Source: Mixta hanseatica
Lineage (GTDB): Bacteria; Pseudomonadota; Gammaproteobacteria; Enterobacterales; Enterobacteriaceae
NCBI RefSeq assembly: GCF_023517775.1
Contig: NZ_CP082904.1
Location: forward strand, 1-64,000
Direction of reading: 5' to 3'
DNA: 64,000 nucleotides
Under the pieces are notes generated by a model, which saw nothing but the letters and a program-made list of their open reading frames with translations, ran no database searches and was not told where the DNA came from. Both the position numbers and the translations under genes were made by a program. This document shows positions 1-64,000 of the stretch, one piece after another. Each line of letters begins with the position of its first letter. Positions within the stretch are counted from its first letter, which is position 1.

Positions 1-1401
1 GTGTCACTTTCGCTTTGGCAACAGTGTCTTGCCCGTTTGCAGGATGAGCTACCTGCCACTGAATTCAGCATGTGGATCCGTCCGCTACAGGCTGAACTGA
101 ACGACAATACGCTGGCCTTATATGCCCCGAATCGGTTCGTACTCGACTGGGTAAGAGATAAATATCTCCATAATATCAACGCCCTGCTGAATGACTTCTG
201 CGGCACCGAAGCGCCGCAGCTGCGTTTTGAGGTGGGCAGCAAGCCGGTGGTGCAGACCATGCCGCAGGCCAGCATGACCAGCGCCAGCGTGGCGGCGCCG
301 GTGATGGCGAGCATACCGCCAACGGCGCCGGCGGCACGCCCCAGCTGGGATAGCGTACCCGCCCCCGCCGAGCGCTCCTGGCGTTCAAACGTCAACGCCA
401 AACATAACTTTGATAACTTCGTCGAAGGTAAATCGAACCAGCTGGCGCGCGCGGCGGCGCGTCAGGTTGCCGATAACCCCGGCGGCGCCTACAACCCGCT
501 GTTTCTGTATGGCGGCACCGGCTTGGGTAAAACCCACCTGTTACATGCGGTAGGTAACGGCATCATTGCCCGTAAACCCAATGCTAAAGTGGTCTACATG
601 CATTCAGAGCGTTTCGTACAGGACATGGTAAAAGCGCTGCAAAATAACGCGATAGAAGAGTTCAAACGCTATTACCGTTCGGTAGATGCGCTGCTTATCG
701 ATGATATTCAGTTCTTTGCCAACAAAGAGCGTTCGCAGGAAGAATTTTTCCATACCTTCAACGCGTTGCTGGAAGGCAATCAGCAAATTATTTTAACCTC
801 AGACCGCTATCCTAAAGAGATCAACGGTGTGGAAGATCGCCTGAAATCACGCTTTGGCTGGGGCCTGACGGTCGCCATTGAGCCGCCGGAGCTGGAAACG
901 CGCGTCGCGATCCTGATGAAAAAGGCGGATGAGAACGATATTCGCCTGCCGGGCGAAGTCGCCTTCTTTATTGCCAAGCGCCTGCGCTCTAACGTGCGTG
1001 AGCTGGAAGGAGCGCTGAACCGCGTTATCGCCAACGCCAACTTTACCGGCCGCGCTATTACCATCGATTTTGTGCGCGAAGCGCTGCGCGATCTGCTGGC
1101 GCTGCAGGAGAAGCTGGTCACCATCGATAATATTCAAAAAACGGTGGCGGAATATTACAAAATCAAGGTGGCTGATTTGCTCTCTAAACGTCGTTCGCGC
1201 TCGGTTGCGCGTCCGCGTCAGATGGCGATGGCAATGGCAAAAGAGCTGACGAACCACAGCCTGCCGGAAATCGGTGACGCTTTCGGGGGTCGCGACCATA
1301 CTACCGTGCTGCATGCCTGCCGTAAAATCGAGCAGCTACGTGAAGAAAGTCACGACATTAAAGAAGATTTCTCCAATTTAATCAGAACATTATCTTCCTG
1401 A
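1..1401 (+). CDS. dnaA: DnaA, chromosomal replication initiator
   Basis: Initiator ATPase that binds DnaA boxes at oriC, melts the origin and loads DnaB helicase. The 466-residue protein has the usual four parts: an N-terminal helicase-interaction domain (about 1-85), a Pro/Ala-rich linker (about 86-130), an AAA+ domain with Walker [10 protein letters not shown] near 171-179 and Walker B LLIDDIQF, and a C-terminal DNA-binding domain with the signature [11 protein letters not shown]. The start is GTG, as in E. coli, and it coincides with base 1, so the promoter lies outside the window. dnaN follows after 4 bases, the standard dnaA-dnaN operon. Confidence 0.98.
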
Positions 1402-1405
1402 CGCT

Positions 1406-2506
1406 ATGAAATTTATTGTAGAACGTGAGCAATTACTTAAACCGCTACAGCAGGTGAGCGGTCCGTTAGGCGGTCGTCCGACGCTGCCCATCCTTGGCAA
1501 CCTGCTGATGCAGGTAAATGATGGCAGCCTGTTATTGACCGGGACTGATTTAGAAATGGAAATGGTGGCGCGCGTTGCCTTAACGCAGCCGCATGAGCCT
1601 GGCGCAACCACCGTACCGGCGCGCAAGTTTTTAGATATTTGCCGCGGCCTGCCGGAAGGCGCGGAAATCAGCGTGGTGCTGGAAGGCGACAGAATGCTGG
1701 TGCGCTCAGGGCGTAGCCGTTTTTCGCTCTCCACGCTGCCCGCCAGCGATTTCCCTAATCTTGATGACTGGCAGAGCGAAGTTGAATTCACTTTGCCGCA
1801 GGCGACCCTGAAACGTCTGATTGAGGCAACGCAGTTCTCAATGGCGCATCAGGACGTGCGTTACTACCTTAACGGCATGCTGTTTGAAACCGAAGGGGAA
1901 GAGCTGCGTACCGTCGCCACCGACGGCCACCGCCTGGCGGTTTGCTCGATGCCGGTCGGCCAGTCGCTGCCGAACCATTCGGTGATCGTGCCACGTAAAG
2001 GGGTTTCCGAGCTGGTTCGCCTGCTGGACGGCGGTGATACGCCGCTGCAAATCCAGATTGGCAGCAGCAATATTCGTGCGCACGTCGGCGATTTTATCTT
2101 TACCTCCAAGCTGGTGGATGGCCGTTTCCCGGACTATCGTCGCGTGCTGCCGAAAAATCCGGACAAAACGCTGGAGGCGGGCTGCGATCTGCTGAAACAG
2201 GCGTTTGCGCGCGCCGCGATCTTATCTAATGAAAAATTCCGCGGCGTACGCCTTTATATCAGCCAGAACCAGCTGAAAATCACGGCGAACAACCCGGAGC
2301 AGGAAGAAGCGGAAGAGATCCTGGACGTCACCTACGGCGGCAGCGATCTGGAAATCGGCTTTAACGTTAGCTATGTGCTGGACGTGCTGAACGCGCTGAA
2401 ATGCGAAAATGTGCGTCTGCTGCTGACGGACTCCGTCTCCAGCGTGCAGATTGAGGATGAGGCCAGCCAGAGCGCCGCTTACGTTGTTATGCCGATGCGT
2501 CTCTAG
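1406..2506 (+). CDS. dnaN: DNA polymerase III sliding clamp (beta)
   Basis: Ring-shaped processivity clamp that tethers DNA polymerase III to DNA. It is 366 residues, the family length, beginning MKFIVEREQLLKPLQQVSG and ending in the VMPMRL tail that forms part of the peptide-binding cleft. It starts 4 bases after the dnaA stop and is presumably cotranscribed with it. In E. coli recF abuts dnaN. Here recF begins 234 bases further on, with two hairpins in between. Confidence 0.98.
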   Translation: MKFIVEREQLLKPLQQVSGPLGGRPTLPILGNLLMQVNDGSLLLTGTDLEMEMVARVALTQPHEPGATTVPARKFLDICRGLPEGAEISVVLEGDRMLVRSGRSRFSLSTLPASDFPNLDDWQSEVEFTLPQATLKRLIEATQFSMAHQDVRYYLNGMLFETEGEELRTVATDGHRLAVCSMPVGQSLPNHSVIVPRKGVSELVRLLDGGDTPLQIQIGSSNIRAHVGDFIFTSKLVDGRFPDYRRVLPKNPDKTLEAGCDLLKQAFARAAILSNEKFRGVRLYISQNQLKITANNPEQEEAEEILDVTYGGSDLEIGFNVSYVLDVLNALKCENVRLLLTDSVSSVQIEDEASQSAAYVVMPMRL

Positions 2507-2517
2507 TTAACCCGGCG

Positions 2518-2590
2518 CGCTGGAGCCGATGCTCCAGCGGCCCGGCGGCGCAAAGGTAGGCTGAAGCGATACGCCCCGAGGGCGTTCTTT
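2518..2590 (+). other. Two hairpins in the dnaN-recF spacer
   Basis: Two perfect inverted repeats lie just after dnaN. The first is a 9-bp stem CGCTGGAGC/GCTCCAGCG with a CGAT loop (2518-2539). The second is a 6-bp stem ACGCCC/GGGCGT with a CGA loop (2571-2585) followed by TCTTT, which resembles a short intrinsic terminator. Their presence suggests that recF is at least partly uncoupled from dnaAN and has its own promoter in 2590-2740. That is inference; no strong -35/-10 pair stands out. Confidence 0.5.
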
Positions 2591-2740
2591 GCCGCTGCCA
2601 AAGCGGGTTCAGCCCTTGTAAAATGCCGGTTCATCCCCATATTGTGATGACAAGCAAGCCCTGGCTAATTGTCCGTGCGCTAAGCAACGACAGCCTTGAG
2701 ATAAGGCGCCTGCTGTCACTCCATCTCTTTGGATTATTTC

Positions 2741-6252
<3,512 letters not shown>

Positions 6253-6278
6253 CCGCCTCTGTGTTTTTCAGTAGCCTG

Positions 6279-6307
6279 ACGCCAGTCCCTGTGACTGGCG
6301 TTTTTTT
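6279..6307 (+). terminator. Intrinsic terminator after gyrB
   Basis: A perfect 9-bp stem ACGCCAGTC/GACTGGCGT with a 5-base loop, followed by a run of T, closes the recF-gyrB transcription unit before yidA. Confidence 0.92.
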
Positions 6308-6396
6308 ATCTGGCGCGCCGCAAGTTTGCGTCATACTGGTCATTGTGAGCTGGATCGCGCTAGCATTAACCCAAACCGAACACTAACGAGGACGTT

Positions 6397-7206
6397 ATGG
6401 CGATAAAACTGATTGCAATTGATATGGACGGCACGCTGCTTAATCCCCAACACCAGATTTCACCGCGCGTTAAGCGGGCTATCGGCCAGGCTCGTGACAA
6501 AGGCGTGCATATCGTGCTGACCACCGGACGTCCTTATATCGGTGTGGAACGCTATCTGATGGAGCTGGATCTGCAACAGGAAGGCCAGTACTGCATTACC
6601 AACAACGGCGCGCTGGTGCAGCGGGCGGTAAACGGCGACTGCGTGGCGGAAACCGCGCTCTCGTTCGATGACTATCTGAAGTTTGAACAACTGGCGCGTG
6701 AGCTGGACGTGCATTTCCAGGCGCTGGATAAATCGTCGCTCTATACGCCGAACAAAGACATCAGCGAATATACCATCCATGAAGCTTATTTGACCGGGAT
6801 CCCGGTGCGCTATCGCGCGGTGGAAGAGATGGACCCGGCGCTCACCTTCCCGAAACTGATGATGATTGATCATCCGGAACGGTTGGATGCGGCTATTGCC
6901 CGTCTGCCGGCGGAGACGCAGCAGAATTACACCATTATGAAAAGTGCGCCGTACTATCTCGAAATTCTCCATCCGCAGGTGAACAAAGGCACCGGCGTGC
7001 ATGCGCTGGCGCAGCAGCTCCAGTTGGCGCAGGATGAAATCATGGCTATCGGCGATCAGGAAAACGATTTGGCGATGATTGAATATGCCGGCACCGGCGT
7101 GGCGATGGGCAATGCGATTGAGTCGGTGATCGCCATCAGCCAGTTCGTCACGAAAACCAATGCGGAAGATGGCGTGGCGCACGCTATCGAAAAATTTGTG
7201 CTGTAA
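6397..7206 (+). CDS. yidA: YidA, HAD-family sugar phosphatase
   Basis: Cof-type haloacid dehalogenase phosphatase, 269 residues. E. coli YidA dephosphorylates sugar phosphates in vitro; the physiological substrate is not settled. It shows motif I DMDGTLL (nucleophile Asp9), motif II LTTGR, a C2-type cap, and the acidic motif GDQENDLAMI (C-terminal Mg2+ site). A GAGG ribosome site precedes the ATG. yidR starts 3 bases after the stop, so the two are probably one operon. Confidence 0.95.
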   Translation: MAIKLIAIDMDGTLLNPQHQISPRVKRAIGQARDKGVHIVLTTGRPYIGVERYLMELDLQQEGQYCITNNGALVQRAVNGDCVAETALSFDDYLKFEQLARELDVHFQALDKSSLYTPNKDISEYTIHEAYLTGIPVRYRAVEEMDPALTFPKLMMIDHPERLDAAIARLPAETQQNYTIMKSAPYYLEILHPQVNKGTGVHALAQQLQLAQDEIMAIGDQENDLAMIEYAGTGVAMGNAIESVIAISQFVTKTNAEDGVAHAIEKFVL

Positions 7207-7209
7207 GCT

Positions 7210-8475
7210 ATGGAAAAACAGATCACTTTTGCCTCGCGCAATCATCAGCTTACTAACATTAACGTCTGGACCGGCGATAGCCAGTGGCTGGCGTATGATG
7301 TGCGCCCTTCGGGCGCCTCTTTTACCGGCCTGACCATTGAGCGCGTCAATGTCGTCAGCGGGGCGACGGAAATCCTCTATCAGGCCCGCGACGGCGCGCA
7401 CGTTGGCGTGGTGACCGTCAGCCCGCATATGCCGCCACGCTATGTTTGTATTCATGGGCCGGAGCATCCGGATGTCGGCTGGCGTTATGATTTTCATCAT
7501 CGCCGTGGCGTAATTATTCAGAACGGCAAGGCGGAAAATCTGGACGCCTGCGATATCACGCCGCCCTTTACGCCCGGTGCGCTGCGCGGCGGCTCGCATG
7601 TTCATGTCTTCAGTCCGGACGGCAGCCGCATCAGCTTTACCTATAACGATCACGTGATGCATGAGTGGGACAGCAAAGAGGATTTGCGTAACGTCGGCGT
7701 GGCCGTACCGCTGCATGCGGTTTGTCCCGTTAAACAGCACCCGCGTGAGTATGATGGCAGCCATTTTTGCGTGCTGGTCAGCCAAACTACCGCCACGCCC
7801 CAGCCCGGCAGCGATGAGATCAATCGTGCCTATGAAGAGGGCTGGATTGGTCAGCAGGGCTATCTGCGTGCCGACGGCAGCCGTCAACGCTGGGCGCTCG
7901 CCTTTATTGGCGATACGCGAGCAATAGATGGCGGCACGGTGCCGGAGGTGTTTATTGTCGATCTGCCGGAAAGCCTGAAAGATTACGCGCAGGCGGGCGA
8001 TGCGCCGCTGGAAGGCACGGAAACCCGCCTGCCGGCGCCGCCGCGCGGAGTGAAGCAGCGCCGCATAACCTTCACCCATCAGCGCCGTTATCCCGGGCTG
8101 ACGACCATGCCGCGTCACTGGCTGCGCAGCGCGCCGGATGGCAGTGAAATCGCCTGTTTAATGCGTGACGATGAGGGCATTGTGCAGCTGTGGGGCATTC
8201 CAACCTGCGGCGGCGAACCGCGCCAGATCACGCACAGCAAGCATGACATCCAGTCCGCGTTTAGCTGGCATCCTGATGGTGAACGGCTGGCTTTTATCTG
8301 CGATAACAGCGTGATGATATGCGAGCGGCAAAGCGGGAAACTTCAGCGCCTTACGCCGCGTAGTGAAACGCCGCCGTCAGGCGATGCGGTAGTGTTTTCG
8401 CCCGATGGCCGCCAGATAGCCTTTATGCGCGACCTGGACGGCTATCGGCAAATCTTTACAGTTGCGGTGAGTTAA
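7210..8475 (+). CDS. yidR: YidR, beta-propeller protein (DUF3748)
   Basis: A 421-residue protein resembling E. coli YidR, of the TolB/oligogalacturonate-lyase-like beta-propeller class. Repeated blade motifs are visible: FSPDGSRISF near 135, HPDGERLAF near 354 and FSPDGRQIAF near 396. No signal peptide is seen, so it is probably cytoplasmic. No activity is established; ligand binding or sugar-related catalysis is a guess from the fold. It is coupled to yidA (3-base gap). Its 3' end overlaps the 3' end of the convergent yidQ by 20 bases. Confidence 0.9.
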   Translation: MEKQITFASRNHQLTNINVWTGDSQWLAYDVRPSGASFTGLTIERVNVVSGATEILYQARDGAHVGVVTVSPHMPPRYVCIHGPEHPDVGWRYDFHHRRGVIIQNGKAENLDACDITPPFTPGALRGGSHVHVFSPDGSRISFTYNDHVMHEWDSKEDLRNVGVAVPLHAVCPVKQHPREYDGSHFCVLVSQTTATPQPGSDEINRAYEEGWIGQQGYLRADGSRQRWALAFIGDTRAIDGGTVPEVFIVDLPESLKDYAQAGDAPLEGTETRLPAPPRGVKQRRITFTHQRRYPGLTTMPRHWLRSAPDGSEIACLMRDDEGIVQLWGIPTCGGEPRQITHSKHDIQSAFSWHPDGERLAFICDNSVMICERQSGKLQRLTPRSETPPSGDAVVFSPDGRQIAFMRDLDGYRQIFTVAVS

Positions 8476-8824
8476 TCGCCAGCGGCGCGGCTTCCGCCAG
8501 ATGTTCCTGCGTATGCGCCAGCTTTTCTGCTTCTATCACGCGTGCGCGCGGCGAATCGATCGATTGGCTGTCGCCTGCGCGTGCATAGTCCCATGGCAGC
8601 AGCAGCGTATCCAGCACGGCGGAAAAAGGCAGATCGACCAGCGCCAGCGGTTTTAGCGCCCAGCTGCTTTGATCGTCGGTTAACATTTCCGCGCTGGCGC
8701 GGGTGCCGGGGTAATAGCCCTGACTGGCGCCGGTGTGTGACATCATGCTGGAGCAGCCGGAGGTACCGACCAATGCGCTACAGGCCAGAAGCCCTGCCAA
8801 ACGGTATTTCATTATCGCTTTCAT
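8456..8824 (-). CDS. yidQ: YidQ, small outer-membrane lipoprotein (DUF1375)
   Basis: A 122-residue lipoprotein of the YidQ/YceK family of unknown role. The signal peptide ends in a lipobox (GTSGC) followed by SSMMSHTG, very close to E. coli YidQ. Family features PGTRAS and DLPFSAVLDTLLLPWD are present. A second in-frame ATG at 8812 (MKYRLAG) is an alternative start. It overlaps the yidR 3' end tail-to-tail by 20 bases. Confidence 0.9.
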   Translation of the reverse strand: MKAIMKYRLAGLLACSALVGTSGCSSMMSHTGASQGYYPGTRASAEMLTDDQSSWALKPLALVDLPFSAVLDTLLLPWDYARAGDSQSIDSPRARVIEAEKLAHTQEHLAEAAPLAINSPQL

Positions 8825-8982
8825 CTACTTATCCCTTCAACCATCAGCCTGGCTGAGATGTATTATCCGCGGCGGGGAAAATCCCGGTCACTCTGTGGTG
8901 ACTCGCGCCTGATGTATGACGACATTTTCCCCTGAGTGTATGACATTCTCTGGTGTTTGCTTAAAAAAATCGCAAATTCCCC

Positions 8983-9010
8983 CTTGAAAGCGCTGTTGCT
9001 ATCCCCATTT
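8983..9010 (+). promoter_or_regulatory. Heat-shock (sigma-32) promoter of ibpA
   Basis: CTTGAAA at 8983-8989 and CCCCATTT at 9003-9010 with a 13-base spacer match the RpoH consensus almost exactly. The site lies about 115 bases upstream of ibpA, leaving a long leader. Little else is recognisable in the rest of the 8825-9125 gap. Confidence 0.93.
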
Positions 9011-9125
9011 TCTTATCACGGTCAGCGCGGCATCCGCCGAATGGGTTTGCCAGCGTGGCCGGATAGCCTGTCCATTGTGGAAGGCTACGATTAATCAACT
9101 CGCTGAAAATCAGGAGCTTTGCATT
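9011..9125 (+). promoter_or_regulatory. Probable ROSE-type RNA thermometer in the ibpA leader
   Basis: The roughly 110-base leader ends in a TCGCT segment (9100-9104 region) followed shortly by the ribosome site AGGAGC. In ROSE elements a U(U/C)GCU segment pairs with the AGGAG region through a G-G pair and melts on heating. Position and the UCGCU/AGGAGC pairing fit that model. Known for ibpA in E. coli and Salmonella; here it is inferred from short motifs, not from a computed fold. Confidence 0.6.
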
Positions 9126-9542
9126 ATGCGTAACTTTGACCTTTCTCCGCTCTATCGTTCATCTATCGGTTTCGATCGTCTGTTCAACCTGCTGGAATCT
9201 AATCAGAACCAAAGCAACGGCGGTTATCCTCCGTACAACGTTGAGCTGGTGGCGGAAAACCACTACCGCATTACCATTGCCGTAGCGGGCTTTGCGCAGA
9301 ACGAACTGGATATTACCGCGCATGACAATATGTTAATCGTGCGTGGCGCACATCCTGAAGAACAGAACGAGCGCAAATATCTTTATCAGGGGATTGCCGA
9401 ACGTAATTTCGAACGTAAATTCCAGCTGGCCGACCACATCGTGGTACGCGACGCCCGCCTGGAAAACGGTCTGCTGTACATTGATCTGGAACGTATCGTG
9501 CCGGAAGAGATGAAACCACGCCGTATCGAAATCCTGAGCTAA
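9126..9542 (+). CDS. ibpA: IbpA, small heat-shock protein
   Basis: Alpha-crystallin-type holdase that coats aggregating proteins and hands them to DnaK/ClpB. It is 138 residues with the N-terminal [21 protein letters not shown] block, a central alpha-crystallin domain (about 36-125) and a C-terminal tail containing RRIEI in the IxI position. The ATG at 9126 has the ribosome site AGGAG; the earlier in-frame start at 9075 falls within the leader. No ibpB follows: a hairpin terminator comes next. A lone IbpA is typical of Erwiniaceae, where ibpB was lost. Confidence 0.96.
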
Positions 9543-9554
9543 TAAGCAAACCTG

Positions 9555-9582
9555 ACGCCGCGGAAACGCGGCGTTATTGTTT
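9555..9582 (+). terminator. Intrinsic terminator after ibpA
   Basis: An 8-bp stem ACGCCGCG/CGCGGCGT with a GAAA loop followed by TATTGTTT. It ends the monocistronic ibpA unit. Confidence 0.85.
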
Positions 9583-9599
9583 CTGCGAGTTGATAAACC

Positions 9600-10514
9600 T
9601 TAGTCCCGCTGTGCATGCGCCGGACGCAGCGGCGTTAAACGCCCGCCAAAGACATTAACCACCAGACCGATCACAATAATCAACGCGCCGACCACCTGCC
9701 GCATTGAAAGCGTTTCCCCCAGCAGCAGCGCCGCGCTAACAATACCTACTACCGGCACCAGCAGCGAGAGCGGCGCTACGCGCCAGGTTTCGTAGCGGCT
9801 TAGCAGCGTGCCCCAGATGCCGTAGCCGACAATGGTGGCGATAAACGCCAGATAAATCAGCGCCAGCACCGTTTGCAGTTGAATATGCACCAGACTATGC
9901 ACCATCGCCGCCTCGCCTTCGAACAGCCATGAACAAAGCAGAAACGGGCCCACGGGGATCAGCGCGCTCCAGACTACCAGCGACATAATCGGCACGCCGC
10001 CGTTGTGCATAATGACCTTGTTAGTGATATTGCCCATGCCCCAGCAGAGTGCGGCGGCCAACGTCAGCAGCATAGTAGTTATTGTGATGCCGCTGGCGGC
10101 CTGCACGCCATGAGCGGTAGTGGCTAATAAAAACATGCCGCCTGAGGCGATAACGATACCGGCGATATGGTGCCAGCGCAGCTTCTCCGACAGCAGCAGC
10201 GCGCCAAGCAGCAGAGTAAAAAAGGCCTGCGCCTGTAGCACCAGCGAGGCCAGTCCGGCAGGCATACCCAGTTTAATCGCCAAAAACAGAAAGGCGAACT
10301 GCCCAAAACTGATGGTAAGTCCGTAAAGCGCCAGCCAGCGCAGCGGTACCTTTGGAGGACGCACAAAAAAAATCGTCGGCAGCGCCACCAGCGCAAAGCG
10401 CAGGGCAGCCAACAGAAAAGGCGGCATATCGTGCAGCCCGACTTTAATTACCACAAAGTTAACGCCCCAGGCGACGACCACACACAGCGCCAGCAACAGA
10501 TCTTTTACGGACAT
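9600..10514 (-). CDS. eamA: EamA, cysteine/O-acetylserine exporter
   Basis: Inner-membrane DMT-superfamily exporter, 304 residues with ten predicted membrane segments as two EamA repeats. It closely resembles E. coli EamA (YdeD), which exports O-acetylserine and cysteine-pathway metabolites: shared blocks include WGVNFVVIKVGLH, GMPAGLASLVLQAQAFF and GYGIWGTLLSRYETWRVAP. It appears to be a single-gene unit, read away from avtA. Confidence 0.92.
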   Translation of the reverse strand: MSVKDLLLALCVVVAWGVNFVVIKVGLHDMPPFLLAALRFALVALPTIFFVRPPKVPLRWLALYGLTISFGQFAFLFLAIKLGMPAGLASLVLQAQAFFTLLLGALLLSEKLRWHHIAGIVIASGGMFLLATTAHGVQAASGITITTMLLTLAAALCWGMGNITNKVIMHNGGVPIMSLVVWSALIPVGPFLLCSWLFEGEAAMVHSLVHIQLQTVLALIYLAFIATIVGYGIWGTLLSRYETWRVAPLSLLVPVVGIVSAALLLGETLSMRQVVGALIIVIGLVVNVFGGRLTPLRPAHAQRD

Positions 10515-10705
10515 ATCCTCTCCCGCTATCCATAGTTAAGAAATTGTTAACCAAATTACGCGCAAAGCCGTCGGTTTGCTATACAGAGTTTGCAGCCATA
10601 AGGGAGAGGTCTGACGGATTAATTGGCCCCAGCTGGAATGGCAGCGGCGGTGGGCGAGGTGTATGCCGAATTTAGGGTGGCATCAGTTTTGCGATTAATA
10701 AGGAT

Positions 10706-10726
10706 AAGGGGCGGAAAGCGCCCCTT
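10706..10726 (-). terminator. Hairpin terminator after avtA
   Basis: A perfect 8-bp stem AAGGGGCG/CGCCCCTT with a 5-base loop lies 46 bases beyond the avtA stop, read on the minus strand. The following tract (ATCCTTATT) is only moderately T-rich. Nothing else is recognised in the eamA-avtA gap. Confidence 0.6.
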
Positions 10727-10771
10727 ACCTCTGCCAGCGCTGGGTGACAGTACCAGGTTTTGCCGTTCCGG

Positions 10772-12025
10772 CTATGCCCGTTCATCCCATGCGCGCTCAA
10801 TTTCTTCCGCCAGAATGATTATGGCCCGCTCAATCTTCTCGCCCTCCGGCACATAGTTCATGCGCATACATTGATGCATATGCGGCCAGTCATGCGCCAG
10901 CCCAGGGAAAAAGAAGTGGCCCGGCACCATCAGGACACCGCGCTGCTTCAGACGCTGATAGAGCAGCTCGGTGGTAATGGGCAGATCTTTAAACCACAGC
11001 CAGAGGAAGATAGCGCCTTCCGGCTTATGAATCAGGCAGCGATCTTGCGGCAGATAGCGGCGAATAATGCTGATGGTTTCCTGCACGCGCTGCTGGTAAA
11101 AGGGTTTAATCACCGTTTCCGACAGCCGCAGCAGATCGCCGCGCTGAATCATTTCCGTAGCGATAGCCGGACCAACGCTACCCGGCGCCAGGCTGATAAT
11201 GCCGTTCATATTGCCGATCGCGTCAATCACCTTTTCATCCGCTACGATAATCCCGCAGCGCGCGCCCGGCAGGCCGAGCTTCGACAGGCTCATGCAAAGA
11301 ATAATGTTGGGATTCCACAGCGGACGCGCCTCGCTGAAGATAATGCCGGGAAAAGGCAGACCGTAGGCGTTATCAATCAACAAAGGAATATCATGCTGCT
11401 GCGCCAGCATATCCAGGTGCAGCAGTTCCTCATCGGTAATCACATTGCCGGTCGGGTTGGTCGGGCGCGACACACAAATCAGGCCGATCTCATCGGTAAT
11501 CGACAGATGATCGAAATCGACATGATATTTAAACTGGCCTTCCGGCAGCAGCTCAATATTAGGCCGGGCGGCAATGAACAGATCTTCATCCAGTCCGGCA
11601 TCGGCATAGCCCAGATATTCCGGCGTCAGCGGAAACAGCACGCGCTTTTTGCTGCTGTCGGCACGGCGTCCGGCGTACAGATTAAACAGATAAAAAAAAG
11701 CGCTCTGGCTGCCGTTGGTCAGGGCGATGTTTTTCGGCGAGATTTGCCAGCCCAGCTCTTCGCGCAGCAGCGTTGCCAGCGCATCCAGCAGCAGCGCTTT
11801 GCCGCGCGGGCCATCATAATTACACAGCGCCTCGGTTAGCTTCCCTTCCTGATGCATCTGCAACAGCAGCTGATGAAAATAGTCATCCATTGCCGGGATT
11901 TGCGCCGGATTGCCGCCACCAAGCATCACTGCGCCGGGCGTGCGCAAACCTTCATCCATATCTTCCATTAAACGAGCAATGCCGGTATGGCGGGTAAATT
12001 TGTCACCGAAGAGAGAAAAGCTCAT
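10772..12025 (-). CDS. avtA: AvtA, valine-pyruvate aminotransferase
   Basis: PLP-dependent class I/II aminotransferase (transaminase C) that exchanges amino groups between valine or alanine and the matching keto acids. It is 417 residues and colinear with E. coli AvtA, including FSLFGDKFTRH at the start, MLGGGNPAQIP, the PLP-lysine motif SLSKLGLPGARCG and SRPTNPTGNVI. It is transcribed alone leftward. The gap upstream is shared with the divergent DUF4432 gene. Confidence 0.96.
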   Translation of the reverse strand: MSFSLFGDKFTRHTGIARLMEDMDEGLRTPGAVMLGGGNPAQIPAMDDYFHQLLLQMHQEGKLTEALCNYDGPRGKALLLDALATLLREELGWQISPKNIALTNGSQSAFFYLFNLYAGRRADSSKKRVLFPLTPEYLGYADAGLDEDLFIAARPNIELLPEGQFKYHVDFDHLSITDEIGLICVSRPTNPTGNVITDEELLHLDMLAQQHDIPLLIDNAYGLPFPGIIFSEARPLWNPNIILCMSLSKLGLPGARCGIIVADEKVIDAIGNMNGIISLAPGSVGPAIATEMIQRGDLLRLSETVIKPFYQQRVQETISIIRRYLPQDRCLIHKPEGAIFLWLWFKDLPITTELLYQRLKQRGVLMVPGHFFFPGLAHDWPHMHQCMRMNYVPEGEKIERAIIILAEEIERAWDERA

Positions 12026-12137
12026 AGCTGTAAATCAATTATGATGGGCAAGTGTAGGTCTACCTTACCGTCAGCCGGATGCTGATGCAAACAGCTTGCC
12101 CGATCGGGATAGCGCTGAAACAAACGTTACCTGACGC

Positions 12138-12149
12138 TGAAACGTATCA
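12138..12149. promoter_or_regulatory. LacI-family operator-like site between avtA and the DUF4432 gene
   Basis: TGAAACGTATCA is one change from a perfect palindrome of the TGAAAC-GTTTCA type used by many LacI-family repressors. A similar GCTGAAACAAACG lies 20 bases upstream, and ACCGGT within AATACCGGTTTA (12152-12163) resembles a gluconate-regulator core. The regulator is not identified. The rest of the 12026-12343 gap shows no gene. Confidence 0.35.
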
Positions 12150-12343
12150 AGCTAATACCGGTTTAGATCACGTTTGTACTGTCACTAGCTGCAACAAATC
12201 CTCTAAAAATGCGTTAACAATCTCATTTCACCACGGAAACAGCCGGTAAAACCGTGCAGGTGACTGCCATCACTGTTTTTCATATCCGTCGTTTGTAACC
12301 TGCTGGCTGTTTGGCTAAATCAATTCAGCTAAGGAATAAAAAA

Positions 12344-13552
12344 ATGAAAAAGACTCTGGTGGCGATGACGGTAGCAACACTGTTTTCCACGCCTGTGATG
12401 GCGCAATCCTGGCTGCTGACGGATGCTGAAAGCGGCATGGATAAAGGCAACTGGACGATCAGCAGTCAACAGCTGAAGCTGCAGGGTCAGCCTTTCAGCA
12501 TTGAACAAAAAGTATTGCATGGCGGCAAGCAGGAAGGATCAAAGGTGATTACTCTGCGCAGCGAAAATGGGCTAACCATCGCCCTTAGCCCAAGCCGTGG
12601 AATGGATTTGCTGCACGTAAACGGGCACGGCGTGCGCATGGGCTGGGATTCACCGGTCGATGAGGTGGTCAATCCGGCCTATATCAACCTGGAAAGTCGT
12701 AACGGCCTCGGCTGGCTTGATGGCTTCAATGAAATGATGGTGCGCTGCGGTTTTGAATGGACCGGCCATCCGGTGAGCAAGGATGGCGTACTTTATACGC
12801 TGCACGGCAAAGCGGGGAATACGCCAGCGTCACGGGTTGAGATTGTTGTTGATGACCAGGCGCCGCATGAAATCCGTATTCGCGGACTGCTGAAAGAGCA
12901 TACCTTTAAAAAGGCGAATTTCAGTACCTGGACCGAGCTGCGCTATATTCCCGGCAGCGACAGCTTCACCATTCATGATGAACTAACCAATCACAGCGAC
13001 TATCCGCAAGATTACCAAATCATTTACCACAGCAACTTTGGTACGCCGATCCTGGAAAAAGAGGCACGTTTTATCGCGCCGGTGAAAAGCGTTTCTCCTT
13101 TCAATGATTATGCGAAACAGGGGCTGAAAAGCTGGAATACCTACGACGCGCCGACCAAAGGCTTTGATGAGATGGTGTTTAACCTGACACCGCTGGCGGA
13201 TGCGCAGGGCAAAACGGTGGCGGCGGTGATTAACAGCAAAGGCGACAAGGGCGCGGCCATTGAGTTTGATACCCATCAGCTGCCGCTGCTTACGCTGTGG
13301 AAAAATACCGATACGTTGAAGCAGGGCTACGTGACCGGTATTGAGCCTGGCACCAACTACGCTTATCCGGTCACCATAGAGAAAGAGCAGGGACGAGTGA
13401 AGCAGCTTCAGCCGGGACAAAGCCAGGCGTTTACCCTGACCTATACATTGCTGAAAGATGCGCAGGCGGTGCAGAAAGTGGAACAGCGGGTAAAAACCTT
13501 ACAGGGCGATAACGCGCCGCAGCTGGAAGAGAAACCGCTGGCGGTGGAATAA
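12344..13552 (+). CDS. Secreted DUF4432 (aldose-epimerase-like) protein
   Basis: A 402-residue protein with a clear signal peptide (MKKTLVAMTVATLFSTPVMAQ, cleaved after AQ), so periplasmic. The body matches the DUF4432 galactose-mutarotase-like family: SPSRGMDLL, NGLGWLDGFNEMMVRCG, ELTNHSDYPQDYQIIYHSNFG and GIEPGTNYAYP. Members have an aldose-1-epimerase fold and are thought to act on sugars; substrate unknown. The ATG at 12344 is chosen over an upstream in-frame start at 12311 because it gives the signal peptide and follows AAGGAAT. Single gene, tail-to-tail with ghrB. Confidence 0.85.
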   Translation: MKKTLVAMTVATLFSTPVMAQSWLLTDAESGMDKGNWTISSQQLKLQGQPFSIEQKVLHGGKQEGSKVITLRSENGLTIALSPSRGMDLLHVNGHGVRMGWDSPVDEVVNPAYINLESRNGLGWLDGFNEMMVRCGFEWTGHPVSKDGVLYTLHGKAGNTPASRVEIVVDDQAPHEIRIRGLLKEHTFKKANFSTWTELRYIPGSDSFTIHDELTNHSDYPQDYQIIYHSNFGTPILEKEARFIAPVKSVSPFNDYAKQGLKSWNTYDAPTKGFDEMVFNLTPLADAQGKTVAAVINSKGDKGAAIEFDTHQLPLLTLWKNTDTLKQGYVTGIEPGTNYAYPVTIEKEQGRVKQLQPGQSQAFTLTYTLLKDAQAVQKVEQRVKTLQGDNAPQLEEKPLAVE

Positions 13553-13562
13553 ATGCGAGATT

Positions 13563-13588
13563 AGCGATCGCCCTGCGGCGATCGCTTT
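13563..13588. terminator. Terminator hairpin between the DUF4432 gene and ghrB
   Basis: A perfect 10-bp stem AGCGATCGCC/GGCGATCGCT with a CTGC loop lies between two convergent genes and is followed by TTT on the plus strand. It probably serves the plus-strand gene and may also act on the minus strand. Confidence 0.75.
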
Positions 13589-13603
13589 CACTGACGTAAG
13601 GGC

Positions 13604-14578
13604 TTAGCGCAGCACCTGCGGATTAACGCAGTTTTTTTCTACCTTGCCCGCCAGCGCGGCGATCAGGTTTTCTACCGCATCACGCGCCATGCCGTAGCGG
13701 GTTTCATGCGTTGCCGAACCAATATGCGGTAATGCGACGACGTTAGGCAGCTTCAGCAATGCTGAGTCGGCCGGCAACGGCTCTTGTTCAAATACGTCCA
13801 GCCCGGCGGCATGAATGGTTTTATCTTTCAGCGCCGCGATCAGCGCCTGCTCATCCACGACCGGCCCACGCCCGGCGTTGATTAAAATGGCGCTCGGCTT
13901 CATTTTCGCCAGCTGTTCGCGTCCGATCATATGATGCGTTTGCTCGGTCAGCGGCAGGCTGATGCAAAGAAAGTCAGACTCCTGCAGCAGCGTATCAAGG
14001 TCGCAGTACTGCGCATTAAAGCGCGCTTCCGCTTCTTCATGATGTTTGCGGGCGTTATACAGAATCGGCATGCCAAAGCCGTGATGCGCACGCTGCGCCA
14101 GCGCCAGACCGATACGGCCCATACCCAGAATACCCATTTTTTTATGGTGTACATCAATACCAAACCAGTCTGGCCCAATGCTGCGCTGCCACTCGCCAGC
14201 CTTAACGCGCTCGGCGACTTCTACCACGCGGCGGGCGCTGCTCAGTACCAGTGCCATCATAGTATCGGCAACGGTTTCGGTCAGCACGGTGGGCGTATGC
14301 ATCAGCACAATGCCGCGCTGGTTCATCGCGTCAACATCGAAATTGTCATAGCCCACAGAAATGGTCGAGGCGGCACGCAGCTTAGGCATTTTCTCCAGCA
14401 CGGCTTCATCGACTTTGCAGCTGGACCCGATAATGCCCTCCGCGCGGGCAAATAGCTCCGCATGTTCTTCCAGACTTTCCGGCGTCAGGCTTTTGATCGC
14501 CGTTACGGTAAAATGCTCATCAAGACGGGCACGTAACTCATCCGGCAACGATTTATACAACACCACTTCAGGCTTCAT
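13604..14578 (-). CDS. ghrB: GhrB, glyoxylate/hydroxypyruvate (2-ketogluconate) reductase
   Basis: D-isomer-specific 2-hydroxyacid dehydrogenase, 324 residues, reducing glyoxylate, hydroxypyruvate and 2-keto-D-gluconate with NADPH. It shows the nucleotide site GMGRIG and the catalytic Arg/Glu/His set in [17 protein letters not shown] and PHIGSATHE. The ATG at 14578 (MKPEVVLYK) aligns with E. coli GhrB. Next to kguE-kguK-kguT it may also fill the KguD role (2-keto-6-phosphogluconate reductase). A hairpin separates it from kguT, so it may have its own promoter. E. coli also has ghrB beside yiaD, so the kgu genes look inserted between two old neighbours. Confidence 0.9.
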
Positions 14579-14590
14579 AACAGGCTCCAT

Positions 14591-14648
14591 CCGCCTGGCA
14601 GGCGGTAAAACAAAAGGAATGACGGTTTGAGGCCGGGCGAGCCCGGCC
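14591..14648 (-). other. Hairpins between kguT and ghrB
   Basis: GGCCGGGC/GCCCGGCC (14631-14648, 2-base spacer) lies just after the kguT stop and resembles a terminator without a long T-run. CCGCCT/AGGCGG (14591-14605) lies in the ghrB leader. Together they suggest attenuated or separate transcription of ghrB. Confidence 0.5.
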
Positions 14649-14663
14649 TTTACGCACGGTTAA

Positions 14664-15950
14664 TCAGGCGTGCCTGGCCGCGCGTCCGGGCGAGGGGGGC
14701 TGCTTGTTCTCCGCCGGTTTTACGATCAGCGTCAGGAAAACAGAAACCAGCAGCGCCGCGCCCATAAAGATATAGGAAGCCGCCGGGCTGCCGGTGGCCC
14801 CATTAAGGTAGCCAACGATCCACGAACCGACAAACGAGCCGAGCGCGCCCATGCTGTTAATCAACGCCATGGCACCGCCCGCCACGTTACGCGGCAGCAT
14901 CTCAGGAATAATGGCGAAGAAGGGACCATAGGGCGCATACATGGCCGCACCGGCAATCACCAGCAGGCTGTAGGAGAGCCAGAAATTGCTGGAGCCGACC
15001 AGCCAGGAACCGAGGAACGCCAGCGCGCCGATCAGCAGCAAAGGCCAGACGAACAGCTTACGGTTCTGCATGCGGTCAGAGGCCCAGGAAACCACAATCA
15101 TCGCAATGGTAGCGGCCAGATAAGGCACGGCAGAAAGCCAGCCCGCTTCAACCATCCCCATTTCAGTGCCGTTACGTAAAATCGAAGGCAGCCACAGCAC
15201 AAATCCATACACGCCGATGCTCCAGGCGAAATATTGTACGCAAAGAATGATCACATTACGTGATTTAAAGGCTTCCCGATAGTTGCGCACCGCCTTGATG
15301 CCTTCCTGCTCTTTACGCAGTTGCTCCTGTAGCGCGGCCTTTTCCTCTTCGCTCAGCCAGCGCGCCTGAGCCGGTTTATCCTGCACCATAAACCACCAGC
15401 AGACCGCCCAGATAACCGCCGGGATGCCTTCAAAAATAAACATCTCGCGCCAGCCGTAGGCGTTAATCAGATAGCCGGAGACTACCGACATCCACAGTAC
15501 GGTGACCGGGTTACCCAAAATTAGAAAGGTGTTGGCGCGTGAGCGTTCCGATTTTGTAAACCAGTTGCTGATATAGATCAGCATCGCCGGCATTACTGCG
15601 GCTTCCACCACTCCCAGCACAAAGCGGATCGCCGCCAGCATCGGGATATTGCTTACCACGCCGGTCAGCGAGGCGCACACGCCCCACAGCACCAGGCACC
15701 AGAACACCAGCTTTTTCACGCTGCGGCGTTCAGCGTAGACGGCGCCGGGGATCTGAAAGAAAAAGTAGCCGAGGAAGAACAGCGCGCCCAATAGCGAGGA
15801 CATGCCTTTGGTGATGCCTAAATCTTCATTAATACCGGCCGCCGAGGCGAAGCTAAAGTTTGCACGGTCGAGGTACGCCAGACTGTAGGTGATAAAGATG
15901 ATGGGAATGATATACCACCAACGTTTCGGCGCGATTGTATGCTTATTCAT
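14664..15950 (-). CDS. kguT: 2-ketogluconate MFS transporter (KguT-like)
   Basis: A 428-residue major-facilitator protein of the anion:cation symporter (ACS) branch with twelve membrane segments. It shows the MFS signature around YAERRSVKK and the second-half equivalent SDRMQNRK. KguT imports 2-keto-D-gluconate in Pseudomonas, and the kinase and isomerase-like genes upstream support the same substrate here. The ATG at 15950 (MNKHTIAPKRWWYI) has the ribosome site GAGGA; the earlier start at 15995 lacks one. It is third in the kguE-kguK-kguT run. Confidence 0.82.
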   Translation of the reverse strand: MNKHTIAPKRWWYIIPIIFITYSLAYLDRANFSFASAAGINEDLGITKGMSSLLGALFFLGYFFFQIPGAVYAERRSVKKLVFWCLVLWGVCASLTGVVSNIPMLAAIRFVLGVVEAAVMPAMLIYISNWFTKSERSRANTFLILGNPVTVLWMSVVSGYLINAYGWREMFIFEGIPAVIWAVCWWFMVQDKPAQARWLSEEEKAALQEQLRKEQEGIKAVRNYREAFKSRNVIILCVQYFAWSIGVYGFVLWLPSILRNGTEMGMVEAGWLSAVPYLAATIAMIVVSWASDRMQNRKLFVWPLLLIGALAFLGSWLVGSSNFWLSYSLLVIAGAAMYAPYGPFFAIIPEMLPRNVAGGAMALINSMGALGSFVGSWIVGYLNGATGSPAASYIFMGAALLVSVFLTLIVKPAENKQPPSPGRAARHA

Positions 15951-16033
15951 GAGCTTATCCTCTGTGGAGGGCGCATATTCTGATGACAATGTCATCGATA
16001 TGCATCGTTATCAAGAGTCGTAGGGTTTGTCGC

Positions 16034-16993
16034 TCAGTAGTCGCCCAGTTCGGCACGCGTCGGCAAGCCTTCGCTATCGCCGATCGCCTGGATAGCCAGC
16101 GAGCCAATTTTATTGCCGCGCCGGATCGCCTGCGGCAGCGGCTGGCCTTCCAGCAGCGCGCTGATTACACCAACGGCGAAACCATCGCCTGCGCCGACCG
16201 TATCCACGACATTATCGACGCGAATAGCTGCAACCTGACCTTTATCGCCTGCGGCAGTTTTATACCAGGCGCCGTCACAGCCAGTTTTAATGATTACCGC
16301 CTTCACGCCTTTATCGAGGTAGAAGTCGGCGATCGCTTCCGGCTGGCGGTAGCCGGTAAGGATTAAGCCCTCTTTCTCGCCCGGCAGTACCCAGTCGGCA
16401 TAGCTGGCCAGCTGATTAAGCTGCTTCGCCATCTCCTGTTCGCTCGGCCACAGTACCGGGCGCAGGTTAGGATCGAAAGAGAGAGTTTTGCCCATTGCGC
16501 GCATTTCCTGCGCCGTATGGTTCAGCAGTTCCAGCGAGCTGGCAGAGAGCGCTGCCGCCACACCGCTTAAATGCAAATGACGGGCCGCGCCGAAATAGTC
16601 GCGGTCGAAATCCTCTACAGAAAGATGGCTGGCGGCGGAGCCTTTACGGAAATACTCCACCAGCGGGTCGGAGCCATCCTCTACTTTGGATTTCAGCTGA
16701 AAACCGGTGGGATAGCGTGGGTCGGTGATAACGCGTTGATGATCGACACCCTCTTTTTCCAGCTGCTGATGAACAAAGCGGCCGAAGGCGTCATCGCCCA
16801 CGCGGCTTACCCAGCCCACTTTTAAACCGAGGCGTGCCAGTCCGATAGCGACGTTAAGCTCCGCGCCGGCGATGCGTTTGCTAAAGGTTTCCGCCGCGGC
16901 CAGGTCGCCGGTCTCTCTGGCGACGAACATCGCCATCGCTTCGCCGATAGTTACCACATCCAGCGCATTCTGCTGCTGATTTTGGTTAGTCAT
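16034..16993 (-). CDS. kguK: 2-ketogluconokinase (PfkB family)
   Basis: Cytoplasmic PfkB/ribokinase-type sugar kinase, 319 residues. Signatures are AGAELNVAIGLARLG near the N terminus and DTVGAGDGFAVG near the C terminus, whose GAGD Asp is the catalytic base. The likely product is 2-keto-6-phosphogluconate (KguK) rather than KDG phosphate, judged from neighbours; sequence alone does not separate 2-ketogluconate kinase from KDG kinase. It starts 3 bases after kguE with GAGGAG as ribosome site, so they are tightly coupled. Confidence 0.82.
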   Translation of the reverse strand: MTNQNQQQNALDVVTIGEAMAMFVARETGDLAAAETFSKRIAGAELNVAIGLARLGLKVGWVSRVGDDAFGRFVHQQLEKEGVDHQRVITDPRYPTGFQLKSKVEDGSDPLVEYFRKGSAASHLSVEDFDRDYFGAARHLHLSGVAAALSASSLELLNHTAQEMRAMGKTLSFDPNLRPVLWPSEQEMAKQLNQLASYADWVLPGEKEGLILTGYRQPEAIADFYLDKGVKAVIIKTGCDGAWYKTAAGDKGQVAAIRVDNVVDTVGAGDGFAVGVISALLEGQPLPQAIRRGNKIGSLAIQAIGDSEGLPTRAELGDY

Positions 16994-16996
16994 GAT

Positions 16997-17722
16997 TTAC
17001 TCCTCACGCAGCAGGTCAACGTAATGGCGCGTAACGGCCGTCAGATCGTCGCCCTGCAGCGGAAATTCAATACCGCGCGGCACGTCGCCGGGCAGCAGTT
17101 TTAACAGCTCGCGCCAGCCGTTGTCGGCCTCGTCAAGCGCAATCGCACGCCAGCTGTCGCCATGAGGAATAGCCGCTTTCACATGAATATAGCTGACGTG
17201 ACGGGCAAGCAGACGCGCCGCGGCAAGGGCATCGTCGCCGGTCCATAGCCAGTTGCCTATATCAAAAGTCATACCGGAAGTGGCGTGCTGCCGCGCAAAG
17301 AAGGGGGCGATAGCGTCAAGTCGACCATATTCGGTCTGATCGTTTTCCACCACTAGCCTGATGCCGCGAGTCTCCAGTGCGGTTTCGCGGTCCGGGCGCC
17401 AGGCGCCGAGCGACAGTTTCAAACGCTGAGCGCGCAGCTGCTCCGCCTCCTGTAGATAGCGATCCAGCTGCGGATTAACCGCGCCGTCGTCGGCAAACAG
17501 CGCATCGGGAACGGAATAGAAAGCTTTCAGCCGATGTTCAGCAATCGCTTCAGCCAGCTGGGGCAGGCGTTGCAGCTCAGATTCCGCCAGCAGCTCACGA
17601 CGAATTTCAACGCCGTCACCACCGGCTTCAGCCACGATCGGTAATAGCGCCTGCTGTCCGCCCAGCTCGGCAACTTTTTGATGACCGTACGCGGCGGTCA
17701 CGATAATAATTTCTGGTTTCAC
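16997..17722 (-). CDS. kguE: KguE-like sugar isomerase/epimerase (TIM barrel)
   Basis: A 241-residue xylose-isomerase-like TIM-barrel protein. Metal-binding-type residues appear in LVVENDQTEYG, GMTFDIGNWLW and YIHVKAAIPHGDSW. KguE is the first gene of the Pseudomonas 2-ketogluconate operon; its exact reaction is not well established. The start is GTG with a strong GGAGG ribosome site 8 bases upstream. It is first in the operon, 48 bases downstream of the palindromic operator. Confidence 0.8.
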   Translation of the reverse strand: MKPEIIIVTAAYGHQKVAELGGQQALLPIVAEAGGDGVEIRRELLAESELQRLPQLAEAIAEHRLKAFYSVPDALFADDGAVNPQLDRYLQEAEQLRAQRLKLSLGAWRPDRETALETRGIRLVVENDQTEYGRLDAIAPFFARQHATSGMTFDIGNWLWTGDDALAAARLLARHVSYIHVKAAIPHGDSWRAIALDEADNGWRELLKLLPGDVPRGIEFPLQGDDLTAVTRHYVDLLREE

Positions 17723-17770
17723 CTTTTCCTCCGGGGATACAGCATTTGAACCCGCTTAAAGAAAAGCTAA

Positions 17771-17786
17771 TTGGAACCGGTTCCAA
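17771..17786. promoter_or_regulatory. LacI-family operator of the kgu operon
   Basis: TTGGAACCGGTTCCAA is a perfect 16-bp palindrome 48 bases upstream of the kguE start. It has the CCGG centre typical of LacI-family sites and resembles the Pseudomonas PtxS operator TGAAACCGGTTTCA. The regulator encoded immediately upstream is the obvious ligand-responsive repressor. Confidence 0.82.
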
Positions 17787-17809
17787 AGCAAAGGTGGAAA
17801 GTATGAAAT

Positions 17810-17825
17810 TATGATCGCGCTCACG
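17810..17825. promoter_or_regulatory. Possible CRP site upstream of the kgu operon
   Basis: On the minus strand CGTGA-N6-TCATA differs at two positions from TGTGA-N6-TCACA and sits about 90 bases before kguE, beyond the operator. That is a plausible activator position for a sugar-acid operon. Weak match. Confidence 0.35.
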
Positions 17826-17915
17826 ATGTAAGCTATTTTGTCCCAGGGATCGTCTGATTTGTCACGGCCAGGCAGCTGTCCGGCGCAACCTGCGTTGGCC
17901 GGGCAGAAAAAGAGG

Positions 17916-18941
17916 TTAAAGCAGGGGACGGCTGGAGCCGCGAATCACTAACTCGCCGCGAAAGGTCTTTTCTTCAATCGTCATGGCTTCGCCCTCAATA
18001 CGCTGGATCACCCGCTCCAGCGCCGCATAGCCGATCTGCCAGGTGGGCTGCTTAAGGGTGGTAATGCCGTCGCCTGCCAGCTCCGCCCACTCCAGTTCAT
18101 CAAAACCCAGCAGGCCGATTTGCTGGCCCCAGTTAAGACCCAGCCGCCGCATGGCGCGCGCCACCTGCAGTGTCAGCGCGCCGTTGGCCACCAGCAGCGC
18201 CGCAGGCTGGCCGGCGTGACGCTGGTAAAAGTCGCTGATAATGCGATCCATTGCGCTGGCGTCGCTGAGCGCCGCCTCCGCATTTTCACCGATCACCGTT
18301 TCGTGGCGTGCGCAACACTGGCGGAAAGCCTGCAGGCGCTCCAGACGCGTATTAACCAGGCCAAGCGGCTCACTGAGAAACAGCAACGCCCGGTAGCCGT
18401 TCTTCACTAAATGCTCGGTCGCCTCGGTCGCCGCCTGGAGATTATCCAGCCCGACGACATCACAGGAAAACTCAGGGATTTTACGGTCGATCAGCACCAT
18501 CGGCAGCAGTGACTGCTGCAGCCGATTCAGCGCGTCTTCACGCATCCCAACGGCGTTTACCACGATGCCCTCCACCTGGTAGCTGCTGAGCAGCTGCAAA
18601 TAATGTTGCTCCTGGTCCACTTCGTTATTGGTGTTACACACCAGCAGCGTAAAGCCGCGCGCGCGGCAGGCCGCTTCAATGCCGCACAGCACATCAACCG
18701 AATAGGGATTAGTGATATCGGCGATAATCAGGCCGATAAGGCGGGTGCGTCCGCGCTTCAGGCCGCGCGCCATTTGATTCGGGCGGTAGTTAAGCGCGGC
18801 GATCGCCTGCTCAATACGCTGTTTCAGATCCAGGGAGAGCGCATGCTGCTCGCCGTTAAGGTAACGGGAAACGCTGGTTTTCCCGGTTTTTGCCACTCTG
18901 GCAACGTCGCTGATGGTGGCGCGTATAGCCTTTTGCTTCAT
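17916..18941 (-). CDS. LacI-family regulator of 2-ketogluconate use (PtxS-like)
   Basis: A 341-residue repressor with an N-terminal helix-turn-helix (ATISDVARVAKTGKTSVSRYLNG), the hinge YRPNQMARGLKRGRTRLIG and a periplasmic-binding-protein-like effector domain. It lies upstream of kguE in the same orientation with a perfect palindromic operator between them, so autoregulation does not follow but control of kguE-K-T does. 2-ketogluconate is the probable inducer, by analogy with PtxS. The ATG at 18941 (MKQKAIRA) follows GAAAGAGA; an upstream start at 18980 would add 13 residues. Confidence 0.85.
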   Translation of the reverse strand: MKQKAIRATISDVARVAKTGKTSVSRYLNGEQHALSLDLKQRIEQAIAALNYRPNQMARGLKRGRTRLIGLIIADITNPYSVDVLCGIEAACRARGFTLLVCNTNNEVDQEQHYLQLLSSYQVEGIVVNAVGMREDALNRLQQSLLPMVLIDRKIPEFSCDVVGLDNLQAATEATEHLVKNGYRALLFLSEPLGLVNTRLERLQAFRQCCARHETVIGENAEAALSDASAMDRIISDFYQRHAGQPAALLVANGALTLQVARAMRRLGLNWGQQIGLLGFDELEWAELAGDGITTLKQPTWQIGYAALERVIQRIEGEAMTIEEKTFRGELVIRGSSRPLL

Positions 18942-19041
18942 CTCTTTCTTCACTCCGCGAATTCGTTGAGAGACTAACACAGCTTACGGTTGGGAGTTAG
19001 CTTCAGGGCGGGGACGATCGGGGAAGAGAAAGCGCAACGGT

Positions 19042-19064
19042 AAAAAGGGGCAGCAGGCTGCCCC
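19042..19064 (-). terminator. Intrinsic terminator after yiaD
   Basis: The inverted repeat GGGGCAGC/GCTGCCCC followed on the minus strand by TTTTTA lies 13 bases beyond the yiaD stop. Confidence 0.88.
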
Positions 19065-19076
19065 GATAAAACCAGG

Positions 19077-19739
19077 TTATGACAGCGGGCTGAGAGTGAT
19101 TTCTACGCGGCGGTTCTGCGCTTTGCCCTCTTCCGTGCTGTTGGAGGCGATCGGGTTGTCCGGGCCCATTCCGCCAGTACGTACGCGATTGCTGGCCACG
19201 CCCTGCATAATCAGCGCGCTGGCAACGCTATCGGCGCGTTGCTGCGACAGACGCATATTCAGCGCGCGCGTGCCGGTGCTGTCGGTATAGCCGACCACGT
19301 TAACGGCGGTTTTGGGATACTCTTTCAGTACCATCGCCACGCCGGTCAGGGTCTGCGCGCCAGCCGGTTTTAGCGTGCTGCTGCTGCTGTCGAAGGTAAC
19401 ATTATTCGGCATATTCAGAATAATATTATCACCGTTGCGCGTAACGCTAACGCCGGTGCCGCGCATCTTGTCACGCAGCTTGGCTTCCTGCACATCCATA
19501 TAGTAACCCAGGCCGCCGCCCAGCGCCGCGCCGGAAGCCGCGCCGATCAGCGCGCCTTTGCCGCGATCTTTTTTCGATGAAGAAAGTACGCCGACGCCTG
19601 CGCCAACCAGCGCGCCCACGCCTGCACCGATACCGGATTTACCCGCCTGCGACTCGCCGGTATAAGGGTTAGTGGTACAGCCGGAAAGGGCGACGGCGCC
19701 ACTCAATAATAGCGACAAGGCAATAATGTTTTTTTTCAT
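19077..19739 (-). CDS. yiaD: YiaD, OmpA-family lipoprotein
   Basis: A 220-residue outer-membrane lipoprotein. Its signal peptide ends in the lipobox LSGC, followed by TTNPYTGE, glycine-zipper segments (GAGVGALVGAGVGV; ALIGAASGAALGGGLGY) and a C-terminal OmpA domain that binds peptidoglycan (VVGYTDSTGTRALNMRLSQQ, NRRVEI). It is the E. coli YiaD counterpart, there a multicopy suppressor of a bamB mutant. Ribosome site AAAGGA. Single gene with its own terminator. Confidence 0.94.
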   Translation of the reverse strand: MKKNIIALSLLLSGAVALSGCTTNPYTGESQAGKSGIGAGVGALVGAGVGVLSSSKKDRGKGALIGAASGAALGGGLGYYMDVQEAKLRDKMRGTGVSVTRNGDNIILNMPNNVTFDSSSSTLKPAGAQTLTGVAMVLKEYPKTAVNVVGYTDSTGTRALNMRLSQQRADSVASALIMQGVASNRVRTGGMGPDNPIASNSTEEGKAQNRRVEITLSPLS

Positions 19740-19846
19740 CTTTATATCCTTTGAAAACCAGACAACAAGCGCACCCGCTTAAAGCGGCAATTATGCCGCG
19801 TATTGCTTCAGAAAATATCCAGGAATTTCCTCAGATTTGTAAAGAT

Positions 19847-20413
19847 TCAGTACCGCTGATTAACAGGATGACGGAAGCAGGTGATGATATGGTCATTTAC
19901 CAGCCCGCAGGCCTGCATAAAGGCGTAACAGATGGTTGAACCGACAAATTTAAAGCCGCGTTTTTTCAGCGCCTTCGACAGGGCGAGCGAGGTTGCCGTC
20001 TGTGCCGGCACCTCTGCGCCGTCGGCAAAATGATTGATTTGCGGCTGACCGGCAACGAATGACCAAATAAAGTGAGAAAAATCTTCACCGTTCTCCTGCA
20101 TCGTCAGATACGCGCGCGCGTTAGCAACAATAGCGTTGAGCTTAGCGCGATGGCGAATCAGGCCGCTGTCTAACATCAAACGATCGATATCAGCCTCATC
20201 CATTAGCGCGACCGCCTGCGGATCGAACTGATGAAAAGCGGCGCGGTAGTTTTCCCGTTTTTTCAGTACCGTAATCCACGACAGTCCCGCCTGTTGGCCT
20301 TCCAGGCAGAGCATTTCAAACAGTACGCTGTTTTGCGTTTGCGCATTGCCCCACTCATGGTCGTGATAGCGTTGATAAAGCGGATCGGTCGAAACCCAGC
20401 CACATCGTTGCAT
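19847..20413 (-). CDS. tag: DNA-3-methyladenine glycosylase I
   Basis: Constitutive base-excision enzyme that removes 3-methyladenine. It is 188 residues with the Zn-binding set Cys4, His17 and the C-terminal HIITC pair, the recognition block FEMLCLEGQQAGLSW, and KRGFKFVGSTICYAFMQACG. The yiaD-tag neighbourhood is shared with E. coli. Confidence 0.96.
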   Translation of the reverse strand: MQRCGWVSTDPLYQRYHDHEWGNAQTQNSVLFEMLCLEGQQAGLSWITVLKKRENYRAAFHQFDPQAVALMDEADIDRLMLDSGLIRHRAKLNAIVANARAYLTMQENGEDFSHFIWSFVAGQPQINHFADGAEVPAQTATSLALSKALKKRGFKFVGSTICYAFMQACGLVNDHIITCFRHPVNQRY

Positions 20414-20553
20414 CCCTCTCTCCTTGCCTGCTCCGGCTGAATAAGGCCGCTATCTTAACATGCCGTCGCTGGACGGTTTTAACGCATGAAATGAGAAATA
20501 TGGTGATTTCGCACGCATATAATCAGCGCGCTAATCTTTTTCAGGGAAATTTC

Positions 20554-21201
20554 ATGTCCGACGATATAAAAATTATTACTGTAAAATTTGCTGGCTTTTT
20601 TGGCTGCGCGATCTTTCTTGCGTTGATGATGGGGTTGGTTTTTATTGATGTGAACTGGATGAACGATGCGTTACACGAAACATCGTTTACCGAGATTTTC
20701 CAGGAGATTGAGTTGGGAGCTATCGCGCTGATGTTTTTTAGTCAGGCGTACCAACAGGGAAATCTGCGCTACAGCCTGCTGCTCATCGGCGGTTTTTTTA
20801 CCTGCATGCTGATCCGTGAAATGGATTTTCTGTTTGATAGTCTCTATCACGGCGCCTGGGTCTGGTTTGCGTTGGCCGTCGCGTTTCTCTGCCTGTGGCC
20901 TGCGGTTTTGCACCTTCCCGCTACGCTCTCCGGGCTGGTTAATTTCCTGCGTCATCCCAGCTGGAATATGATGGCGGCCGGCCTGCTGACGGTTTTAATC
21001 TTCTCACGTCTGTTTGGTATGCATGAGCTGTGGGAAACGCTGATGCTCGACGGCTATAACCGCACGGTGAAAAATATGGCGGAAGAGGGCACCGAACTGC
21101 TGGGATACAGTTTCTGCCAGCTTGCCAGCCTGCGTTATCTGTGGGACGTACGCCGTCTGAAACAGGAGAAAACGGGCATCGCCTGGCAGTCTCAGTACTA
21201 A
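20554..21201 (+). CDS. Uncharacterised inner-membrane protein
   Basis: A 215-residue protein I do not recognise. About five membrane segments are visible (FFGCAIFLALMMGLVFI, IALMFFSQA, LLLIGGFFTCMLI, WVWFALAVAFLCLWPAVL, WNMMAAGLLTVLIF), with acidic/aromatic stretches between them and a cytoplasmic-looking basic C terminus (VRRLKQEKTG). The ATG at 20554 follows CAGGGA; the in-frame start at 20491 lacks a ribosome site. It is divergent from tag and about 100 bases before dnaT, with no obvious link to either. Confidence 0.75.
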   Translation: MSDDIKIITVKFAGFFGCAIFLALMMGLVFIDVNWMNDALHETSFTEIFQEIELGAIALMFFSQAYQQGNLRYSLLLIGGFFTCMLIREMDFLFDSLYHGAWVWFALAVAFLCLWPAVLHLPATLSGLVNFLRHPSWNMMAAGLLTVLIFSRLFGMHELWETLMLDGYNRTVKNMAEEGTELLGYSFCQLASLRYLWDVRRLKQEKTGIAWQSQY

Positions 21202-21302
21202 GCAACAGGCGATTCCAGGCGCTAAACTTGATAGAATAGCGCCTGTGTCGGCTGCTACGGCAGCCCGTGATGTTTTGCCTGCAACAGAGTCCGGAAATTA
21301 CC

Positions 21303-21845
21303 ATGTCTGTCAAGATTTTAACCTCCACTGTCATTGGCCTCGACGCGTTTCGCCAGGATCCGATCGGCGCGCTTTCCGCGGCCAGTGCGGGCGCGATCGC
21401 CGTGTTCGATAATAATGCGCCGGTGCTGTATGCGGTAACTCCTGACCGGCTGGCGCAGCTTCTGGCGCTTGAGGCGGCGGCAAAGCAGCCGCAAAGCGAT
21501 GTCACGTTGGATGAACAGCTGTATAACGATGCGCTGACTCATCCGGTTGCGGTGCCGCTGGGAAAATTTATGATGTATCCTGGCTGGCGACCGGACGCCG
21601 ACTTTCAGCGCCAGGCCGCCATTTGGGGCATAGCGCTCAGCGAACCGGTGACGCCCGCCGAGCTGGCCGCCTTTATTACCTGGTGGCAGGCGGATGGACG
21701 TCCTTTCCATCACATGCAGTGGCAGCAGAAACTGGCGCGCAGCGTCCAGCAGAGCCGGGCGGTTAACGGCAGCAGAGCGCAGCGCGATGTTAATCAGCTG
21801 CCTGAACCCGATCATACGATCCCTGATGGTTTCCGAGGTGAATAA
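21303..21845 (+). CDS. dnaT: DnaT, primosomal protein
   Basis: Primosome component that acts with PriA, PriB and DnaC in replication restart. It is 180 residues, colinear with E. coli Dna[35 protein letters not shown] and [13 protein letters not shown]. The ATG at 21303 (MSVKIL) is the aligned start. Its TAA overlaps the dnaC ATG by one base (TAATG), so translation is coupled. Confidence 0.95.
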
Positions 21846-22585
21846 TGAAAACGCCCGCTGAGTTATTTAACCGTCTGCAACGAATGATGCCGGCCCATAT
21901 CAAGCCAAAATTTCAGAATGGCGAAGAGCTGCTGGCCTGGAACCAGGAGCAGGGCCGTCAGCGATCGGAGGCGATTGCGCGTGAAAACCGGGCGATGAAA
22001 ATGCAGCGTATTCTCGGCCGCTCCGGTATCCGCGAACTGCATATGAACTGTTCGTTCGATAACTATCGGGTGGAAAACGAAGGGCAGCGTAAAGCGCTGG
22101 AGCAGGCGCGCCGCTATGCTGATGAGTTTGATCACAGCATCGCCAGCTTTGTCTTTTCCGGCCGTCCCGGCACTGGGAAAAATCATCTGGCGGCGGCGAT
22201 CGGCAACCATCTAATCCTGCGGGGTAAAAGCGTATTGATCGTCACGGTCGCCGACCTGATGTCGATCATTAAAGGCACCTTTAGCGGTGACAGCGACCGC
22301 ACGGAAGAGCATCTGCTGCATGATTTCAGTACCGTCGATCTGCTGGTGATTGATGAAATCGGCATGCAGACCGAATCACGCTATGAAAAGGTGATTATCA
22401 ACCAGATCGTGGACCGCCGCTCCTCCTCGAAACGCCCGACCGGCATGCTGACCAACCTCGATCACAGCAATATGGTTAAGCTGTTAGGCGAGCGCGTTAT
22501 GGACCGCATGCGTCTGGGGCAAAGTCTGTGGGTGAATTTCAACTGGGACAGCCATCGCGGACGCATTACCGGCAACGAATATTAA
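21845..22585 (+). CDS. dnaC: DnaC, helicase loader
   Basis: AAA+ ATPase that loads DnaB helicase at oriC and, with DnaT, at restart sites. It is 246 residues. The N-terminal DnaB-binding region (about 1-75) precedes an AAA+ domain with Walker A SGRPGTGKNH near 104-112, Walker B LLVIDEIG and the arginine finger region RVMDRM. It is translationally coupled to dnaT. Confidence 0.96.
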   Translation: MKTPAELFNRLQRMMPAHIKPKFQNGEELLAWNQEQGRQRSEAIARENRAMKMQRILGRSGIRELHMNCSFDNYRVENEGQRKALEQARRYADEFDHSIASFVFSGRPGTGKNHLAAAIGNHLILRGKSVLIVTVADLMSIIKGTFSGDSDRTEEHLLHDFSTVDLLVIDEIGMQTESRYEKVIINQIVDRRSSSKRPTGMLTNLDHSNMVKLLGERVMDRMRLGQSLWVNFNWDSHRGRITGNEY

Positions 22586-22740
22586 GCTTTCTCTTCGTCA
22601 AGTAATGTAAACCAGGCTTTCACCTGTCAGGCTACCGCTTCGTCTGCGCCCGGATTCCCTTCCTAAAATAACATCGTCGGGGCATCCTTTTCGGCGTTCT
22701 CGTCCGTGCAGCCTGTTTTATTATGGCAATTAGGATGATT

Positions 22741-23964
22741 ATGGCTTCACCTGCTGAATCGCTGTTACAGCATCGCTCGTTTGTTGCGTTCTGGCTGGCG
22801 CGCACCTGCTCCAGCTTTGGCTTCCAGATGTTATCGATCATTGTCGGCTGGCAAATTTATGCCATTACCGGTAAGGCTTTCTATCTTGGGCTGATCGGGT
22901 TGGTACAGTTTTTACCCTCCGTGACGCTGGCGCTGTGGGCGGGACATATCGCCGACCAGCGCGATCGCCGTCGTATCGTCTTTTTCTCCCAGCTGGTGGA
23001 GTGGCTGGCTATCGTGGCGTTAACGCTGTTAACCCTGCTGCATCACAGCGAAGTCTGGACTATCCTGGCGCTGGTGTTTGTGCTGTCGGTAGCGAAAGTG
23101 ATGGAAGCGCCGGCGATGCAGTCCATGCTGCCAGCGCTGGTGCCGCCGAGCCTGCTGGCGCGAGCGACCGCCGCCAGCGCCGTCGGCGGCCAGGCGGCGA
23201 TGATTATGGGACCGGCGCTGGGCGGCCTGCTCTATGTGGCGGGCGCGTCGGTGGTCTATATGCTTACCGCCGTGCTCTATTTGATCTCTATCGTGATGGT
23301 GAGCCGCCTGCGCTATGAGCAGGCTCAGCCGCCACGTACGCCCGCCACGCTTTCCACGCTGTTTGCCGGCGTGCGCTTTATCCGTGAACGTCCCGATGTA
23401 TTGGGCGTTATCTCGCTGGATCTGTTTGCCGTGCTGCTTGGCGGTGCTACCGCGCTGTTGCCCATCTATGCGCACGATATTCTGCATACCGGCCCGCTTG
23501 GATTAGGACTGCTGCGCGCCGCGCCGGCGGTAGGCGCGCTGCTGGTCGGCTTCTGGCTCAGCCACCGCTCGCTGGAGCGTCATGTCGGCATGATTATGTT
23601 TATCTGCGTGGCGGGCTTTGGCGCGGCGACGCTGGTTTTCGCGCTCTCTACCTGGTTCTGGTTATCGATGCTGGCGCTGTTCGCCACTGGCGGCTTCGAT
23701 ATGGTCAGCATGGTGATCCGCGGCGCGCTGGTACAGCTTGATACGCCAGATGAGATGCGCGGACGCGTTAATGCGGTGAACTCGATATTTATCAATACCT
23801 CCAACCAGCTAGGGGAGTTTGAGTCGGGGATGCTGGCTGCCTGGCTGGGTGTGGTGCCTGCGGCGGCGATCGGCGGTATCGGCACGCTGGTGGTGGTGGG
23901 ATTATGGATGCACTGGTTCCCGGGGCTGCGCCGTCGTCAACGTCTTGAAAACGAGGTGGCCTGA
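22741..23964 (+). CDS. MFS exporter, EntS-like
   Basis: A 407-residue major-facilitator protein of the MFS_3 group (as in the enterobactin exporter EntS). It has twelve membrane segments, the loop motif GHIADQRDRRRIV and the second-half DEMRGRVNAVNS. No siderophore genes are nearby and the substrate is unknown. The ATG at 22741 has AGGA five bases upstream; in-frame ATGs at 22723 and 22735 are alternatives. Its TGA overlaps the start of the bestrophin gene by one base. Confidence 0.85.
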   Translation: MASPAESLLQHRSFVAFWLARTCSSFGFQMLSIIVGWQIYAITGKAFYLGLIGLVQFLPSVTLALWAGHIADQRDRRRIVFFSQLVEWLAIVALTLLTLLHHSEVWTILALVFVLSVAKVMEAPAMQSMLPALVPPSLLARATAASAVGGQAAMIMGPALGGLLYVAGASVVYMLTAVLYLISIVMVSRLRYEQAQPPRTPATLSTLFAGVRFIRERPDVLGVISLDLFAVLLGGATALLPIYAHDILHTGPLGLGLLRAAPAVGALLVGFWLSHRSLERHVGMIMFICVAGFGAATLVFALSTWFWLSMLALFATGGFDMVSMVIRGALVQLDTPDEMRGRVNAVNSIFINTSNQLGEFESGMLAAWLGVVPAAAIGGIGTLVVVGLWMHWFPGLRRRQRLENEVA

Positions 23965-24875
23965 TGATTGTTCGTCCCCATCAACACTGGTTCTTCCGTC
24001 TGTTCGTCTGGCACGGATCGGTGCTGCCGGATGTGTTATTCCGGCTGAGCCTGAACCTGATGATGTCCATCATCGCGGTGATCTGCTTTCACTGGTATGA
24101 GCGTATCGGTATTCATCTGACTACCGCGCCTTTCAGCCTGCTGGGCATCGCCATCGCTATCTTCCTCGGTTTTCGCAATAACGCCAGCTATGCGCGCTAT
24201 ACCGAAGCGCGCCAGCTGTGGGGCGCTCTGCTGATTACCCAGCGATCCCTGCTGCGTCAGGTCAAAAGCGCGTTAAACGATGAACAGCAGGTGCTGTTGT
24301 TTAGTAAGATGCTGATCGCCTTTGCCTGGAGCATGAAGCACCAGCTACGGCATACCAGCCCGCAGGAGGATTTACGCCGTCTGGTGCCGGCGCCCTGGCT
24401 GGCGCAGGTCGAGGCCAGCCCCCAGCCCACCAACCGTCTGCTGTTATGCATGGGCGACTGGCTGGGCGAGCAGCGCCGTGGCGGGCATCTCAGCGACCTG
24501 CTCTACACCAGCATTGATGCCAATCTCAACCGACTGTCGGATGTGCTGGGCGGCTGCGATCGTATCGCTAATACGCCAATACCCTTTGCCTATACGCTAA
24601 TTTTGCACCGCACGGTCTATCTGTTTTGCACGCTGCTGCCGTTTGCGCTGGTGGCCGATTTGCATTATCTGACGCCGCTGGTCTCGGTGTTTATCTCCTA
24701 TACCTTTCTGTCGCTGGAATCACTGGCGGAGGAGCTGGAAGATCCCTTTGGCACCTCGGCCAACGATTTGCCGCTTAACGCCCTGTGCAACGGCATCGAA
24801 ATTATTTTATGTGAAATGCTCGATCGTCCGGGACCGGAAAAAATGCGTCCGGACGCTAACTGTGTGCTGACGTAG
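23964..24875 (+). CDS. Bestrophin-family channel (YneE-like)
   Basis: A 303-residue membrane protein of the bestrophin/UPF0187 family, with hydrophobic pairs at both ends and the conserved blocks FLGFRNNASYARYTEARQLWGAL and SLESLAEELEDPFG. Bacterial members form pentameric cation-selective channels. It overlaps the preceding MFS gene by one base (TGATG), so the two are coexpressed; a functional link between exporter and channel is not known. Confidence 0.88.
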   Translation: MIVRPHQHWFFRLFVWHGSVLPDVLFRLSLNLMMSIIAVICFHWYERIGIHLTTAPFSLLGIAIAIFLGFRNNASYARYTEARQLWGALLITQRSLLRQVKSALNDEQQVLLFSKMLIAFAWSMKHQLRHTSPQEDLRRLVPAPWLAQVEASPQPTNRLLLCMGDWLGEQRRGGHLSDLLYTSIDANLNRLSDVLGGCDRIANTPIPFAYTLILHRTVYLFCTLLPFALVADLHYLTPLVSVFISYTFLSLESLAEELEDPFGTSANDLPLNALCNGIEIILCEMLDRPGPEKMRPDANCVLT

Positions 24876-25003
24876 CCGTATGCGGCCGCCCCTCTTCTCC
24901 GCCTGGCGGCCCGCTTGCAGGTCATTGATGAAAGGCATAAAGGTTGCGAGGAATAATTTTCAAATAATTACATAGCAAAACAGTTAACCAGTTTTAATCT
25001 TCA

Positions 25004-25046
25004 TTTTTAGCTACGGCTTTGTCATTACTGGCTTTTTTAGCTACGG
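25004..25046. repeat. Pair of 13-bp direct repeats upstream of the chemoreceptor
   Basis: TTTTTAGCTACGG occurs at 25004-25016 and again at 25034-25046, 30 bases apart (start to start), in the AT-rich 24876-25189 gap. The spacing is about three helical turns, as for a tandem protein-binding site. No known regulator motif is recognised. Confidence 0.6.
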
Positions 25047-25124
25047 ATAGTGAGAACAGCCGCCTGGTGCGCTGCTTCTTTTTTGTCGCCGATCAAGTTC
25101 CCGAGGGGTCTCAGGTAAATTCAC

Positions 25125-25151
25125 TAAAGCGTACCTTAACCATGTCGATAA
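25125..25151 (+). promoter_or_regulatory. Canonical sigma-28 promoter of the chemoreceptor gene
   Basis: TAAAG (25125-25129), a 14-base spacer and GTCGATAA (25144-25151) match the E. coli FliA consensus (TAAAG-N14-GCCGATAA) with one change. It lies 39 bases before the chemoreceptor start and places that gene in a flagellar regulon. Confidence 0.85.
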
Positions 25152-25189
25152 CCACACTATCGTTCGTTTTTTTAACATAAAGGTGAGTT

Positions 25190-27133
25190 ATGAGCGGTTT
25201 GTCGGCGGTAGTGGCAGGTTTCAATAACTGGAGCGTGGGTAAAAAATTGACCTCCGGCTTTATTCTGGTGCTGTTGATAACGGTTGGGATTGCCGCAGCC
25301 GGTATTAAAGGTTTTGCCAATATCCGGACGGATACGCAAAAGCAGCAAATTGTCGTACAAATGGTGCAGGCGCTTAATCAGGGCCGTCTTAACCGAACCC
25401 TTTATCAGTATACCGGCGAAAGCCGTTACAGTGATGAAAATGCGCGCGCTTTGCAGCAGCTGCAGCAGCTGGGTCAATCGCTTTATCAGTTTAACTGGCA
25501 CCCGGAAGGGAAAGCGAAGCTGGATACGGTAAAGCAGGGAATAGAAGGTTACCTGGCGCAGCGAGAAATTTTTGTCGGCACGGTTAATCAGCGTAGCGCC
25601 CTGCTAAAAGAGATGGATATCAACACGCTGGCTGATTATGGCCACAGCAGTGAAGCGTTAAACCGTCAGGCAGGTGTTGATGTCGGCATTGCGCTGGCGG
25701 CCTCCCGTCTGGACGCGGCTATTCAGCAGACGTTAAAAGCCTGGCCCGACTTTATTGCTAAGCCGGATGAGACGCAGAAAGCGAATATGATCAATAAACT
25801 CAGCGCGGTAGCCGAGCAGGCCGAGCTGCTGAAAAATCAGCAGCCAGGCGGTGAGAACGGCTGGGTTGCGGGTTTAATTCTGGATACGGCGCGCCTGAGC
25901 GCGGCGTTGAATAACTACCAGGCGGCGTTTACCGTTCAGGAGAAGCAGTCAGCGGAGTTGACCGCCACGGCGGGCAAACTGAATGCGGCGGTAACCGATC
26001 TCTATCAGGCGCAGTTGGTGAACGTCATTGACGCCATTAGCGAGGCCAATGTCATTATGTATGGTGCTGCCGTGTTGGGCGTACTGGCCGGATTGATTAT
26101 CGCCTGGCGCATCACCCGTAATATTACCCAGCCGCTACGTGAAACGTTGCTGGTAGCGAATAAAATTGCCGCGGGCGATTTGACGGCGCAGATCGATACG
26201 CAGCGCGGCGATGAGCCGGGGCTGCTGATGCAGGCGGTAGGGCGAATGAACCAGAACCTGAAAGAGATTATCGTTCAGGTGCGTCAGGGCGTGGATAACG
26301 TGGCGCGCGCTTCAGCGGAAATCGCCGCCGGGAACATCGATCTCTCTTCACGTACTGAAGAGCAATCGGCAGCGGTGGTACAAACGGCGGCCAGTATGGA
26401 GCAGCTAACCTCCACTGTGAAACAGAATGCGGAAAATGCTCATCAGGCCAGCAGCCTGGCGCAAGAAGCCTCGCAGAATGCCGGGCGCGGCGGCAAAATC
26501 GTGCAGGAAGTGGTGGTGACGATGGAAGAGATCAGCACCAGCTCACGCAAAATCGCTGACATCATTAACGTGATTAACGGTATTGCTTTCCAGACCAATA
26601 TCCTGGCCTTGAACGCGGCGGTAGAAGCGGCGCGCGCCGGTGAACAGGGACGCGGCTTTGCCGTGGTCGCGGGTGAAGTACGCAGTCTGGCGCAGCGCAG
26701 CGCGACGGCGGCGCGTGAAATCGAAGCCTTGATCAGTCAGGCGGGCGAGAAGGTAAATAATGGTTCGCAGCTGGTCAGCAGTGCTGGTCAGGCCATGGAA
26801 GATATCGTGCGTTCGGTCTCCCAGGTGAGCAGCATCATGCATGAGATCGCTCATGCTTCTGAAGAGCAGAGCCGGGGTATTCTGCAAATCGGCCAGGCGA
26901 TGACGGAAATGGACACCACGACGCAGCAGAACGCCGCGTTGGTGGAAGAATCTTCTGCCGCGGCCTCTTCGCTGGAAGAGCAGGCGAAGCAGCTGGAACA
27001 GACGGTAGCGGTATTTAAAACGGCGTCGCAGGGGCTGGCCGATCGCAGTCCTGTCACCCAACCGGCGCGCTACGTTGTTGCGTCGAAACCTCAGCCGGTG
27101 TCTGCCGCGGCAGGCGGCTGGGAGCAGTTCTGA
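25190..27133 (+). CDS. Methyl-accepting chemotaxis protein
   Basis: A 647-residue transmembrane chemoreceptor. TM1 (about 16-38), a helical periplasmic sensor of some 250 residues, TM2 (about 288-310), HAMP, and the kinase-control hairpin with tip [20 protein letters not shown] near 463-482. It ends GWEQF, fitting the xWxxF tether for CheR/CheB. The sensor is about 100 residues longer than that of Tsr/Tar and the ligand is unknown. A canonical sigma-28 promoter precedes it and a strong terminator follows. It sits 4 kb outside the flagellar island, with lldPRD between. Confidence 0.93.
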
Positions 27134-27138
27134 CAGCA

Positions 27139-27171
27139 GGCTCCGCCCACGGGCGGAGCCTTTCTTTCTCT
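27139..27171 (+). terminator. Terminator after the chemoreceptor gene
   Basis: A 10-bp inverted repeat GGCTCCGCCC/GGGCGGAGCC, two bases apart, followed by TTTCTTTCTC. Confidence 0.88.
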
Positions 27172-27188
27172 TCCGGTCATCAAAACGG

Positions 27189-28373
27189 TTAACCGTTGGC
27201 TACCGCTTTCGCCAGCGCATCCGGCTGCATGGGCGATACCGCCTGTACCAGTGATTCACGGGTAATTTCCGCAATCGAACGCGCACCGGTGAGGGTCATC
27301 GCTACACGCATCTCTTTTTCCACCAGGTTCAGCAGATTAGTCACCCCGGCTTCGCCCGCTGCCGCCAGCGCATAGAGAAACGCCCTGCCCAACAAAACCG
27401 TATCCGCGCCCAGCGCAATCATGCGCACCACATCCAGCCCGCTGCGCACGCCGCCATCGGCGAGAATCGCCAGCTCACCCTTCACCGCGTCAGCAATGGC
27501 CGGCAGCGCCCGCGCCGATGAGAGCACGCCATCCAGCTGTCGTCCGCCGTGGTTAGACACCACAATACCATCCGCGCCGAAGCGCACCGCATCACGCGCA
27601 TCTTCCGGATCGAGGATGCCTTTAATCACCATCGGGCCTTTCCAGAAATCGCGTATCCATTCCAGATCGCGCCACGAGATCGACGGGTCAAAATTATTGC
27701 CCAGCCAGCCAATATAATCCTCCAGCCTGGTTGGCTCGCCGCGATAAGCGGAAATATTGCCCAGATCGTGCGGGCGGCCGTGCAGCCCCACATCCCAGGC
27801 CCACTGTGGATAAAGCGCTGACTGAATATAGCGGCGCATGGCCGCATTTGGGCCGCTCATGCCGGAGTGGGCATCGCGGTAGCGTGCGCCCGGCACCGGC
27901 ATATCCACGGTAAAGACCAGCGTTGAACAGCCTGCCGCCTGCGCCCGCTCCAGCGCATTGCGCATAAAGCCGCGATCGCGCAGTACATACAGCTGAAACC
28001 ACATTGGACGCTGGATCGCCGGCGCGACCTCCTCTATTGGACAAAGCGAAACGGTGGAAAGCGTAAAGGGTATGCCCTTTTTATCCGCTGCTCTGGCCGC
28101 CTGCACTTCGCCGCGGCGCGCATACATGCCGCACAGGCCGACCGGCGCCAGCGCCACCGGCATCGACAGAGTTTCGCCAAACAGCTGAGTCTCCAGGCTC
28201 AGCGAAGACATATTACGTAAAATTCGCTGGCGCAGGGCGATTTGCGCCAGGTCTTCGCTGTTACGACGCATCGTATATTCGTCATAGGCACCGCCATCGG
28301 CGTAGTGAAACAGAAAGGGCGGTACTTTCGCTTTGGCTGCGGCACGGTAATCTTTTGCGGATGAAATAATCAC
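27189..28373 (-). CDS. lldD: L-lactate dehydrogenase (FMN, quinone-linked)
   Basis: Membrane-associated flavoprotein oxidising L-lactate to pyruvate and feeding electrons to quinone. It is 394 residues of the FMN-dependent alpha-hydroxyacid dehydrogenase family, with the catalytic His in [13 protein letters not shown]-binding [21 protein letters not shown] and the N-terminal [22 protein letters not shown]. The start is GTG, overlapping the lldR stop by four bases (GTGA). Last gene of lldP-lldR-lldD. Confidence 0.96.
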
Positions 28374-29140
28374 GGTTGTCCTCGCTTACTGTCCGGAATG
28401 CGCATACTGCGCGCCCGTCGCGCCTCTTCTTCATGCAGGTTACGCATGGTGGCGTCGACAAATTCAAGATGATGGATAGTTACGCTGCGCGCGCGATCGG
28501 CGTCGCCAGCGATAATGGCCTGACAAATCGCCTCATGTTGCACCGCCAACTGGCGGAAAATTTCCGGCGCGGTATACATACGCTGGCGGCTCTGCATCAC
28601 TGACGACTGCAATAAATCAAACAGGCCGCGCATCGCCTGCAACAGCACCAGATTGTGCGCCGCCTCGGCGATCGCCAGATGAAAACGCACGTCAGAATGG
28701 GCTGCCAGATCGGGATCATCACGGTCGCTGACCTGCTGCATCATTTCGCAGCAGCGCCGAATGTGCGCTTTATCTTCCAGCGTGGCGCGTCGGGCCGCAT
28801 GCCAGGCGGTACTGGATTCAATGGCGATGCGGGCTTCCAGCACGTCATAACGGTAACCCGGATCGTCAGTCAGTAACGTACTAAGCGGCATAACCAGCCG
28901 GGTTGACGACCAGTCGTCACGCTGCCTGGCGACAAAATTGCCGCCGCCGCGTCGGCTAATCAGTACTCCTTCGCTAATTAATTTTTGTAACCCTTCGCGC
29001 AGCGACGAACGCGAAACGGCCAGCTGCTGCGCCAGCTGACGCTCTGCGGGCAGCCTTGCGCCAGGCTGCAGCTGTTGTTCGGCGATAAACTGACGTAGCT
29101 GCTGCGCCAGGCGATCGGCCAGCCTGATTTCATCCGCCAT
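28370..29140 (-). CDS. lldR: LldR, GntR-family lactate regulator
   Basis: FadR-subfamily GntR regulator of about 256 residues. A winged helix ([38 protein letters not shown]) is followed by an all-helical FCD effector domain ([29 protein letters not shown]). In E. coli LldR binds two operators flanking the lldP promoter and responds to L-lactate; two matching sites are found here. The ATG at 29140 overlaps the lldP stop (TGATG); another in-frame ATG at 29155 is possible. Confidence 0.94.
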
Positions 29141-30792
29141 CAGGGGATCATCCATGGGAAAACCCAGGCCTGTAGCGAGGTAATCACCCCGACGATACAG
29201 GTGAAAATCAGGCTGTGCTTAACGGTGAAGCGGAACAGATCGGCCTCTTTGCCCACCAGCCCAACCGCCGCGCAGGCGATAGCGATCGATTGCGGCGAGA
29301 TCATTTTGCCGGTGACGCCGCCGGTGGTATTGGCGGCGACCAGCAGCACTTCCGGCACGCCGATCTGCTGTGCCGTGGTGGCCTGTAACGCGGCAAACAG
29401 CGCATTGGAGGAGGTATCAGAGCCGGTAAGAAAGACGCCCAGCCAGCCAAGGAACGGCGAGAAGAAGGTAAAGGCGTTGCCGGTATGGGCCAGCGCCAGC
29501 GCCAGGGTAGTGGAAAGCCCCGAATAGTTAGAGACAAAGGCAAAGGCCAGCACCGCGCCGATGGAGTAGATCGGCAGCGCCAGCTCGCGCAGCGTTTCGG
29601 CAAAGGCGCTGACCGCCTGAGCGGGACGCATGCGTAACCACAGCACTGACAGCAGCGCGGCGATAAAAATTGCCGTGCCGGTGGCAGAGAGCCAGTCGAA
29701 TTTATATATCGCGGCGTAAGGCGTGGCGGCAGCCACCACCGGCGGCATTTTAATAACCTGCTGATGCAGGAACGGCACGGCAAAGCTCAAGACCCAGTCG
29801 TAAAGCGCGCCGCCGGGCGCAAACAATGCTTTAAACGGCGGGATGCTCCACAGGGTAACCGTAAGGGTTAAAAACAGGAACGGCATCCAGGCGCGGGTAA
29901 TTTGCGCCGCGCTATAGCGTGTTGCACTGCGCGTTGCGGCGGCGGCGTTTTCCTGATTATCGAAGCGGAAGATGCGGGCTGGTTTCCAGACGCGTAAAAA
30001 CAGCGTCAGGCAGAGCAGCGAGACCAGCGCGGAAATCACATCCGGCAGCTCCGGGCCAAGGAAGTTAGAGGTCAGGTACTGGGCGATAGCAAAAGAGCCG
30101 CCTGAAACCAGCACCGCAGGCCAGGTCTCTTTCACGCCGCGCCAGCCATCCATAATCGCCATCACCCAAAACAGTACAATCATGGTCAGGAACGGTAGCT
30201 GACGCCCGGCCATCTGGCTGATGGCCATCGCATCTATGCCGGTAACCTGACCGGCGACGATAATCGGAATGCCCATCGCGCCGAAAGCCACCGGCGCGGT
30301 ATTGACGATCAGGCACAGTCCGGCGGCATAAACCGGCTTAAAGCCCAGTCCGACCAACAGCGCGGCAGTAATCGCCACCGGCGCACCAAAGCCTGCGGCC
30401 CCCTCCAAAAAAGATCCAAACGCAAAGCCGACGATCAGCATTTGCAGGCGTTGATCTTCGGTTATTGAAAGAATGGAATTACGGATAATTTCAAACTGCC
30501 CGGTTTTCACTGTGATTTTATAAACAAACACGGCGGCGACAATAATCCAGGCGATAGGCCAGAGACCGTAAAGAAAGCCGTAAATAGCCGAAGCCAGCGC
30601 CTGGTCGAGCGGCATACGATAAAACAGCAGGGCGACGGCCAGCGCAATCAATACGGTAATCGTCCCGGCGATATAGCCTTTCAGCCGCAGCCGCGTCAGG
30701 GCGAAAAAGAAAAACAGAATGGGAAGCGCGGCAATCAGGCTTGATAGCCAAATATTATCCAGCGGATCGTAGAGTTGCTGCCAGTTTTGCAT
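29140..30792 (-). CDS. lldP: L-lactate permease
   Basis: Inner-membrane lactate:H+ symporter, 550 residues with about 13 membrane segments. Family blocks: [41 protein letters not shown] and [20 protein letters not shown]. The ATG at 30792 ([15 protein letters not shown]) matches the E. coli start region; the in-frame start at 30813 adds seven residues. First gene of the lldPRD operon. Confidence 0.96.
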
Positions 30793-30874
30793 GCTTGCTG
30801 TTCTCCTGAGCATTACGCCTTGTTACCGGGGCGACGAGATCGGCACCGCGATCGGATGACGCATCGCTACAGGC

Positions 30875-30885
30875 TGGTCAGACCA
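30875..30885. promoter_or_regulatory. LldR operator, proximal
   Basis: TGGTCAGACCA, a TGGT-N3-ACCA palindrome of the FadR-subfamily GntR type, lies 83 bases upstream of lldP. Confidence 0.72.
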
Positions 30886-30991
30886 AAAAGGGTGCAGATG
30901 TTAAATTATTGTTTGTCTCACGGTGAACAGAATGCAATCTTTCCTTAACGCTTTAATTTGACGGTGGAAGGAGAGTCACAAACGGGCATTT

Positions 30992-31004
30992 TTGGTAGGA
31001 CCAA
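30992..31004. promoter_or_regulatory. LldR operator, distal
   Basis: TTGGTAGGACCAA is a 13-bp palindrome with the same TGGT-N3-ACCA core as the proximal site, 117 bases away. Two operators bracketing the promoter reproduce the E. coli lldPRD arrangement, where looping by LldR is proposed. Confidence 0.82.
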
Positions 31005-31083
31005 TTTTGTGGAACAGAGATGAGCGCAACAGGGAGAGCGTGCCTGTCGGCGTTAAGCACGTTAAAGGGGAGATAGCGATAGC

Positions 31084-31110
31084 AAAAAAAAAGCTTCCTG
31101 TTCAGGAAGC
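31084..31110 (-). terminator. Terminator after flgN
   Basis: On the minus strand a 7-bp stem GCTTCCT/AGGAAGC with a 4-base loop is followed by nine T. It ends the leftward flgA-flgM-flgN operon and marks the left border of the flagellar island. Confidence 0.93.
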
Positions 31111-31141
31111 CGGCAAATCACACAAGAGAGTGGTATAGCTT

Positions 31142-31585
31142 TTATATAGTAATATTGTAAGCACGCGCTTTTCCGTTATTTTCGGACTGTCCACCTGCGT
31201 TATACAAACCAGGCGAGGCGGCGGCTTTATTCATCGCTTTGCTCAGGCTTTGCACCTTTTGCATATGCATATCAAGCAGATGGCTGGTTTGCAGATTCAT
31301 TTCCCGCGCTTTTTCAGTGGACTGTAATATCCTCTCCCAGCAACCCGCCAGCGTTGGCTGTTGCGCATAGGGCGCAAGTAGCCGCAGGCGTTTTTCCGTC
31401 TGCTTTCTTTGTTCATCATGCCAGGCGAGGGTAGATAACAGGCGGCTTTTAATATCAGAGAGTTGCTGCAGCGCAACGGCGTTAACCTGCGCATAGCTTA
31501 ACTGCTTAATTTCCTCGGTTAGCACCGCTTCCAACTCGTTAAGCGTATCCTGCAGCGTATTTAGCGTCGTCTGTAAGGTTTCCAT
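31142..31585 (-). CDS. flgN: FlgN, chaperone for FlgK and FlgL
   Basis: Cytoplasmic export chaperone of 147 residues for the hook-filament junction proteins FlgK and FlgL. It is mostly helical with an amphipathic coiled-coil pattern and the LLDMHMQKVQSLSKAMNKA region typical of the substrate-binding C terminus, followed by an NAGGQ stretch. It follows flgM by 11 bases and is the last gene before a terminator. Conservation is modest, but position between flgM and the island edge is decisive. Confidence 0.9.
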   Translation of the reverse strand: METLQTTLNTLQDTLNELEAVLTEEIKQLSYAQVNAVALQQLSDIKSRLLSTLAWHDEQRKQTEKRLRLLAPYAQQPTLAGCWERILQSTEKAREMNLQTSHLLDMHMQKVQSLSKAMNKAAASPGLYNAGGQSENNGKARAYNITI

Positions 31586-31596
31586 TATTATTTCTT

Positions 31597-31890
31597 TTAC
31601 CGATCGTCGAGAATATTTTGCAGCAACGCCTGGGCGATTTTTTCGTAATCCATTTTCAGTTCGCCGTTACGGATGGCATCTTTAATTTTTTCGACGCGCT
31701 CTGTATCAATATCGCGCGAACTATCGATATTAATCTGCTGCGTTAATGCGCTGAGTTTGACATCTGTGCCTTTCTCAGGCGTGGCGTTTGCTTTGGTACT
31801 GTTAGCCAGATTCCGTTGAGCGAGCTTGACTTCCTGCTGAACATGGGCTGGCGTAACAGGTTGCGTTTTCAGCGTATGGTTAATGCTCAT
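31597..31890 (-). CDS. flgM: FlgM, anti-sigma-28 factor
   Basis: A 97-residue inhibitor of FliA that is exported when the hook is complete, releasing late gene expression. The N-terminal half is low in structure; the C-terminal sigma-binding half carries VEKIKDAIRNGELKMDYEKIAQALLQN. The ATG at 31890 has GGAGAAA upstream; the longer in-frame start at 31935 would read into the promoter. A sigma-28-type promoter lies just upstream, the usual feedback arrangement. Confidence 0.93.
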   Translation of the reverse strand: MSINHTLKTQPVTPAHVQQEVKLAQRNLANSTKANATPEKGTDVKLSALTQQINIDSSRDIDTERVEKIKDAIRNGELKMDYEKIAQALLQNILDDR

Positions 31891-31934
31891 ATTTTTCTCC
31901 GAAACCTGGATATTGACCTCTACCGTTACTAACA

Positions 31935-31961
31935 ATATCGGTGTTTCCGCAAATCCCTAAA
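31935..31961 (-). promoter_or_regulatory. Sigma-28-type promoter of flgM
   Basis: Minus strand: TTTAG (31961-31957), 14-base spacer, ACCGATAT (31942-31935). It shares the unusual TTTAG -35 and the 14-base spacer with the flgK and fliC promoters of this island. It lies 45 bases before flgM, at the flgA 3' end boundary. Confidence 0.65.
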
Positions 31962-31968
31962 GATGAAA

Positions 31969-32658
31969 TTACAAATTTATCCTTACGCTGCCATCACTGG
32001 TAACGCTACCCGTTACCAGTTGACCGCTCTTCATTCGTACCCGAACGGCTTCATTAATCGCGGCATTATCCAGCGCTTTGCCGCGGGTTATAATATGAAA
32101 ACCGTTACCGGAAGCGATGACGTCGGTTTCTTCGCCGCGGTTAATACGCCAGCGTTTGCGCAGTCTGTTTTCCGTCAACGGCTGGCCAGCGCGCACGGGA
32201 CGGGTTAATACAGCACCTTGCAGCGCATTCATATTCATAACAAGGCCGGAAGGCAAATTCGCCAGCGATCCGCTGCGCTTAATCACATCATCCTGACTAA
32301 CGGCATGTCCCGCTGTTAAATCTTTGGCCACCACCCACCAGCTGCCTTCTGCTTCAATACGCACCTGCAAAAAATATTTTTTACTGCCACAGCGGGCGAC
32401 CACTGTTCGGTTACCGGTCAGGCGTTGATTGCCGCTCAGGGAGAGATGTGGATCGGCACACAGCGGAGCCAGCTTATCCGGCGGCGTTAATAAAACCCCA
32501 TGGCGCGTGACGGCGACGTTGCTATTTTTATCAGTACCGTTTAATAAACGGTTAATTTTTTCTGTTAGCGTACTATTATCAGCCTGTGCATTAAGAGTAA
32601 ATAAGAACCAAAATAATGTTAATATTGTATTGCGCCATAGGTGGCGTGATTTTTTCAT
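31969..32658 (-). CDS. flgA: FlgA, P-ring assembly chaperone
   Basis: Periplasmic chaperone for FlgI ring assembly, 229 residues. The signal peptide (about 1-26, ending NAQA) is followed by the SAF/ChapFlgA domain (AGHAVSQDDVI, GLVMNMNALQGAVLTRPVRAGQPL) and the C-terminal IRVRMKSGQ-like block (VRVRMKSGQLVTGSV). First gene of flgA-flgM-flgN, divergent from flgB across a shared control region with an FlhDC-type box. Confidence 0.94.
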   Translation of the reverse strand: MKKSRHLWRNTILTLFWFLFTLNAQADNSTLTEKINRLLNGTDKNSNVAVTRHGVLLTPPDKLAPLCADPHLSLSGNQRLTGNRTVVARCGSKKYFLQVRIEAEGSWWVVAKDLTAGHAVSQDDVIKRSGSLANLPSGLVMNMNALQGAVLTRPVRAGQPLTENRLRKRWRINRGEETDVIASGNGFHIITRGKALDNAAINEAVRVRMKSGQLVTGSVTSDGSVRINL

Positions 32659-32751
32659 ACGCAGCCGGAAAGGTGAATAATTAAGAATAAGATGATCGCC
32701 TTGTTTGCTATACAGCCAGTGTAACGCTAACTGGGAGTAAGTTAACGTGCT

Positions 32752-32777
32752 AAATGACGCCAGTATTGCCGCTTATT
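32752..32777. promoter_or_regulatory. FlhDC-type box between flgA and flgB
   Basis: On the minus strand AATAAGCG (32777-32770) and TCATTT (32757-32752) are 12 bases apart. The half-sites match the FlhD4C2 consensus AAATAGCG-N10-12-CGCTATTT in part, and the same pair recurs before fliA and between fliE and fliF. It would serve both divergent operons. Confidence 0.65.
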
Positions 32778-32915
32778 AAAAATATCGTGCCGTTTCCCTC
32801 TATTAGTTAATAAAATAGATAGAGATTTGTCCTGTTTTTGCGGTTTAGATTATTTGCAATCCATCTTATAGTCTCTGTGTTAATCTCCGTGTAGCAAAAT
32901 AAGGCCAGTCTTTCC

Positions 32916-33329
32916 ATGATGGATAAACTCGATAAGGCGTTATATTTTCAGCAGGAAGCACTAAATTTACTCACCAGTCGGCAGGATATTATAGCGTCTA
33001 ATATCGCTAATGCTGATACGCCGGGTTATTTAGCCAAGGATATCGATTTTTCTCAGCAGCTTAAAAAGGCCGTGGTGCAAGAACGCCGACAGGCGCACTC
33101 CTTAACGCTTAACCTGACGGAAAAACGCCATATTCCGGCAGTCGCGCCCGTTCATAATCGCAACGAATTATTATATCGCATTCCCGATCAGCCCAGCGCC
33201 GATGGTAATACCGTTGATATGGATCGTGAACGCGTTAATTTCGCGGACAATAATATCAAATATCAAACCAGCTTAACCCTTCTCGGATCGCAAATTAAAG
33301 GGATGATGAATGTCATCTCGCAGGGGTAA
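32916..33329 (+). CDS. flgB: FlgB, proximal rod protein
   Basis: Flagellar basal-body rod component of 137 residues, exported without a signal peptide. It shows the rod-family N-terminal motif [27 protein letters not shown] and the C-terminal heptad region. It starts ATGATG; the second ATG (32919) is equally possible. First gene of flgBCDEFGHIJ, with FlhDC box upstream. Confidence 0.95.
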
Positions 33330-33334
33330 TTGTT

Positions 33335-33739
33335 ATGTCGTTATTTAGCATTTTTGATATTTCAGGTTCTGCCATGACGGCGCAGTCAAAAAGATTAAAT
33401 GTCAGCGCCAGTAATATGGCCAACGCCGATAGCGTGGCCGGGCCGGACGGTAGCCCTTATCGCGCGCGTCAGGTGGTTTTTCGCGTTAACCAGGCGCCTG
33501 GTCAAGAGATCGGCGGCGTGAGGGTGAGCGATGTTATCGAAAGCGATGCGCCGGATCGTCTGGTGTATGAGCCAGGTAATCCCCTGGCGGATGCCAAAGG
33601 CTATCTGCATATGCCAAATGTAAACGTGGTGGGCGAAATGGTGAATACCATCTCCGCCTCACGCAGCTATCAGGCCAATGTAGAGGTAATGAATACCGCC
33701 AAGGCAATGATGCTTAAAACGCTGACGTTAGGTCAATAA
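33335..33739 (+). CDS. flgC: FlgC, proximal rod protein
   Basis: Rod component of 134 residues: the N-terminal [22 protein letters not shown] and C-terminal [36 protein letters not shown] are diagnostic. It begins 5 bases after flgB. Confidence 0.96.
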
Positions 33740-33750
33740 GGAGAGTTGGA

Positions 33751-34410
33751 ATGGCCGTTTCGCCGGTAACCAGTAACTACGACGCCCCCAGCAGCAGCAC
33801 CGGTTCCAGTATTGATGACATTACCAATAACTTTATGAACCTTCTCGTTGCGCAGATGCAGAACCAGGATCCTACTAATCCTATGGATAACAATCAGCTT
33901 ACTTCGCTGATGGCACAGTTTAATACCGCTGCGGGCGTGCAGCAGCTGAACAGTACTCTGGGTAATGTCGGCACGCTGGTGAACAGCATGCAGCAAATGA
34001 ACGCGGCCCAATGGGTCGGGCGCGGCATTTATGTCGAAGGGGACAGCAGTGTCGCCTCGACAGACGATACCTTTGCTTTTTCTGTTAATAATGACGTCGA
34101 TAAAGTTAGCGTGGTCTTAACCGATAGCGCCGGCAATAGCTATACCGCCGATCTGAAAGATGTCGAGGCGGGCGTGCATAAATTTACCCTTGATGATTTA
34201 AGCGGTTTTCAGCCCGCCGAGCCAACATTTGATAATGGCGAGACCTACAAGGTGACCTATACCGCCGCCAATGAAGATGGCTCTGCGCCAAAAATTGTCT
34301 CGTTAAAACACGCCAAAGTGGAAAGCGTCTCTTTTACCTTGTCCGGCGCGGTACTGCAGCTGGGACTGGGCGGCAGCGCCACCTTGGGTGAAGTTTATTT
34401 GATTGAGTAA
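33751..34410 (+). CDS. flgD: FlgD, hook cap
   Basis: Scaffold that caps the growing hook, 219 residues. The N-terminal block NNFMNLLVAQMQNQDPTNPMDNNQLTSLMAQFN is followed by a FLIG/Tudor-like middle domain, and the protein ends GEVYLIE. It is coupled in the flgBCDE run by an 11-base gap. Confidence 0.95.
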   Translation: MAVSPVTSNYDAPSSSTGSSIDDITNNFMNLLVAQMQNQDPTNPMDNNQLTSLMAQFNTAAGVQQLNSTLGNVGTLVNSMQQMNAAQWVGRGIYVEGDSSVASTDDTFAFSVNNDVDKVSVVLTDSAGNSYTADLKDVEAGVHKFTLDDLSGFQPAEPTFDNGETYKVTYTAANEDGSAPKIVSLKHAKVESVSFTLSGAVLQLGLGGSATLGEVYLIE

Positions 34411-34453
34411 TGTCTATTTCAGCGTTGATTGTTAGCGACCAGGAAGGTTACGT

Positions 34454-35677
34454 ATGAGTTTTTCACAGGGTCTTAGCGGACTGAATGCAGCGTCACAAGC
34501 TCTGGATGTGGTGGGTAATAACATCGCCAACTCCCAGACGATTGGTTTTAAATCCGGCTCTATCTCTTTTGCCGATGTTTTCGCCGGTTCGCAAATCGGT
34601 ATGGGCGTGCAGGTTTCCGGCGTCAGGCAAAATTTTAGCGATGGCGTGCTGGGACAGGGCACCGGGAGCCTGGATATGGGTATCCAGGGGAATGGTTTTT
34701 TCCGTCTGGTCAGCGAGGCCGGCCAGGTGTTTTATAGCCGTAATGGCCAGTTTAAAACCAATGAAAATGGTTACATCATCAATGATACCGGCATGCAGTT
34801 AACCGGTTATCAGGCCAGCGGAACGCCGCCGACTATCCAGCCGGGCGCGGCGATAGGTCCGATCCAGATTCCTACCGGCCAAATGCCGGCGCGCGCTTCT
34901 GACAGCGGCATTATGAAAGGCAATCTTGATTCCGGCTCGGAAGTGATCGATCCGGCCCTTGAGTTCGATCCGAAAGACAGCAACAGCTACAACTCCGTCA
35001 GCCAGATTGATGCCTATGACAGCCTGGGCAACCGTCACACCATCAACGTTTACTTCGTTAAAACCGGCGACAATCAATGGAAGATCCATACCAGCGATAC
35101 TACCGCACCGATCGTTGATGGCGATGGCAAGGCCCAGTACCAGGAAATGGATATCGCCTTTGACAGCGCCGGTCAGCTTACCACCAACCCAGCCAGGGTG
35201 CCGATCGCCGGCGCCGCTTATAACGGCGCCGAAGCGCTGCAATTCGAGCTGGATATGACCGGTATGACGCAGCAGGCCACCGAGACCGCGATGGAAAGCC
35301 CGAGCACCACTGGTTATCCGCCGGGAATGATGAACGGCTTTACCGTAGGCGACAGCGGTCAGATCATCGCTTCTTACAGCAATGGACAACAGCAGCTGTT
35401 GGGTCAGGTGGTGCTGGCTAACTTCACTAATGCCGGCGGGCTGGCTTCCAGCGGCAACAATGCCTGGACCGAAACCCCCTCCTCGGGACAGCCGGTGGTG
35501 GGCATTGCCGGAACCGGCAACCTGGGCAACCTGTACGGTAATAAGGTTGAAGCTTCCAACGTCGACCTGAGCCAGGAGATGGTCAATATGATCATTTTCC
35601 AGCGCAACTACCAGCCCAACTCACAGACAATTAAAACCCAGTCTGAGCTGTTACAGACGCTGGTGAACCTTGGTTAA
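34454..35677 (+). CDS. flgE: FlgE, hook protein
   Basis: Structural protein of the flagellar hook, 407 residues. N-terminal FSQGLSGLNAASQALDVVGNNIANSQTIGFKS and C-terminal VEASNVDLSQEMVNMIIFQRNYQPNSQTIKTQSELLQTLVNL flank a variable surface-exposed centre. The length is close to E. coli FlgE (402). Confidence 0.96.
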   Translation: MSFSQGLSGLNAASQALDVVGNNIANSQTIGFKSGSISFADVFAGSQIGMGVQVSGVRQNFSDGVLGQGTGSLDMGIQGNGFFRLVSEAGQVFYSRNGQFKTNENGYIINDTGMQLTGYQASGTPPTIQPGAAIGPIQIPTGQMPARASDSGIMKGNLDSGSEVIDPALEFDPKDSNSYNSVSQIDAYDSLGNRHTINVYFVKTGDNQWKIHTSDTTAPIVDGDGKAQYQEMDIAFDSAGQLTTNPARVPIAGAAYNGAEALQFELDMTGMTQQATETAMESPSTTGYPPGMMNGFTVGDSGQIIASYSNGQQQLLGQVVLANFTNAGGLASSGNNAWTETPSSGQPVVGIAGTGNLGNLYGNKVEASNVDLSQEMVNMIIFQRNYQPNSQTIKTQSELLQTLVNLG

Positions 35678-35689
35678 TGGCGGGCTGAC

Positions 35690-36439
35690 ATGGATCGTGC
35701 AATTTATACCGCAATGGGCGCGGCCAACGCCGCGTTAAATCGCCAGGCCGTTACGGCGAATAACCTGGCGAATGTTTCCACTAACGGTTTCCGCGCTCAG
35801 CTAACCGCTTATCGCGCGGTGCCGGTTAACGGTCCTGGCGATGCGACGCGCGTGCTGGTTGCCGAATCCACGCCTTATAACGACTACACCATGGGCTCGG
35901 TTAATCAGACCGGGCGCAGCCTGGACGTTGCGATGCCGCAAAACGGCTGGCTGGCGGTTCAGCTGCCGGACGGCAGCGAAGCCTATACGCGCGACGGTAA
36001 TATCGAAGTCGACAGCGAAGGGCAGCTGCGTGTTAAAGGCTACCCGGTAATGGGCGATGGCGGACCGATCGAGATCCCGCCGCAGGCGCAGATCACTATC
36101 GCGCCAGACGGCTCCATTACCGCGCTGGGCGCAGGCGACGAACCGACCGCGCTGGCCCTGATTGGGCGGCTGAAAATGGTCACGGCGCAGCCCTATCTGC
36201 TACGACATGGCGACGACAGCCTGTTTCATGTCGATGCCAGCGTAGAGGAAAACCCGGTATTGCCCGCCGACCCGGAGCTGAGACTGATGCCCGGCGCACT
36301 GGAAAGCAGCAACGTCAGTCCGGTTAAAGCGATGGTGGATATGATCGCCACAGCGCGCGGTTTTGATATGCAAATGAAAGTAATTTCAGCCGTCGATGAT
36401 AACCAGAAAAATGCCAATCAACTGCTTAGCGTAAGCTAA
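35690..36439 (+). CDS. flgF: FlgF, proximal rod protein
   Basis: Rod component of 249 residues: [34 protein letters not shown] at the start and [28 protein letters not shown] at the end, the rod/hook-family pattern. It lies between flgE and flgG with short gaps. Confidence 0.96.
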
Positions 36440-36461
36440 TAACGGCAAGGAGAAGCCTGTC

Positions 36462-37244
36462 ATGATGCACGCCTTATGGATTGCAAAAACCGGTCTGGAA
36501 GCGCAGCAGACCAACATGGATGTGATTACCAACAACCTGGCTAACGTTAGCACCAACGGCTTTAAACGTCAGCGTGCGGTATTCGAAGATTTGTTGTATC
36601 AAACCTTACGTCAGCCGGGCGCCCAGTCTTCAGAGCAGACCACCATCCCTTCTGGTTTGCAAATTGGTACCGGCGTACGTCCGGTTGCCACCGAGCGCAT
36701 TCACAGCCAGGGCGGCATGACGCAAACCAGTAATGCAAAAGATGTCGCTATCAGCGGGCAGGGCTTCTTTCAGGTTCTGCTGCCGGATGGCACCACGGCC
36801 TATACCCGTGATGGCGCCTTTCAGATCGATCAGAATGGCCAGCTGGTGACGGCTAACGGCTATCCTATCCAGCCCGCCATTACGTTGCCGCAGGATGCCG
36901 GTACGCTAACGGTGGGCAGCGACGGCCTGGTCAGTGTGACCCAGGCGGGACAAACCGCGCCGCAGCAGGTAGGGCAGCTGACGCTGGCGACCTTTATCAA
37001 TGATTCCGGGCTGGAGAGCATTGGCGAAAACCTGTATCGCGAAACCCAGTCTTCCGGCGCGCCGAATGAATCCACGCCTGGCATGAATGGCGCGGGCGCG
37101 TTGAAGCAGGGCTATGTGGAAACTTCCAACGTCAACGTGGCGGAAGAGCTGGTCAATATGATCCAGACGCAGCGCGCATACGAGATCAACAGCAAGGCGG
37201 TCACTACGTCCGATCAAATGCTACAGCGCCTGGCACAGCTCTGA
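36462..37244 (+). CDS. flgG: FlgG, distal rod protein
   Basis: Distal rod protein of 260 residues, sharing with FlgF and FlgE the terminal helices ([69 protein letters not shown]). The length equals E. coli FlgG. A GAAGG-like ribosome site precedes it; the ATGATG start leaves a one-codon ambiguity. Confidence 0.97.
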
Positions 37245-37311
37245 CGGTAACGGAACCAGGGCCGCAACCGTTATTGCCGCCCTTTTCATCTGCTCTTACG
37301 TAGTGAATATC

Positions 37312-38067
37312 ATGATAAATCCGCCTGACTTTGCGCCGTCCGGAGCGCAGCAATATGCCGCTCGCCGTGCTGTCGGTCTCTGTTTAGCCCGTCTGCTGAT
37401 GCTGTTTATCCTCGGCTCGCTGCTGACAGGCTGTGCCGGCATCATTCATAAACCCCTTGTGGACGGCATTACCAGCGCCAGCCCGATGCAGACCATGCCG
37501 GGAACGGCAAATGGCTCGATATTTCAGATGGGGCAGGCGATGAATTACGGCTATCAGCCGCTGTTTGAAGATCGTCGCCCACGTAACATTGGCGATACCC
37601 TGACCATCCTGCTGCAAGAAAACGTTAGCGCCAGTAAAAGCTCCTCAGCGAACGCGTCAAAAGATGGCTCAGTTGGACTGGGCTTTAGCGCTATGCCGCG
37701 TTTTATGAACGGTTTATTCGGCGGCGATCGGGCGAAAACCGCGATCGAGGGCAGCAATGAATTTACTGGTAAAGGTGGGGCCGCCGCCAGAAATACCTTT
37801 AGCGGCACCATTACCGTTACCGTGCACCAGGTGCTGGAAAACGGCAACCTGCTGGTGGTTGGCGAAAAACAGATCGCCATCAATCAGGGCACCGAATACA
37901 TCCGTTTTTCCGGCGTAGTGAATCCCCGCACCATTAGCGGCAGCAATACGGTGGTCTCTTCGCAGGTTGCTGATGCGCGCATCGAATATGTCGGCAGCGG
38001 CTATATCAACGAGGCGCAGCAAATGGGCTGGCTGCAGCGCCTGTTCCTTAACCTTTCTCCTTTTTAA
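37312..38067 (+). CDS. flgH: FlgH, L-ring lipoprotein
   Basis: Outer-membrane L-ring lipoprotein that with the P ring forms the rod bushing, about 251 residues. The signal ([16 protein letters not shown]) ends in the lipobox LTGC. The mature part is highly conserved: [40 protein letters not shown] and [23 protein letters not shown]. The N terminus before the signal helix is long, the start is uncertain (ATG 37312 or GTG 37303) and no good ribosome site is visible. Confidence 0.92.
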
Positions 38068-38078
38068 CAGGCTGACTA

Positions 38079-39200
38079 ATGAGAATTTCATCTTCACTCT
38101 TTTGTCTGCATGGGCTCTGCCTCAGCCTGGCCCTGCTGCTGATACCGCCAGGCTACGCCGAACGGATTCAGGATTTAACAACGTTGCAGGGCGTGCGCAG
38201 CAATTCGCTGCTCGGCTATGGGCTGGTGGTGGGGCTGGACGGCACCGGCGACCAAACAATGCAAACCCCCTTTACCACACAAAGTCTGAACAACATGCTG
38301 TCACAGCTGGGCATAACCGTGCCGAACGGCACCAATATGCAGCTTAAAAACGTGGCGGCGGTAATGGTCACTGCCGATCTACCGCCATTTGCCCGTGCCG
38401 GTGAAAAAATCGACGTGGTTGTTTCCTCAATGGGTAATGCGAAAAGCCTGCGTGGCGGCACCTTGCTGATGACACCGCTGAAAGGTGTTGATAATCAGAT
38501 TTATGCGCTGGCACAGGGAAATCTGTTGGTTTCCGGCGCCGGCGCGCAAAGCGGCGGCAGTCAGGTGCAGGTTAACCAGCTTAATGGCGCGCGTATTAGC
38601 GACGGCGCAACCGTCGAGCGCGAAGTGCCCACACAGTTTGGCCTGGAAAATGTGCTTAGGCTGCAGTTAAAAGAAGAAGATTTTACGTTGGCCCAGCGCA
38701 TCAGCGATGAAATCAATCATCACTTCGGCGGAGGCATCGCTATGGCGGAAAACGCCCGCGTCATCAAGCTGTTCGCGCCCAGCGACAATACGGAAAAAGT
38801 GCGTTTCATCTCTCGTATTCAAAACCTTTCCGTTAAGACCGGTCCGAGGGAAGCGCGGATTGTGGTTAACTCGCGCACCGGCTCCGTGGTGATCAATCGC
38901 CACGTAACGCTGGAAGCCTGTGCCGTGGCGCAGGGTGATCTTACGGTAGAGATCTCCCGCAGCAACCAGGTCAGCCAGCCGGATACACCGCTGGCCGGAG
39001 GAGAGACGGTGGTAGTGCCCGATACGCAGGTTTCGCTGCGAGAGCAGAGCGGCGCCTTACAAAAAGTTAACACCAGTGCCGACCTCAATGCAGTTATCCG
39101 CGCGCTGAACGGCCTCGGCGCCACGCCAAATGACCTGATGTCGATTTTACAATCAATGAAAAGCGCGGGCTGCCTGCGTGCGCAGCTGGAGATGAACTAA
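38079..39200 (+). CDS. flgI: FlgI, P-ring protein
   Basis: Periplasmic P-ring protein, 373 residues with a cleavable signal peptide ending around GYAERIQDL. Conserved blocks are [49 protein letters not shown], and the C terminal [29 protein letters not shown]. Its TAA overlaps the flgJ ATG by one base. Confidence 0.96.
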
Positions 39201-40126
39201 TGGAAAGCGCTTCTCTCATCCAGGGGGCCGCTTTTGATGCGGGTTCCCTGGATACGCTAAAGCGCCTGGCGAAACAGGATGCGCAGCGTGGTCTACAGGG
39301 CGCCGCCCAGCAGATGGAAGGGTTGTTCGTGCAGATGATGCTAAAGAGTATGCGGGCAGCCAGCTTTAAAGACGGCTTGTTTAACTCGCAGCAGTCAGAG
39401 ATGTTCACCGCTATGTACGATCAGCAGCTGTCGCAGGATATGGCGGCACACGGAAAACTGGGGCTGGCTGATCTTATGCTGCAACAGCTGGGCGGCATCC
39501 CAACGACCACGGCGGGCGGCACGCCGGTCGCCTTTTCCTCTCGCCCACTCCCAGCTGGACGAGCATTCTTCCCACCACCTGCCGTCAACCGCGCCGTTTC
39601 GAACGGGCAAGCGCTCCCGTCCGCGACCGGCGGCGGGTTTATTTCCCGCCTGTTAGCGCCTGCGGTGGAAGTTTCACGTCGAACGGGCATCCCGCATCAG
39701 CTCATCATTGCGCAGGCTGCTCTGGAATCAGGGTGGGGAGATAAAGAGATACGTCGGGAGAATGGCCAGCCAAGCTATAACCTGTTTGGCGTAAAAGCGA
39801 CGCCGGGCTGGAAAGGGGAAACGGCGGAAATAACCACAACCGAATATATCAACGGCGTGGCGCAAAAAGTAAAGGCGGCATTCCGCGTTTATCATTCTTA
39901 TACCGATGCGCTGCATGATTATAGCCAGCTGTTAATAAAAAATGCCCGCTACCAGAAAGTGACGCAGGCGAAAACGCCGGAACAGGCCGCGCAAGCGCTA
40001 CAGGATGGGGGGTATGCCACCGATCCACAATATGCAAAAAAATTGATCGGGGTCATTCACCAAATTAAAAGTAACCTAACGCAAGCGGCAAATGCTTATA
40101 AAACCGATCTCTCGTCAATATTTTAG
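39200..40126 (+). CDS. flgJ: FlgJ, rod cap and peptidoglycan hydrolase
   Basis: Dual protein of 308 residues. The N-terminal half (about 1-100: AAQQMEGLFVQMMLKSMRAA) is the rod cap; the C-terminal half (about 150-300) is a glucosaminidase that opens peptidoglycan for the rod (IIAQAALESGWGDKEI with the catalytic Glu, and YNLFGVKA). A Pro/Ala linker joins them. Translation is coupled to flgI (TAATG). Confidence 0.95.
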   Translation: MESASLIQGAAFDAGSLDTLKRLAKQDAQRGLQGAAQQMEGLFVQMMLKSMRAASFKDGLFNSQQSEMFTAMYDQQLSQDMAAHGKLGLADLMLQQLGGIPTTTAGGTPVAFSSRPLPAGRAFFPPPAVNRAVSNGQALPSATGGGFISRLLAPAVEVSRRTGIPHQLIIAQAALESGWGDKEIRRENGQPSYNLFGVKATPGWKGETAEITTTEYINGVAQKVKAAFRVYHSYTDALHDYSQLLIKNARYQKVTQAKTPEQAAQALQDGGYATDPQYAKKLIGVIHQIKSNLTQAANAYKTDLSSIF

Positions 40127-40136
40127 CAGTACAGGT

Positions 40137-40163
40137 TTTAGAGAGTTTATTCCTCGCCGATAG
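40137..40163 (+). promoter_or_regulatory. Sigma-28-type promoter of flgK
   Basis: TTTAG (40137-40141), a 14-base spacer and GCCGATAG (40156-40163), about 65 bases before flgK. The -35 and flanking AGAG-TTTAT closely match the fliC promoter of this island and differ from the canonical TAAAG. Confidence 0.8.
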
Positions 40164-40228
40164 ATGTATAAGGCTCTATTTATTCTGAACAACTCAGAAA
40201 TTTCGCAAACATGGAATGCGGGTGATTT

Positions 40229-41872
40229 ATGAATCTCATGTATCTGGCACAAAGCGGTCTGAGCGCCGCCCAGGCATCATTAAACGTCGTCGGTAATAAC
40301 TTAAATAATGCTTATACGGTGGGATATAGCCGGCAAAATATTATTTTAGGCGAGGCGGGCGGTAAAACTACGCAAAATGGTTACTTTGGTTATGGCGTAC
40401 AGGTTAATGGCGTGAAACGCGCCTATGATGGTTTTATTAATAATCAGTTACGCAGCGCGCAAACCTCTTATAGCGCCCTTTCCAGTCGTTATGAACAGCT
40501 TAGCCAGATCGATAATATGCTGGGCGACAAAAGCAATAATGTTTCCGTTTCGCTGAATAATATTTTTGGCGCACTGGAAAAAATGAGCAGCGATCCGGTA
40601 AGCATGGCCGCGCGACAGGAAGCGATGTCGCAATTTAAATCGACCGCCTACCAGTTTCAAAGCAGCGCCCGGACGCTTACCGGACTGGAAAAAAGCACCA
40701 ACACCCAAATCAACCAAACCGTAAACGATATTAATTCGTATGCCAAAGAGCTGGCGACGGTGAATGCCGCGCTGTATAAAACGCATGCGCAAACCGGCGG
40801 ACAGCCAGCAGATTTGCTGGATCAACGCGATTTGTTGCTGAATAAGTTAAGCAATCTGGTCGGCGTGCGGGTGGATGAAAATCAGCTGACCGGTGAAGTT
40901 ACTGTTGCGCTTTCCAACGGGTTGCCGCTGGTAAACGGCGATCGTACCTGCCAGTTCGAAGCTACCCCTTCTGCTGCTAATCCGGCACGGTTAGAAGTGG
41001 CCTATATTGATGCTTCCGGCAACGCCATCAAGTTGGATGAAGAGAAGATCAACAGCGGGAAGCTGGGCGGTTTATTTAAATTCCGTAATGAGGATCTGGT
41101 TGACGCTCGCGATCAGCTAAATCAGCTTGCGTTGCAAATGGCTAACCGTTTTAACGAAGTGAATGCGGCAGGGTTTGATATTGAAGGCGAAGCTGGCGGA
41201 GATATTTTCACCATTACCGATCCGACAGCGTTAATGAATCGTAATAATCAGGGCGATGCCTCGCTCGATATTAGCTTTAGCGAAATTTCGCAGGTGAAAG
41301 CGCAGGATTATACCCTGGTTTATCAGGGGCCGGGTGCCAACGATTGGCTAATTACCGATAGCAGCGGCAGAGAGATTACGCCGGAAATTGGCGCAGCGGG
41401 CGAGCTCACCTTTGAGGGTATCACCATCCAGCCGCAGGGCACGCCTGAAGCCGGCGACAGCTTTATTTTTAACTCCGCTGGCGGCGTGGCTGAAAATATT
41501 GCGGTAGCCATTAGCAGCGGCGACAAAATTGCCGCATCCAGCTCCGATGATATCGATGAAGAAAGTAATAACGAAAATATCAAAGATATGATCGCTATTA
41601 AAAACGAGAGCCTGGTCGGCAAGGCGACATTAACCGAAGCCTATGCCAGCCTGGTCAGCTCTGTAGGCTCTTCGGTTAATGCGTTAAAGGGCAATACGGA
41701 AGTTGCAGGATACGTTAAAGACCAGCTGGTTGAGCAGCAACAAAATGTGGCGGGCGTGGATCCGACGGAAGAATACATTTATATGCAAATGTATACCCAA
41801 TATTACCAGGCCAACACCCAGGTATTGCAAACCGCCACCACTATTTTTGATGCAATTTTAAGTATCCGATAA
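40229..41872 (+). CDS. flgK: FlgK, hook-filament junction protein 1
   Basis: HAP1, 547 residues, the first junction zone between hook and filament. N terminal AQSGLSAAQASLNVVGNNLNNAYTVGYSRQ and C terminal EEYIYMQMYTQYYQANTQVLQTATTIFDAILSIR are the conserved coiled-coil ends; the middle is variable. It is a late gene with its own sigma-28-type promoter and is followed by flgL after 17 bases. FlgN is its chaperone. Confidence 0.96.
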   Translation: MNLMYLAQSGLSAAQASLNVVGNNLNNAYTVGYSRQNIILGEAGGKTTQNGYFGYGVQVNGVKRAYDGFINNQLRSAQTSYSALSSRYEQLSQIDNMLGDKSNNVSVSLNNIFGALEKMSSDPVSMAARQEAMSQFKSTAYQFQSSARTLTGLEKSTNTQINQTVNDINSYAKELATVNAALYKTHAQTGGQPADLLDQRDLLLNKLSNLVGVRVDENQLTGEVTVALSNGLPLVNGDRTCQFEATPSAANPARLEVAYIDASGNAIKLDEEKINSGKLGGLFKFRNEDLVDARDQLNQLALQMANRFNEVNAAGFDIEGEAGGDIFTITDPTALMNRNNQGDASLDISFSEISQVKAQDYTLVYQGPGANDWLITDSSGREITPEIGAAGELTFEGITIQPQGTPEAGDSFIFNSAGGVAENIAVAISSGDKIAASSSDDIDEESNNENIKDMIAIKNESLVGKATLTEAYASLVSSVGSSVNALKGNTEVAGYVKDQLVEQQQNVAGVDPTEEYIYMQMYTQYYQANTQVLQTATTIFDAILSIR

Positions 41873-41889
41873 AATTTAAGGAAAAAACG

Positions 41890-42813
41890 ATGCGGATTAG
41901 CTCACTCTATATGTTTCAACGGCAAATTGGCAACCTGTCTAACAGCACCGCCAACGCCAACGATATTGCTGCCCGACTGGCTTATGGGCAATCCTTGCTG
42001 AAGCCGTCAGACGATCCGGCAGGCGCCTCTCAGGCGGTCATTTATCAGAACTCGCTGGCAAATATTGAACAATATGAAACCGCACGTCAGTATGCGCAGG
42101 ATGCACTGGCGCAGCAGGATGAAGCAATGAATTCGATCGGTTCGTTGTTAACGAAAAACCTGTCAGAGAAAATTGTCGCTGCTGGAAACGGCACCTATTC
42201 TGAGCAGGATCGTGCAGCGTTGGCGAAAGAGCTGGAAGGCATTCGTGGTAATCTGATGAACCTTGCTAATAGCCGCAACAGTAATGGACGCTATATTTTT
42301 GCTGGCTATAACACCGGCAGCGAACCTTTTACGCAGGATGGCTCCTATGTCGGCGGCAATAAGCCGATCGTGCAGGTGGTCGCCGACAGTACGGAAATGC
42401 AGGTTAGTCATACCGGCAGTGATGTTTTCATGTCAGGCACGCCAGACGATGTTTTTGCCGCTCTGGATAGCGCCATTACCGCATTAACCGCGCCGATAAC
42501 GGATGATGCCGACCGTGAGGCGCTGCAGCTTACGCTGGATAAGGCCAACGTTTCGATCAAAAAGAACATCGATAATCTGGGCAAAGTGCAGGCGATGGTA
42601 GGCACCAATCTTCAGCAGTTGGATATGCTGGGCTCCAGCGCCGATACGCATAAAATAGACGTGGAAAGCAGCCTGCAGGAAACGCTGGGCGCCGATATGG
42701 ACAGCTTTACCACGCTGGTCGTTCAGTCAAAAATGACCGAATTTGCTTTAAATTCTTCTTATATGGTATTCCAGACCATGCAACAAATGTCGATTTTCAA
42801 TATGCTTAAGTAA
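41890..42813 (+). CDS. flgL: FlgL, hook-filament junction protein 3
   Basis: HAP3, 307 residues, second junction protein. The N terminal MRISSLYMFQRQIGNLSNSTANANDIAARLA and C terminal FTTLVVQSKMTEFALNSSYMVFQTMQQMSIFNMLK are typical. Cotranscribed with flgK; a chemoreceptor gene follows 78 bases later. Confidence 0.95.
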   Translation: MRISSLYMFQRQIGNLSNSTANANDIAARLAYGQSLLKPSDDPAGASQAVIYQNSLANIEQYETARQYAQDALAQQDEAMNSIGSLLTKNLSEKIVAAGNGTYSEQDRAALAKELEGIRGNLMNLANSRNSNGRYIFAGYNTGSEPFTQDGSYVGGNKPIVQVVADSTEMQVSHTGSDVFMSGTPDDVFAALDSAITALTAPITDDADREALQLTLDKANVSIKKNIDNLGKVQAMVGTNLQQLDMLGSSADTHKIDVESSLQETLGADMDSFTTLVVQSKMTEFALNSSYMVFQTMQQMSIFNMLK

Positions 42814-42891
42814 TTTCCTGCATAAAAATAATGGAATGACGACGTTTTCGGTATCAACGTCAAATTCAGGCAGAATGATTAAGGATAATCA

Positions 42892-44553
42892 ATGCTCAAT
42901 AATTTAAAAATCGTCACGGGAATTAATATTGCCATCTATAGCCTGATTTTAATGCTGTTGGGCATTGTGGGCTTCGGTTATTACAGTGCCTCAACATCAA
43001 GTCAGCAATTTTCACAATTTATGCAGGTCAGTGAAAACGCATCGGTTCTGGATGATGCCGATAACGCAATAAATAGTCTGTTAGAGAAAATTTACGCGTT
43101 AACTTTGACAACCAGCAAAGGAGAAAAGGCAACGACACAGCAGCTTAGTGAAGCCCGACGGTCGCTTGCTTTGGCCCAGGAACGCTTAAAGCGTTTCTAT
43201 GCGCAGCCGTATCAACAAGATGCCATTGCAATTGTTGATAAAATCAAACAGCAGGCGGATACGTTAATGGGGATGCTTGTATCGCGACTGGAAAATATCA
43301 ACCAGGCCGATAATGCTGTGCGCGAAATGAATAAAATTTCCGCCGCTCGCATCCTTTTTGAAAATGAAATAAAGCAGTACAGTGCTCGCTTCGATGCATT
43401 GATCGATACGATAGAGCTGGAAGCGAAAGCCAACAACAGCCGCTTCAATACGCTGGCGATTAGCGCCGGTATTATTGCACTGGCGTTGGCGGTTTGCATG
43501 CGCCTGTGGCTCAAACGCGCGCTTTTCCGGCGCCTGGATGAGACGGTGAAAACTTTCCAGTCCATGTCGACGGGCAAACTGGACGAAGCGATCCCGACTG
43601 GCGCCGCTAATGAGATCGGTCTGATGTTCATTGAGCTGGAAAAGCTGCGTCAGTGGGTAACAATGACCGTCTCGGCTATCCGCAGCGGCGTAAGCCGTAT
43701 TAATGCCTCAGCGCAGGAAATCGTCAGCGGCAATAATAATCTCTCTTCGCGTACCGAAGAACAGGCTTCTTCTTTGCAGCAGACTGCCGCAAGTATGGAA
43801 GAGCTGAAAATTACGGTGCGGCAGAACGCAGATAATGCGCATACCGCGCGGCAACTGGCAGAAAGCGCCAGCGGCAGCGCCCGTAACGGCGGCGAGGTTA
43901 TGGTAAGCCTCAATACGATTATGAGCAGGATTATTGAAAGCTCACGTCAGATTGGCGATATCAATAGCGTGATCGACAGCATCGCGAATCAAACCAATAT
44001 TCTGGCGCTGAATGCCGCGGTGGAAGCGGCACGAGCCGGTGAGCAGGGACGTGGATTCGCTGTAGTCGCGGGTGAAGTACGTCATCTGGCGAAGCGCAGC
44101 GCCGACGCGGCGAAGGAGATACGTTCGCTGATAAACACCTGCGTGGCGGATATGCATTCCGGTTCACAGGAGGTTGATCAGGCGGGAACGGCAATGCAAC
44201 AAATTATCCAGTCGGTCTCTCAGGTGACGGACATTATGGCGGAGATCGCCTCAGCTTCTGATGAACAAAGCGCTGGCATTAACCAAATTGCTCAGGCGGT
44301 GAACGAGCTCGATTTAGTCACCCAGCAAAATGCCGAAATGGTCGAGCAGGCGGCGACAGCGGCAATAAGTATGGAAGGTCATGCAGAACAGCTGGGCAAC
44401 CTGGTGGCGCATATCAGGCTAAAGGAAGAAGTGGAAGAGACGGTTATCGAACACCCACCACTATTAAGTCCGGTAAGGTTGTTACCTGAAACTAAACACA
44501 AGGGAGGTGAGTTGGATCACATTAAGCCGGTAGGAGAATGGGAAAGTTTTTAA
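42892..44553 (+). CDS. Methyl-accepting chemotaxis protein of the flagellar island
   Basis: A 553-residue chemoreceptor: TM1 (about 8-31), a periplasmic four-helix-bundle-type sensor of about 150 residues, TM2 (about 186-207), HAMP, and the cytoplasmic hairpin with tip [20 protein letters not shown] near 363-382. It ends EWESF, which fits the xWxxF tether for CheR/CheB, although neither gene is in the window. The ligand is unknown. It has the same size and layout as Tar/Tsr. No clear promoter of its own is seen, so it is probably read with flgKL. Confidence 0.93.
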
Positions 44554-44592
44554 ATTAATTACTTTTAAACGGCGCGAGTAGTGCAATTGCCC

Positions 44593-44616
44593 AATAAGCG
44601 ACGCAAGATATCATTT
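44593..44616 (+). promoter_or_regulatory. FlhDC-type box upstream of fliA
   Basis: AATAAGCG (44593-44600), 10 bases, TCATTT (44611-44616). The whole 24-base stretch, including AC..AAG within the spacer, closely resembles the fliE/fliF site, which points to one shared regulator. Confidence 0.68.
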
Positions 44617-44706
44617 CATTTACGGAATTAGCGAAAATAGTGGAGTCTTATTGAGCTATATATACCCAAGCCAATGAAAGATAATTAAACTATTACCCAT
44701 GGCAGG

Positions 44707-45444
44707 ATGGACAATGTCATTGTGAATGAATTATATACCTCTGAAGGTATGGTAGATAAAAATGCCTTATGGAAAAAGTATGCTTTCCTGGTACGCCATG
44801 AGGCATTAAGGCTACAGGTGCGGTTACCCACCTGCGTAGAGCTGGATGATTTGATTCAGGCGGGTGCAATTGCGCTCCTTAACGCTATCGACCATTTCGA
44901 TCCTAAAAAAGGCATTGTTTTTAGCACCTATATTACCCAGCGTATACGTTGGGCTTTGATTGATGAACTACGAGAGCGTGACTGGGTACCGCGTCGTATC
45001 CGCAGTAACGCACGAGAAATTGCCGGGGTTATTCATCGTATCGAACAGGCGACGGGAAAAGCCGCTAAAGAGGCGGATATTGCTGCTGAGATGAATATAA
45101 CACTTAGTGAGTATAGACAAATGCTGGCGGATACTAACGCCAGCCAAATATGCTCGCTGGATGAACTGCAGGAAGAGCTGGCGGACAGGTTTGAACAGCC
45201 TGATATACAACATGAAAAACTTAATCCGCTCAATAAGATTACGCAGCACAGGTTACTGACAAAAATTGCTGATGAGATTAAAAAGCTACCCGAAAGGGAG
45301 CAGGTATTATTGAATCTCTACTACCAGCAAGAGTTGAATATGAAAGAAATTGGTGAAATCCTTGGAATAACGGAAACGCGGGTAAGCCAGCTGCATAGCC
45401 AGGGAATTAAACGCATCCGTTCTCGTTTGCAATTACTCGGGTAA
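44707..45444 (+). CDS. fliA: FliA, flagellar sigma-28
   Basis: Sigma factor for late flagellar genes, about 245 residues. Region 2: ELDDLIQAGAIALLNAIDHFDP and FSTYITQRIRWALIDELRERDWVPRRIR. Region 4: LPEREQVLLNLYYQQELNMKEIGEILGITETRVSQLHSQGIKRIRSRL. Region 4 differs from E. coli FliA at several positions next to and within the helix that reads the -35, which is notable because the island promoters also have a different -35. The start is uncertain: ATG 44707 or GTG 44722, the latter aligning with the E. coli start. No fliZ follows; flhDC is next. Confidence 0.95.
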   Translation: MDNVIVNELYTSEGMVDKNALWKKYAFLVRHEALRLQVRLPTCVELDDLIQAGAIALLNAIDHFDPKKGIVFSTYITQRIRWALIDELRERDWVPRRIRSNAREIAGVIHRIEQATGKAAKEADIAAEMNITLSEYRQMLADTNASQICSLDELQEELADRFEQPDIQHEKLNPLNKITQHRLLTKIADEIKKLPEREQVLLNLYYQQELNMKEIGEILGITETRVSQLHSQGIKRIRSRLQLLG

Positions 45445-45665
45445 TTGTTAAATTAATTAAGGATTTTATATTTTTTAACGCTTAATTTTAAGCAGTTGAT
45501 AACATTTAATGCCTGCTGATTACTATTTATAATAACTTTATCCATTAATCGGGAGCCAGATCTCGTTATCTTACTGATTGCGTTTAAAAGTGTTAGGATT
45601 AATTAATATAGATTAAAAAGTTCTTGAAAAAAGCTAGTTGCTTAGATGATAATCGGGATTCCAAA

Positions 45666-45679
45666 TAGGAATTGTCTTG
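45666..45679. promoter_or_regulatory. RcsAB-like box upstream of flhDC
   Basis: TAGGAATTGTCTTG agrees with the E. coli flhDC RcsAB box (TAGGAAAAATCTTA) at 10 of 14 positions. The Rcs phosphorelay represses flhDC through such a site in E. coli and Erwinia. Inference from similarity. Confidence 0.4.
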
Positions 45680-45857
45680 AAAATGCCAACATCAGGAAAA
45701 TAACCTCCCGGTGCTAAAAGTAGAATGATTCTCATATTCAGCACGTTGCTTTTATTTGCGTCAGCATGACGCAGCCCGGTGTGAAACCGTTTATCTATAC
45801 TGAGATTTGCGCAAAATAGTAAGTGGACATTCCATATTGTTTGGCTCTCATCTAATA

Positions 45858-45877
45858 CCGATATTAAAAAATATCGG
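45858..45877 (+). promoter_or_regulatory. Hairpin in the flhDC leader
   Basis: CCGATATT-AAAA-AATATCGG is a perfect 8-bp stem with a 4-A loop, ending 38 bases before the flhD ATG. It could be an operator or an RNA structure acting on flhD translation; without a T-run it is not an obvious terminator. Confidence 0.5.
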
Positions 45878-45915
45878 CTGGATTATTTTACACAAAATCA
45901 ATGTGGAATATAAAT

Positions 45916-46263
45916 ATGCACAGCTCTGATACTAACGATCAGCTTCAAACTATCCATGACCTGAACCTGACTTATTTGGTTCTGGCGCAAAGGCTTATCC
46001 GTGAAGATAAGTTCGCCGCGGGTTTTCGCCTGGGGTTAGACGGCACCATTCTTGATACGCTCAGTGAGCTTACTCTGCCGCAGCTGATCAAGATGGCGGC
46101 TACCAGCCAGCTAATATGCCGCTTGCGCGTAGATGACAAAGAATTAATTGACTGTCTGACGAAAGCCTCACGTATTGATGCGTTACAACAAATCCATACT
46201 GGCATTATTTTATCAACGGAGTTGCTCAACTCGCTTTCCGAGCAAAACCATTCACCTTGCTGA
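45916..46263 (+). CDS. flhD: FlhD, flagellar master regulator subunit
   Basis: With FlhC forms the FlhD4C2 activator of class II flagellar operons. It is 115 residues; the conserved blocks are [35 protein letters not shown] and [20 protein letters not shown]. The ATG at 45916 (MHSSD) aligns with E. coli MHTSE and has GGA 8 bases upstream; the in-frame ATG at 45901 is less likely. flhC starts 14 bases after the stop. Having flhDC inside the island gives the cluster its own master regulator. Confidence 0.95.
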
Positions 46264-46277
46264 CGGAGCTAGCAATC

Positions 46278-46814
46278 ATGAGTGAAAAAAGTATCCTGGA
46301 CGAAATCAAAGAAGTCCAGATGGCAATGGAGCTTATTACTTTTGGTGCCAGAATGCAGGTGCTGGAAAGTGAGATCAGCCTAAGTCGTAGGCGACTGCTA
46401 AGGCTTTACAAGGAACTGCGCGGCTGTCCCCCGCCAAAAGGCATGCTGCCTTTTTCTGCGGAGTGGTTTATGTCCTGGGAGCAGAATATCCACTCATCGA
46501 TGTTTTACAATATTTATCTTTTTATCAGAAAAATAGAAAATTGCCGCCCTATCGAAGCATTAATCAAAGCTTACCGTTTATACCTGGAACAGTGCCCGGT
46601 TAAACCTACAGAAAAACCAGTGCTGGGATTAACCCGTGCATGGGCACTCTTACGTTTTATTGAGTGCGGCATGATAGGACGTACAGAATGTATCGCCTGT
46701 CACGGCGCTTTTGTTATTACCCATGAACATGCAAAAGAGCCCTTTACCTGCAGCTTATGCAGCCCGCCTTCCCGCGCGGCGAAAAAATGTGAAAGCTATG
46801 ATATTGCCGGTTAA
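46278..46814 (+). CDS. flhC: FlhC, flagellar master regulator subunit
   Basis: DNA-binding, zinc-containing partner of FlhD, 178 residues. It shows [50 protein letters not shown], and the zinc Cys set in CIAC (about 138/141) and CSLC (about 158/161). The C terminus is shorter than in E. coli (192 residues), ending soon after the PPSRA motif. The ATG at 46278 is the aligned start. Confidence 0.95.
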
Positions 46815-46862
46815 ACAGCGCACTGCACGATAACGTTGATGGTAAGAAACTGGGATCGTTAA

Positions 46863-46905
46863 TAACGTATCTGTATATCTGGATACGTTAACGCCTCAAG
46901 CGTTA
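46863..46905 (+). promoter_or_regulatory. Nested inverted repeats between flhC and motA
   Basis: TAACGTATC/GATACGTTA (46863-46871 and 46882-46890, perfect 9 bp) is followed at once by TAACGC/GCGTTA (46889-46894 and 46900-46905). The repeats share two bases, so the two stems exclude each other partly. This could be an attenuator or a double operator ahead of motAB-cheAW. There is no T-run. Confidence 0.5.
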
Positions 46906-46957
46906 TTCACTATTAATAAATATAAAGAAACAGGCGTGTTTATAATAAGGAGACAAC

Positions 46958-47845
46958 ATGCTGGTTATTATCGGGTATGTGGTTGTTTTTGCCACTGTTT
47001 TTGGTGGGTTTGTTCTATCTGGTGGTCATCTTGGCGCGCTTTATCAACCTACCGAACTGCTTATCATCGGCGGGGCTGGCGTAGGCGCATTTATTGTAGG
47101 AAATAATGGTAAAGCCATCTCTGCTACCATGAAGTCATTTCCTCTGCTGTTTAAAGGCTCACAGTACAATAAAGCGGTTTACATGGAATTAATGGCGCTG
47201 ATGTTTTTATTACTGACCAAAGCGCGACAAAGCGGAATGATGGCGCTGGAAAATGATATAGAAGACCCACAAAGCAGTACCCTTTTCGCCAACTATCCGC
47301 GTCTTATTGCCGATAAGTTATTAATGAATTTCCTGGTCGATTATCTGCGCCTGATGATCAGCGGCAATATGAGCCCGCATGAAATTGAAGCCTTAATGGA
47401 TGAAGAAATTGAAACCTGCGAGCATGAGCTTGAGGTGCCGGCCGGCAGCCTGAACTCCGTGGGTGATGCTTTTCCTGCTTTCGGCATTGTGGCGGCGGTA
47501 ATGGGCGTGGTTAATGCGCTGGCGGCAGCCGATCGGCCCGCGGCTGAACTGGGCGAACTGATCGCGCACGCCATGGTAGGCACCTTTTTAGGGATTCTGC
47601 TGGCGTACGGTTTTATCCTGCCGCTGGCAGCCCTGCTGCGGCAAAAAAGCAGTGAGAAAGTGAAGATGCTGCAATGCATTAAAGTCACGCTGCTTTCCAG
47701 CATGAGTGGGTATGCGCCGCAGATAGCGATCGAATTCGGACGTAAAATCCTTTTTTCCACTGAACGCCCTACCTTTATTGAGCTTGAAGAGCATGTGCGT
47801 CAAGTGAAGTCGAATGCCGGCAGTGATTCGGAAAGTGCGCCATGA
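46958..47845 (+). CDS. motA: MotA, stator protein
   Basis: Inner-membrane proton-channel stator subunit, 295 residues with four membrane segments. Conserved: the N-terminal VFGGFVLSGGHLGALYQPTELLIIGGAGVGAFI, the cytoplasmic loop and the VGDAFPAFGIVAAVMGVVNAL plus VGTFLGILLAYGFILPLA pair that packs with MotB. A GGAGA ribosome site precedes it. Its TGA overlaps the motB ATG (ATGA). Confidence 0.96.
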   Translation: MLVIIGYVVVFATVFGGFVLSGGHLGALYQPTELLIIGGAGVGAFIVGNNGKAISATMKSFPLLFKGSQYNKAVYMELMALMFLLLTKARQSGMMALENDIEDPQSSTLFANYPRLIADKLLMNFLVDYLRLMISGNMSPHEIEALMDEEIETCEHELEVPAGSLNSVGDAFPAFGIVAAVMGVVNALAAADRPAAELGELIAHAMVGTFLGILLAYGFILPLAALLRQKSSEKVKMLQCIKVTLLSSMSGYAPQIAIEFGRKILFSTERPTFIELEEHVRQVKSNAGSDSESAP

Positions 47846-48765
47846 GTAAAAATAAGCACCCGATCATTATCGTCCGCAAGCGGAAAAAACACGGCCATGG
47901 TCATCATGGTGGTTCATGGAAAATCGCCTACGCCGATTTTATGACGGCGATGATGGCGTTTTTCCTTGTCATGTGGCTGATTACCAGTAGCTCTCCACAG
48001 CAGCGACACAGTATTGCGGAATATTTCCAAACGCCTTTAAAGGTGGCGTTATCGCAGGGCAATCAGGCCAGCCTGAGCGAAAGCGTTATTCCAGGCGGCG
48101 GTAGCGATATGGTACACAAAGAGGGCGTAGTTAACCGCTCTACGCCGCGCGACAATACCGATCTTAAGCGGCTGAGAAAAGCGCGCGATCGTCTGGAAAG
48201 CATGGTTAAAACCGATCCCAAACTCAGTAATTTCCAGTCAAATCTGCGTATGCAGCTCACCGAAAATGGTCTTCTCATTCAAATTATCGATACTCAGGAC
48301 CGGCCGATGTTTAAGCTGGGCAGCAAACAGCTGGAAGGCTATTTGAAAGGTATTTTCGAGAGCCTGGTCCCGGTGATTAATCAGTTGCCTAATCGGGTTA
48401 GCCTGACGGGGCATACTGATTCTCTTCCCTATGCGCATGGCGATACGGGTTACAGCAACTGGGAGCTTTCCGCCGATCGCGCTAACGCTTCGCGGCGTGC
48501 ATTAATCAGTGCTGGCCTGGCGGCCAATAAATTTCTGCGGGTAGTAGGAACGGCGGATTCGATGGTGCTGGATAATACCTCGCCCCATGATCCTATTAAC
48601 CGCCGCATTAGTATTTTGGTATTAAGCCAAAATAAAGAGAAATCGTTGATTAAGGATGACAGCTTAATCCAGGACGTAGCCAGTCATGAAAATATCGAAG
48701 CAATAAAGGATGAGCTAAAGATAACACCGCAAACCAATGAAGGTGCTGCCGCGCTTGCGAATTAA
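47842..48765 (+). CDS. motB: MotB, stator protein
   Basis: Stator subunit of 307 residues with a basic N terminus, one membrane helix (YADFMTAMMAFFLVMWLI, containing the proton-accepting Asp), and a C-terminal OmpA-like peptidoglycan-binding domain (LTGHTDSLPYA, NWELSADRANASRRAL, RRISILVL). It is proton-type by its resemblance to E. coli MotB. Overlaps motA by four bases. Confidence 0.96.
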   Translation: MSKNKHPIIIVRKRKKHGHGHHGGSWKIAYADFMTAMMAFFLVMWLITSSSPQQRHSIAEYFQTPLKVALSQGNQASLSESVIPGGGSDMVHKEGVVNRSTPRDNTDLKRLRKARDRLESMVKTDPKLSNFQSNLRMQLTENGLLIQIIDTQDRPMFKLGSKQLEGYLKGIFESLVPVINQLPNRVSLTGHTDSLPYAHGDTGYSNWELSADRANASRRALISAGLAANKFLRVVGTADSMVLDNTSPHDPINRRISILVLSQNKEKSLIKDDSLIQDVASHENIEAIKDELKITPQTNEGAAALAN

Positions 48766-48786
48766 ATCAGGATAAGGTTGAACAAT

Positions 48787-50745
48787 ATGGATGTAAGCGA
48801 TTTTTATCAGACTTTTTTTGATGAAGCCGATGAGCTGTTAGCCGATATGGAGAAATATCTGCTGCAGCTTGATGTCATTTCGCCCGACAAGGAAATGTTG
48901 GATGCTATTTTCCGCGCAGCGCATTCAATTAAAGGCGGCGCGGGAACGTTCGGGTTTAAAATACTGCAAGAAACCACCCACTTGATGGAAAATCTGCTGG
49001 ATGATGCGCGCTGCGGTGTACTGCGGCTAACCAGCGAAATCATTAATCTGTTTCTGGAGAGCAAGGATATTATGCAAGATCAGCTTGATGCCTATAAATC
49101 TTCTCAGGAACCAGATGAAGAAACGTTTAATTATATCTGCGAGGCGTTGCGGCAAATTGCGCTACAAAGCAAAGAGGGCGCGGCGGGACCGACGACGGCA
49201 GCATCTGCAAGCGTACCGGTAGAGCGCGCTTTTCTTGATATCACCTTGCTAAAGGTCCAGGAAGAAGAGGGGCGTTTGCTGGCTGATGAGCTCTCTAATC
49301 TGGGTAAAATCCTTAGCCAGCAGCAGCAGGAAGATCGGTTGCAGGTTCAGCTGGAAACCACGGCCAGCGCAGATGAAATCGAAGCGGTGCTCTGTTTTAT
49401 TCTTGAAACAGAACAGATCCTGATTACCGCAGGCAGCGGGACGGCAGAGCCTGCCGACAGCCCATCGTCGGTCACAGCGGATGCCGCCGGCCCGGCGACG
49501 AAAAGCGCGCCCGTCAGGCCTGCCGCCCGTGCGCAAGCCGCCGAATCCAATAGCATTCGTGTTGCCGTTGAGAAGGTGGATCAGATTATCAACCTGGTTG
49601 GCGAACTTATTATTACCCAATCGATGCTGTCACAGCTTTCCTCCACCTTAGAACCATCGGCAAATGACGTGCTGATCAACAGCATCGCCCAGTTGGAGCG
49701 CAACGCGCGTGATTTGCAGGAGTCGGTGATGTCGATTCGTATGATGCCGATGGAGTATGTGTTTAGCCGCTTCCCGCGGCTGGTGCATGATTTAGCCGGC
49801 AAGCTGAATAAAGAGGTGGAGCTAACGTTGATTGGCGGCTCCGCCGAGCTGGATAAAAGCCTGATAGAGCGCATTATCGATCCTTTAACCCATCTGGTGC
49901 GCAACAGCCTCGATCATGGAATTGAAAGCAGTGAAGAACGCGTAGCGAAAGGCAAATCCGCCGTGGGCAACCTGACGCTGTCTGCCGAGCATCAGGGCGG
50001 AAATATTGTGATTGAAGTCAGCGATGATGGCGCAGGCCTTAACCGTGAGAAAATCCTGGCCCGAGCGCAGTCGCAGGGCATGGCGATTAACGAAAATATC
50101 AGTAATGAAGATGTCTGGATGCTGATTTTCGCGGCAGGCTTCTCCACGGCGGAAAAAGTGACCGATGTCTCCGGACGCGGTGTCGGCATGGATGTGGTAC
50201 GACGTAATATCCAGGAAATGGGCGGCCATGTTGAGATCGCCTCTGAACAGAATAAAGGATCGACTATCCGCATCATTCTGCCTTTAACTCTGGCGATCCT
50301 GGACGGCATGTCGGTGCGCGTTGCCGATGAAACCTATGTGCTACCGCTTGGCGCAGTGATGGAGTCGCTGAAACTGTCAGAAGATTCGCTCTATCATATG
50401 GCGGGCGACGAACTGATGCTGCAGGTACGCGGCGAATATATCCCGCTGATTACGCTACAGTACATATTTAATATGGCGGAAGCGCCCGCCGCTATTAATG
50501 ACAGCGTTGCGGTGATTTTACAAAGCGCTGGCGTACGTTACGCCTTGATGGTCGATCAGCTCATTGGCCAACATCAGGTGGTGGTAAAAAATCTTGAGCT
50601 TAACTATCGCAAAGTGCCCGGTATCTCGGCCGCTACTATTTTGGGCGACGGTAGCGTGGCGTTAATTCTTGACGTCGCTGCGCTGGCGAAACTGTGTCAG
50701 GCCAGGCGCGTGGCGATGAAAGCCGGACAAACGCTCTCTGTTTAA
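48787..50745 (+). CDS. cheA: CheA, chemotaxis histidine kinase
   Basis: Sensor kinase of 652 residues in the five-domain layout. P1 has the phospho-His46 in [15 protein letters not shown]2 (about 155-215) binds CheY/CheB, P3 dimerises, P4 is the ATPase (RNSLDHGIE near 371-379, [16 protein letters not shown]) and P5 is CheW-like. The ATG at 48787 ([18 protein letters not shown]) aligns with E. coli; a TTG at 48778 is possible. An internal start for the short form is present at 49072. The partners CheY, CheB and CheZ are not encoded in the window. Confidence 0.96.
49063..49074 (+). promoter_or_regulatory. Internal ribosome site and start for CheA short form
   Basis: AAGGA (49063-49067) lies four bases before an in-frame ATG (49072) at codon 96, within KDIMQDQL. 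This is the same place as the E. coli CheA-short start (Met98 in KDIMQEQL). CheA-short lacks the phosphorylated His and in E. coli binds CheZ. Confidence 0.75.
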
Positions 50746-50756
50746 GGACAAACAAC

Positions 50757-51260
50757 ATGACTGCTTCCGCATCTGTAAAGAAAACAGCCAATGATAATCA
50801 TGGCAATGAATACCTGGTGTTTACGCTGGGAAATGAAGAATACGGCATCGAAATATTAAAGGTGCAGGAAATACGTGGCTGTGAACGGGTCACCCGGCTC
50901 GCCAATACGCCCGAATTTATCACCGGTGTTACTAACCTGCGCGGCGTTATTGTGCCGATCGTCGATCTACGGATTAAATTCGATCTGGCAGGCGTAGAAA
51001 TTAATGAAAAGACGGTGGTAATAGTGTTAAGCCTGGCGAACCGGGTGGTGGGCATTGTTGTGGACGGCGTTTCCGATGTCCTGTCGTTGAATACTGAAGA
51101 GATCAAACCGGCGCCGGACTTTTCCGTTACGCTCTCTACTGATTATCTGCTGGGTTTGGGTTCGGTGGATGAAAGAATGATTATCCTGGTGGATATAGAA
51201 AAGTTACTGACCAGCGAAGAGATGGAGCTGGTAGAGAAAAGCGTTAACGAGACGCTGTAA
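50757..51260 (+). CDS. cheW: CheW, receptor-kinase coupling protein
   Basis: Adaptor linking chemoreceptors to CheA, 167 residues, SH3-like fold. Highly conserved: [54 protein letters not shown] and [15 protein letters not shown]. The ATG at 50757 is the aligned start, 11 bases after cheA. It is the last gene of motAB-cheAW: a terminator follows, and none of tar, cheR, cheB, cheY or cheZ comes next. Confidence 0.96.
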
Positions 51261-51269
51261 GGCTTTACC

Positions 51270-51313
51270 GGGCAGCAACGGCCAGTAATGCGCCGCTGCT
51301 GCCCTTTTTATTT
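51270..51313 (+). terminator. Terminator after cheW
   Basis: A perfect 8-bp stem GGGCAGCA/TGCTGCCC with a 19-base loop is followed by TTTTTATTT. It ends motAB-cheAW. Confidence 0.82.
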
Positions 51314-51346
51314 CCTGCCTGTAGCCCGACCTGCTGTTTCCTTTCC

Positions 51347-51406
51347 CTGCTCCTGCTCCTGCTCCTGCTCCTGTTCCTGCTCCTGCCACCTGGTCCTGCC
51401 ACCTGC
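51347..51406. repeat. CTGCTC hexamer array and 12-bp repeat between cheW and fliC
   Basis: (CTGCTC) occurs four times in tandem (51347-51370), then CTGTTC and one more CTGCTC (to 51382). CCTGCCACCTG then occurs twice, 13 bases apart (51382 and 51395). In 51261-51703 there is otherwise no credible gene: the open frames across it are low-complexity (Cys-Ser or Ala-Gly repeats) and lack ribosome sites. Hexamer copy number would not shift a frame. Confidence 0.85.
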
Positions 51407-51629
51407 TACCCATTTACTCTTTGCCGCCGGTTCCATTGTGCCGACTGCTTTCCTGCCGGCTGCATTGCTACCGGACTACCTGACATGCCTCAGGGTGGAT
51501 GTGTTGCCGTACGCAGTTACGGCCAGAACTTACCGCGATTGACCGGGTTTGATTGCGGCAGGCGGCAGTTTTGCAGCTGTCGATTGGTGGGTAAGGCGTC
51601 GGGAAGCGGTGAGCAGGAATGGTGGGTAT

Positions 51630-51660
51630 AAAAAACGCCCTGCCAATAAAGGCAGGGCGT
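51630..51660 (-). terminator. Terminator after fliC
   Basis: On the minus strand a perfect 10-bp stem ACGCCCTGCC/GGCAGGGCGT with a 6-base loop is followed by a T-run. It lies 43 bases past the fliC stop. Confidence 0.93.
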
Positions 51661-51703
51661 CAGCTTATTAAGCTAAAGGAGCGTTACGCTCGCTACGTTA
51701 AAC

Positions 51704-52801
51704 TTAGCGCAGCAGGGACAGCACGTTTTGCGGCACCTGGTTAGCCTGGGCCAGCACGGTGGTACCAGCAGACTGCAGGATGTTAGCACGGCTCATGTTG
51801 GAAACTTCAGAAGCGAAGTCCGCATCCAGGATACGTGAACGTGACTCAGACAGGTTGTTTACTGCGCTGTCCAGGTTGCTGATTACTGAAGCAAAACGGT
51901 TCTGCGCGGCACCCAGACTTGAGCGCAGGCTATCCACCTGTTTCAGGGCCGCATCCACCGTTTTCATCAGTTTGGCGCTCGGATCATTGATGTTATTGCC
52001 TTTTACAAAGGCCGCGGTAGATGGTGTCCCGGTAATTGTTGCCTTGATTTCTATAGCGACTTCAGTGCCGGTTTCTGTAGTACCTACCGCCCTGAGTTTG
52101 TTATCGCTACCAATATAGATATCACCGCTACCGTTAGCGCCAAAGGCCAACTCTTTCATTTTCGTCATGTCAGTAGCAGTCAGCTGATGCGTTGCGAGGG
52201 TCGTGTCAGCACCGGTGGTAATAGTCATACCTGCGGCAGCTTTGTTACCCAGATCCACACGATCGGCATATTTATTAACGTCGAAATCCGCCATATTCAG
52301 CGTGTCGGCGTTGATCTGCTCCAGGTTCAGGCTAATGGTTTCGCTATCATTCGCGCCAACCTGAATTGTCAGACTCTGATCGCTCTTCAGCACTTTCACG
52401 CCGTTGAAGTCAGTTTGTTCAGAGATTCGGTTGATTTCAGACAGGCGCTGGGTGATTTCGTCCTGAATGGACTGACGGTCAGAAGCAGAGTTGGTGCCGT
52501 TGGAAGCCTGTACGGTCAGACGACGAATGTTCTGCAGGTTATCGTTGATTTCGTTCAGTGCGCCTTCTGTGGTCTGAGCCAGAGAAATACCGTCGTTCGC
52601 ATTACGTGAAGCCTGAGTCAGGCCGGTAATGTTAGAGGTAAAACGGTTACTGATTGCCTGACCTGCCGCGTCATCTTTTGCGCTGTTAATACGCAGGCCG
52701 GAAGAAAGGCGCTGAATGGCAGAACCCAGAGAGCTCTGTGATTTGTTCAAATTATTTTGAGCCATCAAACTCAGGGCGTTAGTATTAATCACCTGTGACA
52801 T
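51704..52801 (-). CDS. fliC: FliC, flagellin
   Basis: Filament subunit of 365 residues. The N-terminal D0/D1 region (QVINTNALSLMAQNNLNKSQ, AIQRLSSGLRINSAKDDAAGQAI, NDGISLAQTTEGALNEI) and C-terminal D1/D0 (NRFASVISNLDSAVNNLSESRSRI, LAQANQVPQNVLSLL) are standard enterobacterial. The variable middle (about 170-290) is short compared with E. coli K-12 flagellin (498). Transcribed leftward from a sigma-28-type promoter and closed by its own terminator. Its chaperone FliS is truncated in this genome. Confidence 0.97.
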   Translation of the reverse strand: MSQVINTNALSLMAQNNLNKSQSSLGSAIQRLSSGLRINSAKDDAAGQAISNRFTSNITGLTQASRNANDGISLAQTTEGALNEINDNLQNIRRLTVQASNGTNSASDRQSIQDEITQRLSEINRISEQTDFNGVKVLKSDQSLTIQVGANDSETISLNLEQINADTLNMADFDVNKYADRVDLGNKAAAGMTITTGADTTLATHQLTATDMTKMKELAFGANGSGDIYIGSDNKLRAVGTTETGTEVAIEIKATITGTPSTAAFVKGNNINDPSAKLMKTVDAALKQVDSLRSSLGAAQNRFASVISNLDSAVNNLSESRSRILDADFASEVSNMSRANILQSAGTTVLAQANQVPQNVLSLLR

Positions 52802-52884
52802 ATTGTTCCCTCATATATATAGGTTGGGTTCTTTTATTGCAGATATCTGCATTTCAATGATGCGTTAACAAGCGCATATTAAAA

Positions 52885-52911
52885 TTATCGGCCTCAGATA
52901 AATTCTCTAAA
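52885..52911 (-). promoter_or_regulatory. Sigma-28-type promoter of fliC
   Basis: Minus strand: TTTAG (52911-52907), 14-base spacer, perfect GCCGATAA (52892-52885), about 84 bases before the fliC start. The -10 is the consensus; the -35 is TTTAG rather than TAAAG, as in flgK and flgM of this island. Confidence 0.85.
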
Positions 52912-53308
52912 AAAATATTTGAAAATAATTTTTCATCCGCACAATTATTGGGCGGGCGTAATAATTCAGTAAGAGAAATGTTTAAATAATGCGTTAAGTT
53001 TCTCCCAGTGCCTCAAAGTCGATAAAAGCCATCATTACCGCTTTTTTATAGCGCATTTATTCTTGGGGGAAAGATGCGATAATTAGGGCTTTTATAAGGG
53101 TTTTAATATCGGGCTGGCCGCATGCATAAAGAGGGTGACAATTATAAGCATGGTTAAAGGTGGGCAGTGGTTTAAATAAGCGTGGCGCTTAAAGGCGTAA
53201 AATTACTCCGGTGGCCTGTAGCCAGAAAGAGAAAAGATTTATCTTCGCGCTGTTTAAACCGATAGCTAAAAGAGTAGGTCCGAATAATAATCCTTAAAGG
53301 AGTTTATC
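52912..53308 (+). promoter_or_regulatory. fliC-fliD intergenic control region
   Basis: No gene is seen here. Elements that could serve fliD are an AATAAGCG half-site (53175-53182), matching the FlhDC-type boxes but without a clear second half, and TTTAT-N15-ACCGATAG (53238-53265), a weaker version of the island sigma-28 pattern 44 bases before fliD. A good ribosome site AAAGGAG precedes the fliD ATG. Confidence 0.5.
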
Positions 53309-54766
53309 ATGGCAACCCTGTCTTCCCTTGGCGTTGGTACCGGCGGCATCGATACGGCCAGCATGCTGACGCAGATAAAAGCTGCAGAGCAGACCCGTCT
53401 GACGCCTTACACCAATTTAAAAAGTAGCTACGAAAATAAAATTTCCGCCTGGGGCAAAATCTCCAGCGCGCTCGCTACTCTGCAGGGCAGCGTTAAGAAA
53501 CTCAGCGGAGAAGCGTTTAATACGCTGAAGGTTAGTGATAACAAGACTTTTACGGCCACGGCAACGGCGGAGGCCAACGCCGATGCGCATGATGTCACCG
53601 TAATGCAGCTGGCGGTTTCCCATAAGCTGCGCACCGCGGGTTACGAAGACGCCGCTGAAAACCTGGGTGAAACCACCGGCGCAACCCGTACCATTACCAT
53701 TACGCAAAAAAATGGCAAAGAGCTGAAAGTCGAACTGGCAGATGATGAAACCTCTCTTAACCAGATGGCGAAAGCGATCAATAAGCAAGAGGGCGATGTC
53801 CGCGCCTCGGTGCAGCGTACCGATGAGGGTTATCAGCTGGTGCTCAGTTCACGCACCGCCGGTACCGACGGCGAAATGTCGGTAAGCGTCGAGGGTGACG
53901 ATACGCTGGGCGCGCTGTTAAATACTCAGGAAGGCGGACGAGAGGCTGATGACGAGACGAATGGCATGATTGTCGTTTCCGAAGCCCAGGATGCAAAACT
54001 GAAGGTTGATGGCATCACGTACACGCGATCCAGTAATAATATTACCGACATCATCGAAGGTGTGACCTTAAATCTGAAAGCCGTTTCTGAAAATGAAAAG
54101 TCAGAGCAGCTTACGCTCAGCATAGATAACTCCGCCATCAAAAGTACGCTGCAGGATTTTGTTAAACAATATAATGCATTGCTAACGCAAACCGCCGCCT
54201 CCAGTAAATATGTGCCGAACGACGCTTCCGGCTTAACGGACGATGAGGTCGCCAAACCCAACAAGGAAAATGGCGCGTTGATGGGTGACGGCACGCTGCG
54301 CAGCATGGTGGGCGAACTGCGCGCCGCAGTTAACGGCGTTTATGGCGACAATAACAGCGACTATGACGCCCTGACCTCGCTGGGCATCACGTTTGATGCC
54401 GGCACGGGTCAAATGACGTTAAGTGAGAAAACGTTGGACGAAGCAATTGCCAACGATTCCGATCAAATTGGTCTGATGTTTAAAGACCATGCCGGAAATC
54501 AAGGCCTGGCCTCCACGCTAAGCGATATTATTACCAAATATGCTGGTGACGAAGAGAGCAAAACCGACGGCATAATCAAAGGCACCACCAACACGCTGGA
54601 TGAGCAGGTTAAGCTGGTAAAAGAGCAAATAGACAAAACGCAAAAACTGATTGATGCGCAGGTAGAGCGCTATCGTGTGCAGTTCCAGAACCTGGATACC
54701 ACCATGTCACAGTTGAACAGCCTGAGTAACCAGCTGATCTCAATGTTATCCAGCTTCAATAAATAA
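53309..54766 (+). CDS. fliD: FliD, filament cap (HAP2)
   Basis: Filament cap of 485 residues that folds and inserts flagellin at the tip. It shows the N-terminal LSSLGVGTGGIDTASMLTQIKAAEQTRLTPY, the coiled-coil IDKTQKLIDAQVERYRVQFQNLDTTMSQLNSLSNQLISML at the C terminus, and variable leg and head domains between. A hairpin lies between it and fliS. Confidence 0.95.
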   Translation: MATLSSLGVGTGGIDTASMLTQIKAAEQTRLTPYTNLKSSYENKISAWGKISSALATLQGSVKKLSGEAFNTLKVSDNKTFTATATAEANADAHDVTVMQLAVSHKLRTAGYEDAAENLGETTGATRTITITQKNGKELKVELADDETSLNQMAKAINKQEGDVRASVQRTDEGYQLVLSSRTAGTDGEMSVSVEGDDTLGALLNTQEGGREADDETNGMIVVSEAQDAKLKVDGITYTRSSNNITDIIEGVTLNLKAVSENEKSEQLTLSIDNSAIKSTLQDFVKQYNALLTQTAASSKYVPNDASGLTDDEVAKPNKENGALMGDGTLRSMVGELRAAVNGVYGDNNSDYDALTSLGITFDAGTGQMTLSEKTLDEAIANDSDQIGLMFKDHAGNQGLASTLSDIITKYAGDEESKTDGIIKGTTNTLDEQVKLVKEQIDKTQKLIDAQVERYRVQFQNLDTTMSQLNSLSNQLISMLSSFNK

Positions 54767-54783
54767 CGTGCGCAAACAGCCAG

Positions 54784-54812
54784 AATAAGCAGGCGACCAC
54801 CTGCTTATTTTT
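54784..54812 (+). terminator. Hairpin between fliD and fliS
   Basis: A perfect 10-bp stem AATAAGCAGG/CCTGCTTATT with a 6-base loop is followed by TTTAT. It lies just before the fliS ribosome site GGAG and may act as an attenuator or partial terminator within fliDST. Confidence 0.7.
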
Positions 54813-54824
54813 ATGGAGACTACT

Positions 54825-55106
54825 ATGTACGCAAAGCAGGGAACCCACGCCTACGCGCAGGTCGATCTTCACAGCAAGGTGGCCGGCGCGACGCCGCATC
54901 AGCTGATTACTATGCTGTTTGAAGGGGCGCACAGCGCGATTGTGCGTGCACGCCTTTATTTTGAAAACGGCAACATCGCGAAACGTGGCGAGATGATCTC
55001 AAAGGCGATTAATATTATTGATAACGGCTTGCGATCCGCGCTGGATCATGAAAAAGGCCAGCAGATCGCACGCGATCTGGGTGATGCTGCCAACTTACTG
55101 ATTTAG
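54825..55106 (+). pseudogene. fliS: FliS, flagellin chaperone, truncated by IS1
   Basis: Export chaperone that binds the flagellin C terminus. The first 85 codons are intact (MYAKQGTHAYAQVDLH, TPHQLITMLFEGAHSAIVRARLYFENGN, SKAINIIDNGLRSALD). Codon 86 onward is IS1 left-end sequence, giving eight foreign residues and a stop (93 in all). FliS is normally about 135 residues; the missing part contains helices needed for flagellin binding, so loss of function is likely. The ATG at 54825 with GGAG is chosen over 54813. fliT, which normally follows, is not found. Confidence 0.93.
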
Positions 55107-55134
55107 TGTATGATGGTGTTTTTGAGGTGCTCCA

Positions 55135-55410
55135 GTGGCTTCTGTTTCTATCAGCTGTCCCTCCTGTTCAGCTACTGACGGGGTGGTGCGTAACGGCAAA
55201 AGCACCGCCGGACATCAGCGCTATCTCTGCTCTCACTGCCGTAAAACATGGCAACTGCAGTTCACTTACACCGCTTCTCAACCCGGTACGCACCAGAAAA
55301 TCATTGATATGGCCATGAATGGCGTTGGATGCCGGGCAACTGCCCGCATTATGGGCGTTGGCCTCAACACGATTTTACGTCACTTAAAAAACTCAGGCCG
55401 CAGTCGGTAA
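55135..55410 (+). CDS. insA: InsA, IS1 regulatory protein
   Basis: A 91-residue DNA-binding protein with an N-terminal zinc finger ([18 protein letters not shown]) and a helix-turn-helix; it binds the IS1 ends and represses transposition. Translational frameshifting at A6C (55386-55392) near its end fuses it to InsB to make the active transposase. It sits at base 56 of IS1, the standard place. Confidence 0.96.
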
Positions 55411-55832
55411 CCTCGCGCATACAGCCGGGCAGTGACGTCATCGTCTGCGCGGAAATGGACGAACAGTGGGGCTATGTCGGGGCTAAATCGCGCCAGCGCT
55501 GGCTGTTTTACGCGTATGACAGGCTCCGGAAGACGGTTGTTGCGCACGTATTCGGTGAACGCACTATGGCGACGCTGGGGCGTCTTATGAGCCTGCTGTC
55601 ACCCTTTGACGTGGTGATATGGATGACGGATGGCTGGCCGCTGTATGAATCCCGCCTGAAGGGAAAGCTGCACGTAATCAGCAAGCGATATACGCAGCGA
55701 ATTGAGCGGCATAACCTGAATCTGAGGCAGCACCTGGCACGGCTGGGACGGAAGTCGCTGTCGTTCTCAAAATCGGTGGAGCTGCATGACAAAGTCATCG
55801 GGCATTATCTGAACATAAAACACTATCAATAA
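55329..55832 (+). CDS. insB: InsB, catalytic part of IS1 transposase
   Basis: The 167-residue frame carrying the DDE-type catalytic region ([51 protein letters not shown]). In IS1 it is made as the InsA-InsB' fusion by -1 frameshifting at AAAAAAC. No stop or frameshift is seen, so the element looks competent. Confidence 0.95.
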
Positions 55833-55847
55833 GTTGGAGTCATTACC

Positions 55848-56101
55848 CAATTCCGCGTCGGTTAAAACGAAATCATTCTGGATATTCACGGGTTTATTGT
55901 TCAATTCAATGGTTTCACTTATCGCGCTTCGCCGGTGTGCCGTAACAACAGACGTATCCGCAGAACAGTTATCCCACCAACACGTGCCTGTAGCAAAAAG
56001 CAACCCACGGGCGCTGGACAATAAATATGGGCTGGTTAAAGCCATCGATTGCAAAGTCGGCCAGACAGGAAACGTCTTGCGATGATAAAAAACGGTGCCT
56101 G
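55848..56101 (-). pseudogene. Orphan sequence right of IS1, possible gene remnant
   Basis: 254 bases between the IS1 right end and fliE that belong to no recognised gene. On the minus strand one frame stays open from within fliE to the IS1 junction (ending ...NNKPVNIQNDFVLTDAEL) but has only a TTG or internal ATG start and no ribosome site. On the plus strand the first frame at the junction closes after five codons. It could be the beginning or end of a gene cut by the IS1-associated deletion. I cannot name it. Confidence 0.35.
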
Positions 56102-56431
56102 TTATACCGGCATGTTCATTATTTCCTGGTAAGCGCTAACTAATTTATTACGTACCTGCACGCCCAGGTTTAATGCAATAGAGGATTTTTGCATAGAAAC
56201 CATAACATCATTAAGGCCAATCCCAGGTACGCCAGCAAGATAATTTTCAGACTGCTTTTTAGCGCCGGTTTGCATTTGGTTAATAGTGTTAAGGCTGTTA
56301 ATTAAAAGGTTGGAAAAGGATACGGGTTCGCTATTTTCTGTATCACGAATAGCGAGGCTGGACCCAGTAGCTGCAATCTTATTTGCCTGAAACTGGATTT
56401 GCTCCAGTACGCCCACAGATTGAATTGACAT
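56102..56431 (-). CDS. fliE: FliE, hook-basal body junction protein
   Basis: Joins the MS ring to the rod, 109 residues. The C-terminal block SENYLAGVPGIGLNDVMVSMQKSSIALNLGVQVRNKLVSAYQEIMNMPV is diagnostic. Single leftward gene divergent from fliF across an FlhDC-type box, as in E. coli. Confidence 0.95.
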   Translation of the reverse strand: MSIQSVGVLEQIQFQANKIAATGSSLAIRDTENSEPVSFSNLLINSLNTINQMQTGAKKQSENYLAGVPGIGLNDVMVSMQKSSIALNLGVQVRNKLVSAYQEIMNMPV

Positions 56432-56545
56432 AATATTCCTTTATAAAATAACGCTGACAGACGTAAACGCCACGTCAGGTTTTCCTTTTATTAACGTTTA
56501 ATTAATAATGAGAATAACATAACTTTGCATGGGGCAAATAATCCA

Positions 56546-56569
56546 AATAAGCGACAGAAGCTTTCATTT
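56546..56569 (+). promoter_or_regulatory. FlhDC-type box between fliE and fliF
   Basis: AATAAGCG (56546-56553), 10 bases, TCATTT (56564-56569) in the 295-base fliE-fliF gap. The spacer AC-AAG pattern is shared with the fliA site. It is placed to serve both divergent class II units. Confidence 0.68.
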
Positions 56570-56726
56570 ATTAACGCTTAATATTTTCTGCAAATGTCGG
56601 ATAATGTTTAAAGGCGCGTTGCCGGGAAAAGGCATTACGCCTGTTAATACTGGCTCAGGATTTAACGCGCGGACTAACGGCTTATGGTGCAGGTTGCATC
56701 ATCTTTTATTCAGGTAGGATGACCGC

Positions 56727-58391
56727 ATGGATGCCAGCGACAACAGCAATAAAACTAACGCTTCATTGAATTTAACCTCTCTTATAGAACGACTTCGTGC
56801 TAATCCTCGTTTTGTCTTTATTATTTTGGCAGCAGCATTTATTTCGGTGATTGTCGCGCTGCTGTTTTGGGCCAAATCTCCTGATTATCGCGTACTCTAC
56901 AGTAATATTAGCGATGAAGACGGCGGCGCTATTGTTGCGCAGCTAACGCAGATGAACGTGCCTTATAGCTTTCAGGAAGGCGGCGGTGCCATTATGGTGC
57001 CCGCCGATCGCGTCTATGAAGCGCGTCTGAAGCTGGCCCAGCAGGGGCTGCCAAAAAGAGGGCAGGTCGGTTTCGAGCTGCTCGATCAGGAGAAATTTGG
57101 TCTCAGCCAGTTTAATGAACAGATTAACTACCAGCGCGCTCTGGAAGGCGAGCTGGCGCGTACCATTGAGAAGCTGGGGCCGGTCCGCAGCGCGCGCGTA
57201 CATCTGGCCATCCCGAAGCAAACGCTGTTCGTACGCGAGCAAAAATCGCCTTCCGCCTCGGTAACGCTGGATCTGAATGCGGGACGCTTACTGGATGCAG
57301 GCCAGGTTAACGCGATTAGCTGGCTTATCTCCAGCGCCGTACCTGGCCTGAACGCCGATAACGTCACTCTTGTCGATCAGCGCGGCAATTTGCTGACGCA
57401 GCGCGGCGCCCAGGCTATCCAGACCAACCAGCTTAAATATATCAGTGAAATTGAAGCGGATTACCGCCAGCGTATTCAGGCCATCCTTGCACCGGTCGTG
57501 GGAGCGGCAAACGTCAAAACACAGGTCACCGCGCAGGTTGATTTTACCACTCATGAGCAGACGGCCGAGCAGTACCAACCGAACAGCGCGCCGGAAAAAA
57601 TGGCTATACGCAGCCGTCAAATCAACAGCAGCGAGCAGGGCAGCAAAGCGGGTCCGGGTGGCGTACCGGGCGCGTTAAGCAATCAGCCGCCGGTTCCTAC
57701 CTCCGCACCGATTGATCAGCCGCCAGCAACAGATAAACCACAGGCAGGCGCGGATGGCGCGGCGATACCGACCCTGCCCTTTAGTCGACAAAAAGATGAA
57801 ACCACTAACTACGAGCTGAACCGTACGCTTATCCATACCAAGCGCAGCCCCGGCACCATTGAACGCCTCTCCGTAGCGGTAGTGGTGAACTATCAGCCGG
57901 ACGAAGAAGGCAAGCCGGTCGCGCTGAGTAAAGAGCAAATGGAACAGATTCAGGCGCTGGTGAAGGAAGCGATGGGCTATTCCAGCGAACGTGGCGATAG
58001 TTTAAACGTGGTGAACTCCCTGTTTAACGCCGATCCGTCCGAACCTGAAATTCCGTTCTGGCAACGTCCTGCCTTTATCGATCTGATGTTAGCGGCAGGC
58101 CGGTATCTGCTGGTGGCGCTGGTGGCGCTGATGCTGTGGCGCAAAATGCTACAACCGTTCTGGATAAAGCATCAAGAACTGGCGCTACAGCGTCTCGAAC
58201 TGGAAAAAGAGGCGCGCCAGGCCGCGCGGGATGCCCAGCTGCGTAAAGCGGAAATGCGTGAACAGGCGAAAGCGCAGCAGCGTGTGGAAACTGAGGTTAA
58301 TGTTCAGCAGCTGCGCAGTATGGCCGAGCAGGATCCGCAGGTTATCGCGCTGGTACTCCGTCAGTGGTTGAATAAGGAACAGTCATCATGA
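56727..58391 (+). CDS. fliF: FliF, MS-ring protein
   Basis: Inner-membrane ring that founds the basal body, 554 residues. N-terminal membrane helix (about 33-53), ring-building YscJ/FliF domains ([43 protein letters not shown]), a second membrane helix near 455-475 and a cytoplasmic tail that binds FliG. Its stop overlaps the fliG start (ATGA). Confidence 0.96.
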
Positions 58392-59374
58392 ATGCATACG
58401 ACAAAAGCGCAATCATCATGCTAACGCTCGGAGAAGAGCGCGCTGCGGAAGTATTTCGCCATCTTAATACCCATGAAGTAACACAAATCAGTAGCGCGAT
58501 GGTCAGCATGAGTGGCTTTACCCATGAGCAACTGGCTGAAACGCTAAAAGAGTTCCAACACGATGCGAGCGATTTCGCCGCGCTCACCGTGAATACCAAC
58601 GATTATCTGCGCAATGTGCTGGTGCAGGCACTGGGTGAAGAACGCGCCTCCAGCCTGCTGGAAGACTTGCTGGATACCCAGGGTAATAACAGCGGCATAG
58701 AAACCCTGAACTTTATGGAACCGCTGGCGGTATTCGAACTGATCCATGAAGAGCATCCGCAAATTATCGCCACCATTCTGGTGCATCTGAAACGTGCCCA
58801 GGCGGCGGACGTGCTGACCCGCTTTGATGAGCGCGATCGCAACGACATCATGCTGCGTATCGCCACCTTTGGCGGCGTACAGCCAGCGGCGCTGCAGGAA
58901 CTGACGGAAGTGCTCAATAACCTGCTGCACGGCCAGAATCTCAAGCGCAGCAAAATGGGCGGCGTACGTCCGGCTGCAGAGATCCTTAACCTGATGAAAT
59001 CGCAGCAGGAAGAAGCCGCTATCGAGGCAGTACGTGAATTTGACCATGAGCTGGCGCAGAAAATCATCGACGAGATGTTCCTGTTCGAAAACTTGCTGGA
59101 AACCGACGACCGCAGCATCCAGCGCCTTCTGCAGGATGTGGATAACGAAACGCTGATTATTGCGCTGAAAGGGGCTGAGCCGCCGCTGCGCGATAAATTC
59201 TTCAAAAATATGTCGAAACGTCAGGCCGATATTATGCGTGAAGATCTTAGCGCACGCGGACCGGTACGTATGTCGCAGGTGGAGGCCGAACAGAAAACCA
59301 TTCTGCAAATTGTCCGTCGCTTAGCGGAGAGCGGTGAAATCAATATTGGCGGCAGCGAGGATGTGTATGTCTGA
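58388..59374 (+). CDS. fliG: FliG, motor switch protein
   Basis: Rotor protein that receives torque from MotA, 328 residues. It shows [23 protein letters not shown], the FliM-binding EHPQ motif and the C-terminal charged helix region ([28 protein letters not shown]) that contacts the stator. It overlaps fliF by 4 bases and fliH by 8. Confidence 0.96.
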
Positions 59375-60068
59375 TCTCCAGCAGTTAACCGGCTGGCAGG
59401 TTTGGCAGCCGGAAGATCTTTGCAAGGCAGATATGCTGCCTGACGATTTACACGTTATGAATGACGATGCGACGCCGGAGCAGCAGCAGGCGGAGCTACA
59501 GCGGCTGCGGCGCCAGGCAGAGCAAAAAGGCCTGGCGCAGGGACTGGCGCAGGGTATTGAAGAGGGGCGTAAACAGGGATACGACGAAGGCTATCAGCAG
59601 GGGCATCAGACTGGTATTGAACAGGCTTTGACGGAGGCCAAAGAGCGCCAGCAGCAAGCTATCATGCAGTTTGAAAACCTGTTACAAGCCTTTCAGACGG
59701 CGATTGATAACCTTGAAAAGGTCATCCCTTCGCGCCTGGTACAGTTAGCGCTAATGGCGGCTCGCGCCACGCTGGGAACCCATGTCGCTTTCGATAATAG
59801 CCTGCTGCTGGAAAAAATTCAGTCGCTGTTGCAACAGGAACCGCTGTTTCAGGGACCGGCTCAGCTCTGGGTAAGCGCCGACGAGTTTGCAGCGGTGCAG
59901 GAACAGCTCAGCGACGTGCTGGCCAAACATCAATGGGAGCTGCGTGCCGATGAGGCGATATTGCCCGGCGGCTGCCGCATTACCTCGGCGGAATGTGAAC
60001 TGGACGCTACCGTTTCCAGTAGCTGGCAGGCGCTGTGCCAGCTCAGCCGCGAGGAATATAGCGCATGA
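59367..60068 (+). CDS. fliH: FliH, export ATPase regulator
   Basis: Regulates and anchors FliI, 233 residues. The middle has the GxxxG-type repeat ([34 protein letters not shown]) followed by a coiled coil; the C-terminal half is V-ATPase E-like. The ATG at 59367 (MSDLQQ) is within the fliG end; the earlier start at 59334 would overlap much more. Confidence 0.94.
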
Positions 60069-61453
60069 GCCAGCGACTTTCACGGTGGCTTCAGGCCATT
60101 GACGATAAAGAGCAACAGATGGCGTCGTTGCCCGGCATACGCCGCTACGGCAGGCTAACGCGCGCCACCGGCCTGGTGTTGGAGGCGGTGGGCTTAACGC
60201 TGCCGATCGGCACGCTGTGCCGAATAGAGCGTGATGGCGCGCACGGCGGTGACTGCGTAGAAAGCGAGGTGGTCGGTTTCAACGGACAGATGCTTTATCT
60301 GATGCCGCTGGAAAATACGGACGGCGTTCTGCCGGGCGCGCGGATCTATGCGCCCGATACCGGCGAGACGAAAGGTAAAATGCTGCCGCTGGGCCGTACA
60401 TTATTGGGCCGGGTGCTGGATGCGCGCGCCCGGCCGCTGGACAACCTGCCTGCCCCGGAGACGCGCCAGCGCGGCGCACTTTTTTCCATGCCTTACAATC
60501 CCTTGCTGCGCGAGCCGATCAAATCGGTGCTGGACGTTGGCGTATGCGCCATCAACGGCCTGTTAACGGTAGGACGCGGCCAGCGTATGGGGTTGTTTGC
60601 TGGCTCCGGCGTAGGGAAGTCAGTGCTGCTTGGCATGATGGCGCGCTACACCAAAGCGGATGTGATTGTGGTGGGGCTGATTGGCGAGCGTGGCCGTGAA
60701 GTAAAAGATTTTATTGAAAATATCCTGGGCAAAGAGGGACTAAGCCGCGCCGTGGTGATTGCTGCGCCGGCCGATGTTTCACCGATTCTGCGTATGCAGG
60801 GCGCCGACTACGCGACGCGTATCGCAGAGGATTTTCGCGACCAGGGTCTGAATGTATTGCTGATTATGGATTCTCTCACCCGCTATGCGATGGCGCAGCG
60901 TGAAATTGCGCTGGCAATTGGCGAACCTCCGGCCACCAAAGGCTATCCGCCGTCGGTTTTCGCCCGGTTGCCTGCGCTGGTCGAGCGTGCCGGAAATGGC
61001 GTGCAGGGCGGCGGGTCGATTACTGCCTTTTATACCGTCCTGACCGAAGGGGACGACCAGCAGGACCCGATTGCCGACTCGGCGCGAGCGATTCTCGATG
61101 GCCATATCGTGTTGTCACGTCGGCTGGCGGAAGCGGGGCACTATCCAGCCATCGATATTGAAGCCTCTATCAGCCGCGCCATGACCGAGCTGATTCCACC
61201 AACGCACTATAAAAAAGTACAGCGTTTTAAACAGCTGCTGTCCGCCTGGCAGCGCAACCGCGATTTAATCAGCGTCGGCGCCTATGCCGCTGGCAGCGAT
61301 CCCCTGTTGGACCAGGCCATTGAACGCTATCCGCAAATGGCGCGTTTTTTACAGCAGGGAATCAACGATCGCAGCGAATATGAAACCTCGTTCGCCGCGC
61401 TTTCCGCGCTGTTTCCTGATTTACCTGACCACCAGAAGGAGAGTAGCGAATGA
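60065..61453 (+). CDS. fliI: FliI, flagellar export ATPase
   Basis: F1-beta-like ATPase of the flagellar type III export system, 462 residues. Walker A AGSGVGKS near 179-186, [12 protein letters not shown], Walker [22 protein letters not shown], and [16 protein letters not shown]. Overlaps fliH and fliJ by 4 bases each, so fliFGHIJK translation is coupled. Confidence 0.97.
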
Positions 61454-61899
61454 CCCAGCGTTCCCCTATGAAGGTGCTGTGCGAGCTGGCGGAGCAGACC
61501 TTAAGCGATACCACCCAACAGCTTGGTCAGGTCCGCCAGGTTTACGCCAGCGCTGCCGCGCAGCTTGAACAGCTCACCCGCTATGAACAGGAGTATGGTC
61601 GACAGCTGCAAACTACCATGTCGGCCACCGGTATGCCGGTTATCAATCTGCTGAGCCACCAGTTTTTTATTTCGTCGCTTAGCCGCGTGGTGAAACAGCA
61701 TACCGGTCATGTCGCGGCCTGCCAGCAGTCGGTTGACCATGCGTTGGATCGCTGGAAGAACGATAAGCGGCGGCTGAATGCCTTTGAAACATTGGTTAGT
61801 CGGGCCGATACGATACAGCAGGCAAAAGAGAATCGCCTGGAACAGAAGTTAATGGATGAATTCGCGCAGCGTGCAAGCTTAAGGAATAGCGCTTTATGA
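61450..61899 (+). CDS. fliJ: FliJ, export chaperone and ATPase stalk
   Basis: A 149-residue coiled-coil protein that sits in the FliI ring like the F1 gamma stalk. Features: [37 protein letters not shown], and the C-terminal [19 protein letters not shown]. Length matches E. coli FliJ (147). Confidence 0.94.
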
Positions 61900-63023
61900 T
61901 GATTAACGTAATCGCCGCCCAGCCGGGCACAGCTCCTGTGGGAGCCGCATCGGCGCATCAGGGTGAAAATACCGGTTTTGCCAACCTGTTAGGAACGCAA
62001 CTCGCCGCCGTCACCGGCAGGGTGGTTACCCCGGCAATGCCGACAAAAGAGGACGACGCCGACAAGCTCTCCGAAGAGGAAATGGATGCGGCTGCGGCAG
62101 GATTAATACCGGTTGGCCTGGCGGAAGCCATGATTGCCCCGCTGCCGCCTGAAGCCGTTACAACCTCGCAATCGGCCGCCGTCGACCTGACTACAGCGGC
62201 GCCGCAAATAGCGGTATCTGGCAATGTGTACGGCATGCTCAATAACGAAGCCGATGCGCTCGTATCAGAGAATGATGCGGCGCAAAACGTGCGCCACAGC
62301 GCTACCGATGGCATGTTGCGGATGATCGCCAGCCCGCAGAGCGCTCATCACGCCGGAAAGGCTGCTACACCGCAAGAACAGTTTATGCCTGCGCCAATGG
62401 AGTTTATTAAGCCAGCCATCAACGTCGCCCCGGCGCTGGAAAGTGAGCCTGAGAGCGCCGTTCTGCCGGTTGACAACCATTCACCAGCGATGCCGCTTAC
62501 CGCCTCGCCGGCCTTTTCACCGGCATCGCTGGCCGCACCGTCGACCGCTGCGCCGTCAGCCGCTAATGCCGCGCTACCGGTTGCTCACGGCATGCTGGAG
62601 CCGGAAGTCGGATCGCCAGCCTGGCAGCAGGCGCTTGGGCAGAAACTTAGCGCCTTTACCCGCAACGGCATTCATCATGCGGAGCTGCGTTTGCACCCGG
62701 AACATCTGGGGCCGCTGCATATTAAGCTACGTCTGGAACAGGATCAGGTTCAGCTGCACTTTGTTACCGATCAACAGCCGGTACGCGCCGCGTTGGAAGC
62801 AGCAATGCCCCACCTGCGTACCTCGCTGGCCGATGCCGGCATTCAACTGGATCAGGGCAGCGTTGGGCGTGATGCCTCTGCCTGGGGCTCTTCAGCCGAT
62901 TCCCATTCAGGGCAATCCTCCCATTCACAGAACGGGGCTAATGGCTCACCGTTAATTGAAGTGGAAGAGGAAATTACACCACAGCGCATCCATTCTCCGC
63001 TGGGAATAAGTATTTTTGCCTGA
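61896..63023 (+). CDS. fliK: FliK, hook-length control protein
   Basis: Secreted ruler of 375 residues that switches export from hook to filament substrates. The long N-terminal part is Ala/Pro-rich and poorly conserved. The C-terminal domain (about 250-330: GIHHAELRLHPEHLGPLHIKLRLEQDQVQLHFV) contacts FlhB and is conserved. Last of fliFGHIJK; a 139-base gap separates it from fliL. Confidence 0.93.
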   Translation: MMINVIAAQPGTAPVGAASAHQGENTGFANLLGTQLAAVTGRVVTPAMPTKEDDADKLSEEEMDAAAAGLIPVGLAEAMIAPLPPEAVTTSQSAAVDLTTAAPQIAVSGNVYGMLNNEADALVSENDAAQNVRHSATDGMLRMIASPQSAHHAGKAATPQEQFMPAPMEFIKPAINVAPALESEPESAVLPVDNHSPAMPLTASPAFSPASLAAPSTAAPSAANAALPVAHGMLEPEVGSPAWQQALGQKLSAFTRNGIHHAELRLHPEHLGPLHIKLRLEQDQVQLHFVTDQQPVRAALEAAMPHLRTSLADAGIQLDQGSVGRDASAWGSSADSHSGQSSHSQNGANGSPLIEVEEEITPQRIHSPLGISIFA

Positions 63024-63162
63024 AAATGAGAATTGACGATTTACCATCAGTAATTTCATCTTCTTGGCGCATTGTCCAGAGGCTCGCTTGTAATAGAATT
63101 TGCTATTCAATGGATCTGTATAATTGAACGCCAGGTAGCTTATAACAGGAATTGTTAATTCG

Positions 63163-63671
63163 ATGTCAAATAAAAAAAGTCGACGACGACAGGGAAAAGT
63201 AAATTACGTACGCTATTTATACTTGTCATTTTGCTACTGGCGATAGCCGCCTGCGGCATTGCCGCCTGGACCCTGTATGAAATGAAAAATATGCAGGCGC
63301 GCTTGCTGTCAGAGAATGGCCTGCCTGAAGTCACGGAAGTTGTCGAGCCGATAGCGCCCGTTTATGTCCCACTGGATACCTTTACCGTCAGCCTGAAGCC
63401 CGGTAGTGAAGAATACGACCGGGTACTTTATATCGGCTTAACGCTGCGTGTGGGTAATGAAGAAGATAAATCGAGAATCGAAAAGTATTTGCCGGAAGTC
63501 CGCAGCCGTTTATTAATGTTGTTTTCCGGCCGCAGTGCGGAAGAGTTATCGGTTAACGAAGGCAAGTCGCAATTAATCCAGGATATTAAACAGATACTAA
63601 GCACGCCTCTTGATGAAAAATCGGGAGTGACGGTGACGGATGTTTTGTTTAACGCCTTTATATTACGGTAA
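63163..63671 (+). pseudogene. fliL: FliL, basal-body protein, frameshifted near its start
   Basis: FliL is a single-pass inner-membrane protein around the stator, usually 150-170 residues. The natural ATG at 63163 (MSNKKS...) reads a stop at 63244 in frame 0. The membrane helix and the rest (TLFILVILLLAIAACG, VPLDTFTVSLKPG, RVLYIGLTLRVGNEEDKSRIEKYLPEVRSRLL, TDVLFNAFILR) are in the -1 frame. Adding one A to the 7-A run at 63172-63178 restores MSNKKKSTTTGKSKLRTLF, a convincing start. In the same frame without a shift only a TTG at 63231, inside the membrane helix, is available. Either a real single-base loss or a homopolymer error. Confidence 0.88.
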
Positions 63672-63676
63672 CGCTT

Positions 63677-64000
63677 ATGTCTGACAGCATATTATCGCAG
63701 GCTGAAATCGATCGCTTGCTAAACGGTGGCGGCAGTAGTGAAGCTGAAAAGCCTGATGAAGAGTTGGTTGATAAAAACACCATCAAGCCTTACGACCCTA
63801 ATACCCAGCGCCGCGTGGTGCGCGAACGTCTGCATTCGCTGGAGATCATTAACGAACGTTTCGCACGGCAGTTCCGTATGGGGTTGTTTAATTTGCTACG
63901 ACGTAGCCCGGATATCACTGCCGGCAATATAAAAATTCAGCCCTATCACGACTTTGCCCGCAATCTTCCGGTGCCGACCAATCTTAATTTAGTGCATATG
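63677..64000 (+). CDS. fliM: FliM, motor switch protein (5' part)
   Basis: First 108 codons, cut by the window end. The N-terminal CheY-binding motif SQAEIDRLLNGG is followed by PYDPNTQRRVVRERLHSLEIINERFARQFRMGLFNLLRRSPDIT and NLPVPTNLNLVHM, closely matching E. coli FliM. An intact CheY-binding motif implies that a CheY exists somewhere in the genome. It starts 5 bases after fliL. Confidence 0.96.
   Translation, partial: MSDSILSQAEIDRLLNGGGSSEAEKPDEELVDKNTIKPYDPNTQRRVVRERLHSLEIINERFARQFRMGLFNLLRRSPDITAGNIKIQPYHDFARNLPVPTNLNLVHM

Follow-up and report, generated by a model that had tools for sequence, protein, structure and literature searches.

Two sigma-28 factors and two promoter classes differing in the −35 element in Mixta hanseatica and other bacteria with flag-3 flagellar loci

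The window, by which we mean the whole stretch of 64,000 nucleotides analysed (positions 1 to 64,000 of contig NZ_CP082904.1, Mixta hanseatica), contains a flagellar locus of the flag-3b type with its own FlhDC, FliA and FlgM, and a chemoreceptor gene lying outside this island. Loci of this type were described by De Maayer et al. 2020 (PMC7526173), with three Mixta strains named among the carriers. The features considered below are the following.

25125–25151, + strand: sigma-28 promoter of flag-1 type before the outer chemoreceptor, TAAAG-N14-GTCGATAA (pattern search, PWM)
25190–27133, + strand: chemoreceptor (MCP) outside the island (PF00015 MCPsignal above cut-off, NCBIfam MCP models below curated cut-offs)
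27189–30813, − strand: lldD, lldR and lldP, separating the outer receptor from the island (NCBIfam above cut-off)
31142–31585, − strand: flgN (position, and NCBIfam PRK15459.1 with E 4.6e-16 and 59 of 200 bits, below curated cut-off)
31597–31890, − strand: flgM, anti-sigma factor (TIGR03824 above cut-off; ATG at 31890 set by relatives)
31935–31961, − strand: flag-3-type promoter of flgM, TTTAG-N14-ACCGATAT (pattern search, PWM)
40137–40163, + strand: flag-3-type promoter of flgK, TTTAG-N14-GCCGATAG (pattern search, PWM)
40229–41872, + strand: flgK (TIGR02492 above cut-off, match at 40232–41269)
42892–44553, + strand: island chemoreceptor, 3' of flgKL (PF00015 above cut-off, NCBIfam MCP models below)
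44707–45444, + strand: fliA of the flag-3 system, the second sigma-28 (PRK06986.1 and FliA_WhiG above cut-off)
45370–45378, + strand: FliA residues 222–224, T-E-T (G-E-S in flag-1), placed by 44707 + 3 × (n − 1)
45901–46814, + strand: flhD and flhC of the flag-3 system (NCBIfam above cut-off)
51704–52801, − strand: fliC (NCBIfam PRK06819.1 above cut-off)
52885–52911, − strand: flag-3-type promoter of fliC, TTTAG-N14-GCCGATAA (pattern search, PWM)
53239–53265, + strand: possible fliD promoter, TTATC-N14-ACCGATAG, fitting neither type clearly (upstream scan)

Profiles place the island genes in the order flgN, flgM, flgA, flgC, flgE, flgK, fliA, flhDC, motA, cheA, fliC, fliD and fliF, where the flgN and fliD matches are below cut-offs and the genes in between are named from order alone. 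The blocks follow one another as in flag-3b (block 3, block 2, block 1), block 1 leaving the window and being seen in part. No fliZ accompanies the island fliA, since no ORF of at least 80 aa was found on either strand between 45444 (fliA) and 45901 (flhD). Again as in flag-3b, the locus is separate from a co-occurring flag-1 system, which is situated 2.5 Mb away and includes a second fliA with flhDC, cheA and chemoreceptors as neighbours. Both FliA proteins found in the genome by profile search are full-length and exceed the NCBIfam cut-off, the island copy reaching 285 bits with PRK06986.1 (cut-off 201) and 262 with FliA_WhiG (cut-off 189.6; profile positions 1–224 of 224). Thus, the search for a second fliA and a second flagellar locus, proposed in the sequence-only reading, revealed both, and the genome is not one with a single fliA. 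Among the 392 family genomes searched, 24 gave a match, 19 of them with flag-3 and the other five with a clade designated X; flag-1 FliA was also present in 18 of the 19.

The same reading had ascribed a canonical TAAAG-N14 promoter to the outer chemoreceptor and a TTTAG-N14 type to island flgM, flgK and fliC, and pattern search confirmed both assignments. The former was registered as one match, a level reached in none of 100 shuffles; it ends 38 bases upstream of the receptor ATG at 25190. The pattern TTTAG-N14-[ACG]CCGATA[AGT], searched for with spacers N13–16 allowed, gave exactly three matches in the window, one before each of the three genes, against 0.09 expected and with three matches in none of 100 shuffles. 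The fliC promoter lies beyond position 40163, the end of the range stated in the sequence-only reading. Outside the island, isolated sites of the loose TWWAG type mean little, because this pattern is barely enriched in the whole genome (33 matches versus 27 for the reversed control). The extended pattern TTYAG-NNWNYY-N8-VCCGAT, built with the three island sites already in hand, matches only these three in the genome and the control nowhere. In the gap before the island chemoreceptor (42814–42891) no sigma-28 site of its own was seen by eye. The flag-1 flgM, flgK and fliC sites of the same genome carry TAAAG or TCAAG, as does the outer receptor (TAAAG).

To compare the classes, promoters of flgM, flgK and fliC from many genomes were scanned with the pattern T..AG-N14/15-..CGAT, which leaves −35 positions 2–3 free. 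It was used instead of a −10-only anchor, [CT]CGATA, which was dropped since it missed many flag-3 sites (those with −10 ends such as GATGA or GATTA, or with CACGATAT). The −35 element was T[AC]AAG (positions 2–3 AA or CA) in all 48 flag-1 sites found and TT[TC]AG (TT or TC) in 88 of 89 flag-3 sites, TAAAG occurring in none of the 89; the canonical TAAAG or TCAAG was not what the cognate class 3 promoters of flag-3 FliA carried. In genomes with both systems the split holds for flgM in 17/17 cases and for flgK in 17/17. Exact repeats of another site, partly from overlapping records, account for 20 of the 145 sites and leave 125 distinct ones. Nor are the counts independent events, because sites of one class come from orthologous promoters; the most economical view is a single change on the stem that involved three promoters. 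Some flag-3 sites have N15 spacing, and the final A of the CGATA core is variable. Thirteen upstream regions that gave no site with this pattern were excluded from the counts: four of flag-3 (flgK of L045 and L049, fliC of L022 and the second copy in L016), three of flag-1 (flgK of L159, two fliC copies of L111) and six of clade X (flgK of L178, L180 and L181, flgM of L180, second fliC copies of L029 and L178). In L049 and L022 TTTAG is nevertheless visible by eye. Four of the 36 named flag-3 loci (L018, L045, L047, L049) have no site at all, partly because tblastn gave no gene start, and both sites of L038 are doubtful, being about 200 bases from the gene. In flag-3 motA probably falls outside class 3, because 34 of 35 copies lack a [CT]CGATA site within 300 bases upstream. 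The TT[TC]AG rule is broken at fliD: among the 18 flag-3 loci in which the start of fliD was available two have no site, while the other 16 show TAAAC (4), TTATC (3), TTTAT (3), TCATC (2) and single cases of TTCAT, TAATC, AATCT (which at N15 spacing reads TAATC) and TTATT.

Construction of separate motif models, also suggested at the outset, divided the two classes cleanly. PWMs trained without Mixta were applied to all N14 sites, training sites included, and the difference between flag-1 and flag-3 scores was −40.4 to −9.7 for flag-3 sites (n = 81) and 13.8 to 36.3 for flag-1 sites (n = 48), with no overlap. The flag-3 and flag-1 scores were 22.3 and −5.9 for island flgM, 22.4 and 5.6 for flgK, 25.7 and 6.7 for fliC. 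The −10 elements of the latter two reach high scores with the flag-1 matrix (flgK 12.3 bits, fliC 13.6 bits), so flag-1 FliA could read these two promoters in part.

In the FliA tree flag-3 proteins form one clade (support 100/100), with clade X as its sister (100/93). A subclade inside flag-3, consisting mostly of Erwinia, Enterobacter and Pantoea rows, may represent flag-3a. Three loci initially considered as flag-3 (L028, L029, L034) were rejected and assigned to clade X before the classes were counted, since they have a single FliA and TAAAG at fliC; the tree agreed. Two changes are nearly fixed in flag-3 FliA, both mostly to T: G to T at position 222 (T in 45 and S in 2 of 47 rows) and S to T at 224 (T in 46, V in 1), equivalent to E. 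coli G217 and S219. Flag-1 (21 rows), flag-4/Sodalis and clade X have G at 222 and S or P at 224. We take the recognition helix of region 4.2 to begin with residues 222–224. Structure 6pmi served as a basis for sequence numbering only, and the accessible part of PMC12781870 gives no sigma-28 contacts. Positions 68 and 187 also track the flag-3 versus flag-1 split. Clade X, without the flag-3 changes, has TAAAG at fliC in 5/5 sites found (3 distinct); at flgK and flgM it shows AGAAG and GCAAG instead. The distant lateral FliA of Aeromonas has T at 222 but S at 224 in 6/6 rows, and upstream of the flagellins of that system no recognisable sigma-28 site was found.

There are, thus, two FliA and two promoter classes with non-overlapping scores, which covary with the FliA clade. 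Very likely, the paralogous sigma-28 and its promoters diverged together, because the −35 split follows both the FliA clade and the region 4.2 changes, while the sister clade is without these changes in FliA and keeps TAAAG at fliC. The idea that FliA copies differ in −35 preference is supported in the same way, by 17/17 paired genomes and the altered region 4.2. We hold with good confidence that a flag-3b locus stands beside flag-1, that on the flag-3 stem region 4.2 was altered at the two positions and the class 3 −35 element passed from T[AC]AAG to TT[TC]AG, and that each FliA would read its own promoters. From this paired change it would follow that island flgM, flgK and fliC are read by flag-3 FliA, and the flag-1 genes together with the outer receptor at 25190 by flag-1 FliA. 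We infer that the two region 4.2 residues would cause the −35 preference and that cross-reading would be weak in the cell. Judging by the sites compared, the TT[TC]AG signature is general to flag-3, beyond this island. We are evenly divided on a stronger formulation, a natural sigma specificity switch of single origin, in which the substitutions at 222/224 (G to T, S to T) shifted the −35 element, at least three class 3 promoters followed, and the insulated set was kept in four Enterobacterales families, usually beside the ancestral one. Full insulation is countered by the mixed flag-3 fliD promoters, some with TAAAC, and by the overlapping −10 elements.

A possible, though doubtful, alternative is cross-talk in a single direction, one of the two factors being strict and the other one broad. 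Flag-3 FliA may accept TAAAC, because some fliD sites carry it, and it may be flag-1 FliA that is strict, since none of 52 E. coli FliA ChIP-seq motifs starts with TTT or TTC (our count in Table 2 of PMC4183435); a broad factor would, however, permit TAAAG, which is absent from all 89 flag-3 flgM, flgK and fliC sites. Improbable, in our opinion, is a purely historical difference, with TTTAG inherited from the flag-3 ancestor, both FliA reading both types and no change in preference. Orthology of promoters within each class, overlap of the −10 elements and TAAAC at fliD in 4/16 loci would agree with it, but the same two-position change is common to three separate promoters, and position 2, left free in the scan, is T in 69/69 distinct flag-3 N14 sites despite wide variation at several spacer positions. 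Moreover, the variation tolerated differs between the classes, T/C at position 3 in flag-3 against A/C at position 2 in flag-1, and FliA region 4.2 was altered on the same branch. An assignment of the outer receptor to flag-3, with a canonical promoter serving it, is hardly credible: the receptor lies about 20 kb or less from flag-3 fliA in five Mixta genomes, but its promoter scores −1.9 bits on the flag-3 PWM (16.2 on flag-1), two of eight Mixta genomes have the island and no receptor at E 1e-150, and G755, devoid of flag-3 FliA and flag-3 FlgK, retains receptor and promoter. The only FlgK of G755 is 94% identical to flag-1 FlgK of our genome; as counter-evidence this case is weakened by the apparent frameshift in its flag-1 fliA.

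Joint divergence of FliA and its promoters, the preferred reading, would leave the receptor with another flagellar system and the island with its own, as was initially supposed, for the receptor promoter fits flag-1 and the island promoters flag-3. TAAAG-N14-G[TC]CGATA[AG] precedes the receptor in 6/6 Mixta genomes that have it. In our genome none of 26 MCP-domain matches has a TTYAG site within 1.5 kb upstream, and nine of 26 have a T[AC]AA[GC] site. Since each set has its own FliA, and the island FliA and sites seem to have changed jointly, the two flagella of this bacterium can probably be turned on separately, the outer receptor being predicted to remain with flag-1. If true, this would be a replicated example of a duplicated regulator and its sites escaping cross-talk; it would offer two candidate residues for the −35 choice of sigma-28 and help in assigning late flagellar genes and receptors to flag-1 or flag-3 by sequence alone.

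The combination of two flagellar systems and two sigma-28 factors is already known. In dual polar/lateral systems (Plesiomonas, Vibrio, Aeromonas, with FliA and FliAL/LafS) two sigma-28 factors and two flagella likewise share one cell, but, unlike in the island, the second factor serves the lateral system (see PMC11242183); the words “motif” and “consensus” are absent from the main text of that paper in a word search. Our searches, mostly without full text, found no published report of the TT[TC]AG flag-3 class or of two-FliA specificity. The sigma-28 regulon of E. coli, as far as given in the consulted part of PMC4183435, shares N14 spacing and the CGATA core of the −10 element with the window sites. 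Flag-1 promoters of our genome reproduce its −35 elements gene by gene (flgM TAAAG, flgK TCAAG, fliC TAAAG), whereas the island TTTAG falls outside the motifs counted above, and flag-3 −10 elements, unlike those of E. coli, start mostly with A or G and often have T at the end. The island resembles flag-3b, as outlined in the available part of PMC7526173, in block order (flgNMA...KL-fliA-flhDC-motAB-cheAW, then fliCD, then the fli block), in a fliA without adjacent fliZ and in co-occurrence with flag-1. The word “promoter” is absent from the main text of that paper in a word search, and the present analysis goes beyond its description of flag-3b, so far as available, in recognising the promoter class and the altered region 4.2 of FliA.

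A genome-wide search for a second fliA and flagellar locus returned two FliA matches above the NCBIfam cut-off in the 4.44-Mb, five-contig genome, of which the window forms bases 1-64000 of contig 1 (C1):

Window 44767-45432, FliA of the island, a flag-3b type locus (flag-3)
C1:2563456-2564118, FliA of the standard flagellar system (flag-1), 2.5 Mb away

This agrees with the sequence-only reading, which had suspected two flagellar systems from the -35 elements TAAAG of the chemoreceptor gene outside the island (outer receptor, 25190..27133, forward strand) and TTTAG of the island itself. The flag-1 fliA region also holds flhDC, cheA and three chemoreceptors, and tblastn placed flagellin and fliD genes there. 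With 95% identity between the window FliA and its Mixta theicola counterpart, the organism is very likely a Mixta. In another compared stretch (L008:9718-13401) an open frame of 1227 aa lies beside two flag-1 flagellin genes.

The four sigma-28-like sites of the window were confirmed at the positions first proposed and exceed the chance expectation. Separate motif models (PWMs), trained without any Mixta site on 34 flag-1 and 55 flag-3 sites, assigned the outer receptor to flag-1 and island flgM, flgK and fliC to flag-3, as the suggestion of two promoter types implied.

Sigma-28-like sites of the window (-35, spacer, -10) with PWM scores in bits
Outer receptor: TAAAG-N14-GTCGATAA; flag-1 16.2, flag-3 -1.9
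Island flgM: TTTAG-N14-ACCGATAT; flag-1 -5.9, flag-3 22.3
Island flgK: TTTAG-N14-GCCGATAG; flag-1 5.6, flag-3 22.4
Island fliC: TTTAG-N14-GCCGATAA; flag-1 6.7, flag-3 25.7

The difference between the two scores showed zero overlap between classes, over a set that outside Mixta takes in the training sites. Since the -10 elements alone scored no lower as flag-1 (12.3 vs 11.9 as flag-3 for island flgK, 13.6 vs 10.8 for fliC), it is the -35 side and spacer that separate these two sites. Counts of a simple TWWAG pattern over the whole genome hardly exceeded the control. A TAAAG-N14-ACCGATA match at window 34101-34126, within reading frame 33751-34410 (flgD by order), is probably due to chance.

For comparison between genomes, fliC, flgK and flgM were found by tblastn in flag-3, flag-1, flag-4/Sodalis and clade X loci (X is the FliA sister group of flag-3), and 220 bases upstream were scanned for T..AG-N14 or N15-..CGAT with -35 positions 2 and 3 left free; 13 of the scanned regions gave no such site. 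The free positions read AA (31) or CA (17) in 48 flag-1 sites and TT (71), TC (17) or GC (1) in 89 flag-3 sites, where the single GC site (locus L038, -212) and the L038 fliC site are doubtful. AA was registered in five of five clade X fliC sites (three distinct) and in all three of flag-4/Sodalis, but clade X flgK reads AGAAG and flgM GCAAG, which counts against a clean split. In the 17 genomes with both systems fetched, flgM split by system in 17 cases and flgK likewise in 17; genome G706, its flag-3 flg region not fetched, was excluded, and its flag-1 flgK reads TAAAT. Among distinct N14 sites (43 flag-1, 69 flag-3), an A/T-rich stretch at positions 8-12 from the -35 start, after TTYAG, marks flag-3 and is much weaker in flag-1; the first -10 base is A or G in 86% of flag-3 and G in all flag-1 sites, the last is T in 49% and 0, respectively. 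No [CT]CGATA site was found upstream of motA in 34 of 35 flag-3 genes (window 46810-46957); the flag-1 motA of the same genome is preceded by TAAAC-N14-GCCGATAA.

Unlike flgM, flgK and fliC, fliD of 18 flag-3 loci has mixed upstream sites that depart from the split: TAAAC (L015, L016, L027, L035), TAATC (L025; L030 at N15), TTATC in three Mixta (window 53239-53265, L011, L012), TCATC (Kosakonia L032 and L033), TTTAT or TTCAT (L017, L020, L021, L023), TTATT (L038) and no site in L022 and L040. Flag-1 fliD has TAAAC, TAATC, TAAAA or TAATA in the eight loci where the gene was found. Since E. coli fliD is also bound by FlhDC, according to PMC4183435, fliD may depend less on which FliA is used; alternatively, TAAAC may be acceptable to flag-3 FliA.

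Flag-3 FliA (47 rows) forms a single clade (support 100/100) with clade X as its sister (100/93). Nine positions part it from flag-1 at the 85% level, and four also distinguish it from X and most flag-4/Sodalis rows: 68 (K vs Q), 187 (I vs V, less clean), 222 (T, two S, vs G) and 224 (T, one V, vs S or P). The last two correspond in E. coli FliA (structure 6pmi) to G217 and S219 and, as we assume by homology, lie around sigma-70 R584 at the start of the -35-reading helix. G at 222 is lost in all 47 rows. Neither T is strictly needed, because the Morganella row with S and V keeps TTTAG (N15) at fliC. Six distant rows of Aeromonas lateral FliA combine T at 222 with S at 224; a search upstream of their flagellin genes gave no recognisable promoter. 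TTYAG is the derived state and very likely arose on the flag-3 stem together with the FliA changes at these positions, since every fliC site found in X, flag-4 and flag-1 carries TAAAG.

Window-like FliA was found in 24 of 392 genomes drawn from the family at E 1e-89, a cut-off that may lose distant flag-3 members. Five (G406, G412, G534, G615, G679) have a single FliA, of clade X; flag-1 FliA is also present in 18 of the remaining 19 flag-3 genomes and absent from G509. Among named genomes, scanning yielded 60 loci (36 used as flag-3, three clade X, six flag-4/Sodalis/Wigglesworthia, others distant). Tenebrionibacter intestinalis and Enterobacteriaceae bacterium LSJC7 are among genomes whose single FliA is sister to that of flag-3 (L028, L029, L034, L178-L181, L085, L088); this group, with VGEPR in the recognition helix and fliC TAAAG and flgK AGAAG promoters, possibly represents a further locus type.

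The outer receptor has orthologues in six of eight Mixta genomes (E 1e-150), all six with TAAAG-N14-G[TC]CGATA[AG], its -10 starting 44-47 bases ahead of the start codon; G663 and G756 have the island and lack the receptor at this threshold. G755 keeps the receptor and its promoter, with no flag-3 FliA or FlgK found in the genome; its sole FlgK belongs to flag-1 and shares 94% identity with the flag-1 FlgK of our genome. It retains flag-3 flgN and flgM with the TTTAG promoter (L188:2913-3735) adjoining lldP, followed by sequence presumably representing the end of an IS1 element. Its flag-1 fliA is apparently frameshifted in the first part (L189, about 7460-8180), by loss or assembly error, so G755 cannot count as a clean natural knockout. 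In 1.5 kb before 26 MCP-domain matches of our genome, stretches that take in the 5' part of genes, TTYAG-N13 to 16-N[CT]CGAT gave 0 sites and T[AC]AA[GC]-N13 to 15 was found before nine, some within genes.

Most likely, each FlhDC-FliA-FlgM cascade would serve its own late genes, with insulation expected mainly via the -35 element. The outer receptor would then remain under flag-1, and the single receptor of the island would probably be carried on the flgKL transcript. That the residues determine the preference, and how far the two systems are insulated, is inferred.

The block order of the window locus is that described for flag-3b loci in PMC7526173, which lists Mixta among the carriers; a word search of its main text gave no "promoter". 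By our count in Table 2 of PMC4183435, 0 of 52 E. coli FliA-bound motifs start with TTT or TTC and one, at ycgR, with TTA. Mixta flag-1 coincides with E. coli, as given there, in TAAAG of flgM and TCAAG of flgK.
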